DNA from: Deltaproteobacteria bacterium
GTDB taxonomy: Bacteria > Desulfobacterota > GWC2-55-46 > UBA9637
Reading direction: 5' to 3'
Assembly (NCBI GenBank): GCA_030690165.1
Contig: JAUYHF010000047.1
Coordinates: forward strand, 1-40,157
Length of the DNA: 40,157 nucleotides
How positions within the stretch are numbered: position 1 is the stretch's first letter; each line of letters opens with the position of its first letter. Positions 1-40,157 of the stretch are shown piece by piece. A program made the translations under genes and the position numbers. The notes under the pieces are model-generated. The model searched no databases, was not told where the DNA came from, and saw nothing but the letters and a program-made list of their open reading frames with translations.

Positions 1-515
1 AGTATTTTTAATTATATTGAAATATTCTATAATCGAAAGAGACGTCACTCAACACTGGGGTATCTTTCTCCAGTATCTTATGAGCTCGAATCTATGGTAG
101 CCTAACCTAACTTAGTGTCCTTAAATTCGGGGGAAGTCCAATATCCCTCCTTTGTGATATCTTGTGGTTGTTCCTTGGGCCGTAAGTATCTTAGAAAGTA
201 AAGTCCTATACTCTTGCTCTGCCGCGCTATAATCAGTTTTTTCGATAAATGATAGCGCATATTGTTCGCGAGTTTGATAAAGACTTTGAAGTTCTGGTGA
301 TAAATCCGATTTCTTATTTTCAATCACATTCATTATTCGTTTTGACGCCCAACAATATATTTAACAAGTTTTCTCTATTTAAGCAAAAAACAGGGTATAG
401 TCAAGCAAAAACAACTCATTTAAAACTTCTTTTTTCTCTTATTCTATGCTATGTTATGATTGCTTTACGGCTCTTTTTTATCCGCTCTCTTATATGATGA
501 GCCTATTTATGTATT
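1..515. other. AT-rich leading region without a secure gene
   Basis: No convincing gene fills this stretch. One short minus-strand reading frame (121-333) is listed separately as doubtful. A short imperfect hairpin lies near 52-79 (ACTGG/CCAGT arms), without a T-run beside it. The sequence just upstream of the first glycosyltransferase (about 420-515) is AT-rich and could carry a promoter, but no -35/-10 pair with good spacing is clear. The composition is visibly more AT-rich than in the operon that follows. Confidence 0.5.
121..333 (-). CDS. Doubtful small hypothetical protein (70 aa)
   Basis: I do not recognise this frame. The predicted peptide is hydrophilic, begins MNVIENKKSDLSPELQ, and has the charged/helical character of a real small protein, without signal peptide, membrane segment or cysteine motif. 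No clear ribosome binding site precedes the ATG. A GTTGGGC heptamer about 17 bases upstream resembles an integron core site, but no matching attC fold is present. It could equally be a chance frame in AT-rich DNA; comparison with relatives would decide. Confidence 0.22.
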   Translation of the reverse strand: MNVIENKKSDLSPELQSLYQTREQYALSFIEKTDYSAAEQEYRTLLSKILTAQGTTTRYHKGGILDFPRI

Positions 516-1262
516 ATGCAAAAAATTTCAATTACCATCATAACCCTCAATGAAGAAGCTAATATCCGCGCCTGCCTTGAGAGCATCAAATGGGCTGATG
601 AAATCCTTGTTTCGGATTCGGGAAGCAGCGATAAAACTGTTGAGATTTGTAAGGAATACGGGGCAAAGGTTTTTAATGACAGATGGTTGGGTTTTGGCAA
701 ACAGAAGAATTTAGTTGCAGGCAGGGCAAAGAATAACTGGATTTTAAATATTGATGCGGATGAGAGGGTGATCCCTCAATTGCATGAAGAAATAGAATCA
801 GTTTTGAATGAAAGCGGCTGTGACGGATACAATATCCCGCGTAAAAATTTTTTTGGAGGCAGATGGATAAAATATTGCGGCTGGTATCCTGATTATAATC
901 TAAGGTTTTATCGAAAGGATAAGGGAAGCTTTAATGAGCGGAGCGTTCATGAGGCAGTTCAGATTAACGGGAAGACGGGCTATCTTAAATCTCAGATGGA
1001 ACACTATACATATCGTGATGTAAGCGATTATTTAAAGAGGATGGACAGATACTCTGCCCTGGCCGCTGAGGAGATGTTTAAGGAAGGCCGTAAGGCAGGT
1101 TATTTTGATATCTTGTTTAGGCCGCTTTTTACATTTCTAAAGATGTTTTTCCTGCAGAAGGGTTTTATGGAAGGCAGGACAGGCATGGTGTTGTCAGGGC
1201 TCTATGCCAGCTATACACTGTCAAAGTATGCCAAGCTATGGGAGATGTCAGGAAAACGGTAA
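516..1262 (+). CDS. Glycosyltransferase family 2, LPS-core (WaaE/KdtX-like)
   Basis: A 248-residue cytoplasmic GT-A glycosyltransferase that probably adds a hexose to the LPS inner core from a nucleotide-sugar donor. The N-terminus (ISITIITLNEEANI) and the LVSDSGSSDKT stretch at about 31-41 form the nucleotide-binding fold. A metal-binding DAD lies at residues 80-82 inside NIDADERV, the usual layout of WaaE/KdtX-type beta-glucosyltransferases. The length suits that family. A hydrophobic C-terminal helix around LFRPLFTFLKMFFLQKGF is typical of the family and may touch the membrane. No strong Shine-Dalgarno is visible before the ATG. It is the first gene of the plus-strand polysaccharide operon and its stop overlaps the next start by one base. 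The exact sugar cannot be read from sequence. Confidence 0.85.
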   Translation: MQKISITIITLNEEANIRACLESIKWADEILVSDSGSSDKTVEICKEYGAKVFNDRWLGFGKQKNLVAGRAKNNWILNIDADERVIPQLHEEIESVLNESGCDGYNIPRKNFFGGRWIKYCGWYPDYNLRFYRKDKGSFNERSVHEAVQINGKTGYLKSQMEHYTYRDVSDYLKRMDRYSALAAEEMFKEGRKAGYFDILFRPLFTFLKMFFLQKGFMEGRTGMVLSGLYASYTLSKYAKLWEMSGKR

Positions 1263-2218
1263 TGCGAAAAACATTAGGCAAAATAGTGCGTCTTCCTTAT
1301 CCCTCAAACCTTATTTTAGATATACACTCCTATTGCAATGCAGCTTGCAAAGTATGTCCATATCCAAATTTATCAAAAAAGCTGACGATGGGTATAATGG
1401 AGGAGGGTTTATTTAAAAAAATTGTTGATGAATTTTCTTCTTTTGTTAAAAACTATCCTATCCGCGGCCATATAATATTCTGCAATATGGGAGAGCCTTT
1501 TGTAGATTCAAAGGTTTTTGATAAATTTTCCTATGTTCTTAATGCCGGTTTGAAATTAGCGATTCAAACAAATGCATTTTTGTTGACCCCGGACCGTATA
1601 GATAGATTGGTCACAATGGGGATTAAAGCCCCAATTTATATAAGTTGTCATGGTATTACTCCAGGTGTATATAAATACATCATGGGATTAGATATCGATA
1701 AAACACTCAAAAACATAGATTACTTAATTAAACATTATCCAAAAGGCCTCATACAAATAAGGGCGATTTCTTACAATTGGCCTTTGGGGGAAGTTTTAAA
1801 GGTAAAACGCTATTGGGAAGGAAAAAATATCCCGGTAAAAATTTTTCTGCCAAATTCTCGTACGGGGTTGGTTAACAATTGCAGTTCGTGGAAATTGAAG
1901 TATCCCGGCAATAAACTTAAAGGATGTAAAAAAACCCTGCCTCTCCGTGACATGGTAGTTGCTTTCAATGGCGATGTTTTATTATGCTGCGAGGATATGG
2001 GAAGGGAAATAGTCATGGGAAACTTAAAAGAAAACTCTATTCATGAAGTCTGGAATTCTGCTAAGGCAATGGACATACTTGAAAAAGTCTTTTTAGGCAA
2101 ACCAAGTGATGATAATTTTATATGCAAAGAATGTGAATTCGGAAAGTCGACAACTTTTAAAAAAATTATCAGGTCTATCGACAACGAATGGCATAAACTC
2201 TTGAAATGCTCTATTTAA
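1262..2218 (+). CDS. Radical SAM/SPASM domain protein
   Basis: A 318-residue radical SAM enzyme. The cluster motif C25-x3-C29-x2-C32 (CNAACKVC) follows a typical first strand, LILDIHSYC. The C-terminal part has the SPASM/Twitch signature: one cysteine before the VVAFNGDVLLCCEDMG block, then MGNLKENSIHEVWNS, and a final CKEC pair, which should hold an auxiliary FeS cluster. I chose ATG 1262 because it forms a TAATG stop-start overlap with the preceding gene and has AGGA upstream; an in-frame start at 1238 would add eight residues and overlap more. Substrate unknown. Proteins of this type sit in many polysaccharide clusters, so sugar or lipid-carrier modification is an inference. Downstream lies the broken heptosyltransferase stump. 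Confidence 0.8.
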   Translation: MRKTLGKIVRLPYPSNLILDIHSYCNAACKVCPYPNLSKKLTMGIMEEGLFKKIVDEFSSFVKNYPIRGHIIFCNMGEPFVDSKVFDKFSYVLNAGLKLAIQTNAFLLTPDRIDRLVTMGIKAPIYISCHGITPGVYKYIMGLDIDKTLKNIDYLIKHYPKGLIQIRAISYNWPLGEVLKVKRYWEGKNIPVKIFLPNSRTGLVNNCSSWKLKYPGNKLKGCKKTLPLRDMVVAFNGDVLLCCEDMGREIVMGNLKENSIHEVWNSAKAMDILEKVFLGKPSDDNFICKECEFGKSTTFKKIIRSIDNEWHKLLKCSI

Positions 2219-2221
2219 GTT

Positions 2222-2293
2222 ATGCAAGAATCAAAACAAGCGACATCCTCTCCACCCTTAAGAGATGTAAAAAAAATCCTTCTACGACCATAA
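2222..2293 (+). pseudogene. N-terminal stump of a GT9 heptosyltransferase gene
   Basis: Three bases after the radical SAM stop, an ATG opens a frame of 23 codons. It ends in LRDVKKILL, the conserved first strand of ADP-heptose:LPS heptosyltransferases (compare RDIKKILII in the gene at 4379), then RP and a stop. The GxxIGD motif that should follow is missing. Homology stops at about 2284, exactly where a minus-strand ParE-like reading frame begins to make sense, so the gene was cut by the inserted 2.1-kb segment. A nearly identical 24-base stretch recurs at 4448-4471 on the other side of the insert. Confidence 0.6.
2261..2284 (+). repeat. 24-bp near-identical repeat flanking the insert (copy 2 at 4448-4471)
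   Basis: The stretch from AGAGAT through TAAAAAAAATCCTT matches 22 of 24 positions between 2261-2284 and 4448-4471. Both copies encode RD(V/I)KKIL of a GT9 protein, so conserved coding can explain part of the match. The placement at both edges of the inserted segment suggests a duplication or recombination between two GT9 genes. Confidence 0.5.
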
Positions 2294-2368
2294 ATGCGGC
2301 CGTTGGATTGTCAGCGGCTATATAATCGTGAATATCCTTTAGCCACCGCTCTGCTTCGTTAGTCCAGA

Positions 2369-2554
2369 TTATTTTTGCCATGTCCGGATCCGGTGCCTCA
2401 TATCCTCATTAGAAATTACTCGGTCACTGCGCGAATCGTCCAAGCCGCGTTCAACCATGTGCTCGAAGGCGAGTTCACGAATAATCTCTTCATATGAAGC
2501 ATCGTCCGGTTGTTCTTGAATTACTTCCGACATTCGTGTTTTTACTGACAACAT
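2369..2554 (-). CDS. Antitoxin-like protein of a broken type II TA pair
   Basis: A 61-residue acidic protein (MLSVKTRMSEVIQEQPDDAS...) with the pattern of small addiction-module antitoxins: a helical N-terminal part, the SYEEIIRELAFEHMVERG helix and a DRVISNEDMRHRI tail, the tail resembling segments that wrap a toxin. A good ribosome binding site (GGAGG, eight bases from the ATG) precedes it. The gene overlaps the truncated ParE-like toxin by 13 bases. With the toxin broken it may be an orphan that still protects against related toxins, or simply decaying. It sits at the distal end of the cassette array on the same strand, and TA pairs are common cargo of integron arrays. The family call comes from sequence pattern plus its toxin neighbour, not from a search. 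Confidence 0.6.
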   Translation of the reverse strand: MLSVKTRMSEVIQEQPDDASYEEIIRELAFEHMVERGLDDSRSDRVISNEDMRHRIRTWQK

Positions 2555-2578
2555 TTATTGATCCTCCTATATTTAGGA

Positions 2579-2669
2579 GATTAGCAAAAGACCGAAGTAA
2601 AATCAATCACTTTAAAGGGTTTAAAGGGTTACTGCACCTCCCCCTTTACTTCTACTTTTCTGGTTATGC
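2579..2669 (-). other. Possible degenerate attC site after the DUF202 cassette
   Basis: Directly at the stop of the DUF202 gene, the minus strand reads GCATAAC (2669-2663), as an R'' box should. Perfect 8-base arms GAAGTAAA (2594-2601) and TTTACTTC (2645-2652) and 5-base arms AAAAG/CTTTT nest inside. The outer partner GATTAGC at 2579-2585 does not fit the GTTRRRY core, so the site looks decayed or is a coincidence. Position, strand and nesting match the two better sites upstream. Confidence 0.35.
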
Positions 2670-3035
2670 GCGACTGACATAAAGCCCCACTGCAAGGATA
2701 GCGCCCAATAGCGCCACTACTCCATTAATAATTAAGCCGCCTTTCGTTGCATAGCCTTGGGGAAGTTCAGATGGATTTAGAGTTTTCAAAACTGTCATGT
2801 ATTGGCGAGAAGAGTAAAAGGCTGCGAATACACCAAGGGCAATAAACGCTATGCCCAGCCAAAATGTTATGACCGCGCTGCTCGTGTTTACGGACGTGGG
2901 CAAAAGTTCAGTAAGCAGAATGCCAGAGCGTTCAACCAGGAACCCAAAGGCAATCAACGCCAGGCTGGTTCTGCTCCAGGCAAGCAAAGTGCGTTCTGCT
3001 GCAAAAAGAACTCTCGGATCTTTAAGGTCTGACAC
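2664..3035 (-). CDS. DUF202 family membrane protein (integron cassette gene)
   Basis: A 123-residue inner-membrane protein of unknown function. It begins SDLKDPRVLFAAERTLLAW followed by RTSLALIAFGF, the hallmark of DUF202 (YidH-like) proteins. Three hydrophobic segments lie at about residues 22-40, 55-75 and 98-120. I chose GTG 3035 because AGGAG lies six bases upstream and family members begin with this MSDLKDPR-like sequence; the ATG at 3053 overlaps the attC core box and would add six residues. Cassette genes often start this close to the preceding attC site. The stop codon lies inside the GCATAAC box of a possible downstream attC. The gene has no promoter of its own that I can see. Confidence 0.8.
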   Translation of the reverse strand: MSDLKDPRVLFAAERTLLAWSRTSLALIAFGFLVERSGILLTELLPTSVNTSSAVITFWLGIAFIALGVFAAFYSSRQYMTVLKTLNPSELPQGYATKGGLIINGVVALLGAILAVGLYVSRA

Positions 3036-3049
3036 ATTTTCTCCTAAGC

Positions 3050-3100
3050 GCATAACGAATTTGGGTGCAGGCGCGCGTCGGCTGCACCCATTTGTTAGCA
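3050..3100 (-). other. attC-like integron recombination site
   Basis: Read on the minus strand, the site begins with TGCTAAC (R'', 3100-3094) and ends with GTTATGC (R', 3056-3050). Between them are perfect 9-base arms TGGGTGCAG (plus 3062-3070) and CTGCACCCA (3082-3090) around a short GC-rich loop. Size (51 bp), terminal boxes, internal inverted repeats and position between the stop of one small gene and the start of the next all match short chromosomal-integron attC sites. Confidence 0.8.
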
Positions 3101-3102
3101 AC

Positions 3103-3588
3103 TCAATTGGCTTTCGATACACGCCCGATTGATATAGATACTTTTTTAAACTCCGGTGAATGACGATGTGTGATTTCAAATTTCTTCGCTGCGCCAGGAT
3201 TCAACCGCTCACCCGAGTTTGTATAGTCGGTATCGACAACTGAACCTTTCGAGTTCATATATTCCGCGCGCACCTCAAAGTAACCAACAGGAACTTCACC
3301 GATATTTTTTACACTCCCTCGAATGTGGTTCCAATCTCCTTCGCTGGTCCACTCCCATCCTTTCACAATATCTAGTTTTATTTCAGGCGTTACCGTTGTG
3401 ATGTTATTCGTGGAAGATTTATGACCCAAACTTCCAAGTATGCTAATGATGACGAGAAAGACAAAGATTACGCCGATAGCTCCAAGGCAGCCGATACCTT
3501 TCTTTTTTACCGGCGCTCCGCAATTGGGGCATTTTTCAGCTTCCGTTGAAACTTCTTTACCGCATTCCTTGCAAACCTTTAGAGCCAT
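3103..3588 (-). CDS. Zinc-ribbon, membrane-anchored FxLYD-domain protein (cassette gene)
   Basis: A 161-residue protein with three visible parts. Residues 6-25 form a zinc ribbon (CKECGKEV ... CPNCGAP). Residues about 32-53 form one membrane helix (IGCLGAIGVIFVFLVIISIL). Residues about 70-155 form an FxLYD-type beta domain (IRGSVKNIGEVPVGYFEV ... LNPGAAKKFEI), probably outside the membrane. The function of such proteins is unknown. GGGGAG precedes the ATG at good distance. The gene lies exactly between two attC-like sites on the same strand, so it is the body of one cassette (about 3108-3680). The stop codon lies 3 bases before the next attC, a packing usual for cassettes. Confidence 0.78.
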   Translation of the reverse strand: MALKVCKECGKEVSTEAEKCPNCGAPVKKKGIGCLGAIGVIFVFLVIISILGSLGHKSSTNNITTVTPEIKLDIVKGWEWTSEGDWNHIRGSVKNIGEVPVGYFEVRAEYMNSKGSVVDTDYTNSGERLNPGAAKKFEITHRHSPEFKKVSISIGRVSKAN

Positions 3589-3620
3589 ACACGCACTCCC
3601 CTTTTAATTGAGTCTTTGCC

Positions 3621-3680
3621 AGCTAACGACTGGGGTAAGACGCGCGCTTTAGCGCGTCGAACTCGACCCATTTGTTAGCC
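3621..3680 (-). other. attC-like integron recombination site
   Basis: On the minus strand the 60-bp site runs from GGCTAAC (3680-3674) to GTTAGCT (3627-3621). Inside are perfect 7-base arms GACGCGC (plus 3639-3645) and GCGCGTC (3652-3658) with a 6-base loop, and an outer, imperfect TGGGGT/GACCCA pairing. It has the same orientation and the same CCCATTTGTTAGC end as the site at 3050-3100, the family resemblance expected of attC sites from one integron. Confidence 0.8.
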
Positions 3681-3686
3681 GTATTC

Positions 3687-4160
3687 TTATCTAATATTAC
3701 TAGCCCACTGAAATAAATAATCATTATACTCACCAACTGCAATAATTTTTTCAAATGGTTCTAGGGTGCCCATCATGAAATCAAATTGGATATCAGAAAT
3801 TAACGATTTTATAACTTGTTCATCAATTATGTTTGCCATATGTAAATGATATATTTTTAAATAATATCCTTTTATTATTCTTCTTGCGTTATTAAGGTTA
3901 TTAAATTCTTGATTATTTATCTCTTTAAGTTTTCTAAATTCATCAGTAAAATTACCTTCTTTAGATTTTTTATATTCACTCAATAATCGCAAGGCATCAT
4001 GCATGGGCTGAGAACTGAATTCAGTCCTAAGTTGGACTAATATCTGTGCTTCTACCCCCTTATAAGATGCTTTCACAGCACACCAAGCAGCTATTGCGGC
4101 TGCCATCGCTGCAATAGCACTTATAGCACTGAAAATATTTGCGACAATTGTACTGTTCAT
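3687..4160 (-). CDS. Hypothetical membrane-anchored protein (cassette gene)
   Basis: A 157-residue protein I do not recognise. It begins MNSTIVANIFSAISAIAAMA and continues as a hydrophobic segment to about residue 33, which should be a single membrane helix; the rest is hydrophilic, mostly helical and probably cytoplasmic, with EFRKLKEINNQEFNNLNNARR in the middle. The layout recalls small proteins of the DUF4760 kind, but this is only an impression. I chose ATG 4160; the upstream ATG at 4178 lies across a GTTAGCC core box. The stop is seven bases before the attC-like site at 3621-3680, so gene plus site form a cassette. Its very low GC differs from the flanking sites, as often seen for cassette cargo. 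Confidence 0.65.
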   Translation of the reverse strand: MNSTIVANIFSAISAIAAMAAAIAAWCAVKASYKGVEAQILVQLRTEFSSQPMHDALRLLSEYKKSKEGNFTDEFRKLKEINNQEFNNLNNARRIIKGYYLKIYHLHMANIIDEQVIKSLISDIQFDFMMGTLEPFEKIIAVGEYNDYLFQWASNIR

Positions 4161-4169
4161 TTTATATAA

Positions 4170-4317
4170 GGCTAACATTATATTTTATGCCGCATGCGTC
4201 TATTGGTTGTGATTTTAGCTAATACCACGTGTTCCGTCAAGAGGAACCTCTATTCTATAAGTGGGCAACTTATTGAATACAAAGCAATTATTTTTACTTG
4301 ATTATTATGCCGCATGC
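4170..4317 (-). other. Core-site remnant and 13-bp direct repeats upstream of the cassette array
   Basis: Minus-strand GTTAGCC at 4176-4170 stands where the recombination junction of the first cassette should be. No attC fold accompanies it. Instead the 13-mer TTATGCCGCATGC (plus strand) occurs at 4185-4197 and again at 4305-4317, 120 bases apart. This may be the residue of an attI-like site or of a deleted cassette. The rest of 4179-4378 shows no gene. Confidence 0.35.
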
Positions 4318-4378
4318 TATGTAATATTTGAAGTAATTATGTTAGATTCATTCCAACAATTTTTGAGCACAATAAAGA

Positions 4379-5575
4379 GTGTTCCCAAGAAGAATCTCTG
4401 CTATTATTGAAAATGGATTTCTAACGGTATTTAAATTGGTTGAATTCAGAGATATAAAAAAAATCCTTATAATTAAACTTCGTCATATCGGCGATGTCCT
4501 TTTGACCACACCCGCCATAAGGGCAGTCAAAAACACCTTTCCCAATGCCAATATAACAATCGTTGTGAACTCAGGGACAGAGGCTGTGCTTGAAGGAAAT
4601 CCCCTTATTAACGAGATATTTGCACTGGACAGGTCTATGCTTAAACAGTCTCTTTTTAAAAGGGGCGGGTATGAGATATCTTTTGTAAAGAGGCTCAGGA
4701 AAGGGCATTTTGATATGGCGATAGATTTTACAGGCGGCGACAGGCCTGCATTGTATTCTTTTTTAAGCGGCGCAAGATATAGGATAGGATATAATGCAGT
4801 GGACGGCTTTGCAGGCAAGAGATTCTTATATACGCACAGATTTGAGGTTAATAGAGAAAACCATACTGTTCTTCAAAATATGGAGCTTTTAAGCAAGGCC
4901 GGCATAGAGGTTAAAAACATTGCCGTTGATTTTTATATCTCAAGAAACGAGGAGGAGTGGCTGAGCGCTGCTTTGCAGGAAAATGGTGTAAAAGAGGGCG
5001 ATGTTATCGTCCATATCCACCCTACCTCCCGCTGGCTTTTTAAATGCTGGAACGATGAGGCTATGGCAGATGTCATTGACCGTATTCAGGGGCAGTATGG
5101 GGCAAAGGTCATTCTAACATGCAGCCCTGACAAAAGAGAGATGGATAAGGCAAACAGGATTATTGAACTTGCCAAAAACAAACCCATTTCCTTCATAGGG
5201 AATATAGACCTTAAAAAACTCGGCGCGATTGCAAAGAGGGCAAGGCTTTTTTTCGGCGTGGACTCCGCGCCTATGCACATTGCGGCTGCTGTTAATACGC
5301 CAGTAGTGGCGCTGTTCGGCCCATCAGGGGCGTTTCACTGGGGACCGTGGGAGAATGACTACAGGGGGCAGGGAAAACCATACTCGAAACGAAATGGAAT
5401 ACAAATGTTTGGAAAACATACTGTAATTCAGAAAGATTGGAACTGTATCCCATGCGGGAAGGACGGGTGTGAGGGAAGCAAAGTAAGCAGATGTTTAGAA
5501 GACATCGGGATAAACGAGGTTATGGGCATTATAGAAGAAAAACTAAAAAGCGCAGATAACATGAGGAGGCGCTGA
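4379..5575 (+). CDS. GT9 glycosyltransferase, ADP-heptose:LPS heptosyltransferase family
   Basis: A 398-residue cytoplasmic GT-B enzyme of the GT9 family, expected to transfer heptose from ADP-heptose to the LPS inner core. The N-terminal motif KKILIIKLRHIGDVLLTTP (about 29-47) and the C-terminal donor-site motif FFGVDSAPMHIAAA, followed by VVALFGPSG, are diagnostic. A cysteine cluster (CIPCGKDGC ... C) near the C-terminus is usual in this subgroup. The start is uncertain: GTG 4379 has no good ribosome binding site, and the first 28 residues (MFPRRISAIIENGFL...) are unlike the family. TTG 4436, just before the conserved part, is an alternative. The odd N-terminus lies at the edge of the cassette insert, so the original 5' end may have been replaced. 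GAGGAGG at its end serves the next gene. Confidence 0.88.
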   Translation: MFPRRISAIIENGFLTVFKLVEFRDIKKILIIKLRHIGDVLLTTPAIRAVKNTFPNANITIVVNSGTEAVLEGNPLINEIFALDRSMLKQSLFKRGGYEISFVKRLRKGHFDMAIDFTGGDRPALYSFLSGARYRIGYNAVDGFAGKRFLYTHRFEVNRENHTVLQNMELLSKAGIEVKNIAVDFYISRNEEEWLSAALQENGVKEGDVIVHIHPTSRWLFKCWNDEAMADVIDRIQGQYGAKVILTCSPDKREMDKANRIIELAKNKPISFIGNIDLKKLGAIAKRARLFFGVDSAPMHIAAAVNTPVVALFGPSGAFHWGPWENDYRGQGKPYSKRNGIQMFGKHTVIQKDWNCIPCGKDGCEGSKVSRCLEDIGINEVMGIIEEKLKSADNMRRR

Positions 5576-6253
5576 ATGAAAGAAGTGCACCTCGTCATAT
5601 ATAATCTCCTGAAAGATAAAAAGAGGGGTATGCTTCTTGATGCCGCATGCGGCACAGGGGGACTTGGCGGCGCCCTTGCTGAGAGAGGGTTCAAGGTATT
5701 CTCAGTGGATTTTTTGGACTGTCCTGAGAATAAAAGCCGTTTTGTAACGGCTGATATCGGCAGTTCTCTTCCCTATAAGGGAGAGGCCTTTGATTATGTA
5801 ATATGCGCCGAATCGCTCCAATACATAGAAAACCGTGAGAGGCTTTTTTCTGAATTAAACAGGGTGCTGAAGCAGGGCGGAACTCTTATCATCAGCCTTC
5901 CAAACATACTCGCAATATCTTCGCGGTTTTACTTTCTGAGGAGGGGGTATTTCCCGCATTTTAAACCTGTAAGGACAATGATAGAAAACAGAAGATGGGA
6001 TAATGTCTATAATCCCGTCTCTTTTGTAGAGGTCTTTCAGTTGATAAAAAGGAATGGTTTAGAGATAAAGGCTGTATTCGCCAGCCGTACAACTCTAAAA
6101 GGGTGGTGGCTCTATCCATTCATTAAGGCTCTATACCTTATAGGCTTTTTATTTGATAAAAATAAGAATAAGGCAGAGCTTATCAGGTGGTTGGCCTCTG
6201 AAGAACTCCTCCGGGGAGACCATCTTGTTATATGCAGCGTTAAAGGAAGCTGA
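5576..6253 (+). CDS. Class I SAM-dependent methyltransferase
   Basis: A 225-residue cytoplasmic methyltransferase of the Methyltransf_11 type. Motif I, LLDAACGTGGLGGALAERG (about 21-39), binds S-adenosylmethionine. VFSVDFLDC supplies the acidic residue after strand 2, and the FDYVICAESLQYI and LKQGGTLIISLPN segments are motifs II-III. The start follows the stop of the heptosyltransferase directly and has GAGGAGG upstream; its stop overlaps the next ATG by one base (TGATG). In this operon it may methylate a sugar or a lipid-linked glycan, but no substrate can be read from the sequence. Related stand-alone proteins also act on quinones or small molecules. Confidence 0.8.
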   Translation: MKEVHLVIYNLLKDKKRGMLLDAACGTGGLGGALAERGFKVFSVDFLDCPENKSRFVTADIGSSLPYKGEAFDYVICAESLQYIENRERLFSELNRVLKQGGTLIISLPNILAISSRFYFLRRGYFPHFKPVRTMIENRRWDNVYNPVSFVEVFQLIKRNGLEIKAVFASRTTLKGWWLYPFIKALYLIGFLFDKNKNKAELIRWLASEELLRGDHLVICSVKGS

Positions 6254-7353
6254 TGGCAATTACCATACTCCATACCGAATCCTCAAAAGGCTGGGGGGGG
6301 CAGGAGAATAGAACCCTCAAGGAATCTATTGGTTTAAAAAAAATGGGTGGAAGGGTGATTATCGCATGCCCGCCTGACAGTAAACTATCAAAGATCGGGG
6401 CTGAAAATAACATAGAGATAAGGACAATAAAAATGGAAAGCAGTTTTTCCCTGTTTGCCCTTGCCTCTCTTTTAAGGATTATAAAACATGAAAAAGTGGA
6501 TATTATCTGCACCCATAGCGGCAAAGATAGTATGCTGGGGGCGCTTGCAGGAAGGCTTTCCACGAGAAAGCCGATTATTGTAAGGACCAGGCATCTGGCG
6601 CTGCCTATAACATCCAGGATTACATATTCTATTCTGCCGCATAAGGTTGTTACAGTCAGCGAATATGTAAAAAAATATCTTATTGAAGAAAAAGGCATAC
6701 CAGCAGACATGGTAATCAGCATTCCAACTGGCGTTGCCCTGGAAGTCTTCAACCCGGATGTTGTAAAAGCTGTTTCAAGGGAAGAACTTGGCATATCATC
6801 AGATGCTGTCATTGTAGGGACAGTAGCTATTTTAAGGCGTAAAAAAGGACACCATACGCTGCTTGATGCGATACCTCTGGTTTTAAAGGAAATCCCGAAC
6901 GCAATCTTTATCTTTGCAGGCGATGGGCCGCAGAAAGAGAATATTGAAAAGAAGATAAGGGAGCTTGGGATAGAAAGAAATATTAAACTTCTTGGTTTGA
7001 GGCAGGATATCCCCGGGATTTTGAAGGCGATGGATATTTTTGTGCTGCCTACCCTGCAGGAGGCGCTCGGCACATCCTTTCTTGAGGCTATGGCAATGAA
7101 AAAACCTGTTGTTGGAACAATGGTTGGGGGCGTGCCTGAGGTAGTTAAGGATGGCGTTACAGGGATTTTAGTTCCCCCTGAAGAGCCGCTTAAGCTTGCT
7201 GATGCAATAATAACCCTGCTTAAGGACAGAGAGCTGATGAAGAAGATGGGGGATGAGGGTAGAAGGGATGTGGAAGAAAAATATAGCGTTGATGTTATGG
7301 TGAAGAGTTTATTTGATTTTTATAATTCCCTTATTGGTGAGGCCGTGAGATGA
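6253..7353 (+). CDS. Glycosyltransferase family 4
   Basis: A 366-residue GT-B glycosyltransferase. The N-terminal acceptor domain begins ILHTESSKGWGGQENRTL, with the glycine-rich loop typical of GT4. The C-terminal donor domain carries VGTVAILRRKKGHHTLLDA, FAGDGPQKENIEKK and the EALGTSFLEAMAM segment with the E-x7-E arrangement that holds the nucleotide sugar. Length and order of motifs fit WaaG/PimA-like retaining enzymes acting at the cytoplasmic face of the inner membrane. It overlaps the next gene by four bases (ATGA), which speaks for translational coupling. Donor and acceptor sugars are unknown. Confidence 0.88.
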   Translation: MAITILHTESSKGWGGQENRTLKESIGLKKMGGRVIIACPPDSKLSKIGAENNIEIRTIKMESSFSLFALASLLRIIKHEKVDIICTHSGKDSMLGALAGRLSTRKPIIVRTRHLALPITSRITYSILPHKVVTVSEYVKKYLIEEKGIPADMVISIPTGVALEVFNPDVVKAVSREELGISSDAVIVGTVAILRRKKGHHTLLDAIPLVLKEIPNAIFIFAGDGPQKENIEKKIRELGIERNIKLLGLRQDIPGILKAMDIFVLPTLQEALGTSFLEAMAMKKPVVGTMVGGVPEVVKDGVTGILVPPEEPLKLADAIITLLKDRELMKKMGDEGRRDVEEKYSVDVMVKSLFDFYNSLIGEAVR

Positions 7354-8138
7354 GCCCTGTCCCTGTTTTCATGTATCACCATGTAAATCCTCATAAAGGA
7401 GACATGGTTACTGTAACTCCGGGCGTATTTGATGCACAGATGAAATTTCTATCAGAGACAGGATATAGGACATTAAGCGCCGGCGAATTGGTTGAGTTTG
7501 CCGGCGGGAATCTTGCAATAAATGGAAAGGCTGTTGCAGTCACATTTGACGACGGGTATCTTGACAACTATGTTTATGCCTTTCCAGTCTTAAAGAGGTA
7601 CGGCATTAAAGCAACTATATTTTTGGCGACAGATTGGGTGGAGAAAGCATCAATGGTTATGAATAATGGGGCAATATCAATTCCGTCCCATAAAGAAGGT
7701 AAAGGCCTTATGTCCGGCAACAGATTCCATAAGGTTGTCATGAACTGGGATATGATTAGGGAGATGCAGGAGAGCAAACTTGTGGAATTTTATTCGCATA
7801 CAATGACGCACCGAAAGTGCGCTGAATTGCCGGAAGATGAACTGAAAAGGGAGCTTAAGGATTCAAAGACGATAATAGAGGAGAGGCTCCGCAGACCCTG
7901 CCCTTATCTGTGCTGGCCCAAAGGGTCGTATAATGAATCATCCATAAGGATAGCAAAAGAGTCCGGCTACAAGGCATTATTCACAACAGAAAGGGATATT
8001 GTGAAGCATGGTTCAGACAGGTTTCACCTCGGAAGGATAGTGGTGAAAGACGACATCAAATGGTTTAAGAGAAAGCTTCTGATATATACTAATCCATTGC
8101 TAACAAGGCTCTATCTCGCAGTAAGAGGAAGAAAATGA
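7350..8138 (+). CDS. Polysaccharide deacetylase (CE4, NodB homology)
   Basis: A 262-residue metal-dependent deacetylase that should remove N- or O-acetyl groups from a glycan. The NodB domain motifs are present: TFDDGY at residues 65-70 (catalytic base D67 and metal ligand D68) and SHTMTH at 149-154 (metal ligands H150 and H154). CWPKGSYNE later in the chain corresponds to motif 3. I see no signal peptide, so it probably works in the cytoplasm on a lipid- or nucleotide-linked sugar. An insert at about 100-130, between motifs 1 and 2, makes it slightly longer than the shortest family members. ATGA overlaps link it to both neighbouring genes. Confidence 0.88.
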   Translation: MSPVPVFMYHHVNPHKGDMVTVTPGVFDAQMKFLSETGYRTLSAGELVEFAGGNLAINGKAVAVTFDDGYLDNYVYAFPVLKRYGIKATIFLATDWVEKASMVMNNGAISIPSHKEGKGLMSGNRFHKVVMNWDMIREMQESKLVEFYSHTMTHRKCAELPEDELKRELKDSKTIIEERLRRPCPYLCWPKGSYNESSIRIAKESGYKALFTTERDIVKHGSDRFHLGRIVVKDDIKWFKRKLLIYTNPLLTRLYLAVRGRK

Positions 8139-9247
8139 GGCTAAACCCGGTTGACTGGCTGCTCTATATTGTTGTCAGAACAATCAAGGCATTTGACAAA
8201 CGCGATACTGATTTGAAATATTTTGTCCCTGATAGAGTAAAGAATATCCTTGTTGTATCATCAACAGCCATAGGGGATACGCTCCTTTCAACGCCGGCAA
8301 TAAAGGCAGTTAGAGGGCGCTATCCGGATGCAAAGATTATTGCGCATTTTAACAAAGCCAATATGGAGATGTTTGAAAACAATCCGCATATAGACGGCAT
8401 AATCCCATATTACGGCGGATATAAAAAGTTTTTAAAAACTGTAATGGATTTCCGCAGACACAGGTTTGATGTTATTTTGATATTCCACGGCAATGAGCCT
8501 CAGGCAACGCCAATGGCATATCTGTCAGGCGCGGATTTCATTGTAAAGCGGCCAAACACCAGCGAATATAACTTTCTTTTATCCAACAAAGAACCCTGGG
8601 AAGACACGGGGCATGGCATTGAGCAGAGGCTTAAAGCGGCTGCGCTCATCGGCTGCAGCGTTCAAGACAAAAAGATGGCGCTGCCTGTGGAAAAACAGGA
8701 TGAAGATGCTGTAGCAAAATTTATTGCAAAGGAAGGCATCAACAATAATGATATACTAATAGGGTTTCAGGCAGGCGCATCAACCGCAAGCAGGATATGG
8801 TTTGCTGACAGGTTTGTGGAGCTTGGTAAAAGGCTTATGGCGATATATCCTAAAGTGAAGATTATTATTACAGGCTCGCCGGATGAGAGGGATTATTGCG
8901 AACGGATTGCCGAAGGGATAGGGGAAGGGGTGGTTGTTTCAGCAGGCAGGCTGCCATTAAGACAGGTGCCGGCGCTTGTTAAAAGGTTTAATGTTTTGGT
9001 AACTGGCGATACAGGAATCATGCATACTGCCATTGCAGTTGGGACATCTGTTGTTGCGCTCTATGCGGTTGCGGATTGGAAAAGGACAGGGCCATATTAC
9101 GATTTGGAAAGGCACAGGGTCATTCAGAAATGGAAGACATGCGATCCGTGTGTGAGCAAAAAATGCGAATATCAGAAGTGCATGGAGAATATAAGTGTGG
9201 ATGAGGTATTTGATGCGGTGAAGGATATTCTTGGTGATAGATTATGA
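8135..9247 (+). CDS. GT9 glycosyltransferase, heptosyltransferase family
   Basis: A 370-residue GT9 protein. KNILVVSSTAIGDTLLSTPAIKAV near residues 36-59 is the acceptor-domain motif. LVTGDTGIMHTAIAVGTSVVALY is the donor-site block, with aspartate and histidine in the standard places. CDPCVSKKCEYQKC is the C-terminal cysteine cluster seen in several genes of this operon. A 35-residue N-terminal extension (LNPVDWLLYIVVRTIKAFD) is amphipathic and could attach it to the inner membrane. Both ends overlap neighbours by four bases. It probably adds heptose or a related sugar to the LPS core, but the position cannot be assigned. Confidence 0.88.
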   Translation: MRLNPVDWLLYIVVRTIKAFDKRDTDLKYFVPDRVKNILVVSSTAIGDTLLSTPAIKAVRGRYPDAKIIAHFNKANMEMFENNPHIDGIIPYYGGYKKFLKTVMDFRRHRFDVILIFHGNEPQATPMAYLSGADFIVKRPNTSEYNFLLSNKEPWEDTGHGIEQRLKAAALIGCSVQDKKMALPVEKQDEDAVAKFIAKEGINNNDILIGFQAGASTASRIWFADRFVELGKRLMAIYPKVKIIITGSPDERDYCERIAEGIGEGVVVSAGRLPLRQVPALVKRFNVLVTGDTGIMHTAIAVGTSVVALYAVADWKRTGPYYDLERHRVIQKWKTCDPCVSKKCEYQKCMENISVDEVFDAVKDILGDRL

Positions 9248-10401
9248 AGAGGATTGCGATTGTCCTTGATAACAAAATAAACAGATGGGCGCTCCAGAGA
9301 TTTGAACCTCTGAAGGATGTTATGGATATAACAGTATTTGTCGGCGAGAAGAATGACTATGATGTAAAATCAATTGATTTAAATAAAAGGCAACTGACTC
9401 ATGCAGAAGAGATTATTCTTGTCTTAAAAGACCCTTTAACAGCGTATAGGCGTATTATCAAAGCCCCTTATAAAAAGATGGATTTTTATTATTTTTCTCT
9501 GAAAAAATATCTCAAGGGGATGGACATGGTTTATTCCTGCGATATAAGCCGTTCTGCTTATACATTGGCAAGTTTAAAGGATGAACTTGGGTTTAAATTT
9601 ATTCTTTCATGGTGGGAGAATATACCATTCAGGGCAGTCTTTGATGAAAAGACAGCATTTCACAAAAGGCTTGTGATGGATAAGGTTGACCTTTTCCTTC
9701 CTTTTACTAAAATGGCAAAAGAGGTTTTGAAATTAGAGGGTGTGCCTGAAGAAAAGATTGAGGTAATATATCCGGGTGTTGATATGGAAAGATTTAAGCC
9801 GGGCAAAAAACCAGAACATTTGCTCGCCAAGAATAACATACCTGTAAATTCATTTGTTATTTTATATGTTGGAAAGCTTGTTTCATGGAAGGGGGTTCAT
9901 AATCTTGTTTATGCTGCGCGGATTTTAAAACAGAGAGGGGTTAGGGATTTTGTTGTAGCTGTTGCAGGAAAAGGCGCTCAAAAGGAAAATATGGAGAAGC
10001 TGATAAAAGAATCTGGCACAGAAGACAATTTCAGATTTCTGGATTTTATCTCATATGACGAGATGCCTGAAGTGTATAGAATGGCGGATGTTTTTGCCCT
10101 TCCCAGTTATCCCACAATGACATGGCAGGAGCAGTTCGGGATGGTGCTTATAGAGACAATGGCATCAGGGAAACCTATAATATCTACAATGAGCGGCGGA
10201 ATACCAGAGGTTATAGGAGATGCAGGCATACTTATCCCCTCAGGCGATTATTTTCAGTTAGCAGAAAATATCCACAAATTGATTAAAGATGATAATCTGC
10301 GGGGTGCATTGGGCAGAAAGGCGATGGAAAGGGCAGGGGGGTTGTATGATGCACGCAAAAATGGAATGCAGTTTGAAAGTATTTTAGAAAATAGGTTATG
10401 A
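9244..10401 (+). CDS. Glycosyltransferase family 4
   Basis: A 385-residue GT-B glycosyltransferase. The N-terminal half is divergent (MKRIAIVLDNKINRWALQRF). The C-terminal donor domain is clear: LYVGKLVSWKGVHNLVYAAR, VAGKGAQKENMEKL, and the EQFGMVLIETMASGKPIIST block with both glutamates of the E-x7-E motif, followed by GGIPEVIGDAGILIPSGD. It carries no signal or membrane segment. It overlaps the flanking genes by four bases each (ATGA). It belongs to the same polysaccharide operon; sugar specificity is not readable. Confidence 0.87.
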   Translation: MKRIAIVLDNKINRWALQRFEPLKDVMDITVFVGEKNDYDVKSIDLNKRQLTHAEEIILVLKDPLTAYRRIIKAPYKKMDFYYFSLKKYLKGMDMVYSCDISRSAYTLASLKDELGFKFILSWWENIPFRAVFDEKTAFHKRLVMDKVDLFLPFTKMAKEVLKLEGVPEEKIEVIYPGVDMERFKPGKKPEHLLAKNNIPVNSFVILYVGKLVSWKGVHNLVYAARILKQRGVRDFVVAVAGKGAQKENMEKLIKESGTEDNFRFLDFISYDEMPEVYRMADVFALPSYPTMTWQEQFGMVLIETMASGKPIISTMSGGIPEVIGDAGILIPSGDYFQLAENIHKLIKDDNLRGALGRKAMERAGGLYDARKNGMQFESILENRL

Positions 10402-11507
10402 AGATACTTGTTATAGGAACACCAAAGCGGGACTTCCATATAGGATTTGATAATTTAGTGCTCGGGTTAAAAAAAGCAAGGATTGATTTTGACCATTATC
10501 CTAATATACTTAAAGAGAGTTATGGTCATACAGGCACATATCAATTAAGATTTGATACTGCTAATATATCATATCCTGATTATTCTACTATTGTTGAAAA
10601 TCTGAAAAGAGGGCATTATGATTTAATAATTACAACATCAAGCCGTGTTGATTATAAAGGAGGAAAACACGGATTTTTGTCACAGATTGGCAGGAGATTA
10701 AAATATTCACTTGAGTCAAACAAATATAAGATGGGTGGAACACTTGTTCTGGACTGGATGAGAAATGGGATTGACCTCCCGCCTTTTATAGTTATTGATG
10801 ATAATGACGACCCTTTCATCTGGCCTGCGGATTTTGACCTTCTCTTGAATTGTAAAGTCTATTTTAAAACTGAAGTGCCATTTAACAGGTTTTTATGTTT
10901 CAGACTTTTTGAATCAAGACTTAATAAGCAGCAGCAGATTGACCTTGCTGAAAAAATCAGACCATACTGGATTTCATATGACAGGGAATCAATCGCTGCC
11001 TTCACAGATATAGCTGGGTTTAAGCCGTTTTCTGAAAGGGATATAGATGTTTCATATCTCTGCAATATTCATATGAACTTTCAGCGGATAAAGATTTTGC
11101 CAACGCTGGATAAGATTGGAGAAAGGTATAAAGTAATAACAACCAAAAATGGAAAATTCAGCAAAGAGGAATTTTATAAATTATCAAAGAGGTCTAAAAT
11201 AAGCGTAAGCCTTGCTGGTAGACGCTGGGACTGCCCCAAGCATTATGAACTTCTGCTTTGCGGGACACTGCTTTTTATATCCCGCCCTTCAATAGAGATG
11301 GCAATTGATTTAAAAGATGGTGAGAATTGTGTTTTTCTGGAAAATGATTTTAAAGATGTTGAGAAACAAGTAGAATATTATCTTAATAATCCTGCCTTAA
11401 GTTCTTCTATTGCAGAAAAAGGCTATAATCTTGCAAAGGATTCTCTGGGGAACGACAAACTGGCAGAATATATCCTGAAAATAGTAAAAGAGGTGATTGT
11501 AAACTAA
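10398..11507 (+). CDS. CgeB-like glycosyltransferase (group 1 type)
   Basis: A 369-residue protein whose C-terminal third resembles the glycosyl transferases group 1 / CgeB fold: SKRSKISVSLAGRRWDCPKHYELLLCGTLLF, then ENCVFLENDFKDVEKQVEYYL. This is the donor-binding region of proteins often annotated as spore-maturation CgeB-like. The N-terminal half (MKILVIGTPKRDFHIGFDN) begins like a Rossmann strand but otherwise has no motif I recognise. DWMRNGIDLPPFIVIDDNDDP may be a binding loop. AT content is higher than in its neighbours. It is embedded by overlaps between two GT4 genes, so a sugar-transfer role is likely, but the reaction is unknown. Confidence 0.65.
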   Translation: MKILVIGTPKRDFHIGFDNLVLGLKKARIDFDHYPNILKESYGHTGTYQLRFDTANISYPDYSTIVENLKRGHYDLIITTSSRVDYKGGKHGFLSQIGRRLKYSLESNKYKMGGTLVLDWMRNGIDLPPFIVIDDNDDPFIWPADFDLLLNCKVYFKTEVPFNRFLCFRLFESRLNKQQQIDLAEKIRPYWISYDRESIAAFTDIAGFKPFSERDIDVSYLCNIHMNFQRIKILPTLDKIGERYKVITTKNGKFSKEEFYKLSKRSKISVSLAGRRWDCPKHYELLLCGTLLFISRPSIEMAIDLKDGENCVFLENDFKDVEKQVEYYLNNPALSSSIAEKGYNLAKDSLGNDKLAEYILKIVKEVIVN

Positions 11508-12715
11508 TGTCATGTAAAAGGATTGTTATCCTTGATACGGGAAAAGAATGGGGAGGGGGCACAAACAGCCTCATCGAGCTTCTTAAGCGGATGGACAAGA
11601 GCCGATATGAATTTTCAGCCGTCTTTTATAACAATTACAAAATGGGTAAAGATTCTGATATTAAAACAGAGATGGAAAAACTTGGGTGTAAATTTATTCT
11701 CATTGAGCAGACATCCCAAAAGGTTTATTTAAAGATATTAAAGGAGGTAACGAGGATTGCCCTCTTTTTCAGTGAAGGGCTAAAAAAAAGGGCAATTTTT
11801 TATCTTGATTATCTTTTTAGAATACTTCCCGATTCAGACAAAATTGCGGCATTAATCAGGGACGGAGGGTGCGACCTTCTTTATATGAATAACCAGCCTT
11901 CGTCAAATCTTGAAGGTATTTTGGCTGCCAAAGCCCTTAATCTGAAGTGCATCCAGCATTCAAGGATAGACGTTAGTTTAAATTCATTTGAGGCAGATGC
12001 TGTAAATAACGGGGTTTCAAAGGTTATATGTGTGTCAAAAGGGGTAATGGATAGTCTTGTGAGAAGTGGTGTCAGCCCTCAAAAATGTGTTGTTGTTTAT
12101 AATGGCATTGACTCTGCTATGAAGCCCATAGCTTCTGTTTTAGAAATCAGAAGGATGTATGGTATAAATGATGATGAGATTTTGATAGGCACTGCAGGCT
12201 CTCTTATAAAAAGAAAGCGAATAAACGATTTAATTGAGTCGTTGGTTGAACTACGGGAGAAAAGCGATAAGCCTTTTAAGTGTATGGTTGTTGGCGATGG
12301 GCCTGAGCAGGAAAACCTGCAGAAAGAGGTTTTACAAAGGGGGCTAAAAGAAAAAGTGATATTTACCGGTTTCCAAAGCGATGCTATTTCCCATATAAAT
12401 GCTATGGACATATTTGCGCTTCCATCCGAGAAGGAAGGCTTGCCGAGGGTTATTCTGGAGGCCATGCTTATGGCGAAGCCTGTTGTCGCATGCAATGTAA
12501 CCGGTTCATCGGAACTCGTTATTGACGGCGAAACCGGTTTTTTGGTTTCGGTAAAGGGTGCTGATATGCTTGCAAATGCCTTATTGAAACTTGAGGCCTC
12601 GGATGATTTGAGAAGACGAATGGGTGAAAAGGGTAGAATGAGGGTGATCGAAAGATTTACAATTGGTAAATATGTAAATGGTGTCAGTAACATCTTTGAA
12701 GAGGTTTTAGCCTGA
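11507..12715 (+). CDS. Glycosyltransferase family 4
   Basis: A 402-residue GT-B enzyme. It begins KRIVILDTGKEWGGGTNSL, the glycine-rich loop of the acceptor domain. The donor domain shows IGTAGSLIKRKRINDLIES, VVGDGPEQENLQKEV, then EKEGLPRVILEAMLMAKPVV with the E-x7-E glutamates and SELVIDGETGFLV. It has no membrane segment apart from a moderately hydrophobic stretch near 80-100. The start forms a TAATG overlap with the previous stop, with AGAGGTG upstream. The following gene starts at the base after its stop (TGAGTG). A retaining sugar transfer in LPS-core or capsule assembly is expected. Confidence 0.88.
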   Translation: MSCKRIVILDTGKEWGGGTNSLIELLKRMDKSRYEFSAVFYNNYKMGKDSDIKTEMEKLGCKFILIEQTSQKVYLKILKEVTRIALFFSEGLKKRAIFYLDYLFRILPDSDKIAALIRDGGCDLLYMNNQPSSNLEGILAAKALNLKCIQHSRIDVSLNSFEADAVNNGVSKVICVSKGVMDSLVRSGVSPQKCVVVYNGIDSAMKPIASVLEIRRMYGINDDEILIGTAGSLIKRKRINDLIESLVELREKSDKPFKCMVVGDGPEQENLQKEVLQRGLKEKVIFTGFQSDAISHINAMDIFALPSEKEGLPRVILEAMLMAKPVVACNVTGSSELVIDGETGFLVSVKGADMLANALLKLEASDDLRRRMGEKGRMRVIERFTIGKYVNGVSNIFEEVLA

Positions 12716-13825
12716 GTGATATACATAGCGCTAACCTACTTGTTTTCGCCGATATTATACCTTTTACTATTTTTCAGAAAAAAAGATATAAGGCGCATTT
12801 TGGTAATCCAGACAGCCAAGATTGGCGACCTTATCTGCTCCACGCCTGTTTTCAGGGCGATTAAGAAAAAATATCCTGACGCCCGCCTGTCGGTGATGGT
12901 AAATCCGGTTACAAGAGAACTTCTTGAGCATAATCCATATATAAATGAAATCATTCCTTTGCAAAAGGACTTCTACAAAGGATTTACAGGCAAGGTACGA
13001 TTGGCAGTATTATTCCGCAAGGGAAGATACGATGTTTCAATATCTCTTAACCCGAATGTCCCGTTTACACTTGCCATGTTCTGGGGGCTTATCCCTGTGA
13101 GGATTTCTATTATGCCTGATTTCGCAGGCATTACATATAAGATGGCATCCGTATTTTCTACATATCTTGAAAGGCATATAAGAGGCAGGCTTGTTGCAGA
13201 TACATATATGAGGATGTTAAAGGGAATAGGTATGGAAGGCAATGATATATCTAAAGATATTTTTAAATCACCTGATGCCGATAATAAGATTGAAAGGTTT
13301 TTAAATCGAGAAAATTCAAAATTCAAGATAGGCATTGCCGTAACAAGCGGGAATAGATTAAAGGAGTGGGGCGTTGAAAAAATAGCCTCTCTCGTTGACA
13401 GGTTGATAACAGAATTGAACGTATGTATCGTGCTTATAGGTTCTGAGACAGACAAAGATGTTTCTGATAGAATATTAAAGACAACAGAGCAGAGAGATAT
13501 GATAATAGATGCGGTTGGCAAATTTACTATCGGTGAACTGCCGGCGCTTATTCAGAGGTTGTCGCTTTTTATAGGTGTTGATACAGGCATTATATATATG
13601 GCGGACGCCTTAAATGTACCCATTGTTGATATTGCCGGGCCTGCCGATATGCAGGATCAGCGTCCTACAGGCAAGAAGGTTGTAATAATTCAAAAAAAAC
13701 TTTCGTGTGTTCCATGTTCTCACGCATTTAAAGCCCCGTATAGCTGCCAATACTGGCATAGGGAATGTATAACAAGTATTACGGTAGAGGAGGTCTTTGA
13801 AGGTGTTTCAAGGCTTATGGCTTAA
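12716..13825 (+). CDS. GT9 glycosyltransferase, heptosyltransferase family
   Basis: A 369-residue GT9 protein starting with GTG immediately after the previous stop. An N-terminal hydrophobic stretch (IYIALTYLFSPILYLLLFF, about 2-20) may anchor it to the inner membrane, an unusual addition to this normally soluble family. Then comes RRILVIQTAKIGDLICSTPVF, the GT9 acceptor motif, and LFIGVDTGIIYMADALNVPIV in place of the usual GxDSxxxHxA donor block. The histidine there is replaced by tyrosine (GIIYMADA), which could change donor use. The C-terminal cysteine cluster (CVPCSHAF ... C ... C) is present. It overlaps the O-antigen ligase-like gene by 29 bases. Confidence 0.82.
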   Translation: MIYIALTYLFSPILYLLLFFRKKDIRRILVIQTAKIGDLICSTPVFRAIKKKYPDARLSVMVNPVTRELLEHNPYINEIIPLQKDFYKGFTGKVRLAVLFRKGRYDVSISLNPNVPFTLAMFWGLIPVRISIMPDFAGITYKMASVFSTYLERHIRGRLVADTYMRMLKGIGMEGNDISKDIFKSPDADNKIERFLNRENSKFKIGIAVTSGNRLKEWGVEKIASLVDRLITELNVCIVLIGSETDKDVSDRILKTTEQRDMIIDAVGKFTIGELPALIQRLSLFIGVDTGIIYMADALNVPIVDIAGPADMQDQRPTGKKVVIIQKKLSCVPCSHAFKAPYSCQYWHRECITSITVEEVFEGVSRLMA

Positions 13826-15113
13826 ATACGAGGAGAGAATTTATAGCTTAATACCGCCGCTTCTCTTAATATACATTTTTTTTCAGCCTTTTAATCATTT
13901 TGCGGGCATAAGAAATACTGCGTTCTACGCTATGCTCCTGCTTTTTTTGATAAAGATAATAAGAAGAGGCATTAAGCCTGCCTCCGAAGGTTTTAATTGG
14001 AGGATTAACTGGAAGGACAGCGCTATGATAGCATTTTTTATCTTGCTCATGGCTATCCTCGTCAGTATCTTTTTCAGCAATTATATCATTGACAGCCTGA
14101 ATGCCTTCAGGAAGAATTTCTTTTATCAGATGGTGGTTTTTTTTGTAATTTTGACTGAATTCAGAGACATTGGAAAACTCAGGGCATTATTGGGTGCGGT
14201 CGTTCTAAGTTTTATTACACTTACGATTATTATCTTTATAAAGAATCCACCTGCCAGTCTCCTTAATATCCTTGAGTTAAAGGCAGACAGGGAAACCTTC
14301 CTTGCCGGGTATGCCCTCAATGCTGCCTTTTACATACCGTTCACCCTTGGCTATCTTTTCAGTATAAAAGACAGGATAATAATGCGGGGATTTTTATGGG
14401 TTATGCTGTTGGCAGAATTTGTGCTGGTGTGGCTCTATTATAGTTCAAGGACGACGATTATCGCTATTTTTATATCAACCGTTGTTATAATTGCAATATC
14501 CAAAAGGTATAAAATGCTCGCAGCTATCATTGTTCTTTTTCTTGCGGTTGGAGGCGTCAGTTATTTTAAAAAGCCCGAGTTGATTGACAGATATAAAACC
14601 CTGTTATCTTTTCAAACATATACAAGCAATGTAGGTTTAAGCGGGAGAGGGTATATATGGAAAGGGGTTGTTGATATAATTAAAGACAGGCCAATTATCG
14701 GCTATGGTTATGGCTGGAAAAAGGTTGCAACAGTAGTCAGAGACGAGGGTTATCTGGAGAGATGGAAAAACAAATGGCCCGAAACATACGATTATTTCAG
14801 CAGAACCAGTTATGGAAGCGCAAATCCACATAACCTATTTCTGCAAATACTCTTTGAGGTCGGGATACTGGGTCTTGTTGCGTTTATTTTATTCTGGGTT
14901 ACAGTCTGCATAAAGGTTGTAAAGATAATGAAATCGGGGGCAAGAGTTGAATTGAATTGTTTTGTAAAATACGGGGTGACGGGTGTTCTTGTGGCTTATG
15001 CCATAGTAAACATGACAAACGGGCTCTGGGAAGAATCCTATGGGATTCTTACCTTTGCCCTATCTGCCGTCATAATGGTTATCTATGAACAAAATAGATG
15101 CAAAGACCATTAA
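13797..15113 (+). CDS. O-antigen ligase/polymerase-like membrane protein (WaaL/Wzy_C)
   Basis: A 438-residue polytopic inner-membrane protein with about ten to twelve hydrophobic segments. The large periplasmic loop has GRGYIWKGVVDIIKDRPIIGYGYG, then about 60 residues later NPHNLFLQILFEVGILGLVAF, the conserved arginine and histidine layout of the Wzy_C/WaaL family. Such proteins join undecaprenyl-linked polysaccharide to lipid A-core or polymerise O-units in the periplasm; ligase and polymerase cannot be told apart here. The start is a TTG six bases after a strong GAGGAGG, inside the end of the preceding gene; GTG 13803 is an alternative. It overlaps the next gene by 29 bases. Confidence 0.82.
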   Translation: MKVFQGLWLKYEERIYSLIPPLLLIYIFFQPFNHFAGIRNTAFYAMLLLFLIKIIRRGIKPASEGFNWRINWKDSAMIAFFILLMAILVSIFFSNYIIDSLNAFRKNFFYQMVVFFVILTEFRDIGKLRALLGAVVLSFITLTIIIFIKNPPASLLNILELKADRETFLAGYALNAAFYIPFTLGYLFSIKDRIIMRGFLWVMLLAEFVLVWLYYSSRTTIIAIFISTVVIIAISKRYKMLAAIIVLFLAVGGVSYFKKPELIDRYKTLLSFQTYTSNVGLSGRGYIWKGVVDIIKDRPIIGYGYGWKKVATVVRDEGYLERWKNKWPETYDYFSRTSYGSANPHNLFLQILFEVGILGLVAFILFWVTVCIKVVKIMKSGARVELNCFVKYGVTGVLVAYAIVNMTNGLWEESYGILTFALSAVIMVIYEQNRCKDH

Positions 15114-16161
15114 AAAAATCCTCTTAATCCGCCGCGACAATATTGGCGACCTTATTTGCACAACACCTGCAATTCGCGCGCTGCGTGAAGAATTTCCTAA
15201 AGTAAAATTAAGTGTCCTGGTAAACAGTTACAATGCGGAGGCGCTGGAAAATAATCCTGATATAGATGAAATCTATGTCTACGAGAAGGCAAAACACATT
15301 GAAGACAAAAACAGGTTTTCAGTCTGGTTAAAAAATTTAAAACTTCTTTTACAGATACGGAGAGAAAGATACGATGTGGCAATTGGCTGCGGCTATAGAT
15401 ATTCTCCAAGGCTGGCAAGATATACATTTCTGACAGGAGCTAAGAACAGGATAGGATATGTGAAATCTGGCGCAAACTCTATTTCTTACAACATCCCAAT
15501 GAATGAGCCAAGAGAGCCTATTCATGAAGTAGTTGCCACATTTAAACTCCTTGAGCCACTGGGAATTACAGGTGAACCGCCATGTCTTGTTTTAATGCCG
15601 TCTGCTCAGGAAAGGGGAAAGGCCATGCAGTATCTTAAGTCTCAGGGATTAACTCATGATAATATTGTAGCAGTGCATATAAGCAGCAGAAAAGAAAATA
15701 ACCGATGGTCAGCGGAAAGATTTATCGAACTTGGCAACGAGCTTACAGAAAAGTATAATATAATACCTTTAATACTCTGGGCGCCGGGCAGCAGCAAGAA
15801 TCCAAAACATCCGGGGGATGATGAAAAGGCTTTGGAAATAGCAAAAGGTATGGTTTCAGTTCCGGTTCTGTATAAAACAACAAAGTTAAAAGAGCTTATC
15901 GCTGCAATAAGTTTATGTAAATTGGTTGTATGCTGCGATGGAGGCGCTATGCACATTGCAGCAGCCCTTGGCAAACCTATATTAACAATATGGGGTTCTA
16001 CTGATAAGAAGAGATGGCTGCCATGGAAGGTTGAAAATATTATACTCCAAAAGGGTAGAAACGCCGCTGATGTTAATGTAGAAGAAGCAGCGGCTGCATT
16101 TGCAAGGCTTTGGGAGAGAACCCACATGAGCCACAGGCTCACAAAGGGGCATGAAAATTAA
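15085..16161 (+). CDS. GT9 glycosyltransferase, heptosyltransferase family
   Basis: A 358-residue GT9 protein, the last gene of the polysaccharide operon. KKILLIRRDNIGDLICTTPAI (about 10-30) and LVVCCDGGAMHIAAALGKP are the acceptor and donor motifs. Unlike the other three copies it lacks the C-terminal cysteine cluster; the region after WGSTDKKRWLPW reads ILQKGRNAADVNVEEAA instead. The final residues (about MSHRLTKGHEN) are encoded by a repeat that recurs at 17639-17659, so the present C-terminus appears to have been captured from a repeat element. The ATG lies within the end of the ligase-like gene. Confidence 0.86.
   Translation: MNKIDAKTIKKILLIRRDNIGDLICTTPAIRALREEFPKVKLSVLVNSYNAEALENNPDIDEIYVYEKAKHIEDKNRFSVWLKNLKLLLQIRRERYDVAIGCGYRYSPRLARYTFLTGAKNRIGYVKSGANSISYNIPMNEPREPIHEVVATFKLLEPLGITGEPPCLVLMPSAQERGKAMQYLKSQGLTHDNIVAVHISSRKENNRWSAERFIELGNELTEKYNIIPLILWAPGSSKNPKHPGDDEKALEIAKGMVSVPVLYKTTKLKELIAAISLCKLVVCCDGGAMHIAAALGKPILTIWGSTDKKRWLPWKVENIILQKGRNAADVNVEEAAAAFARLWERTHMSHRLTKGHEN
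16137..16157 (+). repeat. 21-bp repeat shared with 17639-17659
   Basis: GCTCACAAAGGGGCATGAAA plus one more A occurs exactly at 16137-16157 and 17639-17659. In both places it is followed within 30 bases by CCACC and TTAATCCTCTCCC, the edge of the palindromic repeat family seen in full at 17656-17834. The first copy forms the 3' end of a heptosyltransferase gene. Confidence 0.75.
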
Positions 16162-16191
16162 ACCACCATTTAATCCTCTCCCACATGCTTA

Positions 16192-16319
16192 TTATAGTGA
16201 ACGGCATAAATAAGTTGACATTCTTCTGTAGCTCAAACCTTTAGGTTTGAGGTTTCTCAAGACTTTCAAGGCTAAAGCCTTGAGCTACAATGTCTATTTA
16301 TTTTTAGCGCTTACTATAA
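16192..16319. repeat. MITE-like imperfect palindrome (128 bp)
   Basis: The outer 31 bases at 16192-16222 and 16289-16319 are inverted repeats matching at 24 positions (both beginning TTATAGT and ending GACATT read inward). Inside them a second pair, TGTAGCTCAA plus six bases at 16227-16242 and its complement at 16274-16289, matches at 14 of 16, and TTTAGG/CTAAAG hairpins form the tips. There is no reading frame. The whole unit can fold into a cruciform. It fills the gap between the polysaccharide operon and thiD and ends 7 bases before thiD starts. Confidence 0.7.
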
Positions 16320-16326
16320 CCTTATT

Positions 16327-17070
16327 ATGAGAAAAACCATTTTAACAATAGCGGCCTCTGACCCGTCAGGAGGCGCAGGCGTGCAGAGGGATATAAAGGT
16401 ATTCTCGTATTTCGGATTAACCGGCCTATCTGCAATCACGGCGCTTACAGTTCAAAACCAAAAAAAAGTAAAGGCTGTTCTCCCTGTGCCGGCGGCCTTT
16501 GTTATAAAACAGATAAATACGCTCCTTGAAGAAAATACAATTGATGCTGTGAAACTGGGTATGCTGGCAAAGGCAGAGACTGTGATTGCGCTTACGGCTC
16601 TATTTAAGAAAAAAAGATTTAAAAAAATAGTCATTGACCCTGTGTTGGTGTCCAGCAGCGGTTATCCTCTTTTGGATAAAAAGGGTATAATTTTATTAAA
16701 GGAGCGGCTTCTGCCTTTTGTAACCATTGTTACGCCAAACCTGAATGAGGCAGCCATCCTTGCCGGCATGAAAAAGGTTTCAAATATAGAGGAGATGAAA
16801 CTTGCCGCTGTTAGAATAAAGGAACTTATGCCGGTTTTTGTTTTAATTAAGGGGGGGCATCTTAAGGGTAAGGCAGTTGATGTGTTGTATGACGGAAAGG
16901 GGTTTAAGACATTTGAGGCAGAGAGGATAAAAGGGGGGCTGCACGGGACAGGCTGCATCTTTTCCAGCGCAATTGCGTCGTGCCTTGCAAATGGCATGAA
17001 TATTATAGATTCTATTAAAAAGGCAAAGCTTTATACGGCCGGATTGATAAGGCAGGAATCAGGATGTTAA
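16327..17070 (+). CDS. thiD: Hydroxymethylpyrimidine/phosphomethylpyrimidine kinase
   Basis: A 247-residue cytoplasmic ribokinase-fold enzyme that phosphorylates HMP and HMP-phosphate to HMP-pyrophosphate for thiamine synthesis. TIAASDPSGGAGVQRDIK (about 6-23) and LTGLSAITALTVQNQ are the substrate-binding signature of ThiD. VIDPVLVSSSGYPLL and VTPNLNEAAILAG are the central motifs, and LHGTGCIFSSAIAS holds the GTGC anion hole and catalytic cysteine. Length is normal (about 250-270). No TPP riboswitch is visible upstream; the 5' region is instead occupied by the MITE-like palindrome, with no clear Shine-Dalgarno. A DUF2062 gene follows after 3 bases. Confidence 0.92.
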   Translation: MRKTILTIAASDPSGGAGVQRDIKVFSYFGLTGLSAITALTVQNQKKVKAVLPVPAAFVIKQINTLLEENTIDAVKLGMLAKAETVIALTALFKKKRFKKIVIDPVLVSSSGYPLLDKKGIILLKERLLPFVTIVTPNLNEAAILAGMKKVSNIEEMKLAAVRIKELMPVFVLIKGGHLKGKAVDVLYDGKGFKTFEAERIKGGLHGTGCIFSSAIASCLANGMNIIDSIKKAKLYTAGLIRQESGC

Positions 17071-17073
17071 AAA

Positions 17074-17595
17074 GTGGCAAATAATAACAGTAGAAATCAC
17101 ACAAGGCTTATCAGGATTAAGCGGTGGGTTAATCTTCATTATTACAAGATAATGAGGATTGACGATCCGCCTTACAAGATTGCCAGAGGTGTTGCCATAG
17201 GTGTTTTTATGGGGATATTTCCAACATTTGGTCTTGGCATAGTCTTTGCCATAGCAGCCGCTTATATTTTAAAGGCAAACAGGGCTGCCGCTGTAGTGGG
17301 AAGCTTTATAATGAACCCGCTTACAACCCCATTCTTCTGGGCAATATCCTCTGCCGTTGGCGCCGTTATTTTATGGGAAGATAAAGAGGTTGTAATGGCC
17401 AGTGTAAAAAACCATCATCTTTTAAATGGCATGGGCTGGGCGTTTTTGGTATATTTAGTCGGCGCTTTGGTAGTATCCACGGTTTTTGCTGCGCTGTCTT
17501 ACTTTATTACGAAAAAATGGGTTATAGAGCATAGAAAGAAAAAGACGATGAGAATGCTGGCAAAGAGGGACGATATAATAGGAAAGGGATTGTAA
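17074..17595 (+). CDS. DUF2062 membrane protein
   Basis: A 173-residue inner-membrane protein of the DUF2062 family. The signature runs from DPPYKIARGVAIGVFMGIFP (about 30-49) through FGLGIVFAIAAAYIL and ANRAAAVVGSFIMNPLTTP to a C-terminal membrane helix around LVYLVGALVVSTVFAALSYF. About three to four hydrophobic segments are visible. The start is a GTG three bases after the thiD stop. The biochemical function of this family is not established; members often occur beside cell-envelope or glycosyltransferase genes, which fits the upstream cluster. The end of the protein is basic (RKKKTMRMLAKRD). Confidence 0.82.
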   Translation: MANNNSRNHTRLIRIKRWVNLHYYKIMRIDDPPYKIARGVAIGVFMGIFPTFGLGIVFAIAAAYILKANRAAAVVGSFIMNPLTTPFFWAISSAVGAVILWEDKEVVMASVKNHHLLNGMGWAFLVYLVGALVVSTVFAALSYFITKKWVIEHRKKKTMRMLAKRDDIIGKGL

Positions 17596-17655
17596 GGCAT
17601 AAAATAACAGGTTTATAGTTGAAACCCTCAGTAGCTTCGCTCACAAAGGGGCATG

Positions 17656-17834
17656 AAAACACCCCACCCTCACCTTAATCCTCTCCCTGAGGGAGAGGAA
17701 GAAAAGCAGGGAATCCTCTTCTGAGGGAGAGGAAGAAAAGATGGGAAATTCTCTCCCTGAGGGGGAGGAAACTTTTTCGTTCTCTCCCTTTCAAGGGGAG
17801 GGTTAGGGTGGGGATGGGGTAAAAGGGGTGTTTT
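17656..17834. repeat. Composite palindromic repeat block before the liv genes
   Basis: Outer arms AAAACACCCC ... CACC ... TTAATCC at about 17656-17682 pair with GGTTAGGGTGGGG ... GGGGTGTTTT at 17801-17834. Inside are CTCTCCCTGAGGGAGAGG hairpins (17681-17698 and partial copies at 17716-17733 and 17751-17768), joined by AGAAAAG spacers, and CTCTCCCTTTCAAGGGGAGGG at 17782-17802. No gene lies here. It resembles widely dispersed intergenic palindromes, may end transcription from the thiD side and may shape the 5' region of the liv transcript. Confidence 0.7.
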
Positions 17835-17869
17835 AAGATGAAAACAAGAAAGAGCAGGAGGCATTAAGC

Positions 17870-19000
17870 ATGAAAAAATTCAAAATTGCGTTTTTGTTAT
17901 TTATTATCCACTTTTCACTGTTCGCTGTCTTCACAGGCTGCGCCAAAAAGGAAGATACTATAAAAATCGGCGTTGCAGGCCCGATGACAGGGGACCAGGC
18001 AAAGATGGGCACTGATTTAAAAAACGGCGTTGAGCTTGCAGTGAGCGAGTGGAATGAAAAGGGAGGAGCGCTTGGGAAAAAGATTGAACTCTTTATTGAA
18101 GACGACCAGCATGACCCAAAGCTCGCAGTAATAGTCGCTAACAAACTTTCAAATTCAGGCGCGGTGGGCGTTATCGGACACTGGAATAGTTCAGCATCCA
18201 TTCCGGCATCAGAGGTTTATAAAGACAGGGGCTATATCCCGATGATAACGCCGGCGTCAACAAACCCTCAATTGACAGAAAGGGGCTTTGAGAATGTATT
18301 CAGGGTATGCGGCAGGGACGACCAGCAGGGAATGATTGCAGCAGAGTTTGTTGTAAAAAATATGAAGATTAAAAGGGTGGCGATTATCCACGACAAGACA
18401 ACATACGGACAGGGGCTTGCAAATGAATTTAAAAAGGCGATGGGCAATGCGGCAGAGGTTGTTTACTACGGCGTTATAATTCAGGGAGATAAAGATTTTA
18501 GGGCGGTTTTGACAAGCATAAAGGATAAGAGGCCTGAGCTTATCTATTTCGGCGGCATATACCCGGAGGCAGGCCTGCTTGTAAGGCAGGCAAAAGAGCT
18601 TGGTATAAAGTCTCCATTTATGAGCGGCGATGGAACCATTGACAAGGAGTTTATAAAGATTGCAGGCAAAGAGAATGCAGAAGGCACATACCTGACATTC
18701 AGCCCTGACCCATCCAATATTCCAACAGCAAAGGCATTTCTGGATAAATACCATGCAAAATATGGAGAGCATGGGCCATATTCCATCTATGCATACGATG
18801 CCGCAAATATACTTTTAACAGGCATCAGCAAGGCGGGAGCTGTGGATGGAAAGAAGATTGCCGATGCAATTCACAATCTTGCTTACGAAGGCTCCCTCGG
18901 CACAATCCGGTTTGACAAAAAGGGTGATGTGCTTAAAGCGCCATACATTGTTTGGATTACGAAAGACGGAGAGTTTAAGGAATACTGGAAACCGGAATAA
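17870..19000 (+). CDS. livK: ABC transporter periplasmic binding lipoprotein, branched-chain amino acid type
   Basis: A 376-residue substrate-binding protein. The N-terminal signal ends in a lipobox, FTGC with C24 as the lipid-modified residue, so it is tethered to the inner membrane or exported to the outer membrane. The mature part has the Peripla_BP_6 layout: IKIGVAGPMTGDQAKMG, GGALGKKIELFIEDDQHDP, VGVIGHWNSSASIPASEV, YIPMITPASTNP and VAIIHDKTTYGQGLANEF. Members bind leucine, isoleucine, valine or other amides; the ligand is not certain. AGGAGG stands upstream of the ATG. livH follows after 3 bases. Confidence 0.9.
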   Translation: MKKFKIAFLLFIIHFSLFAVFTGCAKKEDTIKIGVAGPMTGDQAKMGTDLKNGVELAVSEWNEKGGALGKKIELFIEDDQHDPKLAVIVANKLSNSGAVGVIGHWNSSASIPASEVYKDRGYIPMITPASTNPQLTERGFENVFRVCGRDDQQGMIAAEFVVKNMKIKRVAIIHDKTTYGQGLANEFKKAMGNAAEVVYYGVIIQGDKDFRAVLTSIKDKRPELIYFGGIYPEAGLLVRQAKELGIKSPFMSGDGTIDKEFIKIAGKENAEGTYLTFSPDPSNIPTAKAFLDKYHAKYGEHGPYSIYAYDAANILLTGISKAGAVDGKKIADAIHNLAYEGSLGTIRFDKKGDVLKAPYIVWITKDGEFKEYWKPE

Positions 19001-19003
19001 AGC

Positions 19004-19906
19004 ATGTTTCTTCAGCAACTCATAAATGGTCTTACACTCGGCAGTGTCTATGCCCTGATTGCACTTGGCTACACAATGGTTTATGGCATTTTACAGCTCA
19101 TAAACTTTGCCCACGGCGAAATATATATGATAGGCGCATACATGGCCATCATTGTTTTGGGTGTTTTGACCGCGTCCGGCTTGACTTCTGTAAACCTTCC
19201 TCTGTCTATTTTATTAGTCTTTATTATTTCCGGCCTTTTCTGCTGCGCGTATGGTCTGACCATGGAAAGGGTTGCATACAGGCCGCTCCGTCATGCCCAC
19301 AGGCTTTCGCCGTTAATATCAGCCATCGGCATGTCTATATTCCTTCAGAATTATGTCATGCTTACCCAGGGGACGGTTGATAAAGTATTCCCGCACATCA
19401 TCCCTTCAACAGGATTAGAGATAGCAGGCGCAAGCATAAGCTATCTGCAAATATTTATCCTTGCGGCATCGTTTATCCTGATGACAGCGCTCCATCTTTT
19501 CATTAAAAAGACAAGGCTCGGCAAGGCAATGCGCGCAACCAGTCAGGACAGCAGAATGGCAAGCCTTGTCGGTATAAATATAGATAGTGTCATAGCAGTT
19601 ACCTTCGTGATAGGCTCTATCCTCGCCGCCACCGCTGGCGTTATGGTTGCCATGTATTACGGCTCGGTGAATTTCTTCATCGGCTACACCGCAGGCATAA
19701 AGGCGTTTACCGCAGCGGTGCTCGGCGGCATCGGCAACATCCCGGGCGCCATGCTCGGCGGCTTATTGCTCGGTCTTGTGGAAGGCCTGGGCGCAAGTTA
19801 TATATCCAGCGAATATAAGGATGTGTTTGCGTTCCTGATATTGATACTGGTTTTGATATTCCGGCCCACTGGGTTGCTTGGGGAGAGGGTTGGGGAGAAG
19901 GTTTAA
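19004..19906 (+). CDS. livH: Branched-chain amino acid ABC transporter permease
   Basis: A 300-residue inner-membrane permease with about eight hydrophobic segments. It begins MFLQQLINGLTLGSVYALIA followed by LGYTMVYGILQLINFAHGE, the LivH signature. The EAA-like coupling region reads TRLGKAMRATSQDSRMASLVGIN, and the glycine-rich segment GIKAFTAAVLGGIGNIPGAMLGG is also typical. Full length for the family. It should pair with LivM and the ATPases LivG and LivF, but none follows: the next genes are on the opposite strand. The partner genes must be elsewhere, or the operon has been cut here by rearrangement. Confidence 0.92.
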   Translation: MFLQQLINGLTLGSVYALIALGYTMVYGILQLINFAHGEIYMIGAYMAIIVLGVLTASGLTSVNLPLSILLVFIISGLFCCAYGLTMERVAYRPLRHAHRLSPLISAIGMSIFLQNYVMLTQGTVDKVFPHIIPSTGLEIAGASISYLQIFILAASFILMTALHLFIKKTRLGKAMRATSQDSRMASLVGINIDSVIAVTFVIGSILAATAGVMVAMYYGSVNFFIGYTAGIKAFTAAVLGGIGNIPGAMLGGLLLGLVEGLGASYISSEYKDVFAFLILILVLIFRPTGLLGERVGEKV

Positions 19907-19931
19907 ATAATTACAAACACAAACATGAACT

Positions 19932-19980
19932 GTGACCAATTTCCGTGTCCGTGTTTATTACGGTCACGGGCAACGGACAC
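19932..19980. terminator. Possible bidirectional terminator between convergent genes
   Basis: Arms GTGTCCGT (19945-19952) and ACGGACAC (19973-19980) are perfect inverted repeats, and GTGACC/GGTCAC (19932-19937 and 19962-19967) form an alternative stem. It lies between livH and the convergent lipoprotein gene. There is no strong T-run on either side, so termination is only suggested by position. Confidence 0.35.
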
Positions 19981-19994
19981 TGACAACGATATTC

Positions 19995-20252
19995 TTATTT
20001 CCCCTCCATTTCTTGAACTGCCTTATTTTCTTCTTCCACCCTTCTATTTTCAGCCCCTGCTGCCTTCTTGGCTTTATCCTGGGCAGTGGTCAGGGTATTG
20101 ACATACTTATCCACTATTTGTCCTGTTGATTCTGTTTGTTGTGGTTGTTTAGATTTTTCTTGCGGGTTGCTTGATGAGTTTGTGCAGGAATATAAAAAGG
20201 CAAAGATTATTAGAATAGCTAAATATAAAAAACTGTTTTTATATTGTCTCAT
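19995..20252 (-). CDS. Small lipoprotein, last gene of the bc-type operon
   Basis: An 85-residue lipoprotein: a short basic start (MRQYKNS), a hydrophobic segment and a lipobox FLYSC with C23. The mature part is Ser/Asn/Gln-rich, then a charged helix (VDKYVNTLTTAQDKAKKAA ... EEENKAVQEM) that could form a coiled coil. The function is unknown. I chose the ATG at 20252 because it directly precedes a proper signal sequence; the upstream in-frame ATG at 20291 would put 13 extra residues before it. It lies 87 bases after the tetrahaem cytochrome gene on the same strand. Higher AT content than the cytochrome genes suggests it may not belong functionally to them. Confidence 0.65.
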   Translation of the reverse strand: MRQYKNSFLYLAILIIFAFLYSCTNSSSNPQEKSKQPQQTESTGQIVDKYVNTLTTAQDKAKKAAGAENRRVEEENKAVQEMEGK

Positions 20253-20339
20253 TTTACAAAAATCAGGGCTGCCAATCCCGTTTAAATACACAACGGGACA
20301 AGTTTATTTAATGGTTTGCGTGCGCATGTTCAGAGTAGA

Positions 20340-21287
20340 TTATTGCAATGACTTGACAGGCACAGGCCGAGAAGGGGTCTGTGCAAATCTCTTCTTGGCT
20401 ATATATTCGTAGGGAATCGCATCTACCTTGTAGTCTCTTAAGCTAAGCACATAGATCGTAAGCGCCCTCGCCTTCTCAGGTGAAAGTCCGAAGTTGGGCA
20501 TAATCGTGGGGGGAAAGTTTAACTCGCGATTCCCCGGGACAATCTTCTGCGGATCCAAGAAATGTTCATACTCCCATTGCGCCTTTGTATGGGGACCTTC
20601 TACGTGTACAAAATCATGGATCAGGCTGAATGCAAGCTCTGTCCTGCTTCCAAAGCCAGTCAACTCGGGCCCTATATTTCCCCCTTCTCCATTGATATTA
20701 TGGCACAGCCGGCAGTTATTCTGGAAGGTTAGACTTCTCCCCTGTAAGAAGGTCTCAACGCCAACGTCTGCGAATTTGTCATCCGTCAGAGAGGTGTCGT
20801 GAAGCTCCACATGGCATTTTACACATGACGCCTGTACATATTCCGCTGCCAGAAGCTGGCGGTTTAAGTGATGAACTACCCCATGAGTAGCTTCCACGGT
20901 CACGGCCTGGCCATCCCCCTGATGGCATACGGTACACCCAAATTTATCGATTGGATGCGTCTTGAGAATATCACCGGGGTGTGTGGTGAATGGCTGGGAT
21001 TCGTTTACGAAGAGGGGATTCTCCACCCCTAAATGACAGAGGATACACCTGTCCGTGGTGTTCAACTTGGTCAGCCAGACCTGCTTGATCCTGATCGGTT
21101 CACTCTGGAACTCGGGTTTATTCAGCTTGTCCGCCAGTTTTGTGTTGTAGCTCTGCTGGTAATGCCGCCATTCCTGGCTGCTCTCCCTGTAAAATATTAC
21201 CACTGTAATAATGGCGATCGCAATGACCGCGGCCGCGAATATCTTGTGCCGCCGCTTCATGACACCACTCTCCCAATTCGGATCCAT
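20340..21287 (-). CDS. Membrane-anchored tetrahaem cytochrome c of the bc-type operon
   Basis: A 315-residue c-type cytochrome with one N-terminal membrane helix (about 14-33, AAAVIAIAIITVVIF), so it is anchored with its haem domain in the periplasm. Four CXXCH sites start at C81 (CILCH), C118 (CTVCH), C155 (CVKCH) and C192 (CRLCH). The last part (FPPTIMPNFGLSPEKARALTIYVLSL) looks like a mono-haem class I fold with the distal methionine in MPNF. It probably takes electrons from the Rieske/cytochrome b genes upstream and passes them to periplasmic acceptors. GGGAGAG precedes the ATG at 21287. It takes the place that cytochrome c1 or f holds in classical complexes. Confidence 0.85.
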   Translation of the reverse strand: MDPNWESGVMKRRHKIFAAAVIAIAIITVVIFYRESSQEWRHYQQSYNTKLADKLNKPEFQSEPIRIKQVWLTKLNTTDRCILCHLGVENPLFVNESQPFTTHPGDILKTHPIDKFGCTVCHQGDGQAVTVEATHGVVHHLNRQLLAAEYVQASCVKCHVELHDTSLTDDKFADVGVETFLQGRSLTFQNNCRLCHNINGEGGNIGPELTGFGSRTELAFSLIHDFVHVEGPHTKAQWEYEHFLDPQKIVPGNRELNFPPTIMPNFGLSPEKARALTIYVLSLRDYKVDAIPYEYIAKKRFAQTPSRPVPVKSLQ

Positions 21288-21301
21288 AGGTACTCTCCCG
21301 G

Positions 21302-21424
21302 TTATTTATTTCTATTGTTTCTCTTATACAGCCTCTCCATGAGGCTGGAAAGACCGATAATGCCAAAGGTGAATGCCGCGGTGGCTACTATGAAAAAGAT
21401 CCCTATACCCAACTTATTCCACAT
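21302..21424 (-). CDS. 40-residue single-helix membrane peptide in the bc-type operon
   Basis: A short gene easily missed by length cut-offs. The peptide begins MWNKLGIGIFFIVATAAFTF, continues GIIGLSSLMERLYKRNNRNK and stops. It has one membrane helix (about 5-27) and a basic tail, so the tail should face the cytoplasm. GAGAGGGG stands six bases before the ATG, and the stop is 14 bases before the tetrahaem cytochrome start. Position and size recall the small Pet/Qcr subunits that stabilise b6f- and bc-type complexes, but there is no sequence signature; that role is inferred from context. Confidence 0.65.
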   Translation of the reverse strand: MWNKLGIGIFFIVATAAFTFGIIGLSSLMERLYKRNNRNK

Positions 21425-21514
21425 ATTTTTCCCCTCTCTTGGTTCCTACGCATGCTCTGGGCGCCTATTGCTGCGAAGTAAATATATGGGTCGTGCGGCT
21501 GCTCTGTGTCCCCG

Positions 21515-22339
21515 TCATATTTTAAACCACGGGGTCACCATCACATATTTAATCGAGAATATTAGCCTGAGGGCAATCTTTACAGGAATGCCCGCCATGA
21601 TGAGAAACAGTACCATTGTTGTCACATATCTGATGATGCCGAGCCTATTATAAAATCGTTTAAAGATAAATACGGGGATGATCAGCCCCACTGCAAAATA
21701 GACAAGCACAAGGAAATAAGACAGGGCATTTCCCATAAATTCACTGATACCCAGTATCCTCGCAAATATGACGGGAAGGTCCTTAAGACCAACAACCACA
21801 GGTTTATGTGCATGCCAGTTCTCCCATGGCCAGTACCAGCTCCAGTCGAGACCCCTTAACCATACCCCGATGACAATCAGGGCCGTCCATAATCCTAGCC
21901 CGAAGGCATAGACCGAGACGGCAAGCTTACGTTCCGAGAAGGTATAGGATCCACTCCCTTTCGGATTGGTATCGAGAAAAGGAATCAGCATGAGCCCGAT
22001 TATGATCAGGGCAGGCAGCGTCACCCCGGCTATCCATGGGTCAAAAAAGACCAGAAGCTCCTGCAGCCCCAGGAAATACCAAGGCGCCTTCATCGGATTC
22101 GGAGTGGTATCCCTGCCTACCTCTTCTTCGAGGGGGGCGCCCACATATAAGGAGAGGAAGAGTAGTGCGGCCGTAACCAAGAGGACGGCGATAAGCTCGA
22201 TATAAAAGAGGTGGGGCCATGAAAATATGGTATCCTCCGGCTCCTTTTCTACAGTGGGGGCTGTCCCCTTGACAAGCTCCATTAAGCCATAGGTCTTCTT
22301 AGGATTTTTTGGAAATATTTCAAAGGATTTCTCTGCCAT
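21515..22339 (-). CDS. Cytochrome b C-terminal half (subunit IV / PetD-like)
   Basis: A 274-residue inner-membrane protein corresponding to the C-terminal domain of cytochrome b, with several hydrophobic helices. The Qo-site region reads TPNPMKAPWYFLGLQELL: the usual PEWY glutamate is not in place (APWY). IAGVTLPALIIIGLMLIPFLD fits helix F. It is longer than plant-type subunit IV (about 160 residues), with further membrane helices at about 205-225 and 240-265. An N-terminal cytoplasmic segment of about 40 residues precedes the first helix. GGAGGG stands upstream of the ATG. It lies 17 bases after the cytochrome b gene and forms the quinol-oxidising core with it and the Rieske protein. Confidence 0.85.
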   Translation of the reverse strand: MAEKSFEIFPKNPKKTYGLMELVKGTAPTVEKEPEDTIFSWPHLFYIELIAVLLVTAALLFLSLYVGAPLEEEVGRDTTPNPMKAPWYFLGLQELLVFFDPWIAGVTLPALIIIGLMLIPFLDTNPKGSGSYTFSERKLAVSVYAFGLGLWTALIVIGVWLRGLDWSWYWPWENWHAHKPVVVGLKDLPVIFARILGISEFMGNALSYFLVLVYFAVGLIIPVFIFKRFYNRLGIIRYVTTMVLFLIMAGIPVKIALRLIFSIKYVMVTPWFKI

Positions 22340-22356
22340 CTTACACCCTCCATTTC

Positions 22357-23127
22357 TTATAGTGGTCCTGAGAATCCATCCTTCCTTACACGCCAGTAAT
22401 GGATGACCAGGAAGACCACGGCCACTAACGGTAAAACCACACAGTGGAGCACATAGAACCGGATGAGCGTATTCTGCCCCACCTCGGTTCCTCCCAAAAG
22501 CATGAACTTGATATCGTTATCCTGCCTCATCCCGAGCTGGCGACCAAAGGGGCCCTCCACCCCGAAGAGGGGTGTATCGCCGGCCATCTTCGTTCCCACC
22601 GTGACGGCCCAGAACGCAAGCTGATCCCAGGGGAGAAGATATCCTGTCCAGCTGAGCACTAATGTCAGTGTCAAAAGGACCACGCCGACCACCCAGTTAA
22701 ATTCTCTTGGGGGCTTATAGGCGCCGGTAAGGAATACCCTTGTCATATGGATCCAGACGGTGAGTACCATCCCATGGGCGGCAAGCCTGTGAACATTCCG
22801 GAATGTGCTTCCAAAGGATACGACGTTCATAATATCTTTTATATCCTGATATGCCCGCCTTGTGTCCGGGACATAGTAAAACATCAGCAGAAGCCCTGTC
22901 ACCGTTAGGACCACGAAGAGGAGAAGGGTTGCACCGCCCATGCACCAGGTATATCTGAACCTTATAGACTCTTTCCGCGTCTTGACCGGATGGAGGTGAT
23001 AAAGGACGTTGCTGAAGGTTGTCAGCGACCTGTTCCGGGGAGTATCTTCATATCCATGTCGGAATATCGCCCGGTATATCTGGGTGCCGGTGACCCAGTC
23101 CAAGACTTTTTTCCAGAGATTACTCAT
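22357..23127 (-). CDS. Cytochrome b N-terminal half (b6-type)
   Basis: A 256-residue four-helix cytochrome b that binds two b haems and oxidises quinol. The haem-ligand histidines are H113 and H127 in one helix ([21 protein letters not shown]) and H228 and H243 in another (FYVLHCVV ... [12 protein letters not shown]). The 14-residue gap in the second pair is the b6-type spacing. [19 protein letters not shown] is the conserved Qo-side region. The split from subunit IV is also b6f-like. GGAGGG lies upstream of the start. The basic N-terminus (about 1-55) is longer than in cytochrome b6 and should face the cytoplasm. It sits between the Rieske and subunit IV genes. Confidence 0.92.
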
Positions 23128-23210
23128 CGTCCCTCCCAGTTATATAACTAAAGGATTCAAGGGGCCGAACTGGAACCCTTGGCCCATTGAACCCTTTTTA
23201 ATCAATAATT

Positions 23211-23741
23211 CTACACCTTCAAAAAGAATGGATCCACCTCGCGTGAGGCCTCTTCCACCGTCAACCCGTTCTCAGTGGACACAGGATCAATGTCCTGCCT
23301 GTTATTAAAATCTACTATAATCTGTCCGTCAATGGGGTCTATCTTGATTGCCGCACGCCAGAGCGTCCTCGGCGCCGGCCCCCCCAAGACATTTCCATTT
23401 ATATCATATATGCTTCCATGACATGGGCACCGAAACTTCTGCTGATCTGAAAACCAGTTTGGTGTACATCCCAGATGACGACAGATTGAGATCATTACAT
23501 ATATCCCGCGCTTATTACGACCTACCCATACCTGTCTCTCTTTTTTCCATTTTTCACTCAACCCTTCGGGAAAATCCGAGGGCTTTCCTATCTTAAAGAC
23601 CTTCTGGGACTCATAAAGAACGTTGGGAAAGTAGAAGCGATAAAAACCTAAGGCAGACCCCCCCAACGTAGCGAGTATTCCACCCCACCCCACTAAAGAA
23701 AAGAAGTCCTTACGCGTAATTCGCTTATCCCCGTGATTCAC
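23211..23741 (-). CDS. Rieske 2Fe-2S protein
   Basis: A 176-residue Rieske protein with an N-terminal membrane anchor (SLVGWGGILATLGGSALGF, about 15-33) and the cluster ligands C87 and H89 in CRHLGC and C105 and H108 in CPCHGS; C92 and C107 can form the usual disulfide. KRITRKDFFSLVG near the start recalls a Tat-type signal, although the twin-arginine pair is broken (R-I-T-R-K). It accepts the first electron from quinol at the outer face of the membrane. The start GTG overlaps the stop of the FAD oxidoreductase (GTGA), with GGAGG ten bases upstream, so translation is probably coupled. Confidence 0.92.
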   Translation of the reverse strand: MNHGDKRITRKDFFSLVGWGGILATLGGSALGFYRFYFPNVLYESQKVFKIGKPSDFPEGLSEKWKKERQVWVGRNKRGIYVMISICRHLGCTPNWFSDQQKFRCPCHGSIYDINGNVLGGPAPRTLWRAAIKIDPIDGQIIVDFNNRQDIDPVSTENGLTVEEASREVDPFFLKV

Positions 23742-25579
23742 TTTACAGGAACCTCCTCAATATCTTCTATATATTCAAAAAACTCCATCGTCACTGCGCC
23801 CGTCGGGCACCGTTTTGCGCAATATCCGCACCGGATGCAACGATCCTCATCTTTCAGCATGGCCGTACCCATCTGCGCAACTGCGGATTGATCCCCACGC
23901 ATCAGGTCTTCCCATGATATATTGTATCTCGCTTCAACGACTCTTCTCAGATTCTCATCCCCGTCTATCTCGGTGACAGGCACCATCTTTAAGCAGTATG
24001 TCGGGCATACATCTACACAACCTCCGCACAATATACATAAATCTGCATCAAATATTGGGTTGACATGGCATTTGAGACAGCGCCTCCCCTGTGCCGTGGC
24101 GGCATCTTCTCCATAACCGATCTCAACGAGGGAGGAATCATGTCTCCTCTCCTTTACGCCGATTATGGGAGGATCATGACGTTCCAGAAGGTCAAAATCA
24201 CTGTACATCCTGTATTCCTTCGGGTCCGCTACGTTATGCATAATACCCCTTTTCTTTACCCTGATGCTTACCCCTCTGAGGTATTCATCAATAGACCTTG
24301 CTACCTTCTGGCCTGCGGCGATGGCGGTGATCAAGAGCTTGGGCCCATAGGCGATATCACCCGTGGCGAATATGCCAGGTACACTCGTCTTGTAATTATC
24401 GAGATTCACCTTTAATACCCCGGGTCTTGCCATCTCAATGCCGTCACTCTCCTGGATTAAGGAGAGATCCGCTGCCTGACCAACTGTGATGATCACAGTG
24501 TCACACTCTATGAGTGACTCTATATTCGGATCGAACTGCGGATTAAACCTCTTGTTCTCGTCAAAGATACTGATACATTTGATGGTCTCAAGGCCGACAA
24601 CCCTCCCATCTTTCCCTACGATCCTCTTGGGGCCGAAGCCGTCATGGAGGATGATACCCTCCTCTTCCCCCTCCATTATTTCCACAGGGTCGGCAGGCAT
24701 GATATCCCTCGTCTCAAGACAGGATATATGCACCTCGCTTGCCCCCAGACGCACGGCAGACCTCGCGGCATCATAGGCCACATTACCGCCGCCAATAACG
24801 ACCACCCTCGGTCCGATCTTGGGCGCGCGGCCATAATTTGCGGCTTTGATAAAGTCCATACCGAGCAATACACCTGCCAGATTTGTGCCTTCTATGGGGA
24901 TGGAACGTCCAAGCTGGAGCCCGATGGCGATCAATATCGCCTTGTAGCCCATATCCTTCAGGTCTTTCATGGAGAGGTCTTTCCCAATTCGGGTGTTACA
25001 CCGTATTTCGATACCCAGTGCGGCTATTGAATCTATCTCTGCTTTGACGAGTTTTTTGGAGAGCCTGTAGTTTGGGATTCCAAAGAACATCATCCCGCCC
25101 GGTTCAGGCTCGGCCTCAAAGACCGTGACCTTATAGCCGAGAAGGGCGAGGTCGTGGGCAGCGGCAAGGCCTGCCGGTCCGGCCCCGATAATCGCTATCT
25201 TCTCGCCGGAACCACGTTTGATGAGATTCCTTCGGGCATTGGAGAGCCTTATGACACCGGAGGGGTCAGCGAGCGCTTCAACGCCATACTTCTCTGTGAC
25301 AAAGCGCTTCAGCGCCCTGATGGATATGGCCTCGTCAATGTTCCCTCTCCGGCAGGCGGCCTCGCACGGATGACCGCAGACACGGCCGCATATAGAGGCA
25401 AATGGATTTGGAGCCCTTGCAATTGCATAGGCCCTCTCATAATCTCCATCGGCAATCGCCTGGACATAACCCCCCGAATCGGTTCCGACAGGGCACGCAC
25501 TCCGGCACTTTACCTGCTCTGCAAAGTAATCCACATCCGGTATGACTACACAGTATTTTTCCTTCAAAACTCCACTCAT
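23738..25579 (-). CDS. GltD-like FAD/NAD(P) oxidoreductase with ferredoxin domains
   Basis: A 613-residue cytoplasmic flavoprotein. The N-terminal Fer4_20-type domain (about 20-90) has the cysteine pattern CRSACPVG ... CGRVCGHPCEAAC. Next is the FAD site AIIGAGPAGLAAAHDLALLG, followed by PGGMMFFGIPNYRL. The NAD(P) site VVVIGGGNVAYDAARSAVRLG is central, and GIFATGDIAYGP is the second FAD motif. The C-terminal part has CILCGGCVDVCPTYC and CIRCGYCAKRCPTGA, enough for two 4Fe-4S clusters. I chose ATG 25579: the longer TTG start at 25597 would place the GGAGG ribosome binding site inside the gene. As first gene of the bc-type operon it may connect NAD(P)H to the Rieske/cytochrome b complex, as proposed for anammox bacteria. 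Confidence 0.88.
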   Translation of the reverse strand: MSGVLKEKYCVVIPDVDYFAEQVKCRSACPVGTDSGGYVQAIADGDYERAYAIARAPNPFASICGRVCGHPCEAACRRGNIDEAISIRALKRFVTEKYGVEALADPSGVIRLSNARRNLIKRGSGEKIAIIGAGPAGLAAAHDLALLGYKVTVFEAEPEPGGMMFFGIPNYRLSKKLVKAEIDSIAALGIEIRCNTRIGKDLSMKDLKDMGYKAILIAIGLQLGRSIPIEGTNLAGVLLGMDFIKAANYGRAPKIGPRVVVIGGGNVAYDAARSAVRLGASEVHISCLETRDIMPADPVEIMEGEEEGIILHDGFGPKRIVGKDGRVVGLETIKCISIFDENKRFNPQFDPNIESLIECDTVIITVGQAADLSLIQESDGIEMARPGVLKVNLDNYKTSVPGIFATGDIAYGPKLLITAIAAGQKVARSIDEYLRGVSIRVKKRGIMHNVADPKEYRMYSDFDLLERHDPPIIGVKERRHDSSLVEIGYGEDAATAQGRRCLKCHVNPIFDADLCILCGGCVDVCPTYCLKMVPVTEIDGDENLRRVVEARYNISWEDLMRGDQSAVAQMGTAMLKDEDRCIRCGYCAKRCPTGAVTMEFFEYIEDIEEVPVK

Positions 25580-25978
25580 GCTACCCCAGTCCTCCAAAGA
25601 TTTCTATGGACGGACTTTCTTTTTAACATGCTGTGGTTTTACTTGTCAAGAGATTTATTGACAAAAATTAAAATCACATTGACAGGGAATTATACTTGTT
25701 ATAATATCCCACCACAGCAAAGTTATACTTTTTATATTAATACAGTTTCTTCCTTTTATTCTACTAAGGCGACAGAAGCCGGGATGATACCCTTTGTGTA
25801 TCCTCCCGCAGCATATTTCCGATAGGACAGCTGGTTGATTCAGGTCCCGGGATATGCGAAATCTTAAACAGGGGCTTGAAATAAAGCGGGCAAGGGCCTA
25901 CTGCTATAGGTAACTTTCTGCTCTGTAGATATTTTCGCCTTAAAAAGACCTGGAAAACTAAATTTTTAAAAAGAGATA
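25580..25978. promoter_or_regulatory. Divergent control region between the bc-type and ACIII operons
   Basis: About 400 bases with no gene. TTGACA at 25679-25684 and TATAAT at 25700-25705, 15 bases apart, form a candidate plus-strand promoter; it would give a leader of about 270 bases before actA. On the minus strand TTGACA (25649-25644) with TTAAAA (25626-25621), spacing 17, is a weaker candidate for the oxidoreductase operon. TTGTCAA/TTGACAA (25643-25649, 25658-25664) form a perfect 7-base palindrome with an 8-base centre. TGCTGTGGT (25629-25637) and its exact complement (25711-25719) bracket the whole cluster. The rest, 25725-25978, shows no structure I can name. Confidence 0.5.
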
Positions 25979-26539
25979 ATGAAAAAGCTTATCCTATACA
26001 CCCTGACAGGTATCATATCGTTGGCAATAGGTCATGTGATTCAGCAGCAGTTCTTCTCGGACAGTGCCCCTCTTCAGCCCATAAATTTCAGCCATAAGAT
26101 ACATGCGGGCGACAACAATATCCCCTGCCAGTACTGCCACATCTACGCCGATAGATCCAAAGTGGCAGGCGTGCCCAGCGTCCAGAGGTGTATGGGCTGT
26201 CACAAGATCATAAAGACCGACTCTCCCATGATACAGAAACTTACATCTTACTGGGAGAACAAGGAACCCATACCGTGGGTGAAGGTGTATAATCTCCCCG
26301 ACCACGTCTATTTCCCCCACAAGAGACATGTAAAGGCAGGCGTGCCGTGCCAGCGGTGCCACGGCGATGTTGCAAAGATGGATAGGATTACCAGGCAGGC
26401 TGTTTTCTTCGGCATTCCGTATGTAAGGGTTTCTCATTTAAAGATGGGTTGGTGTCTTGAGTGTCATACGAACGAGGCGCAGAAATATATCGGAACTCCG
26501 GTCAAAAACGGAACCGATTGCTGGACATGCCACATATAA
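25979..26539 (+). CDS. actA: Alternative complex III subunit A, pentahaem cytochrome c
   Basis: A 186-residue cytochrome with an uncleaved N-terminal membrane helix (about 4-22) and five CXXCH sites at C50 (CQYCH), C71 (CMGCH), C124 (CQRCH), C159 (CLECH) and C181 (CWTCH), the haem number known for ActA. Extra histidines (NFSHKIH, FPHKRH, VSHLK) supply distal ligands. In alternative complex III it sits on the periplasmic side and takes electrons from the FeS subunit. The ATG has only a weak AGAGA upstream. It opens the seven-gene act operon. Confidence 0.92.
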   Translation: MKKLILYTLTGIISLAIGHVIQQQFFSDSAPLQPINFSHKIHAGDNNIPCQYCHIYADRSKVAGVPSVQRCMGCHKIIKTDSPMIQKLTSYWENKEPIPWVKVYNLPDHVYFPHKRHVKAGVPCQRCHGDVAKMDRITRQAVFFGIPYVRVSHLKMGWCLECHTNEAQKYIGTPVKNGTDCWTCHI

Positions 26540-26567
26540 AGGGGTAAAGGCGTAAAGGTCGATAAAG

Positions 26568-28832
26568 ATGATGAAACGCAGGGACTTTCTGAAATTTATA
26601 GGCGTTGGAGGGGCAGGGGCGGGGCTTGGCTTTATCTTCGGCAAGGTCACAAAGCCACCAGGGGCAAAGCTCATACCATATCTTATTCCGCCTGGTGATA
26701 TTGTCCCCGGGGTTGCAAGTTGGTACGCCACACTCTGCACGGAGTGCGGCGCCGGATGTGGCGCTCTCGTTAAGATAATGGAGGGCAGGGCAAAGAAGAT
26801 AGAGGGTAATCCCAACCATCCTGTCAACAAAGGAGGGCTTTGCGCCAGGGGGCAGGCAGCCCTTCAGACTCTTTATAACCCTGACAGGGTTAAAGGGCCT
26901 CTGAAGAGAAGGGGCGAGCGTGGTAGCGCAGATTTCGTTGAGGTTTCTTGGGACGAGGCCATTGATATGCTTGGTCAAAAGCTCGGGGAACTTAAAAAGG
27001 CTGGTTCTGCTGAAAAACTGTGGTTTTTGACCGCCCCCCTTTCTGGCCACAGGCTTAAGCTTGCAACCACCTTTATGTCAGTGTATGGCTCATCAAACCT
27101 TGTGCAGTACGAGCTTTTTCAGCACAGAAACCTTGTCTATGCGAATCAAACCACGATGGGCGTTAAAGAAACCCCCCATTATGACATCGCAAATACAAAC
27201 TATCTGCTTTCGTTTGGCGCGGACTTTTCAGGCACATGGCTTTCTCCTGTAAACTTTAGCCGTGGCTATGGCGAGATGCGCCAGGGTAGACACAGGGAAA
27301 CGAGGGGTCGTCTTGTGCAGATAGAGCCGCGGTTGTCTTTGACAGGGGCTAACGCAGATGAGTGGATCCCTGTAATGCCCGGCTCAGAGGCTGTGCTTGC
27401 CCTCTCTATAGCCTACACTATAGTAGAAAGGGGTTACTACAAAGGTGGAGATGCCTCAAAGTGGAGGTCTGCACTTTCTATATATGCGCCCTCTAAAACG
27501 GCCCCGGTCATCGATATTCCGGCGGAGAAGATAGAGGAACTATCCATGGAATTCATGGGCTCAAAACCCGCGCTTGCTATTGCCGGCGACGGGGCTTTGT
27601 CTTCTGCGGACGGGGTTTCCTGCGCTGTGGCTGTAAATATACTTAACCACCTTGCGGGCAGCATCGGCGTAAAGGGAGGGGTGGTTATTAACTCAGGCGC
27701 TTTGCTCGGTGAAGAGCCGGTTGACTTCAAAAAGGGCGTGGGAGCACTGTTAAACGCAGCGAGTTCTTCGGAGGTAAGCGTGCTTATGGTCTACAACGCA
27801 AATCCGCTCTATACAATGCCTAAGGCTGCAAATGCGAAAGAGTCGCTAAATAAGATTCCTTTTATAGTTAGTTTCTCAGGCTTTATTGACGAGACTATTG
27901 CAATGGCGGATCTTGTGCTGCCGACGCACCACTCGCTTGAGGACTGGGGGGACGGGTTTGCGTCCCCTTCGGTAGGATACCCGGTTGCCACAGTTATGCA
28001 GCCTGTGGTAAGCCCGGTCAATAATACCCGTGGGATTGGTGATATTTTCCTCACTCTTACTTCGAAGATAGGCGGAGGTATGAAGGAACGGCTTAAGTCC
28101 GATTCCTTTGAGGATTACCTTAAATCAGGCTGGAAGGAGCTTTACGGTAGAAACAATGAGCTTTCTGCCGGAACGATCGGGTTTGAGGATTTCTGGGAGA
28201 AGATGTTTGCAACCGGAGGATGGTGGAGGGAGACTGAGCCGACGAAGAAGGCTGCGGTATCGCTGAAGATGGCCGAGCAGTTATTGCCCTCAAGGCCAGC
28301 CGTTTTCGAAGGCAATGATAAGGAATACCCATTCTACCTCGTGATTTATCCCCACCATGGCCTTGGCGATGGAAGGCACGCAAACCTGCCATGGATGCAG
28401 GAGTTACCTGACCCAATGACCTCTGTGACATGGGGAAGCTGGCTTGAGGTAAATCCCAAGACCGCCGGAGCATTAGGGATAAAGCAAGGGGACTTTATTG
28501 CGGTAGAGTCCCCGTTCGGCATGATCACCCTTCAGGCATATTTATATCCAGGTATCAGGCCTGATATGGTGGCCGTTGCCATTGGCCAGGGGCATACGCA
28601 CTTGGGGAGATACGCAAAGAACAGGGGGGTGAACCCCATTGACATACTCCCATACAAAGAGGACCCGAGGACAGGGTCGGTTGCTCTAAATTCCACACGT
28701 GTAAAACTTGTCCGCACCGGCGCAGGTGAAAAGCTGGCAAAGACTGAGGGTGTAACGAGGGAGCTCGGAAGAAATATCGTCCAGACTATATCGCCTGAGG
28801 AATTTAAGAAGATTGGCAAGGAGGTTATATAA
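26568..28832 (+). CDS. actB1: Alternative complex III subunit B1, molybdopterin-oxidoreductase-like
   Basis: A 754-residue protein of the complex iron-sulfur molybdoenzyme fold. The N-terminus has a Tat signal (KRRDFLKFIGVGGAGAG, 3-19), implying export in folded form. A four-cysteine motif C57-x2-C60-x3-C64-x27-C92 (CTECGAGC ... C) can hold a 4Fe-4S cluster, whereas several characterised ActB1 domains are reported to have no cofactor there. Domains follow the usual order, ending in the molydopterin-dinucleotide-binding-like barrel (WLEVNPKTAGALGIKQGD ... VAVAIGQGHTHLGRYAKNRG). The gene is separate from B2, which is fused to it in Rhodothermus-type ActB. B2 starts at the base after its stop. 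An alternative ATG lies one codon downstream. Confidence 0.9.
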   Translation: MMKRRDFLKFIGVGGAGAGLGFIFGKVTKPPGAKLIPYLIPPGDIVPGVASWYATLCTECGAGCGALVKIMEGRAKKIEGNPNHPVNKGGLCARGQAALQTLYNPDRVKGPLKRRGERGSADFVEVSWDEAIDMLGQKLGELKKAGSAEKLWFLTAPLSGHRLKLATTFMSVYGSSNLVQYELFQHRNLVYANQTTMGVKETPHYDIANTNYLLSFGADFSGTWLSPVNFSRGYGEMRQGRHRETRGRLVQIEPRLSLTGANADEWIPVMPGSEAVLALSIAYTIVERGYYKGGDASKWRSALSIYAPSKTAPVIDIPAEKIEELSMEFMGSKPALAIAGDGALSSADGVSCAVAVNILNHLAGSIGVKGGVVINSGALLGEEPVDFKKGVGALLNAASSSEVSVLMVYNANPLYTMPKAANAKESLNKIPFIVSFSGFIDETIAMADLVLPTHHSLEDWGDGFASPSVGYPVATVMQPVVSPVNNTRGIGDIFLTLTSKIGGGMKERLKSDSFEDYLKSGWKELYGRNNELSAGTIGFEDFWEKMFATGGWWRETEPTKKAAVSLKMAEQLLPSRPAVFEGNDKEYPFYLVIYPHHGLGDGRHANLPWMQELPDPMTSVTWGSWLEVNPKTAGALGIKQGDFIAVESPFGMITLQAYLYPGIRPDMVAVAIGQGHTHLGRYAKNRGVNPIDILPYKEDPRTGSVALNSTRVKLVRTGAGEKLAKTEGVTRELGRNIVQTISPEEFKKIGKEVI

Positions 28833-29615
28833 GTGGGCGGGATCTTCAAAAGGATAGCGGAGCGGATCAGATCCTACAGGGTTCCGGGATACTACGAGAA
28901 GTTTGACCACAAGTTTACTATGGTGGTTGATCTCGACAGATGTAACGGATGCGAGGCTTGCGTTACCGCCTGCTACGCGGAGAATAACATCCCTGTCGTA
29001 GGCAAGGAGCAGATAAATAATGCCCGCCAGATGAGCTGGATCCGCATAGAGCGGTACGTCGATGGCGGGTATCCGAACATAAAGGTGAAGTTTATCCCCA
29101 TTATGTGCCAGCATTGCTCAAACGCCCCGTGTGAGTCCGCATGCCCCGTATATGCGACATACCATAATCAGGATGGTCTTAATGTGCAGGTGTACAATAG
29201 ATGTGTGGGCACATTTACATGTGCAACGTACTGCCCATATGATGTAAGGAGATTCAACTGGTTCACCTATAAGTGGGATAAGCCTCTGGATGAGCAGTTA
29301 ACCCCTGATGTTACAGTCAGGGAGATGGGCGTGATGGAGAAATGCACCTTCTGCATTCAGAGGATAAGGGCCGCAAAGGACAGGGCAAAGGACGAAGACA
29401 GGGCGCTAAAAGACGGCGATGTCGTTCCGGCCTGCGCGCAGACCTGCCCCACAGGAGCGCTTTCGTTCGGGGACCTGAACGACCCGAACAGCATGGTTTC
29501 GAAACTTGCGAAAAGTCCGAGAAGGTACAGGCTACTTGAGGAGCTTAACACTGCCCCCTCGGTTATATATCTAAAAAAGGTAATGGACGATGACACACGA
29601 GAACACAAAGAGTAA
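28833..29615 (+). CDS. actB2: Alternative complex III subunit B2, four-cluster ferredoxin-like
   Basis: A 260-residue FeS subunit with four cluster motifs: C37-C40-C43-C47; C92-C95-C100-C104; C124-(T127)-C130-C134; and C171-C174-C201-C205. In the third motif a threonine stands where the second cysteine should be (CVGTFTCATYC), so that site should carry a 3Fe-4S cluster. Three 4Fe-4S plus one 3Fe-4S is exactly the set known from alternative complex III. It has no signal peptide of its own and is presumably exported with B1. The start is a GTG right after the B1 stop. It overlaps actC by 26 bases. Confidence 0.92.
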   Translation: MGGIFKRIAERIRSYRVPGYYEKFDHKFTMVVDLDRCNGCEACVTACYAENNIPVVGKEQINNARQMSWIRIERYVDGGYPNIKVKFIPIMCQHCSNAPCESACPVYATYHNQDGLNVQVYNRCVGTFTCATYCPYDVRRFNWFTYKWDKPLDEQLTPDVTVREMGVMEKCTFCIQRIRAAKDRAKDEDRALKDGDVVPACAQTCPTGALSFGDLNDPNSMVSKLAKSPRRYRLLEELNTAPSVIYLKKVMDDDTREHKE

Positions 29616-30939
29616 GCCGACCTACAGAGAAGTGAACGAGGATGTGCTGAGGCTCATGACGCAGACGGGCCCAGGCTACTATATCATCCTCGCCATAGCC
29701 GGGGCTCTTGCCCTTATTCTCTTCTTCCTGCCCTGGGCATATCAGATATATACAGGCCAGGGAGTGACCGGACTTAATGTGCCGGTGATCTGGGGCGTCT
29801 ACCTCGTAAACTTCGTTTTCTGGGTCGGCATGGCGCATGCCGGGACGCTCATCTCCGCCATGCTCTTCATAACAAAGACCCCGTGGAGGAGGGCCATAAC
29901 GAGAGGCGCAGAGACCGTGACCTTCTTCTCCCTCATCCTCGTGGCGCTCTTTATCTTCATACACATGGGACGGCCTTGGAACTTATACTGGACAATGCCG
30001 TATCCTAGCCAGAGGCAGATATGGACTAGCTTCATCTCGCCGATTACATTTGACGTCTTTGCCATAGGCACATACACCACGAGCAGCGCCATATTCCTGT
30101 ACTTCGGCATGATACCTGATTTCGCCTCCCTCAAGCACCACACAACGGGATGGAGGAAGACGTTTTACACATATCTGTCCCTCGGGTGGAGAGGGACAGA
30201 CCCACAGTGGGTGGTGCATGGCCGCGCCACCATGTTCTTTTCGTCCTTTATTATGCCGCTCGTGGTTTCTGTCCACAGCATAGTTTCATGGGACTTCGCG
30301 ATGTCCCTCGTGCCCGGCTACAGCCAGACGGTCTTTGCGCCATACTTCGTTACAGGGGCGCTCCTATCGGGATTTGCAGGGGTCATGCTTATATTCACGG
30401 TCCTCAGGTGGGCGTACCCGTTCCTTAAAAAATACATAACCGAACACCACTACGAGAGGGTCGGGACCTGTATGCTGCTGTTATCGCTCGTGTGGAGCTA
30501 CCTTACGGGCATGGAGGTCTTCACCGGCTGGTATGCGGATACATCGTTTGAAATAGAACACCTTAAATACAAGATACTCACCCAGCCGTATCTCCAACTC
30601 TTCGCTCTGATGATATTCTGCAACGCCATTCTTCCCCTCTCGCTCATCTTCAGGAAGATACGGACTTCTTCCCGCGCCATGCCCGTGCTCTGCATATTCG
30701 TGCTTACGGGCATGTGGCTCGAAAGGTATCTGATAATCCCTAACGCGCTTTCGAGGAAGTTCCTGCCGTGGATGTGGCACGGATATTCGCCGAGCTGGGT
30801 CGAGATTTCCATAACAGCCGGCGCGTTCATGTTCTTTATCTTCATGTTCATGGTGTCCATAAAGATATTCCCTGTGATATCCCTTTTCGAGGTCAAGGAA
30901 GACTTGGGCGTTCCGATGGAAAAGGAGCGCCATAAATGA
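29590..30939 (+). CDS. actC: Alternative complex III subunit C, NrfD-like quinol-binding membrane protein
   Basis: A 449-residue polytopic membrane protein of the NrfD/PsrC family with about ten hydrophobic helices. It is one of the two large membrane subunits of alternative complex III and the likely main quinol site. Recognisable segments are VPVIWGVYLVNFVFWVGMAH, the HMGRPWNLYW stretch on the periplasmic side, and WDFAMSLVPGYSQTVFAPYF. The length matches ActC (about 450-480), longer than ActF. The ATG lies inside the end of actB2 and the stop overlaps the actD start (ATGA). Confidence 0.92.
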   Translation: MTHENTKSKPTYREVNEDVLRLMTQTGPGYYIILAIAGALALILFFLPWAYQIYTGQGVTGLNVPVIWGVYLVNFVFWVGMAHAGTLISAMLFITKTPWRRAITRGAETVTFFSLILVALFIFIHMGRPWNLYWTMPYPSQRQIWTSFISPITFDVFAIGTYTTSSAIFLYFGMIPDFASLKHHTTGWRKTFYTYLSLGWRGTDPQWVVHGRATMFFSSFIMPLVVSVHSIVSWDFAMSLVPGYSQTVFAPYFVTGALLSGFAGVMLIFTVLRWAYPFLKKYITEHHYERVGTCMLLLSLVWSYLTGMEVFTGWYADTSFEIEHLKYKILTQPYLQLFALMIFCNAILPLSLIFRKIRTSSRAMPVLCIFVLTGMWLERYLIIPNALSRKFLPWMWHGYSPSWVEISITAGAFMFFIFMFMVSIKIFPVISLFEVKEDLGVPMEKERHK

Positions 30940-31442
30940 GCGCGGTCTTAGGACAGTTTCCTCACGCGGACGACCTCCTGAAGGCCGCGGAGCGGATGAA
31001 ACAGTCCGGCTTCGGGATAACCGTATTCTCGCCCATCCCCCTCGTGCACGAGATGGAGGAGGTCTTCGGCGAGGAGCGGGATTATCTCAGGTTCTTTACC
31101 CTCTTCGGCGGGGTTGCCGGGTTTATGTTAGGCGTTATTCTCTCGCTCGGGACAGCCGTACTGTATGTGCTTCCGAGGGGCGGTCGTCCTATACTCACGG
31201 CTCCGCCCACGCTTCTTATTGCATATGAGACGATGATACTCTTGGGGGTATGCATGACTCTCCTGGGTTTTTTTGTCATCGCCGGAATCCCGTGCTTCAG
31301 ACACAAGGTTGACGAGCCGGCGTGCGCTATGGACTCCTTTGGACTCCTCGTAAAGGGAGTGGGGGAAGGCGAAATCGAAAGGGTCAATTCAATCCTAATG
31401 GAAAGCGGCGCAAATGAGGTAAAGAATGTCGAGGACGACTAA
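30936..31442 (+). CDS. actD: Alternative complex III subunit D (DUF3341)
   Basis: A 168-residue DUF3341 protein. The cytoplasmic N-terminal half has LGQFPHADDLLKAAERMKQSGF and FSPIPLVHEMEEVFG. Two membrane helices follow (about 53-77 and 92-117, the latter LLIAYETMILLGVCMTLLGFF), then the C-terminal DSFGLLVKGVGEGEIERVNSILMESGA. This is the ActD layout, a structural subunit without cofactor. It overlaps actC by four bases and actE by 17, consistent with one coupled transcript. Confidence 0.92.
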   Translation: MSAVLGQFPHADDLLKAAERMKQSGFGITVFSPIPLVHEMEEVFGEERDYLRFFTLFGGVAGFMLGVILSLGTAVLYVLPRGGRPILTAPPTLLIAYETMILLGVCMTLLGFFVIAGIPCFRHKVDEPACAMDSFGLLVKGVGEGEIERVNSILMESGANEVKNVEDD

Positions 31443-31941
31443 GGCCGCGCTCCTATGGGGGCTTATAGCCGCTATTGCGCCAGGGTCTTCCTTTGCCATG
31501 CCGTGGTCATGGGACATGTTTTCCCAGCCCTCGCACAAGGCTCAGGAGGGCACGGCCCTGCCTATGCCTAAGGACAGCGTCCCCACTGGGGGGAAACCCG
31601 CTTTTGGCGTTAAGACCAAAGAGAAATCGCTGAATCTCCCCAACCCCATACCCCCGACCGACGAGTCCTTTGTCCGTGGGAAGGCCCTTTACAATATTTA
31701 CTGCGCCATCTGTCACGGGGACACGGGTCATGGCGATGGAAAATTGGGCAAAAAATATATGACGCCCTCGGATTTAACGAGTGATTATATAAAAAAGGTG
31801 CCGGACGGCTCCATTTACTTCACCATAACATACGGCGGCGTCGGCAAAGACGAAGAGATGCCTGGGCAGGGAGACGCGATATCCCCTGAAGACAGGTGGC
31901 ACATTGTTAACTATATCAAGTATGTCCTTTCCTGGTGGTAA
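31426..31941 (+). CDS. actE: Alternative complex III subunit E, monohaem cytochrome c
   Basis: A 171-residue monohaem cytochrome with an N-terminal signal (about 1-24, AALLWGLIAAIAPGSSFA). I see no lipobox, unlike the lipoprotein ActE of Rhodothermus. The class I haem site is C93-x2-C96-H97 (CAICHGDTGHGDGKLG), and the distal methionine lies in DEEMPGQGDAISPEDRW. A proline-rich linker (LNLPNPIPPTDE) precedes the domain. It should carry electrons from ActA to an acceptor such as the bd-like module or a soluble cytochrome. GAGG lies upstream of the ATG inside actD. Confidence 0.9.
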   Translation: MSRTTKAALLWGLIAAIAPGSSFAMPWSWDMFSQPSHKAQEGTALPMPKDSVPTGGKPAFGVKTKEKSLNLPNPIPPTDESFVRGKALYNIYCAICHGDTGHGDGKLGKKYMTPSDLTSDYIKKVPDGSIYFTITYGGVGKDEEMPGQGDAISPEDRWHIVNYIKYVLSWW

Positions 31942-32020
31942 TGGTGGCATGGAATGGATGGATTGCCAAATTGCGAGGCTGAAAAACCTGGCAATTTGTT
32001 AAGAGCAAAAGTGAGGGGCT

Positions 32021-33142
32021 GTGATATTCTGGGTATTGCTGGTGATATTGCTGAACGGCATAATCTCCTTTGTCTATAGCGTGCAGACAACGCAGGAGAC
32101 AACGAACCTCTGGGCCATGCTGGCGGTTAATTTCGTTTTTTTTGTCGGCATCACGCAGGCGGGGGTCGCTTTTTCCGTCATCATGAGGCTGGCAAGGTCT
32201 GAATGGGCCAGGTATTTTTCGAGGCTCGGGGAGATAATGACGCTCTCTTTTATCCCGATTGCGGCAGTCATGTTCATCATCCTGTATGTTGGCGGGGCAA
32301 ACCATCTTTTTTACTGGGCGAACCCTGAGAAATTCCACGGCCCAATAAGCCCGTGGCTCGGAAAGGGGTTATTTTTCTGGAGGAACCTCATCGCGAACGC
32401 CCTTTTCTATATAACGAGCTATCTGTATTTTTCCTCTGGCCGCAGGGAGGAAAAACAGGCTCACCCCCGGGAGGACATTAAAAAGAGGCTCAATATCATA
32501 GCCGCCGCGGTCTGCTTTTTCTATGTGATTGCCAACACCCTGATCGCTTGGGACTTCGGCATGATGATTATCCCACACTGGGAAAGCTCCGTATTTGCCC
32601 CATATTTCTGGTCAGGGAACCTCCTCGCCGGCTTCGCCTTCCTGTATCTTATGTCATTTTTCTTCATACCCGGAAAACCGGGGGAACACCTGAATAAACA
32701 TATCCTCGATTCAATGGGTAAGGTGCTGATAGGTTTTGTGCTTCTGTGGGTGTACCTGTTCTGGTCGCAGTATATAGTTCTCTGGTACGGCAATCTGCCG
32801 GACCGTGCAGGGCCTGTATTCAGGCAGATGAAAGGCCATTACACCCCTGCGTTTACAATCATGATGGCGGCGATATTTATTGTTCCGTTTTTCGCTCTTA
32901 TATTCAGGCGAATAAAGCTCTCTGTCAATGGCCTGGCCGCTGTCGCGGTCATAATATGCATCGGGGTATGGATTAGCAAATATCTCATGATACTGCCTGT
33001 CTTTTCGGAAGGCGGCACGCCGGTTATTATAACATGGACAGGTATTTCACTGATACTCGGGGGGCTGGCGGCCGCATTGCTCTCGCTCATCATCTTCTTC
33101 AGGCTGTGCCATGATGTTAAGGCGATGCCGGAGCAGGAATAG
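32021..33142 (+). CDS. actF: Alternative complex III subunit F, NrfD-like membrane protein
   Basis: A 373-residue NrfD-family protein with about ten hydrophobic helices, the second large membrane subunit of the complex. AMLAVNFVFFVGITQAGVAFSVIMRL parallels the ActC segment, and VIANTLIAWDFGMMIIPHWESSVFAPYFW matches the conserved WDF ... FAPYF region. Shorter than ActC, as usual. The start is GTG 32021 with GAGGGG just upstream; a stop codon three codons before excludes a longer frame. The 79-base gap after actE holds a weak ATTGCCA/TGGCAAT hairpin and is the only real gap in the act operon. Confidence 0.9.
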   Translation: MIFWVLLVILLNGIISFVYSVQTTQETTNLWAMLAVNFVFFVGITQAGVAFSVIMRLARSEWARYFSRLGEIMTLSFIPIAAVMFIILYVGGANHLFYWANPEKFHGPISPWLGKGLFFWRNLIANALFYITSYLYFSSGRREEKQAHPREDIKKRLNIIAAAVCFFYVIANTLIAWDFGMMIIPHWESSVFAPYFWSGNLLAGFAFLYLMSFFFIPGKPGEHLNKHILDSMGKVLIGFVLLWVYLFWSQYIVLWYGNLPDRAGPVFRQMKGHYTPAFTIMMAAIFIVPFFALIFRRIKLSVNGLAAVAVIICIGVWISKYLMILPVFSEGGTPVIITWTGISLILGGLAAALLSLIIFFRLCHDVKAMPEQE

Positions 33143-33193
33143 GAATGCCCATGGGGTTTATCATGGTATGTAAAAAAAGGTTTGTATGAATGT

Positions 33194-34000
33194 ATGAAGA
33201 AAACATTTGAAATATCTTGTCGGCAAAGGGCAAAGAAACACCCCATTTTGTTTCTGCTGCTTGCGCTATCGGTCATGGTTCCTGCGCTCTTGCGCGCCGA
33301 GGAAGAACCGTTTATCAGGATGCCGGATAAACCGGCATATATGGGGGCTGCGGCGTGCAACGGCAGGTGTCATGACCCCTGGTATCGGGCGTGGAAAGAC
33401 ACCCCCCATGCAAAGACATATGAATTGTTAAAGCCCGGTGTAAGGGCCAATGCCAAAACAATGGCCGGAATCAACCCTGATAGTGACTACACGATGAACC
33501 CCAATTGTCTTAGATGCCATACCACGGGTTACGGGCAGAAAGGCGGGTTTGTCCCAGCGGAAACGCCCATTAGCGAGTGGAAGCCGAGCATGGAGCAGGT
33601 CGGATGCGAGATGTGTCACACTGCGAGGGGTGGGAATCAGGTCAGGGTCATCATGAAAAAGAGCAAGGGGGAATTCAAAAGAAGCAAGATAGAGCAATGG
33701 GGCGCAAGATATGATTATGAAAACATCTGCCTCCGCTGTCACGGTCACCCGAAGAGCCCACACAAGCCTTCCGTAGACCCGAAATACAGCTTCAATTATA
33801 AGGAGCGGAAAAATCATATACATGACTACGAGAAATACTATGACGAGTTCAATAAGACACAGATATATAAAATAAAGCACGGCGAGGGGGTCACGGAGAA
33901 ACACCCCCTTATGATAGAGGATTGGGACATCGTGGACGGGAAAATCCGTTTTAAAAAGCTCCCGCTCTGGGATGGCTGGCTCATATTTAAGAGGAAATAA
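33194..34000 (+). CDS. Cytochrome c554-like multihaem protein with one CX3CH site
   Basis: A 268-residue exported cytochrome. The signal peptide (LFLLLALSVMVPALLRA) is cleaved near residue 35. Three ordinary haem sites start at C105 (CLRCH), C138 (CEMCH) and C179 (CLRCH). The first site is CNGRCH at C55-C59-H60, with three residues between the cysteines. The surrounding MGAAACNGRCHDPWYRAWKDTPHA is typical of the first haem of c554-type proteins. I chose ATG 33194; the TTG at 33182 has no better ribosome binding site. It follows actF by 51 bases and precedes the CydA-like gene by 5, so it probably links the complex to that module or to a periplasmic donor. Confidence 0.82.
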   Translation: MKKTFEISCRQRAKKHPILFLLLALSVMVPALLRAEEEPFIRMPDKPAYMGAAACNGRCHDPWYRAWKDTPHAKTYELLKPGVRANAKTMAGINPDSDYTMNPNCLRCHTTGYGQKGGFVPAETPISEWKPSMEQVGCEMCHTARGGNQVRVIMKKSKGEFKRSKIEQWGARYDYENICLRCHGHPKSPHKPSVDPKYSFNYKERKNHIHDYEKYYDEFNKTQIYKIKHGEGVTEKHPLMIEDWDIVDGKIRFKKLPLWDGWLIFKRK

Positions 34001-34005
34001 CCCTG

Positions 34006-35850
34006 ATGAGAACTAAAGAGACGTTGCAGAAAATCTATGAAGGACACCGCACGCTCACGGCCGTCTTGTCTCTCTTTATTGCGCTGTCCGTCGTTGGTAT
34101 CAAGGCGCTGCATGCGGAGGATATGTCCCCAGAATCGCCGGAACCGGTGGAATCAAAATACCTTGACGAGGAAAAAGAACGCTGGAAGGGGGGGCCGGCT
34201 TTCTTTGAATCTGTTGAAGGGGTAGAACGCATCCCCGTCCCTTCCGTGGCTGATTGGAAGGAAAAGAAGGTCGTCTCCTTGCCGCAGGGAGCCGTAGAAT
34301 TCCCGGAACTTTCGTCCGATCCGAAAAACCCGAACGTGGACATGATCAGCAAAGAAGCATGGAACATCCCCTATGCACGGTTCTCCTATTTCGGTCTCTC
34401 AAACAGGGATATTGCATGGATAATGGGCCAGCTCCATATCCTGTTCGCGTCGTTCATACTCGGCGTTCCGTTCTTTATCATCATAGCCGAGATATTGGGG
34501 TGGAGGAGCGGGGATAAAAAATACGAGAGACTGGCAAAGGAAACCACGAAGATAGTGGTCGTGTGCTACAGCCTTACGGCCCTCACAGGGGGCTTCTTTC
34601 TCCTCGTGCTCATCACCTTCTATCCGAGCTTCATGACATGGCTGTTCCGGGGGTTTAAAAACCTGGTGAGCTTTTGGTATCCGGTTTTGTTTATCATTGA
34701 GACTATCTTCATGTACTGTTATTACTATATGTGGGAACCGCTGGATAAGATGAACAAGAAATGGGTTCATATCATCCTCGGTATCCTCCTTAATCTATCG
34801 GGCATAGCGCTGCTTATCCTGATAAACGCGCCTGCATCATTTATGTTGACGCCCCCAACCGTAGGGGGGTCAGTACAGGGGATTGCCGGATTTGGAGAGT
34901 GGGCATGGATAAACAATTTCAGCTGGTGGCCACTCAATCTCCACCGGTTGCTCGGGAATTTCACCTACGGCGGATTCATTGTGGCATTCATAGGCGCCTA
35001 TATGTACCTGATGTCCAAGAACGACGAGGAGAGGGCCTATTATGACTGGCAGGGGTATCTGGGCAACACCATAGGCCTCGGTTTCATTTTCCCCCTCCCT
35101 GCCGTCGGCTATATCTATGCCCACGAACTCTATCAGTATGACGCCTCCATAGGGATGTACATCATGTCTGACAGGCTCTCAATGTTCATGCTTGTCCAGG
35201 CCGTATTGATAGGCCTTCTCTTTATCGGCAGCAACTACTATATATGGGTCAGCACCAAAAGGATCGAGGGGGCGCAGAAATACCTGCTGGGGATGAAATA
35301 CACCTATATACTGATGTTTGTCTGCGCGGCCATATGGTTTGCGCCGAGGCATTTTTTCGCCACAATGCTGCTTGAGCCCGGGATGGTGCCGGCCGCGATG
35401 ATAAAGGACGCCTATCTCGCCGCGACCGAGCTGCCGGAGGAGCTGGCCTTTATAGCGCTTATGAAGGCAAAAAACACGGCCGCCACGGTGTTGATATTCC
35501 TGACCTTGCTGAATTTTATCCTTTACCGTATTGCCGTTAAGAAGGGAACCATAGAATATGGTAAAATCAATCCTGTTTCACAGTTCACGCTGATATTTCT
35601 CGCCTTTTCATCTACATGGCTGATGGGGCTTATGGGAGCCATAAGGGAACTGGCCAGAAAGAATTACCATGTCTACAGGGTCTTCAAGGACATGACGCCG
35701 GACGCATATACCCCGACCCTTCAACACACCGGCATGGTAGTCACCTCGGTTACCTTGATATTTTTCGCTATCTTGTGCTTTATCATATGGATGCAGCTTA
35801 AACTTCCCAAGTCCGCATCGGCAGAGAAAAAGAATTCGGGAGAAGGTTAA
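34006..35850 (+). CDS. CydA-like (bd-type oxidase subunit I related) membrane protein
   Basis: A 614-residue membrane protein related to subunit I of cytochrome bd oxidase. Unlike CydA it starts with a hydrophobic, signal-like segment (16-36) and a periplasmic domain of about 100 residues. The core then has GQLHILFASFILGVPF (H144, comparable to the helix-1 haem histidine), FWYPVLFIIETIFMYCYYYMW (comparable to the CydA glutamate helix), NAPASFMLTPP (comparable to the CydA N-x-W-M-Q-x-P motif) and NLHRLLGNFTYGGF (H313, comparable to the b558 histidine). The GRQPW segment of quinol-oxidising CydA is not present. No cydB is nearby; instead a dihaem cytochrome c overlaps its end. It may take electrons from cytochrome c or be only structural. 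Confidence 0.78.
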   Translation: MRTKETLQKIYEGHRTLTAVLSLFIALSVVGIKALHAEDMSPESPEPVESKYLDEEKERWKGGPAFFESVEGVERIPVPSVADWKEKKVVSLPQGAVEFPELSSDPKNPNVDMISKEAWNIPYARFSYFGLSNRDIAWIMGQLHILFASFILGVPFFIIIAEILGWRSGDKKYERLAKETTKIVVVCYSLTALTGGFFLLVLITFYPSFMTWLFRGFKNLVSFWYPVLFIIETIFMYCYYYMWEPLDKMNKKWVHIILGILLNLSGIALLILINAPASFMLTPPTVGGSVQGIAGFGEWAWINNFSWWPLNLHRLLGNFTYGGFIVAFIGAYMYLMSKNDEERAYYDWQGYLGNTIGLGFIFPLPAVGYIYAHELYQYDASIGMYIMSDRLSMFMLVQAVLIGLLFIGSNYYIWVSTKRIEGAQKYLLGMKYTYILMFVCAAIWFAPRHFFATMLLEPGMVPAAMIKDAYLAATELPEELAFIALMKAKNTAATVLIFLTLLNFILYRIAVKKGTIEYGKINPVSQFTLIFLAFSSTWLMGLMGAIRELARKNYHVYRVFKDMTPDAYTPTLQHTGMVVTSVTLIFFAILCFIIWMQLKLPKSASAEKKNSGEG

Positions 35851-36869
35851 TGAAATTGCAATGGGATTCCCTTCTTAAGCACGGATGGGTTAAGAAGTTT
35901 ATAGTGTATATCATCGGTGCCATGGTCATGACAGCGCTTACGAATAAGGCCGGCTTCCCCCGGTTATTCATTGTAATATTCAATGTCTATGCCTTCGCCT
36001 GTTTTCTCTTTTATATCATCATAGACCTTCCGGCCATGAGGAAGCTTACGGGGCTGCGGGCTTTTGCCTATCTTATAGCGACCTTTGCCCTATTCTCCGG
36101 CCTCTATAGCGGTGTTGCCGCCTTTCTCCCGCAGTTTAACCCGGAGTTTGAGTTGGAGGAGATAAGAAAACCCCCGGTAAACCTCTCCGCCCTCAGCGGG
36201 CCTGAGGCAATCAAGGCGGGCGAGGCGGTCTATAATAAGAACAAATGCGCCAACTGTCATAAATTCAAAGGCACTGGCACCTCGATGAGGGGTCCCCATT
36301 TCGACCTCGTGCAGATAGGACTCAATGATGAGAAATGGCTCAAGGAGGGCATCGTTAACCCGAGAAAGGATGCGGCCAAGGGGTTTGAGGACCAAAAGTC
36401 AAAGACCGCGATGCCGACTTATTTCGGAGAGGACATCTCCGAGGACGAGATGGGGGCATTGCTGGCGTTCCTGAAGACCGGATGGAGCAAGGAAAATATG
36501 CCGGTAAGGGGTAAGGAGGATGTGGATCCCATGGTAAGATGGGATGAGGACACTGAGATGATCGCCATGGGAAAGGAGACCTATGAGGGTAACCTCTATC
36601 CAGGGCTTAATTGTTCAGTCTGCCACGGCAAGGACGGCATATCCATAATGCAGGGCGCGAGGGACCTGAGAGACCCCAATTCCATATCCAAGAGACCGGG
36701 CAAGGATGGGAAGAAACTAAAGGACTGGACCGACGCCGACTGGTTTGACAGCGTTGCAAACGGAATCCCCAAAACCCCGATGATGCCATGGCTGGAGCAG
36801 TATCCGCCACGTGCCATCTGGCTTGCCGTAGTCTATGCAAAGCAGTTTTCAAAGAGTAAGGGTAAATGA
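35850..36869 (+). CDS. Membrane-anchored dihaem cytochrome c partner of the CydA-like protein
   Basis: A 339-residue protein with three N-terminal membrane helices (about 16-32, 39-58 and 70-92) followed by two class I cytochrome c domains in the periplasm. The haem sites are C133-x2-C136-H (CANCHKFKGTG) and C255-x2-C258-H (CSVCHGKDG). Distal methionines probably lie in KTAMPTYFGEDISEDEM and KTPMMPWLEQYP. The start overlaps the CydA-like stop by one base, so the two are translated together and probably form one unit. It occupies the place of CydB. It is the last gene of the plus-strand respiratory operon. Confidence 0.87.
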   Translation: MKLQWDSLLKHGWVKKFIVYIIGAMVMTALTNKAGFPRLFIVIFNVYAFACFLFYIIIDLPAMRKLTGLRAFAYLIATFALFSGLYSGVAAFLPQFNPEFELEEIRKPPVNLSALSGPEAIKAGEAVYNKNKCANCHKFKGTGTSMRGPHFDLVQIGLNDEKWLKEGIVNPRKDAAKGFEDQKSKTAMPTYFGEDISEDEMGALLAFLKTGWSKENMPVRGKEDVDPMVRWDEDTEMIAMGKETYEGNLYPGLNCSVCHGKDGISIMQGARDLRDPNSISKRPGKDGKKLKDWTDADWFDSVANGIPKTPMMPWLEQYPPRAIWLAVVYAKQFSKSKGK

Positions 36870-37096
36870 TATACTGGTCAATAAAAGCTAATCCGATTGA
36901 GTATGCCCTGTGCGATTATGTATAAGAACATCCTTGTTTGTCTCAACAATCAAGATGAAAGTTTTCTTCATGTAAATACCAACTGAAATTAGAGGAGGGA
37001 GTATTCCCCATGGACTAAACAGAAAGGTATGGAGGGATGTTAAGAAAAAAAGATAGAATACAGGCTGCAAGTTATTAGTCTATTTAGACTGTAGTA

Positions 37097-38530
37097 TCAT
37101 TCAACCCATTTAGGGGGAGGGGCGGCATAGTAACCGGCTATCTGGTTTTCAAAGCTTGTATATTCAGCTAAGAAGGTTAATTTTACAGGGCCGGTGGGAC
37201 CATTTCGCTGTTTTTCAATAAGAACCTCGGCGTTTTTTGCGATCTTGCTTCTCTCACAGGAGCAGGCCGTAGTTCCTTTGGTTTCATCAGGACACTTGCA
37301 GGAGGTGTAAACCACTTCCCTGTATACAAAGGCCACCACATCTGCATCCTGCTCTATGGCGCCTGATTCCCGTAAGTCTGCCAATTGCGGCCTCTTCTCC
37401 TCTCTTCGCTCAGGCATCCTTGAAAGCTGGGAAAGGGCGATTACAGGCACATTGAGTTCCTTTGCCATAGCCTTCAGAGACCTTGAGATATCCGAGATTT
37501 CCTGCTCTCTGTTATCCGCATCATGCCTGCCTCTCATGAGTTGAAGATAATCCACAATAACGAGTTTGATGCCGTCCTGCCTCGCCAATCTCCTTGCCTT
37601 TGCCTTTATATCAAGAACAGATTGCGCAGGGGTGTCATCTATGAATATAGGCGACTCATGCAGAATGCCAATTGCGGTTGTGAGTTTATTCCAATCTTCA
37701 TCTTTCAGTTTGCCGCTTCTTAATCTGTAAAGGTCAACCTTTGCCCTTGCCGCAAGCAGCCTCTGCATAAGCTGCTCTTTACTCATCTCGAGCGAAAAAA
37801 TTACTACAGGATTGCCTGCCTCTGCCGTATTCTGGGCAATATTCAGACAAAATGCTGTCTTGCCCATGCTTGGCCTTCCTGCAATAACAATAAGGTCTGA
37901 TGGTTGAAGCCCTGATGTAAGCTCATCAAACTTATCAAAGCCGGTAGGCACACCTGTAATATGGCTATCATTTTTAGAAAGGTTTTCAATGAGCTTAAAG
38001 GTATGCGAGGTCAAAGCCTTTATAGGGTAAACAGACTGTTTTGTCTTATCCTGCGCTACCTCAAATATTATCTTTTCAGCGTCATCCACAAGGTCGTCTA
38101 TCTTTTCTCTGCCGTTGTAGCATCTTGTTACTATTTCTGTGGATGAATTTATGAGCTTTCTGAGCAAGGCCTTTTCTCTTACTATCTTTGCATAGTAAAC
38201 TATATTTGCCGCAGTTGGCGTTGATTCTACCAGTGCGGTCAGATATGAGACGCCTCCCGCAGACTCAAGCGCACCCATATTTTTAAGGGCATCCGGCAGG
38301 GTTACAAGGTCTATGGGTTCATTCTCTTTATCCTTGAGAGAACGCATGGCCTTGAATATTTTTCTGTGGGCATCCCTGTAAAAATCCTCTCCGCCAGGGT
38401 CTAATATGCCGGTAAGCTTGTCTATGGCATCATTTTCAATAAGGACGGCCCCAAGGACAGATTGCTCTGCTTCTATATTTTGAGGGGGGAGCTTGTGAAG
38501 GGATATATCCTGTTGTAGCTGAATTGCCAT
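37097..38530 (-). CDS. dnaB: Replicative DNA helicase
   Basis: A 477-residue hexameric helicase that unwinds DNA at the fork. The N-terminal domain begins at about residue 14 (KLPPQNIEAEQSVLGAVLIENDA). The RecA-like domain has Walker A GRPSMGKT (218-225), the FSLEMSKEQLMQRLLAA motif, Walker B LVIVDYLQLM (323-332) and the SQLSRMPE and LRESGAIEQDADVV motifs. Between FVYRE and the EVLIEKQRNGPTG loop sits an insert with two CxC pairs (C411, C413, C423, C425) that may bind a metal. No intein is present. It is the last gene of rpsF-rpsR-rplI-dnaB; a palindromic spacer precedes it. Confidence 0.95.
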   Translation of the reverse strand: MAIQLQQDISLHKLPPQNIEAEQSVLGAVLIENDAIDKLTGILDPGGEDFYRDAHRKIFKAMRSLKDKENEPIDLVTLPDALKNMGALESAGGVSYLTALVESTPTAANIVYYAKIVREKALLRKLINSSTEIVTRCYNGREKIDDLVDDAEKIIFEVAQDKTKQSVYPIKALTSHTFKLIENLSKNDSHITGVPTGFDKFDELTSGLQPSDLIVIAGRPSMGKTAFCLNIAQNTAEAGNPVVIFSLEMSKEQLMQRLLAARAKVDLYRLRSGKLKDEDWNKLTTAIGILHESPIFIDDTPAQSVLDIKAKARRLARQDGIKLVIVDYLQLMRGRHDADNREQEISDISRSLKAMAKELNVPVIALSQLSRMPERREEKRPQLADLRESGAIEQDADVVAFVYREVVYTSCKCPDETKGTTACSCERSKIAKNAEVLIEKQRNGPTGPVKLTFLAEYTSFENQIAGYYAAPPPKWVE

Positions 38531-38614
38531 AAATTAGAGGCTATAGGCAAGAGGCCATAGGCTATGGGGATGTTTACTATACCCATTGCCGATAGCCTAT
38601 CGCCTGTAGGATAT
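38531..38614. repeat. Palindromic GGCTATAGGC-type spacer between rplI and dnaB
   Basis: GGCTATAGGC, GCCATAGGCTATGGG and, in opposite sense, CCCATTGCCGATAGCCTATCGCC alternate through these 84 bases, giving several overlapping inverted repeats. It lies between two co-oriented genes. It may be a REP-like element or an attenuator that lowers dnaB expression relative to the ribosomal genes. Confidence 0.55.
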
Positions 38615-39058
38615 TTATTCTTTTACAACCAAAACCCTGAGATTTGCAGTAACTTCCGTATGAAGTTTTACGGGGACAGTAAAACTGCCAAGGGTCTTAA
38701 TAGGCTCTTCCAGATGAATCTTTTTGCGGTCTATCTGAATATTATTTTCTTTAAGACGCGCCTCAATATCTATTGATGTAACAGAGCCGAAAATCCTATC
38801 TTCCTCGCCGGTTTTTTTGGCAAAGTTTAAAGAAAGCTTTTCTATCTCCTGTGCCAGTTTTTGAGCCTCTTCCTTCTGTTTCTCTGCCTTCTTTTCCCAT
38901 ATCTTTAGCTCTTTCTCAAGAAGTTTAAGGTTTTTTGCTGTAGCCTCTATTCCAATTCCCTGCGGGATCAAATAATTTCTTGCATGACCATCAGCAACCC
39001 TGACAACATTTCCCATTTTACCAAGGGAAGGAGTGTTTTTCTTTAATATAATTTCCAT
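38615..39058 (-). CDS. rplI: 50S ribosomal protein L9
   Basis: A 147-residue protein of the large ribosomal subunit. The N-terminal RNA-binding domain MEIILKKNTPSLGKMGNVVR plus VADGHARNYLIPQGIG is unmistakable, followed by the long charged connecting helix (about 43-78) and the C-terminal domain (LGSFTVPVKLHTEVTANLRV). I chose ATG 39058, which fits the family and has AGGAGG upstream; a longer frame begins at 39124 but adds 22 unrelated residues. Normal length, about 148. Confidence 0.96.
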   Translation of the reverse strand: MEIILKKNTPSLGKMGNVVRVADGHARNYLIPQGIGIEATAKNLKLLEKELKIWEKKAEKQKEEAQKLAQEIEKLSLNFAKKTGEEDRIFGSVTSIDIEARLKENNIQIDRKKIHLEEPIKTLGSFTVPVKLHTEVTANLRVLVVKE

Positions 39059-39165
39059 TATTTTAATGCCTCCTCTATAGTTAGCAGATTGGTTTATCAG
39101 AGAACAGCGGGTTTGTTTTTCCAATCAGCCAATACTTTAATTCGATAGCCCCTATTTAAACTATG

Positions 39166-39453
39166 CTACCCTACCGTTGTAGTAAAAGGAAGGAACGCGA
39201 GTATCCTTGCCCTTTTAATGGCAGTTGCCACATCCCTTTGATGCTTGGCGCAGTTTCCGGTAATTCGCCTCGGGGTAATCTTGCCGCGCTCGCTTATAAA
39301 TTGCTTAAGGATTCTGAAATCCTTATAATCTGCTTTCATATTTTTATCGGCGCAAAAGCGGCAAACCTTTTTCTTTTGAAAGGAACGTTTGCCTCCAAAC
39401 TGCTGCTGGCGACCTTGAGGCGCAGACCCTGGTTTAGCTCTGTTTTCACTCAT
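39166..39453 (-). CDS. rpsR: 30S ribosomal protein S18
   Basis: A 95-residue small-subunit protein. A basic, glycine/glutamine-rich N-terminal tail leads to [11 protein letters not shown], where the two cysteines belong to the C+ (zinc-binding) form of S18. [22 protein letters not shown] and [20 protein letters not shown] follow, with a further cysteine and histidine available for the metal. It overlaps the rpsF stop by four bases (ATGA). The single-strand-binding protein gene often found between rpsF and rpsR is absent. Confidence 0.95.
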
Positions 39454-39857
39454 GGGTTTACCTCCTTAGATTCTTTCGCCTCTCCCTGCTTAATGTCCCT
39501 GCTTACTACCGCCGGGGCAGGCTCTGCAGGGACATGTTTTTCTTCTTTAGTTTTTTTAACAGCCTTTGTTTCTATCTTTTTAACTGTCTGATAACGGATA
39601 ACATCCTCATTTAGCCTTAAAATCCGTTCAACCTCTTTAGAGGCCGCAGGGCTGGAAGAGATATTCGCAAAAATATAATGGCCATCCGCATGTTTCCTAA
39701 TTGGATACGCCATTCTTCTTTTGCCCCACTCTTCGATCTTGACGACCTGGCCATTTAGGCCCTCTACAGTCTCTTTTACCTTCTGGATGATCCCCTTTAT
39801 GACATCCTCTCCTGCGTCCGGTCTTGTAATAAAGACCACTTCATAATTATTACTCAT
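39450..39857 (-). CDS. rpsF: 30S ribosomal protein S6
   Basis: A 135-residue small-subunit protein that binds S18 on the platform. [43 protein letters not shown] and [19 protein letters not shown] are the conserved strands and helices. The C-terminal tail (about 105-135) is longer than usual, rich in lysine, alanine, glutamate and proline. GGAGG stands eight bases before the ATG. It is the first gene of the operon and lies behind the promoter at 39953-39981. Confidence 0.96.
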
Positions 39858-39910
39858 CCTATATGCCTCCTTATGGATTCCTATCCATTACTTAATAATG
39901 AATTAGGTGA

Positions 39911-39933
39911 GCCCCTGAACAAACTTCAGGGGC
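39911..39933 (-). promoter_or_regulatory. Leader hairpin upstream of rpsF
   Basis: GCCCCTGAA (39911-39919) and TTCAGGGGC (39925-39933) are perfect 9-base arms with a 5-base loop. The hairpin would lie near the 5' end of the rpsF leader, about 55 bases before the gene. No T-run follows on either strand, so simple termination is unlikely. It may belong to autoregulation by the S6:S18 pair, but I cannot identify that motif. Confidence 0.45.
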
Positions 39934-39952
39934 AAGGATTAATTCAAAAAAG

Positions 39953-39981
39953 CTTATACTATATTTTATTATGTAAATCAA
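39953..39981 (-). promoter_or_regulatory. rpsF: Sigma70-type promoter for rpsF-rpsR-rplI-dnaB
   Basis: On the minus strand TTGATT (39981-39976) and TATAAG (39958-39953) are separated by exactly 17 bases. The match is four of six at -35 and five of six at -10. Transcription would start near 39946 and give a leader of about 90 bases containing the hairpin at 39911-39933. Confidence 0.65.
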
Positions 39982-40012
39982 GGATATTTTTTGTTTTTTT
40001 GTTTTTGCCTTT

Positions 40013-40157
40013 TCTCCTGTAATCCCAAAGTGATAATGTCCTATTCTGCCAAAGTAGAAATGTCCACTGATTAAAGCCTTCAGGGGCAGGCTCTAATTCA
40101 GAGATGCTAAACTGTCCTTATTTTAAGGAGGGCAGAATGGCAGGAAAGGACATACTC
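40013..40157 (+). mobile_element. Left end of a probable insertion sequence (ISNCY-like), cut by window edge
   Basis: Two copies of CCAAAGTnnnnATGTCC occur at 40025-40041 and 40049-40065, exactly 24 bases apart, the sort of iterated end repeat a transposase binds. A reading frame starting ATG GCA GGA AAG GAC ATA CTC opens at 40137 behind a strong AAGGAGG (40125-40131). MAGKDI... is a start I associate with ISNCY-family transposases. The left boundary is not certain, and only seven codons are present. Confidence 0.5.
40137..40157 (+). CDS. Start of a probable transposase gene (partial)
   Basis: Seven codons (MAGKDIL) run off the end of the window. The AAGGAGG six bases upstream is strong, and the repeats before it look like a transposon end. 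The family assignment rests on recalled similarity of this N-terminus to ISNCY-type transposases and cannot be proved from seven residues. Confidence 0.45.

Follow-up and report, generated by a model that had tools for sequence, protein, structure and literature searches.

Two sites with the look of integron attC recombination sites lie in a lipopolysaccharide (LPS) core operon of an uncultured deltaproteobacterium, between small genes and with no integrase gene beside them, and the question is how a cassette array came to stand there. An earlier note on this DNA had left three options: a relic array, an off-target insertion, or part of an array dispersed by rearrangement. The window analysed (40,157 nt) is the whole of contig JAUYHF010000047.1 (C47), from a metagenome assembly of 2.2 Mb in 70 contigs that is listed as 100% complete. 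The relatives used for comparison are also metagenome genomes named "Deltaproteobacteria bacterium", several of them from groundwater. We conclude that the array is a relic sedentary chromosomal integron (CALIN), comparable to those of Xanthomonas.

Cassettes and attC sites

The array reads along the minus strand and consists of the following features. Scores are those of a covariance model, CM R1.

3627-4175, minus strand: cassette A, starting with TTAGCC and ending in its attC
3687-4160, minus strand: ORF of cassette A, 157 amino acids, with a hydrophobic N-terminal segment
3621-3680, minus strand: attC of cassette A (38.9 bits, E 1.5e-6), its R′ tail supplied by cassette B
3056-3626, minus strand: cassette B, encoding a zinc-ribbon and FxLYD protein (ORF 3103-3588, 161 amino acids)
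3050-3100, minus strand: attC of cassette B (20.9 bits, E 0.015), its R′ tail supplied by cassette C
2663-3055, minus strand: cassette C, incomplete at the 3′ end, encoding a membrane protein of the DUF202 family with its probable start codon, GTG, at 3035 and its stop at 2664
2663-2669, minus strand: third attC, reduced to its R″ (GCATAAC), overlapping the DUF202 stop; L″, L′ and R′ are missing
2295-2554, minus strand: truncated toxin-antitoxin module, made up of an antitoxin ORF (2369-2554) and the 5′ part of a ParE-type toxin gene (2382 to approximately 2295)

On the minus strand each of the two attC sites has R″, R′ and the nested arms, and the sites fall exactly between the three small minus-strand genes of 2579-4176, just as the earlier note described them. 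It had proposed a covariance-model search, and both sites were matched by CM R1, an independently trained model built from 25 attC sites that adjoin IntI genes in genomes of the phylum belonging to other families than this one; the site at 3050-3100 is the weaker of the two, at only 20.9 bits. Folded as single-stranded DNA, both surpass shuffled sequences (z −2.9 and −3.2). The 5′ core of each cassette is complementary to its own R″, at 7/7 positions in cassette A (GTTAGCC/GGCTAAC), 6/7 in B (GTTAGCT/TGCTAAC) and 7/7 in C (GTTATGC/GCATAAC). The window therefore shows two of the marks of a CALIN, namely at least two same-strand attC sites dividing small genes, and cassette ends that pair with their own R″. 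There is no Rfam match anywhere in the window.

A decayed third site had been suspected after the DUF202 gene. Its R″ is indeed present, but the remainder of the attC is gone: apart from the two sites above, CM R1 gave no match up to E 10 in the whole 40-kb window, and the 90 nt that follow this R″ do not fold better than chance (z −0.25). Past DUF202 the array continues into the truncated ParE-type module, which the earlier note had missed. The toxin match (ParE_toxin, E 3.8e-4 over 30 residues) is slightly under the gathering score, and the antitoxin ORF has a weak RelB/ParD match only. The leader at 2560-2620 is, by eye, similar to that of a HicB-like cassette in the relative G001 (L052 5985-6030).

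The cargo had been described as an FxLYD zinc-ribbon protein, a DUF202 protein and an unknown membrane protein, all uncharacterised, and uncharacterised it stays. The protein of cassette B matches Pfam Zn_Ribbon_1 (29.9 bits) and NCBIfam FxLYD_dom (35 bits; cut-off 23), its relatives being matched only through one or other of these parts, and that of cassette C matches Pfam DUF202 (62 bits). The protein of cassette A belongs to no Pfam or NCBIfam family, and its gene has no relative among 395 genomes of the phylum. In a search of plasmids neither the cassette DNA nor protein B found a match, and all matches to the DUF202 protein were less than 50% identical.

attI, the intI remnant and the locus in relatives

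Ahead of the first cassette lies a region (4170-4425) whose content the earlier note overlooked:

4170-4198, minus strand: attI core, GCATGCGGCATAAAATATAATG↓TTAGCC, 28 nt identical to the attI on contig C44 of the same-genus genome G002 and aligned across nine platforms (attI with an adjoining intI or intI remnant)
4212-4240, minus strand: putative cassette promoter Pc, TTGACG-17 nt-TAAAAT, pointing toward the cassettes
4339-4425, plus strand: 5′ stub of intI, MLDSFQQFLSTIKSVPKKNLCYY then TGA, with 29 codons aligned
4426-4436, plus strand: deletion junction, where the native spacer that precedes GT9 is fused to intI; TAACGGTATTTAAATTG is also found in the GT2-GT9 spacer of the relative G008

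Positions 4162-4350 can be aligned to the G002 attI-intI region (blastn E 3.7e-31), and the first cassette begins at G↓TTAGCC (4176/4175), which has the G↓TTRRRY form of the attI of a complete integron; the 5′ end of the array is corrected to 4176. A strict attI pattern search, which recovered one platform only, was superseded by the alignment across the nine platforms. The intI stub was matched at E 8e-8 by tblastn and at E 3.3e-5 in the genome-wide search. Its reading frame comprises 23 codons, with TGA at codon 24, and its similarity to the integrase of the same-genus genome G004 stops at codon 29. The functional intI that a complete integron carries beside attI is thus absent, and the 29-codon stub is all that remains of an integron integrase near the array, as in a CALIN. 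Since the sequence that follows the stub is the pre-GT9 spacer TAACGGTATTTAAATTG, as in G008, we take intI to have been cut by a deletion and fused to that spacer. The description of the array as lacking an integrase holds functionally, but not to the letter, because this stub persists.

On the cassette strand, a −35/−10 pair of the type TTGACN-17 nt-TAWAAT stands 98-101 nt upstream of the intI start in all nine platforms (five genomes). The spacer sequences differ between platforms, and the element was also recovered by a separate, independent search. In six of the nine platforms at most 1 in 300 shuffles scores equally; the proportion is 4.7% for the window (4240-4212) and for contig C35 of the same genome, and in G009 the match is not above chance. 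The window copy agrees with the motif at only 10/12 positions. Judged by its sequence, the element at 4240-4212 is promoter-like.

The flanking glycosyltransferase genes, GT2 and GT9, allow the same locus to be compared among relatives. The earlier note had reasoned that an ordinary operon would show the same genes and spacers in relatives; in eight of these GT2 is directly followed by GT9, and the cassette genes are missing between them. G004 shows cassette-attI-intI-GT2-GT9, and its intI, an open frame of 411 codons, encodes a true integron integrase (422 bits; TIGR02249 cut-off 265). In the IntI of this lineage the SAM-like domain is preceded by approximately 100 additional N-terminal residues (P0001 residues 1-100). 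G002 has the same order as G004, with two attC sites (covariance-model scores 64.8 and 46.3 bits) and an in-frame TAA in intI. In G003, G001 and NC_groundwater_1931 (L111) intI is wholly lost and the promoter-like sequence lies near GT2. In G005, of another genus, the LPG flippase gene is followed by GT2-GT9 with no integron between, an apparent empty site. On contig C1 of that genome intI codon 24-25 runs straight into the start of a GT2 gene, a deletion of the same kind as in the window; this is a second GT2-like gene (L266 500-571 and below), and the intI stub joined to its start is about 25 codons long.

Because the stub (4339-4425) and the attI region align with integrons of same-genus species, we place the array at its own attI, at the position that the integron occupies in the genus. 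With the cassettes at attI, intI cut to a stub and intI present at the locus in relatives, the first of the three options, a relic array, is the right one; very probably it is the sedentary chromosomal integron native to the genus, which became frozen when its integrase was lost. In the history that we propose, IntI would have captured promoterless cassettes at attI (between 4176 and 4175) and added them one after another along the minus strand, in the direction leading away from intI. A deletion would have taken out intI from about codon 29 onward and also GT2, the next gene after intI in relatives, joining the 5′ end of intI to the spacer ahead of GT9. The far end would also have been cut, through the third attC and the ParE-type toxin gene; the order of the deletions is our reconstruction. 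The cassettes would no longer be movable from within, and the Pc-like element between stub and attI probably drives their transcription as a short operon of fixed content. Loss of an active integrase may have relieved a cost, as has been measured for class 1 integrons (PMC3510236).

Rearrangement, other platforms and competing origins

Two further features on the far side of the array bear on its history:

2222-2290, plus strand: 5′ stub resembling the start of a GT9 gene, fused to the truncated toxin module; contains a 27-nt repeat, 89% identical, with 4445-4471
121-353, minus strand: probable second array remnant upstream of GT2, with a core GTTGGGC (353-347) and a cassette-like ORF (121-333)

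At the contig end an IS3-type element (rve_2 E 1.2e-8, 1-102) interrupts the second remnant; window 1-105 is the C-terminal end of the transposase, and the GT2-side sequence is common to G003 and G001. Contig C6 (L224), which begins with an attC, a toxin-antitoxin-like gene, Trm112 and the LPG flippase gene, probably represents the opposite side of the same array. A radical SAM/SPASM gene (1277-2218) separates GT2 from the array; it is 70% identical to one in the distant relative G016 (L035) that also follows a GT2 gene, and same-genus species lack it at the corresponding place. GT2 and this gene stand on the far side of the array, whereas GT2 is downstream of intI in relatives, an arrangement for which one single deletion does not account. 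Rearrangement, which the earlier note had considered as a means of dispersing the array, has therefore occurred at the locus, but the array itself is at its own attI. From the far-side position of GT2 and the radical-SAM gene, the GT9-like stub and the second remnant, we infer that a duplication of the locus probably preceded the deletions.

The search of the remaining genome that had been suggested returned no full intI: no sequence in the assembly scores above the IntI family cut-off, the two matches being XerC and XerD. An intact intI may lie on a piece missing from the assembly, for example past the IS-broken contig end. Two more platforms with attI and an intI stub were found, on contigs C51 and C35, and both stubs adjoin attI and attC. 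On C51 (L208 6114-6420) intI codons 1-69 align and a remnant of the C-terminus is present, indicating an internal deletion; on C35 (L215 2503-2568) codons 1-24 align. Contig C90 of G004 (L270) has an internal intI deletion of the C51 kind.

These platforms suggest a second history, in which the array and its stub were moved or copied from another platform in the genome and the deletion in intI occurred elsewhere. It would fit the 85% identity of the C35 platform to that of the window over attI and stub, the wrong-side position of GT2 and the radical-SAM gene, the 27-nt repeat that flanks the segment, and the second remnant upstream of GT2. The junction, however, is made of native GT2-GT9 spacer, as deletion in place predicts, and the deletion on contig C1 of G005 is of the same kind; we consider such a transfer rather unlikely.

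At E up to 1 the covariance model gave 25 further attC matches, spread over 15 other contigs; 21 of these matches have E below 0.05. Many are single; the contigs are C51, C44, C14, C48, C15, C60, C27, C2, C56, C35, C37, C4, C7, C1 and C6 (L208-L225). For 11 of 27 tested sites an exact copy of the site's own 5′ core lies 150-1300 nt upstream, compared to 2.3 expected when R″ is swapped among loci, and none of 5000 shuffles reached this count. attC sites occur in 83 of 148 sampled genomes of the phylum; the 16 of the source genome (E up to 0.01) are a high number, though the sample maximum is 28. At the end of typA on C56 (L213 3939-3998) there is a single cassette, the R′ of which supplies the typA stop codon; the site is empty in G002 and G004. 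The C27 insert, about 2.3 kb in length, contains two weak attC sites and is bordered by a direct copy, 31 nt long, of the 3′ end of radA (L225 2197-2226, 4511-4540); in G002, G003, G008 and G010 radA and the next gene are adjacent. This insert looks like the att duplication of an integrative element, and since cassette recombination alone does not explain the 31-nt copy, the dispersed loci may be of mixed origin.

With attC-bearing segments at so many loci, some of which clearly interrupt gene pairs that stand side by side in relatives (radA, typA-asd), the window cassettes might have been placed by a trans-acting integrase at a non-classical site (attG) in a polysaccharide operon that had no prior integron. 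An attG insertion brings neither attI nor intI, however, and here the cassettes abut a recognisable attI, a promoter-like Pc and an intI stub, at a locus where relatives have intI; the off-target option fails at this array and is very improbable. We find it equally hard to credit that an integron contig was wrongly joined to the LPS operon: the assembly is metagenomic, there are repeats and the contig ends in an IS, but no long exact repeat is common to the joins at approximately 2290 and 4425, and independent assemblies of other species have an integron in the corresponding position. Chance palindromes, or an unrelated palindromic repeat family within an ordinary operon, can practically be dismissed, for although a crude scan by regular expression and pair scoring, dropped for the covariance model, finds equally good sites at about 0.4 per 40 kb of shuffled sequence, they would not account for the covariance-model E-values, the matching cassette ends, the exact intergenic placement, the attI, the intI stub and the absence of the genes at this place in relatives.

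Integrase loss here and in known integrons

Loss of the integron integrase is known, mostly through frameshifts and stop codons in cultured genera; chromosomal integrons at a conserved place with inactivated integrases have been seen already, and the window is a further example of such decay. In Xanthomonas the integron occupies one conserved chromosomal locus per genus, CALINs are found elsewhere in the genome, and most integrases have been lost via stop codons, frameshifts or large deletions (PMC12444791). One conserved locus per genus, integrase loss and CALINs elsewhere are the points of likeness. The locus is ilvD in Xanthomonas and the LPS-core glycosyltransferase genes in these uncultured groundwater Deltaproteobacteria, which unlike Xanthomonas have several platforms per genome, each reduced to a 5′ stub. 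About one third of intI genes were reported to be non-functional or pseudogenes (Nemergut 2008, PMC2426708), and an active integrase was shown to cost fitness and to be lost quickly (Starikova 2012, PMC3510236). In contrast to intI pseudogenes in general, the gene is here deleted, with attI and the promoter-like Pc left. SALIN or attG insertions, in the work of Loot (2024) as cited in PMC12444791 and PMC12690207, are single cassettes away from any integrase; so described, they resemble many of the sites on the 15 other contigs and differ from the window array, which is at attI with an intI remnant.

The Pc of class 1 and Vibrio (IntVchA) integrons is an established promoter of the sigma-70 type, reading from the intI side into the cassettes (PMC8876359). 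That of class 1 is inside intI, whereas the candidate here lies between intI and attI, and by virtue of this location outside the gene it can outlast deletion of intI.

The less ordinary part of the finding is that intI has been lost repeatedly, in this genome on three or more occasions, while the promoter-like element remained. attI, the Pc-like element and the first 22-69 codons of intI are retained in the three platforms of this genome, and further such platforms occur in G002, G004 and G005. We suggest tentatively, as a reading that may well not hold, that integrons of this family repeatedly become fixed operons: given useful cassettes and a costly integrase, selection would remove the integrase while sparing attI and the cassette promoter. 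If so, this would be one genome with cassettes on approximately 16 contigs and no integrase left. Short intI stubs, of a kind that gene callers and the TIGR02249 cut-off miss, make it possible to assign integrase-less arrays to their home attI. A single locus displays the steps in graded form: no integron in the neighbouring genus (G005), an intact intI (G004), a stop codon (G002), a 5′ stub (the window), and full deletion of intI with the Pc-like element kept (G003, G001). It thereby offers a testable case for whether such deletions are selected to preserve cassette expression.

Follow-up and report, generated by a model that had tools for sequence, protein, structure and literature searches.

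A conserved 40-residue membrane protein, probably a single-helix accessory subunit, encoded in a Rieske/cytochrome b operon

A small open reading frame (smORF) lying between the subunit IV-like gene and the cytochrome c gene of a bc-type operon is a real coding frame, and one that is short enough for many gene finders to miss. As its conserved relatives occupy the same place in related operons, its product is probably a small accessory subunit. A single-helix structural subunit of the Rieske/cytochrome b complex of the operon is the reading held with reasonable confidence, ranked above an assembly factor, which in turn ranks above a regulator or linker, and we infer that the protein is bound within the complex. 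The operon runs on the minus strand of the window (the whole stretch of 40,157 nucleotides that was analysed), and its features are given here in the order in which they are read.

23738..25597, minus strand: GltD-like flavoprotein carrying 4Fe-4S domains, at the head of the run (Pfam and NCBIfam)
23211..23741, minus strand: Rieske iron-sulfur protein (Pfam Rieske, E 6.8e-10)
22357..23127, minus strand: cytochrome b, b6-like, 256 aa (Pfam Cytochrome_B, E 1.5e-40)
21515..22339, minus strand: subunit IV-like protein, 274 aa (Pfam Cytochrom_B_C, E 1.1e-04)
21431..21436, minus strand: Shine-Dalgarno-like GAGGGG of the smORF (sequence)
21302..21424, stop codon included, minus strand: smORF, 40-aa single-helix membrane protein (ORF list, homologues, purifying selection, helix model)
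20340..21287, minus strand: tetraheme membrane-anchored cytochrome c, directly downstream of the smORF (four CxxCH)

The frame has 40 codons from its ATG start to its TAA stop, with the GAGGGG lying 7-12 bases 5' of the ATG, and the protein has one hydrophobic segment (maximum 19-residue Kyte-Doolittle mean 2.34) followed by the basic C-terminal tail RLYKRNNRNK. The ribosome binding site, the single membrane helix and the basic tail that the first-pass annotation had described for this 40-residue frame are thus all found in the sequence, as is the tight spacing to the next gene, with 14 nt separating the smORF from the ATG of the cytochrome c gene. The 90 nt gap on the subunit IV side is the widest of the 25 that could be measured among the 29 members. 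A Shine-Dalgarno-like 4-mer or longer precedes the smORF in 24 of the 29. The window contains 149 ORFs that are 35-60 aa long; five are strongly hydrophobic (hydropathy maximum of at least 2.0), and of these only the smORF has such a site. A scan of 21200-21620 detected no promoter-like or terminator-like sites.

The smORF is under purifying selection. When the window's frame was compared with its four nearest relatives over 38-40 codons, pN was 0.11-0.22 and pS 0.69-0.86, and in 23 of the 25 closest pairs dN/dS was 0.03 to 0.36, with dS saturated in the other two. An alignment of 29 full-length homologues (profile A4, in which a later ATG was chosen for L130 than its longest ORF has) shows M1, F10, T15 and E30 to be invariant and I7, G8 and K34 to be kept in at least 90% of rows, and the conserved positions include no cysteine or histidine.

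A profile of 14 subunit IV homologues matches subunit 4 of the b6f complex in the PDB (E 6e-06), the match spanning only positions 41-149 of 276; the subunit IV here has 274 aa, as against about 160 in b6f, and its model, of low confidence (mean pLDDT 51.6), shows two further long helices. The cytochrome c next to the smORF in the window matches Pfam Cytochrom_C (E 5.4e-08) and Cytochrom_c3_2 (E 2e-05), and the cytochrome c behind the smORF has four haem motifs in 27 of the 28 readable members and one in the other, the count leaving out L119, in which the gene runs off the contig.

The search of intergenic regions between subunit IV and cytochrome c genes in relatives, which had been proposed as a check on the first-pass annotation, did recover a conserved ORF of the expected kind. 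A scan for subunit IV with one genome per species returned 22 loci, and at nine of the 13 Nitrospirota loci (L067-L075) an ORF of 35-40 residues with a single helix lies between subunit IV and cytochrome c, the other four (L076-L079) having the same slot without a smORF. No such small ORF follows subunit IV in L045. A profile of the first ten smORF members (A1), run against 18 of the 22 source genomes (leaving out those of L083, L085, L086 and L088), found the smORF in the same nine and in no other. Loss or frameshifting of the frame in close relatives had been named as what would tell against it, and the frame is conserved and unbroken in the next relatives that carry the operon, these being the ones compared because the same-genus and same-family genomes have no subunit IV match.

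The association was followed in 196 genomes of the class to which G449, a Manganitrophaceae genome, belongs. Subunit IV is present in 26 of them, and in 24 of these the smORF lies at most 100 nt from the subunit IV stop. When A4 was searched in the same 196 genomes, 25 matched at 53 bits or more, all within the 26 having subunit IV, as against none of the 170 genomes lacking subunit IV; the only other match, in G574, reached 21.2 bits and lies inside an 838-aa frame. As 24 of these 25 genomes contributed to A4, the 25 matches arise partly by construction, and the informative cases are G481 and the 170 genomes without subunit IV. In G481 (locus L163) an insertion of three genes separates subunit IV from the smORF, which still stands 7 nt before the tetraheme cytochrome. 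The smORF of G478 overlaps subunit IV by 1 nt, at a locus with no adjoining cytochrome b and with a monoheme cytochrome c. The one genome with subunit IV and no smORF match, G558, has a subunit IV that is Entotheonella-like (39.7% identity to its best row) and lies at a contig end, which leaves the downstream gene out of sight. In all, 30 genomes carry the smORF: the window's own, those of L067-L070 and 25 of the class sample. Plasmids queried with the smORF together with subunit IV gave no match. That this is a small membrane protein of the bc operon, as first proposed, is strongly supported by its constant slot, by purifying selection and by its co-occurrence with subunit IV.

In G503 (L134/L136) subunit IV is split between two frames, 976420-976734 and 976727-977278, which is either a frameshift or an assembly error, and the smORF behind it is intact. 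In G116, the bc operon of which has no smORF, the interval between cytochrome b and subunit IV contains a hydrophobic ORF of 28 codons (L044:1350-1436, plus strand), which might be a small subunit of independent origin or might simply have arisen by chance.

Nearer to the window's species, subunit IV had no match in the four same-genus and three same-family genomes sampled, two of which are incomplete (G001 only 62%, G004 82%). A search of 41 relatives with the smORF alone returned nothing significant besides itself, a further 11 matches in 10 genomes having E values of 0.09-0.58. The NCBIfam model NF052408, considered below, gave one strong match among 117 relatives, that of the window itself at 37.4 bits, the rest staying below 18 bits, and five of 14 control genomes also matched. 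Likewise, A1 was convincing only in the window's own genome among 395 genomes of its phylum, with 15 further weak matches of 17-26 bits. Eight of those 15 loci were examined, and six proved to lie near the N-terminus of a protein of 310-345 aa that comes after an apparent ABC permease and ATPase and that we take to be MlaD-like, the other two being in unrelated places. A search for actD of alternative complex III found it in 14 of 31 genomes, the window's included. As subunit IV was not found in congeners or family members and the smORF stands alone in the 395-genome sample, the bc operon looks patchy around the window's species, unlike the commoner actD.

The history of the smORF was considered on a subunit IV tree of 42 rows, in which L135 (G558) was unscored and from which the frame-broken G503 (L134/L136) was left out. 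The presence of the smORF requires two changes on this tree, as against a mean of 10.6 with shuffled labels, and none of 500 shuffles was as low. The pattern fits a single gain together with a single loss in the clade L076-L079, on a tree that cannot separate gain from loss and on which several outgroup branches are long. That clade, which includes a Nitrospira sp., has the same operon core and no smORF, so the complex can do without the smORF protein, a point against the subunit reading, as is the single convincing match among the 395 genomes of the window's phylum.

The surrounding DNA has features of its own. G+C is about 0.45-0.54 at about 18000-38000 of the window, compared with about 0.37-0.46 to the left, and because of this shift and the absence of the bc operon from sampled congeners, that stretch may have been laterally acquired, although actD is commoner in relatives. 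Diverging from the bc run, an alternative complex III-like gene run occupies 25979-36869 on the plus strand, with a multihaem cytochrome, a molybdopterin protein, an FeS protein, NrfD, ActD, a cytochrome c and a 373-aa membrane protein without a Pfam match; next come a protein of the cytochrome c554 type, one resembling a bd oxidase, and another cytochrome c. Since the window's genome shows no COX1-family gene, the bd-like protein may be its main terminal oxidase. Inspection by eye also showed a short motif that looks inverted, ctctccctgagggagaggaagaaaa, recurring in several near-copies at 17660-17820 and possibly REP-like.

AlphaFold2 models the smORF protein as one helix over residues 2-38 (mean pLDDT 86.8, pTM 0.47). 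Net charge is greater in the C-terminal flank than in the N-terminal one in 28 of the 29 members and equal in the remaining one, and because the C side is the more positive, the positive-inside rule predicts an orientation with the N-terminus out and the C-terminus in. A profile of the smORF against the PDB returned nothing meaningful, the best hit being to a designed protein (E 0.044). A conservation moment analysis over three residue ranges detected no single conserved helix face (p 0.54-0.58), and this spread of conserved positions round the helix counts against the simplest picture, that of a helix packed on one side only.

Two traits expected of a single-helix accessory subunit of a bc or b6f complex are present: one helix in about 30-50 residues, by hydropathy and AlphaFold2, and a gene that is encoded with a bc complex and co-occurs with it. 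As a structural subunit, the protein would insert its helix with the N-terminus in the periplasm and the basic tail in the cytoplasm, would pack against the periphery of the complex, close to subunit IV and to the anchor of the cytochrome c, and would stabilise the assembly, much as the single helices PetG, PetL, PetM and PetN surround the core of b6f. According to PMC9342900, cytochrome b6 and subunit IV together contribute the seven helices of that core, and PetG, L, M and N ring it.

A dedicated assembly or haem-insertion factor that binds during biogenesis and then leaves, with either the cytochrome b/subunit IV pair or the tetraheme cytochrome as its client, would account equally well for the place in the operon, the small size and the co-occurrence, and conserved positions that are not one-sided speak in its favour. 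A protein consisting of one helix, with almost nothing outside the membrane, would however offer little to hold a cofactor, and the absence of cysteine and histidine from its conserved positions adds to this, an argument made largely from analogy. An assembly factor is unlikely, though the best placed of the alternatives.

A smaller chance is given to a regulator or linker outside the core, which would modulate the complex or join it to a terminal oxidase or to the GltD-like module. The tail that is predicted to be cytoplasmic would suit such a role, and in b6f the regulator PetP has its binding site next to the PetG C-terminus, on the cytoplasmic face close to subunit IV (PMC9342900). Against it, no gene beyond the bc set emerged as a constant partner, and a GltD-like relative lies in the flanks of only six of the nine smORF loci from the one-genome-per-species scan; it was not found in the available flanks, some of them short, of L073-L075, L163 and L164. 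A more novel reading, also given a low probability, is a lineage-specific subunit whose basic cytoplasmic tail docks a flavoprotein or ferredoxin module, such as the GltD-like protein, onto the bc complex, which would then exchange electrons with NAD(P)H or ferredoxin. In b6f, PetP and a proposed ferredoxin-FNR site likewise lie by the PetG C-terminus. The docking idea is weakened because several smORF loci have no GltD-like gene in their flank.

Relatives of the smORF protein are already catalogued under another name. The NCBIfam model NF052408 ('NOVXTKCP family nitrogen cycling protein') gives E values of at most 0.1 for every one of the 29 aligned members, and 4.5e-10 for the window protein over residues 4-40, so that homology is clear. 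The cut-off of 60 bits is not reached by the window protein (39.4) or by L067-L074 (32.6-47.6), whereas L075 passes it with 66.2 bits. Homologous yet below the equivalog cut-off, the window protein is not filed as a member. The model has 46 positions, with a longer N-terminus that is seen in several smORF members and not in the window's. Its name is built like those of the FESNov families in PMC10849945 (e.g., NOV3845Y), a figure legend of which speaks of five novel families coupled to nitrogen-cycle genes, with lengths of 52, 144, 48, 80 and 165, and of petC, petB and pcmF/norC among the genes. We infer that the 48-aa family of this legend is NOVXTKCP. A literature search, in which figures and supplements were outside the scope, did not find the string 'NOVXTKCP', and a search by title and abstract start found no paper presenting the smORF protein as a bc subunit.

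Taken at its word, the family name would make this a nitrogen-metabolism protein, and the legend in PMC10849945 does name petC, petB and norC alongside such new families. No PF00115 match was found in the window's genome, whose computed completeness is 100%. That family (COX1/NorB) includes NorB, and by that model the genome thus has no NorB, while PF00115 matches, with NorB and oxidases unsorted, occur in eight of the 11 further smORF genomes searched, where the nitrogen label may still apply. In addition, NorC has one haem motif, compared with the four usual in the cytochrome downstream of the smORF. The linkage to the bc operon and the lack of a COX1/NorB-family gene in the window's genome make the nitrogen label of the family look doubtful here, and a nitrogen role for the protein is held very improbable. 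As for a chance frame, leader peptide or attenuator, many ORFs of such length do arise by chance, and the idea can be set aside as having a negligible probability because the smORF is conserved in 29 aligned full-length homologues under codon-wise selection, with pN far below pS, and has no terminator-like site around it.

The claim that the subunit would be new therefore stands in part. The existing label is one of nitrogen cycling and not of a bc subunit; a related family was nevertheless already modelled as NF052408, and a 48-aa novel family is set beside petC and petB in the legend of PMC10849945. If the structural reading is correct, part of the Nitrospirota, including a Candidatus Manganitrophaceae genome (L075), would have one more subunit in its cytochrome bc complex, single-helix helpers round a split cytochrome b would exist beyond the photosynthetic b6f complex, and a catalogued small-protein family with a doubtful label would gain a testable role.

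Comparison with known small subunits of bc or b6f complexes gave no sequence match above a cut-off, which also counts against the subunit reading. Pfam-A, which has models for PetG, PetL, PetM and PetN, gave no match to these among the 29 members at E 0.1. QCR9/UQCRX, a small single-helix subunit of mitochondrial bc1, matched the window protein (PF05365, E 0.039, 14.3 bits) below its gathering cut-off of 27; kinship was rejected as a chance match, as the other 28 members had none at E 0.1 and nine homologues scanned up to E 10 had none either. FixQ/CcoQ (PF05545) gave no convincing match, with three of the 29 members matching at E 0.1 (best 0.0079), the window protein not among them, and no PF00115 oxidase gene in the window's genome. 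A precedent in size and history is subunit IIa of the Aquifex aeolicus ba3 oxidase, which belongs to a B-type haem-copper oxidase and not to a bc complex: PMC3128077 describes a single-helix protein of 41 residues that annotation had missed and that gene context and mass spectrometry revealed in the purified enzyme. The likeness to PetG, L, M and N is one of architecture, in that the small protein has one helix and the cytochrome b of the complex is split into b6 and subunit IV. The C-terminus of PetG is cytoplasmic by subunit IV (PMC9342900), and that of the smORF protein is predicted to be cytoplasmic too. Unlike b6f, the presumed host complex of the smORF protein includes a cytochrome c with four haem motifs, and its subunit IV is longer; by analogy the size of the protein, its predicted orientation and its host complex would fit a way of working like that of PetG, L, M and N.
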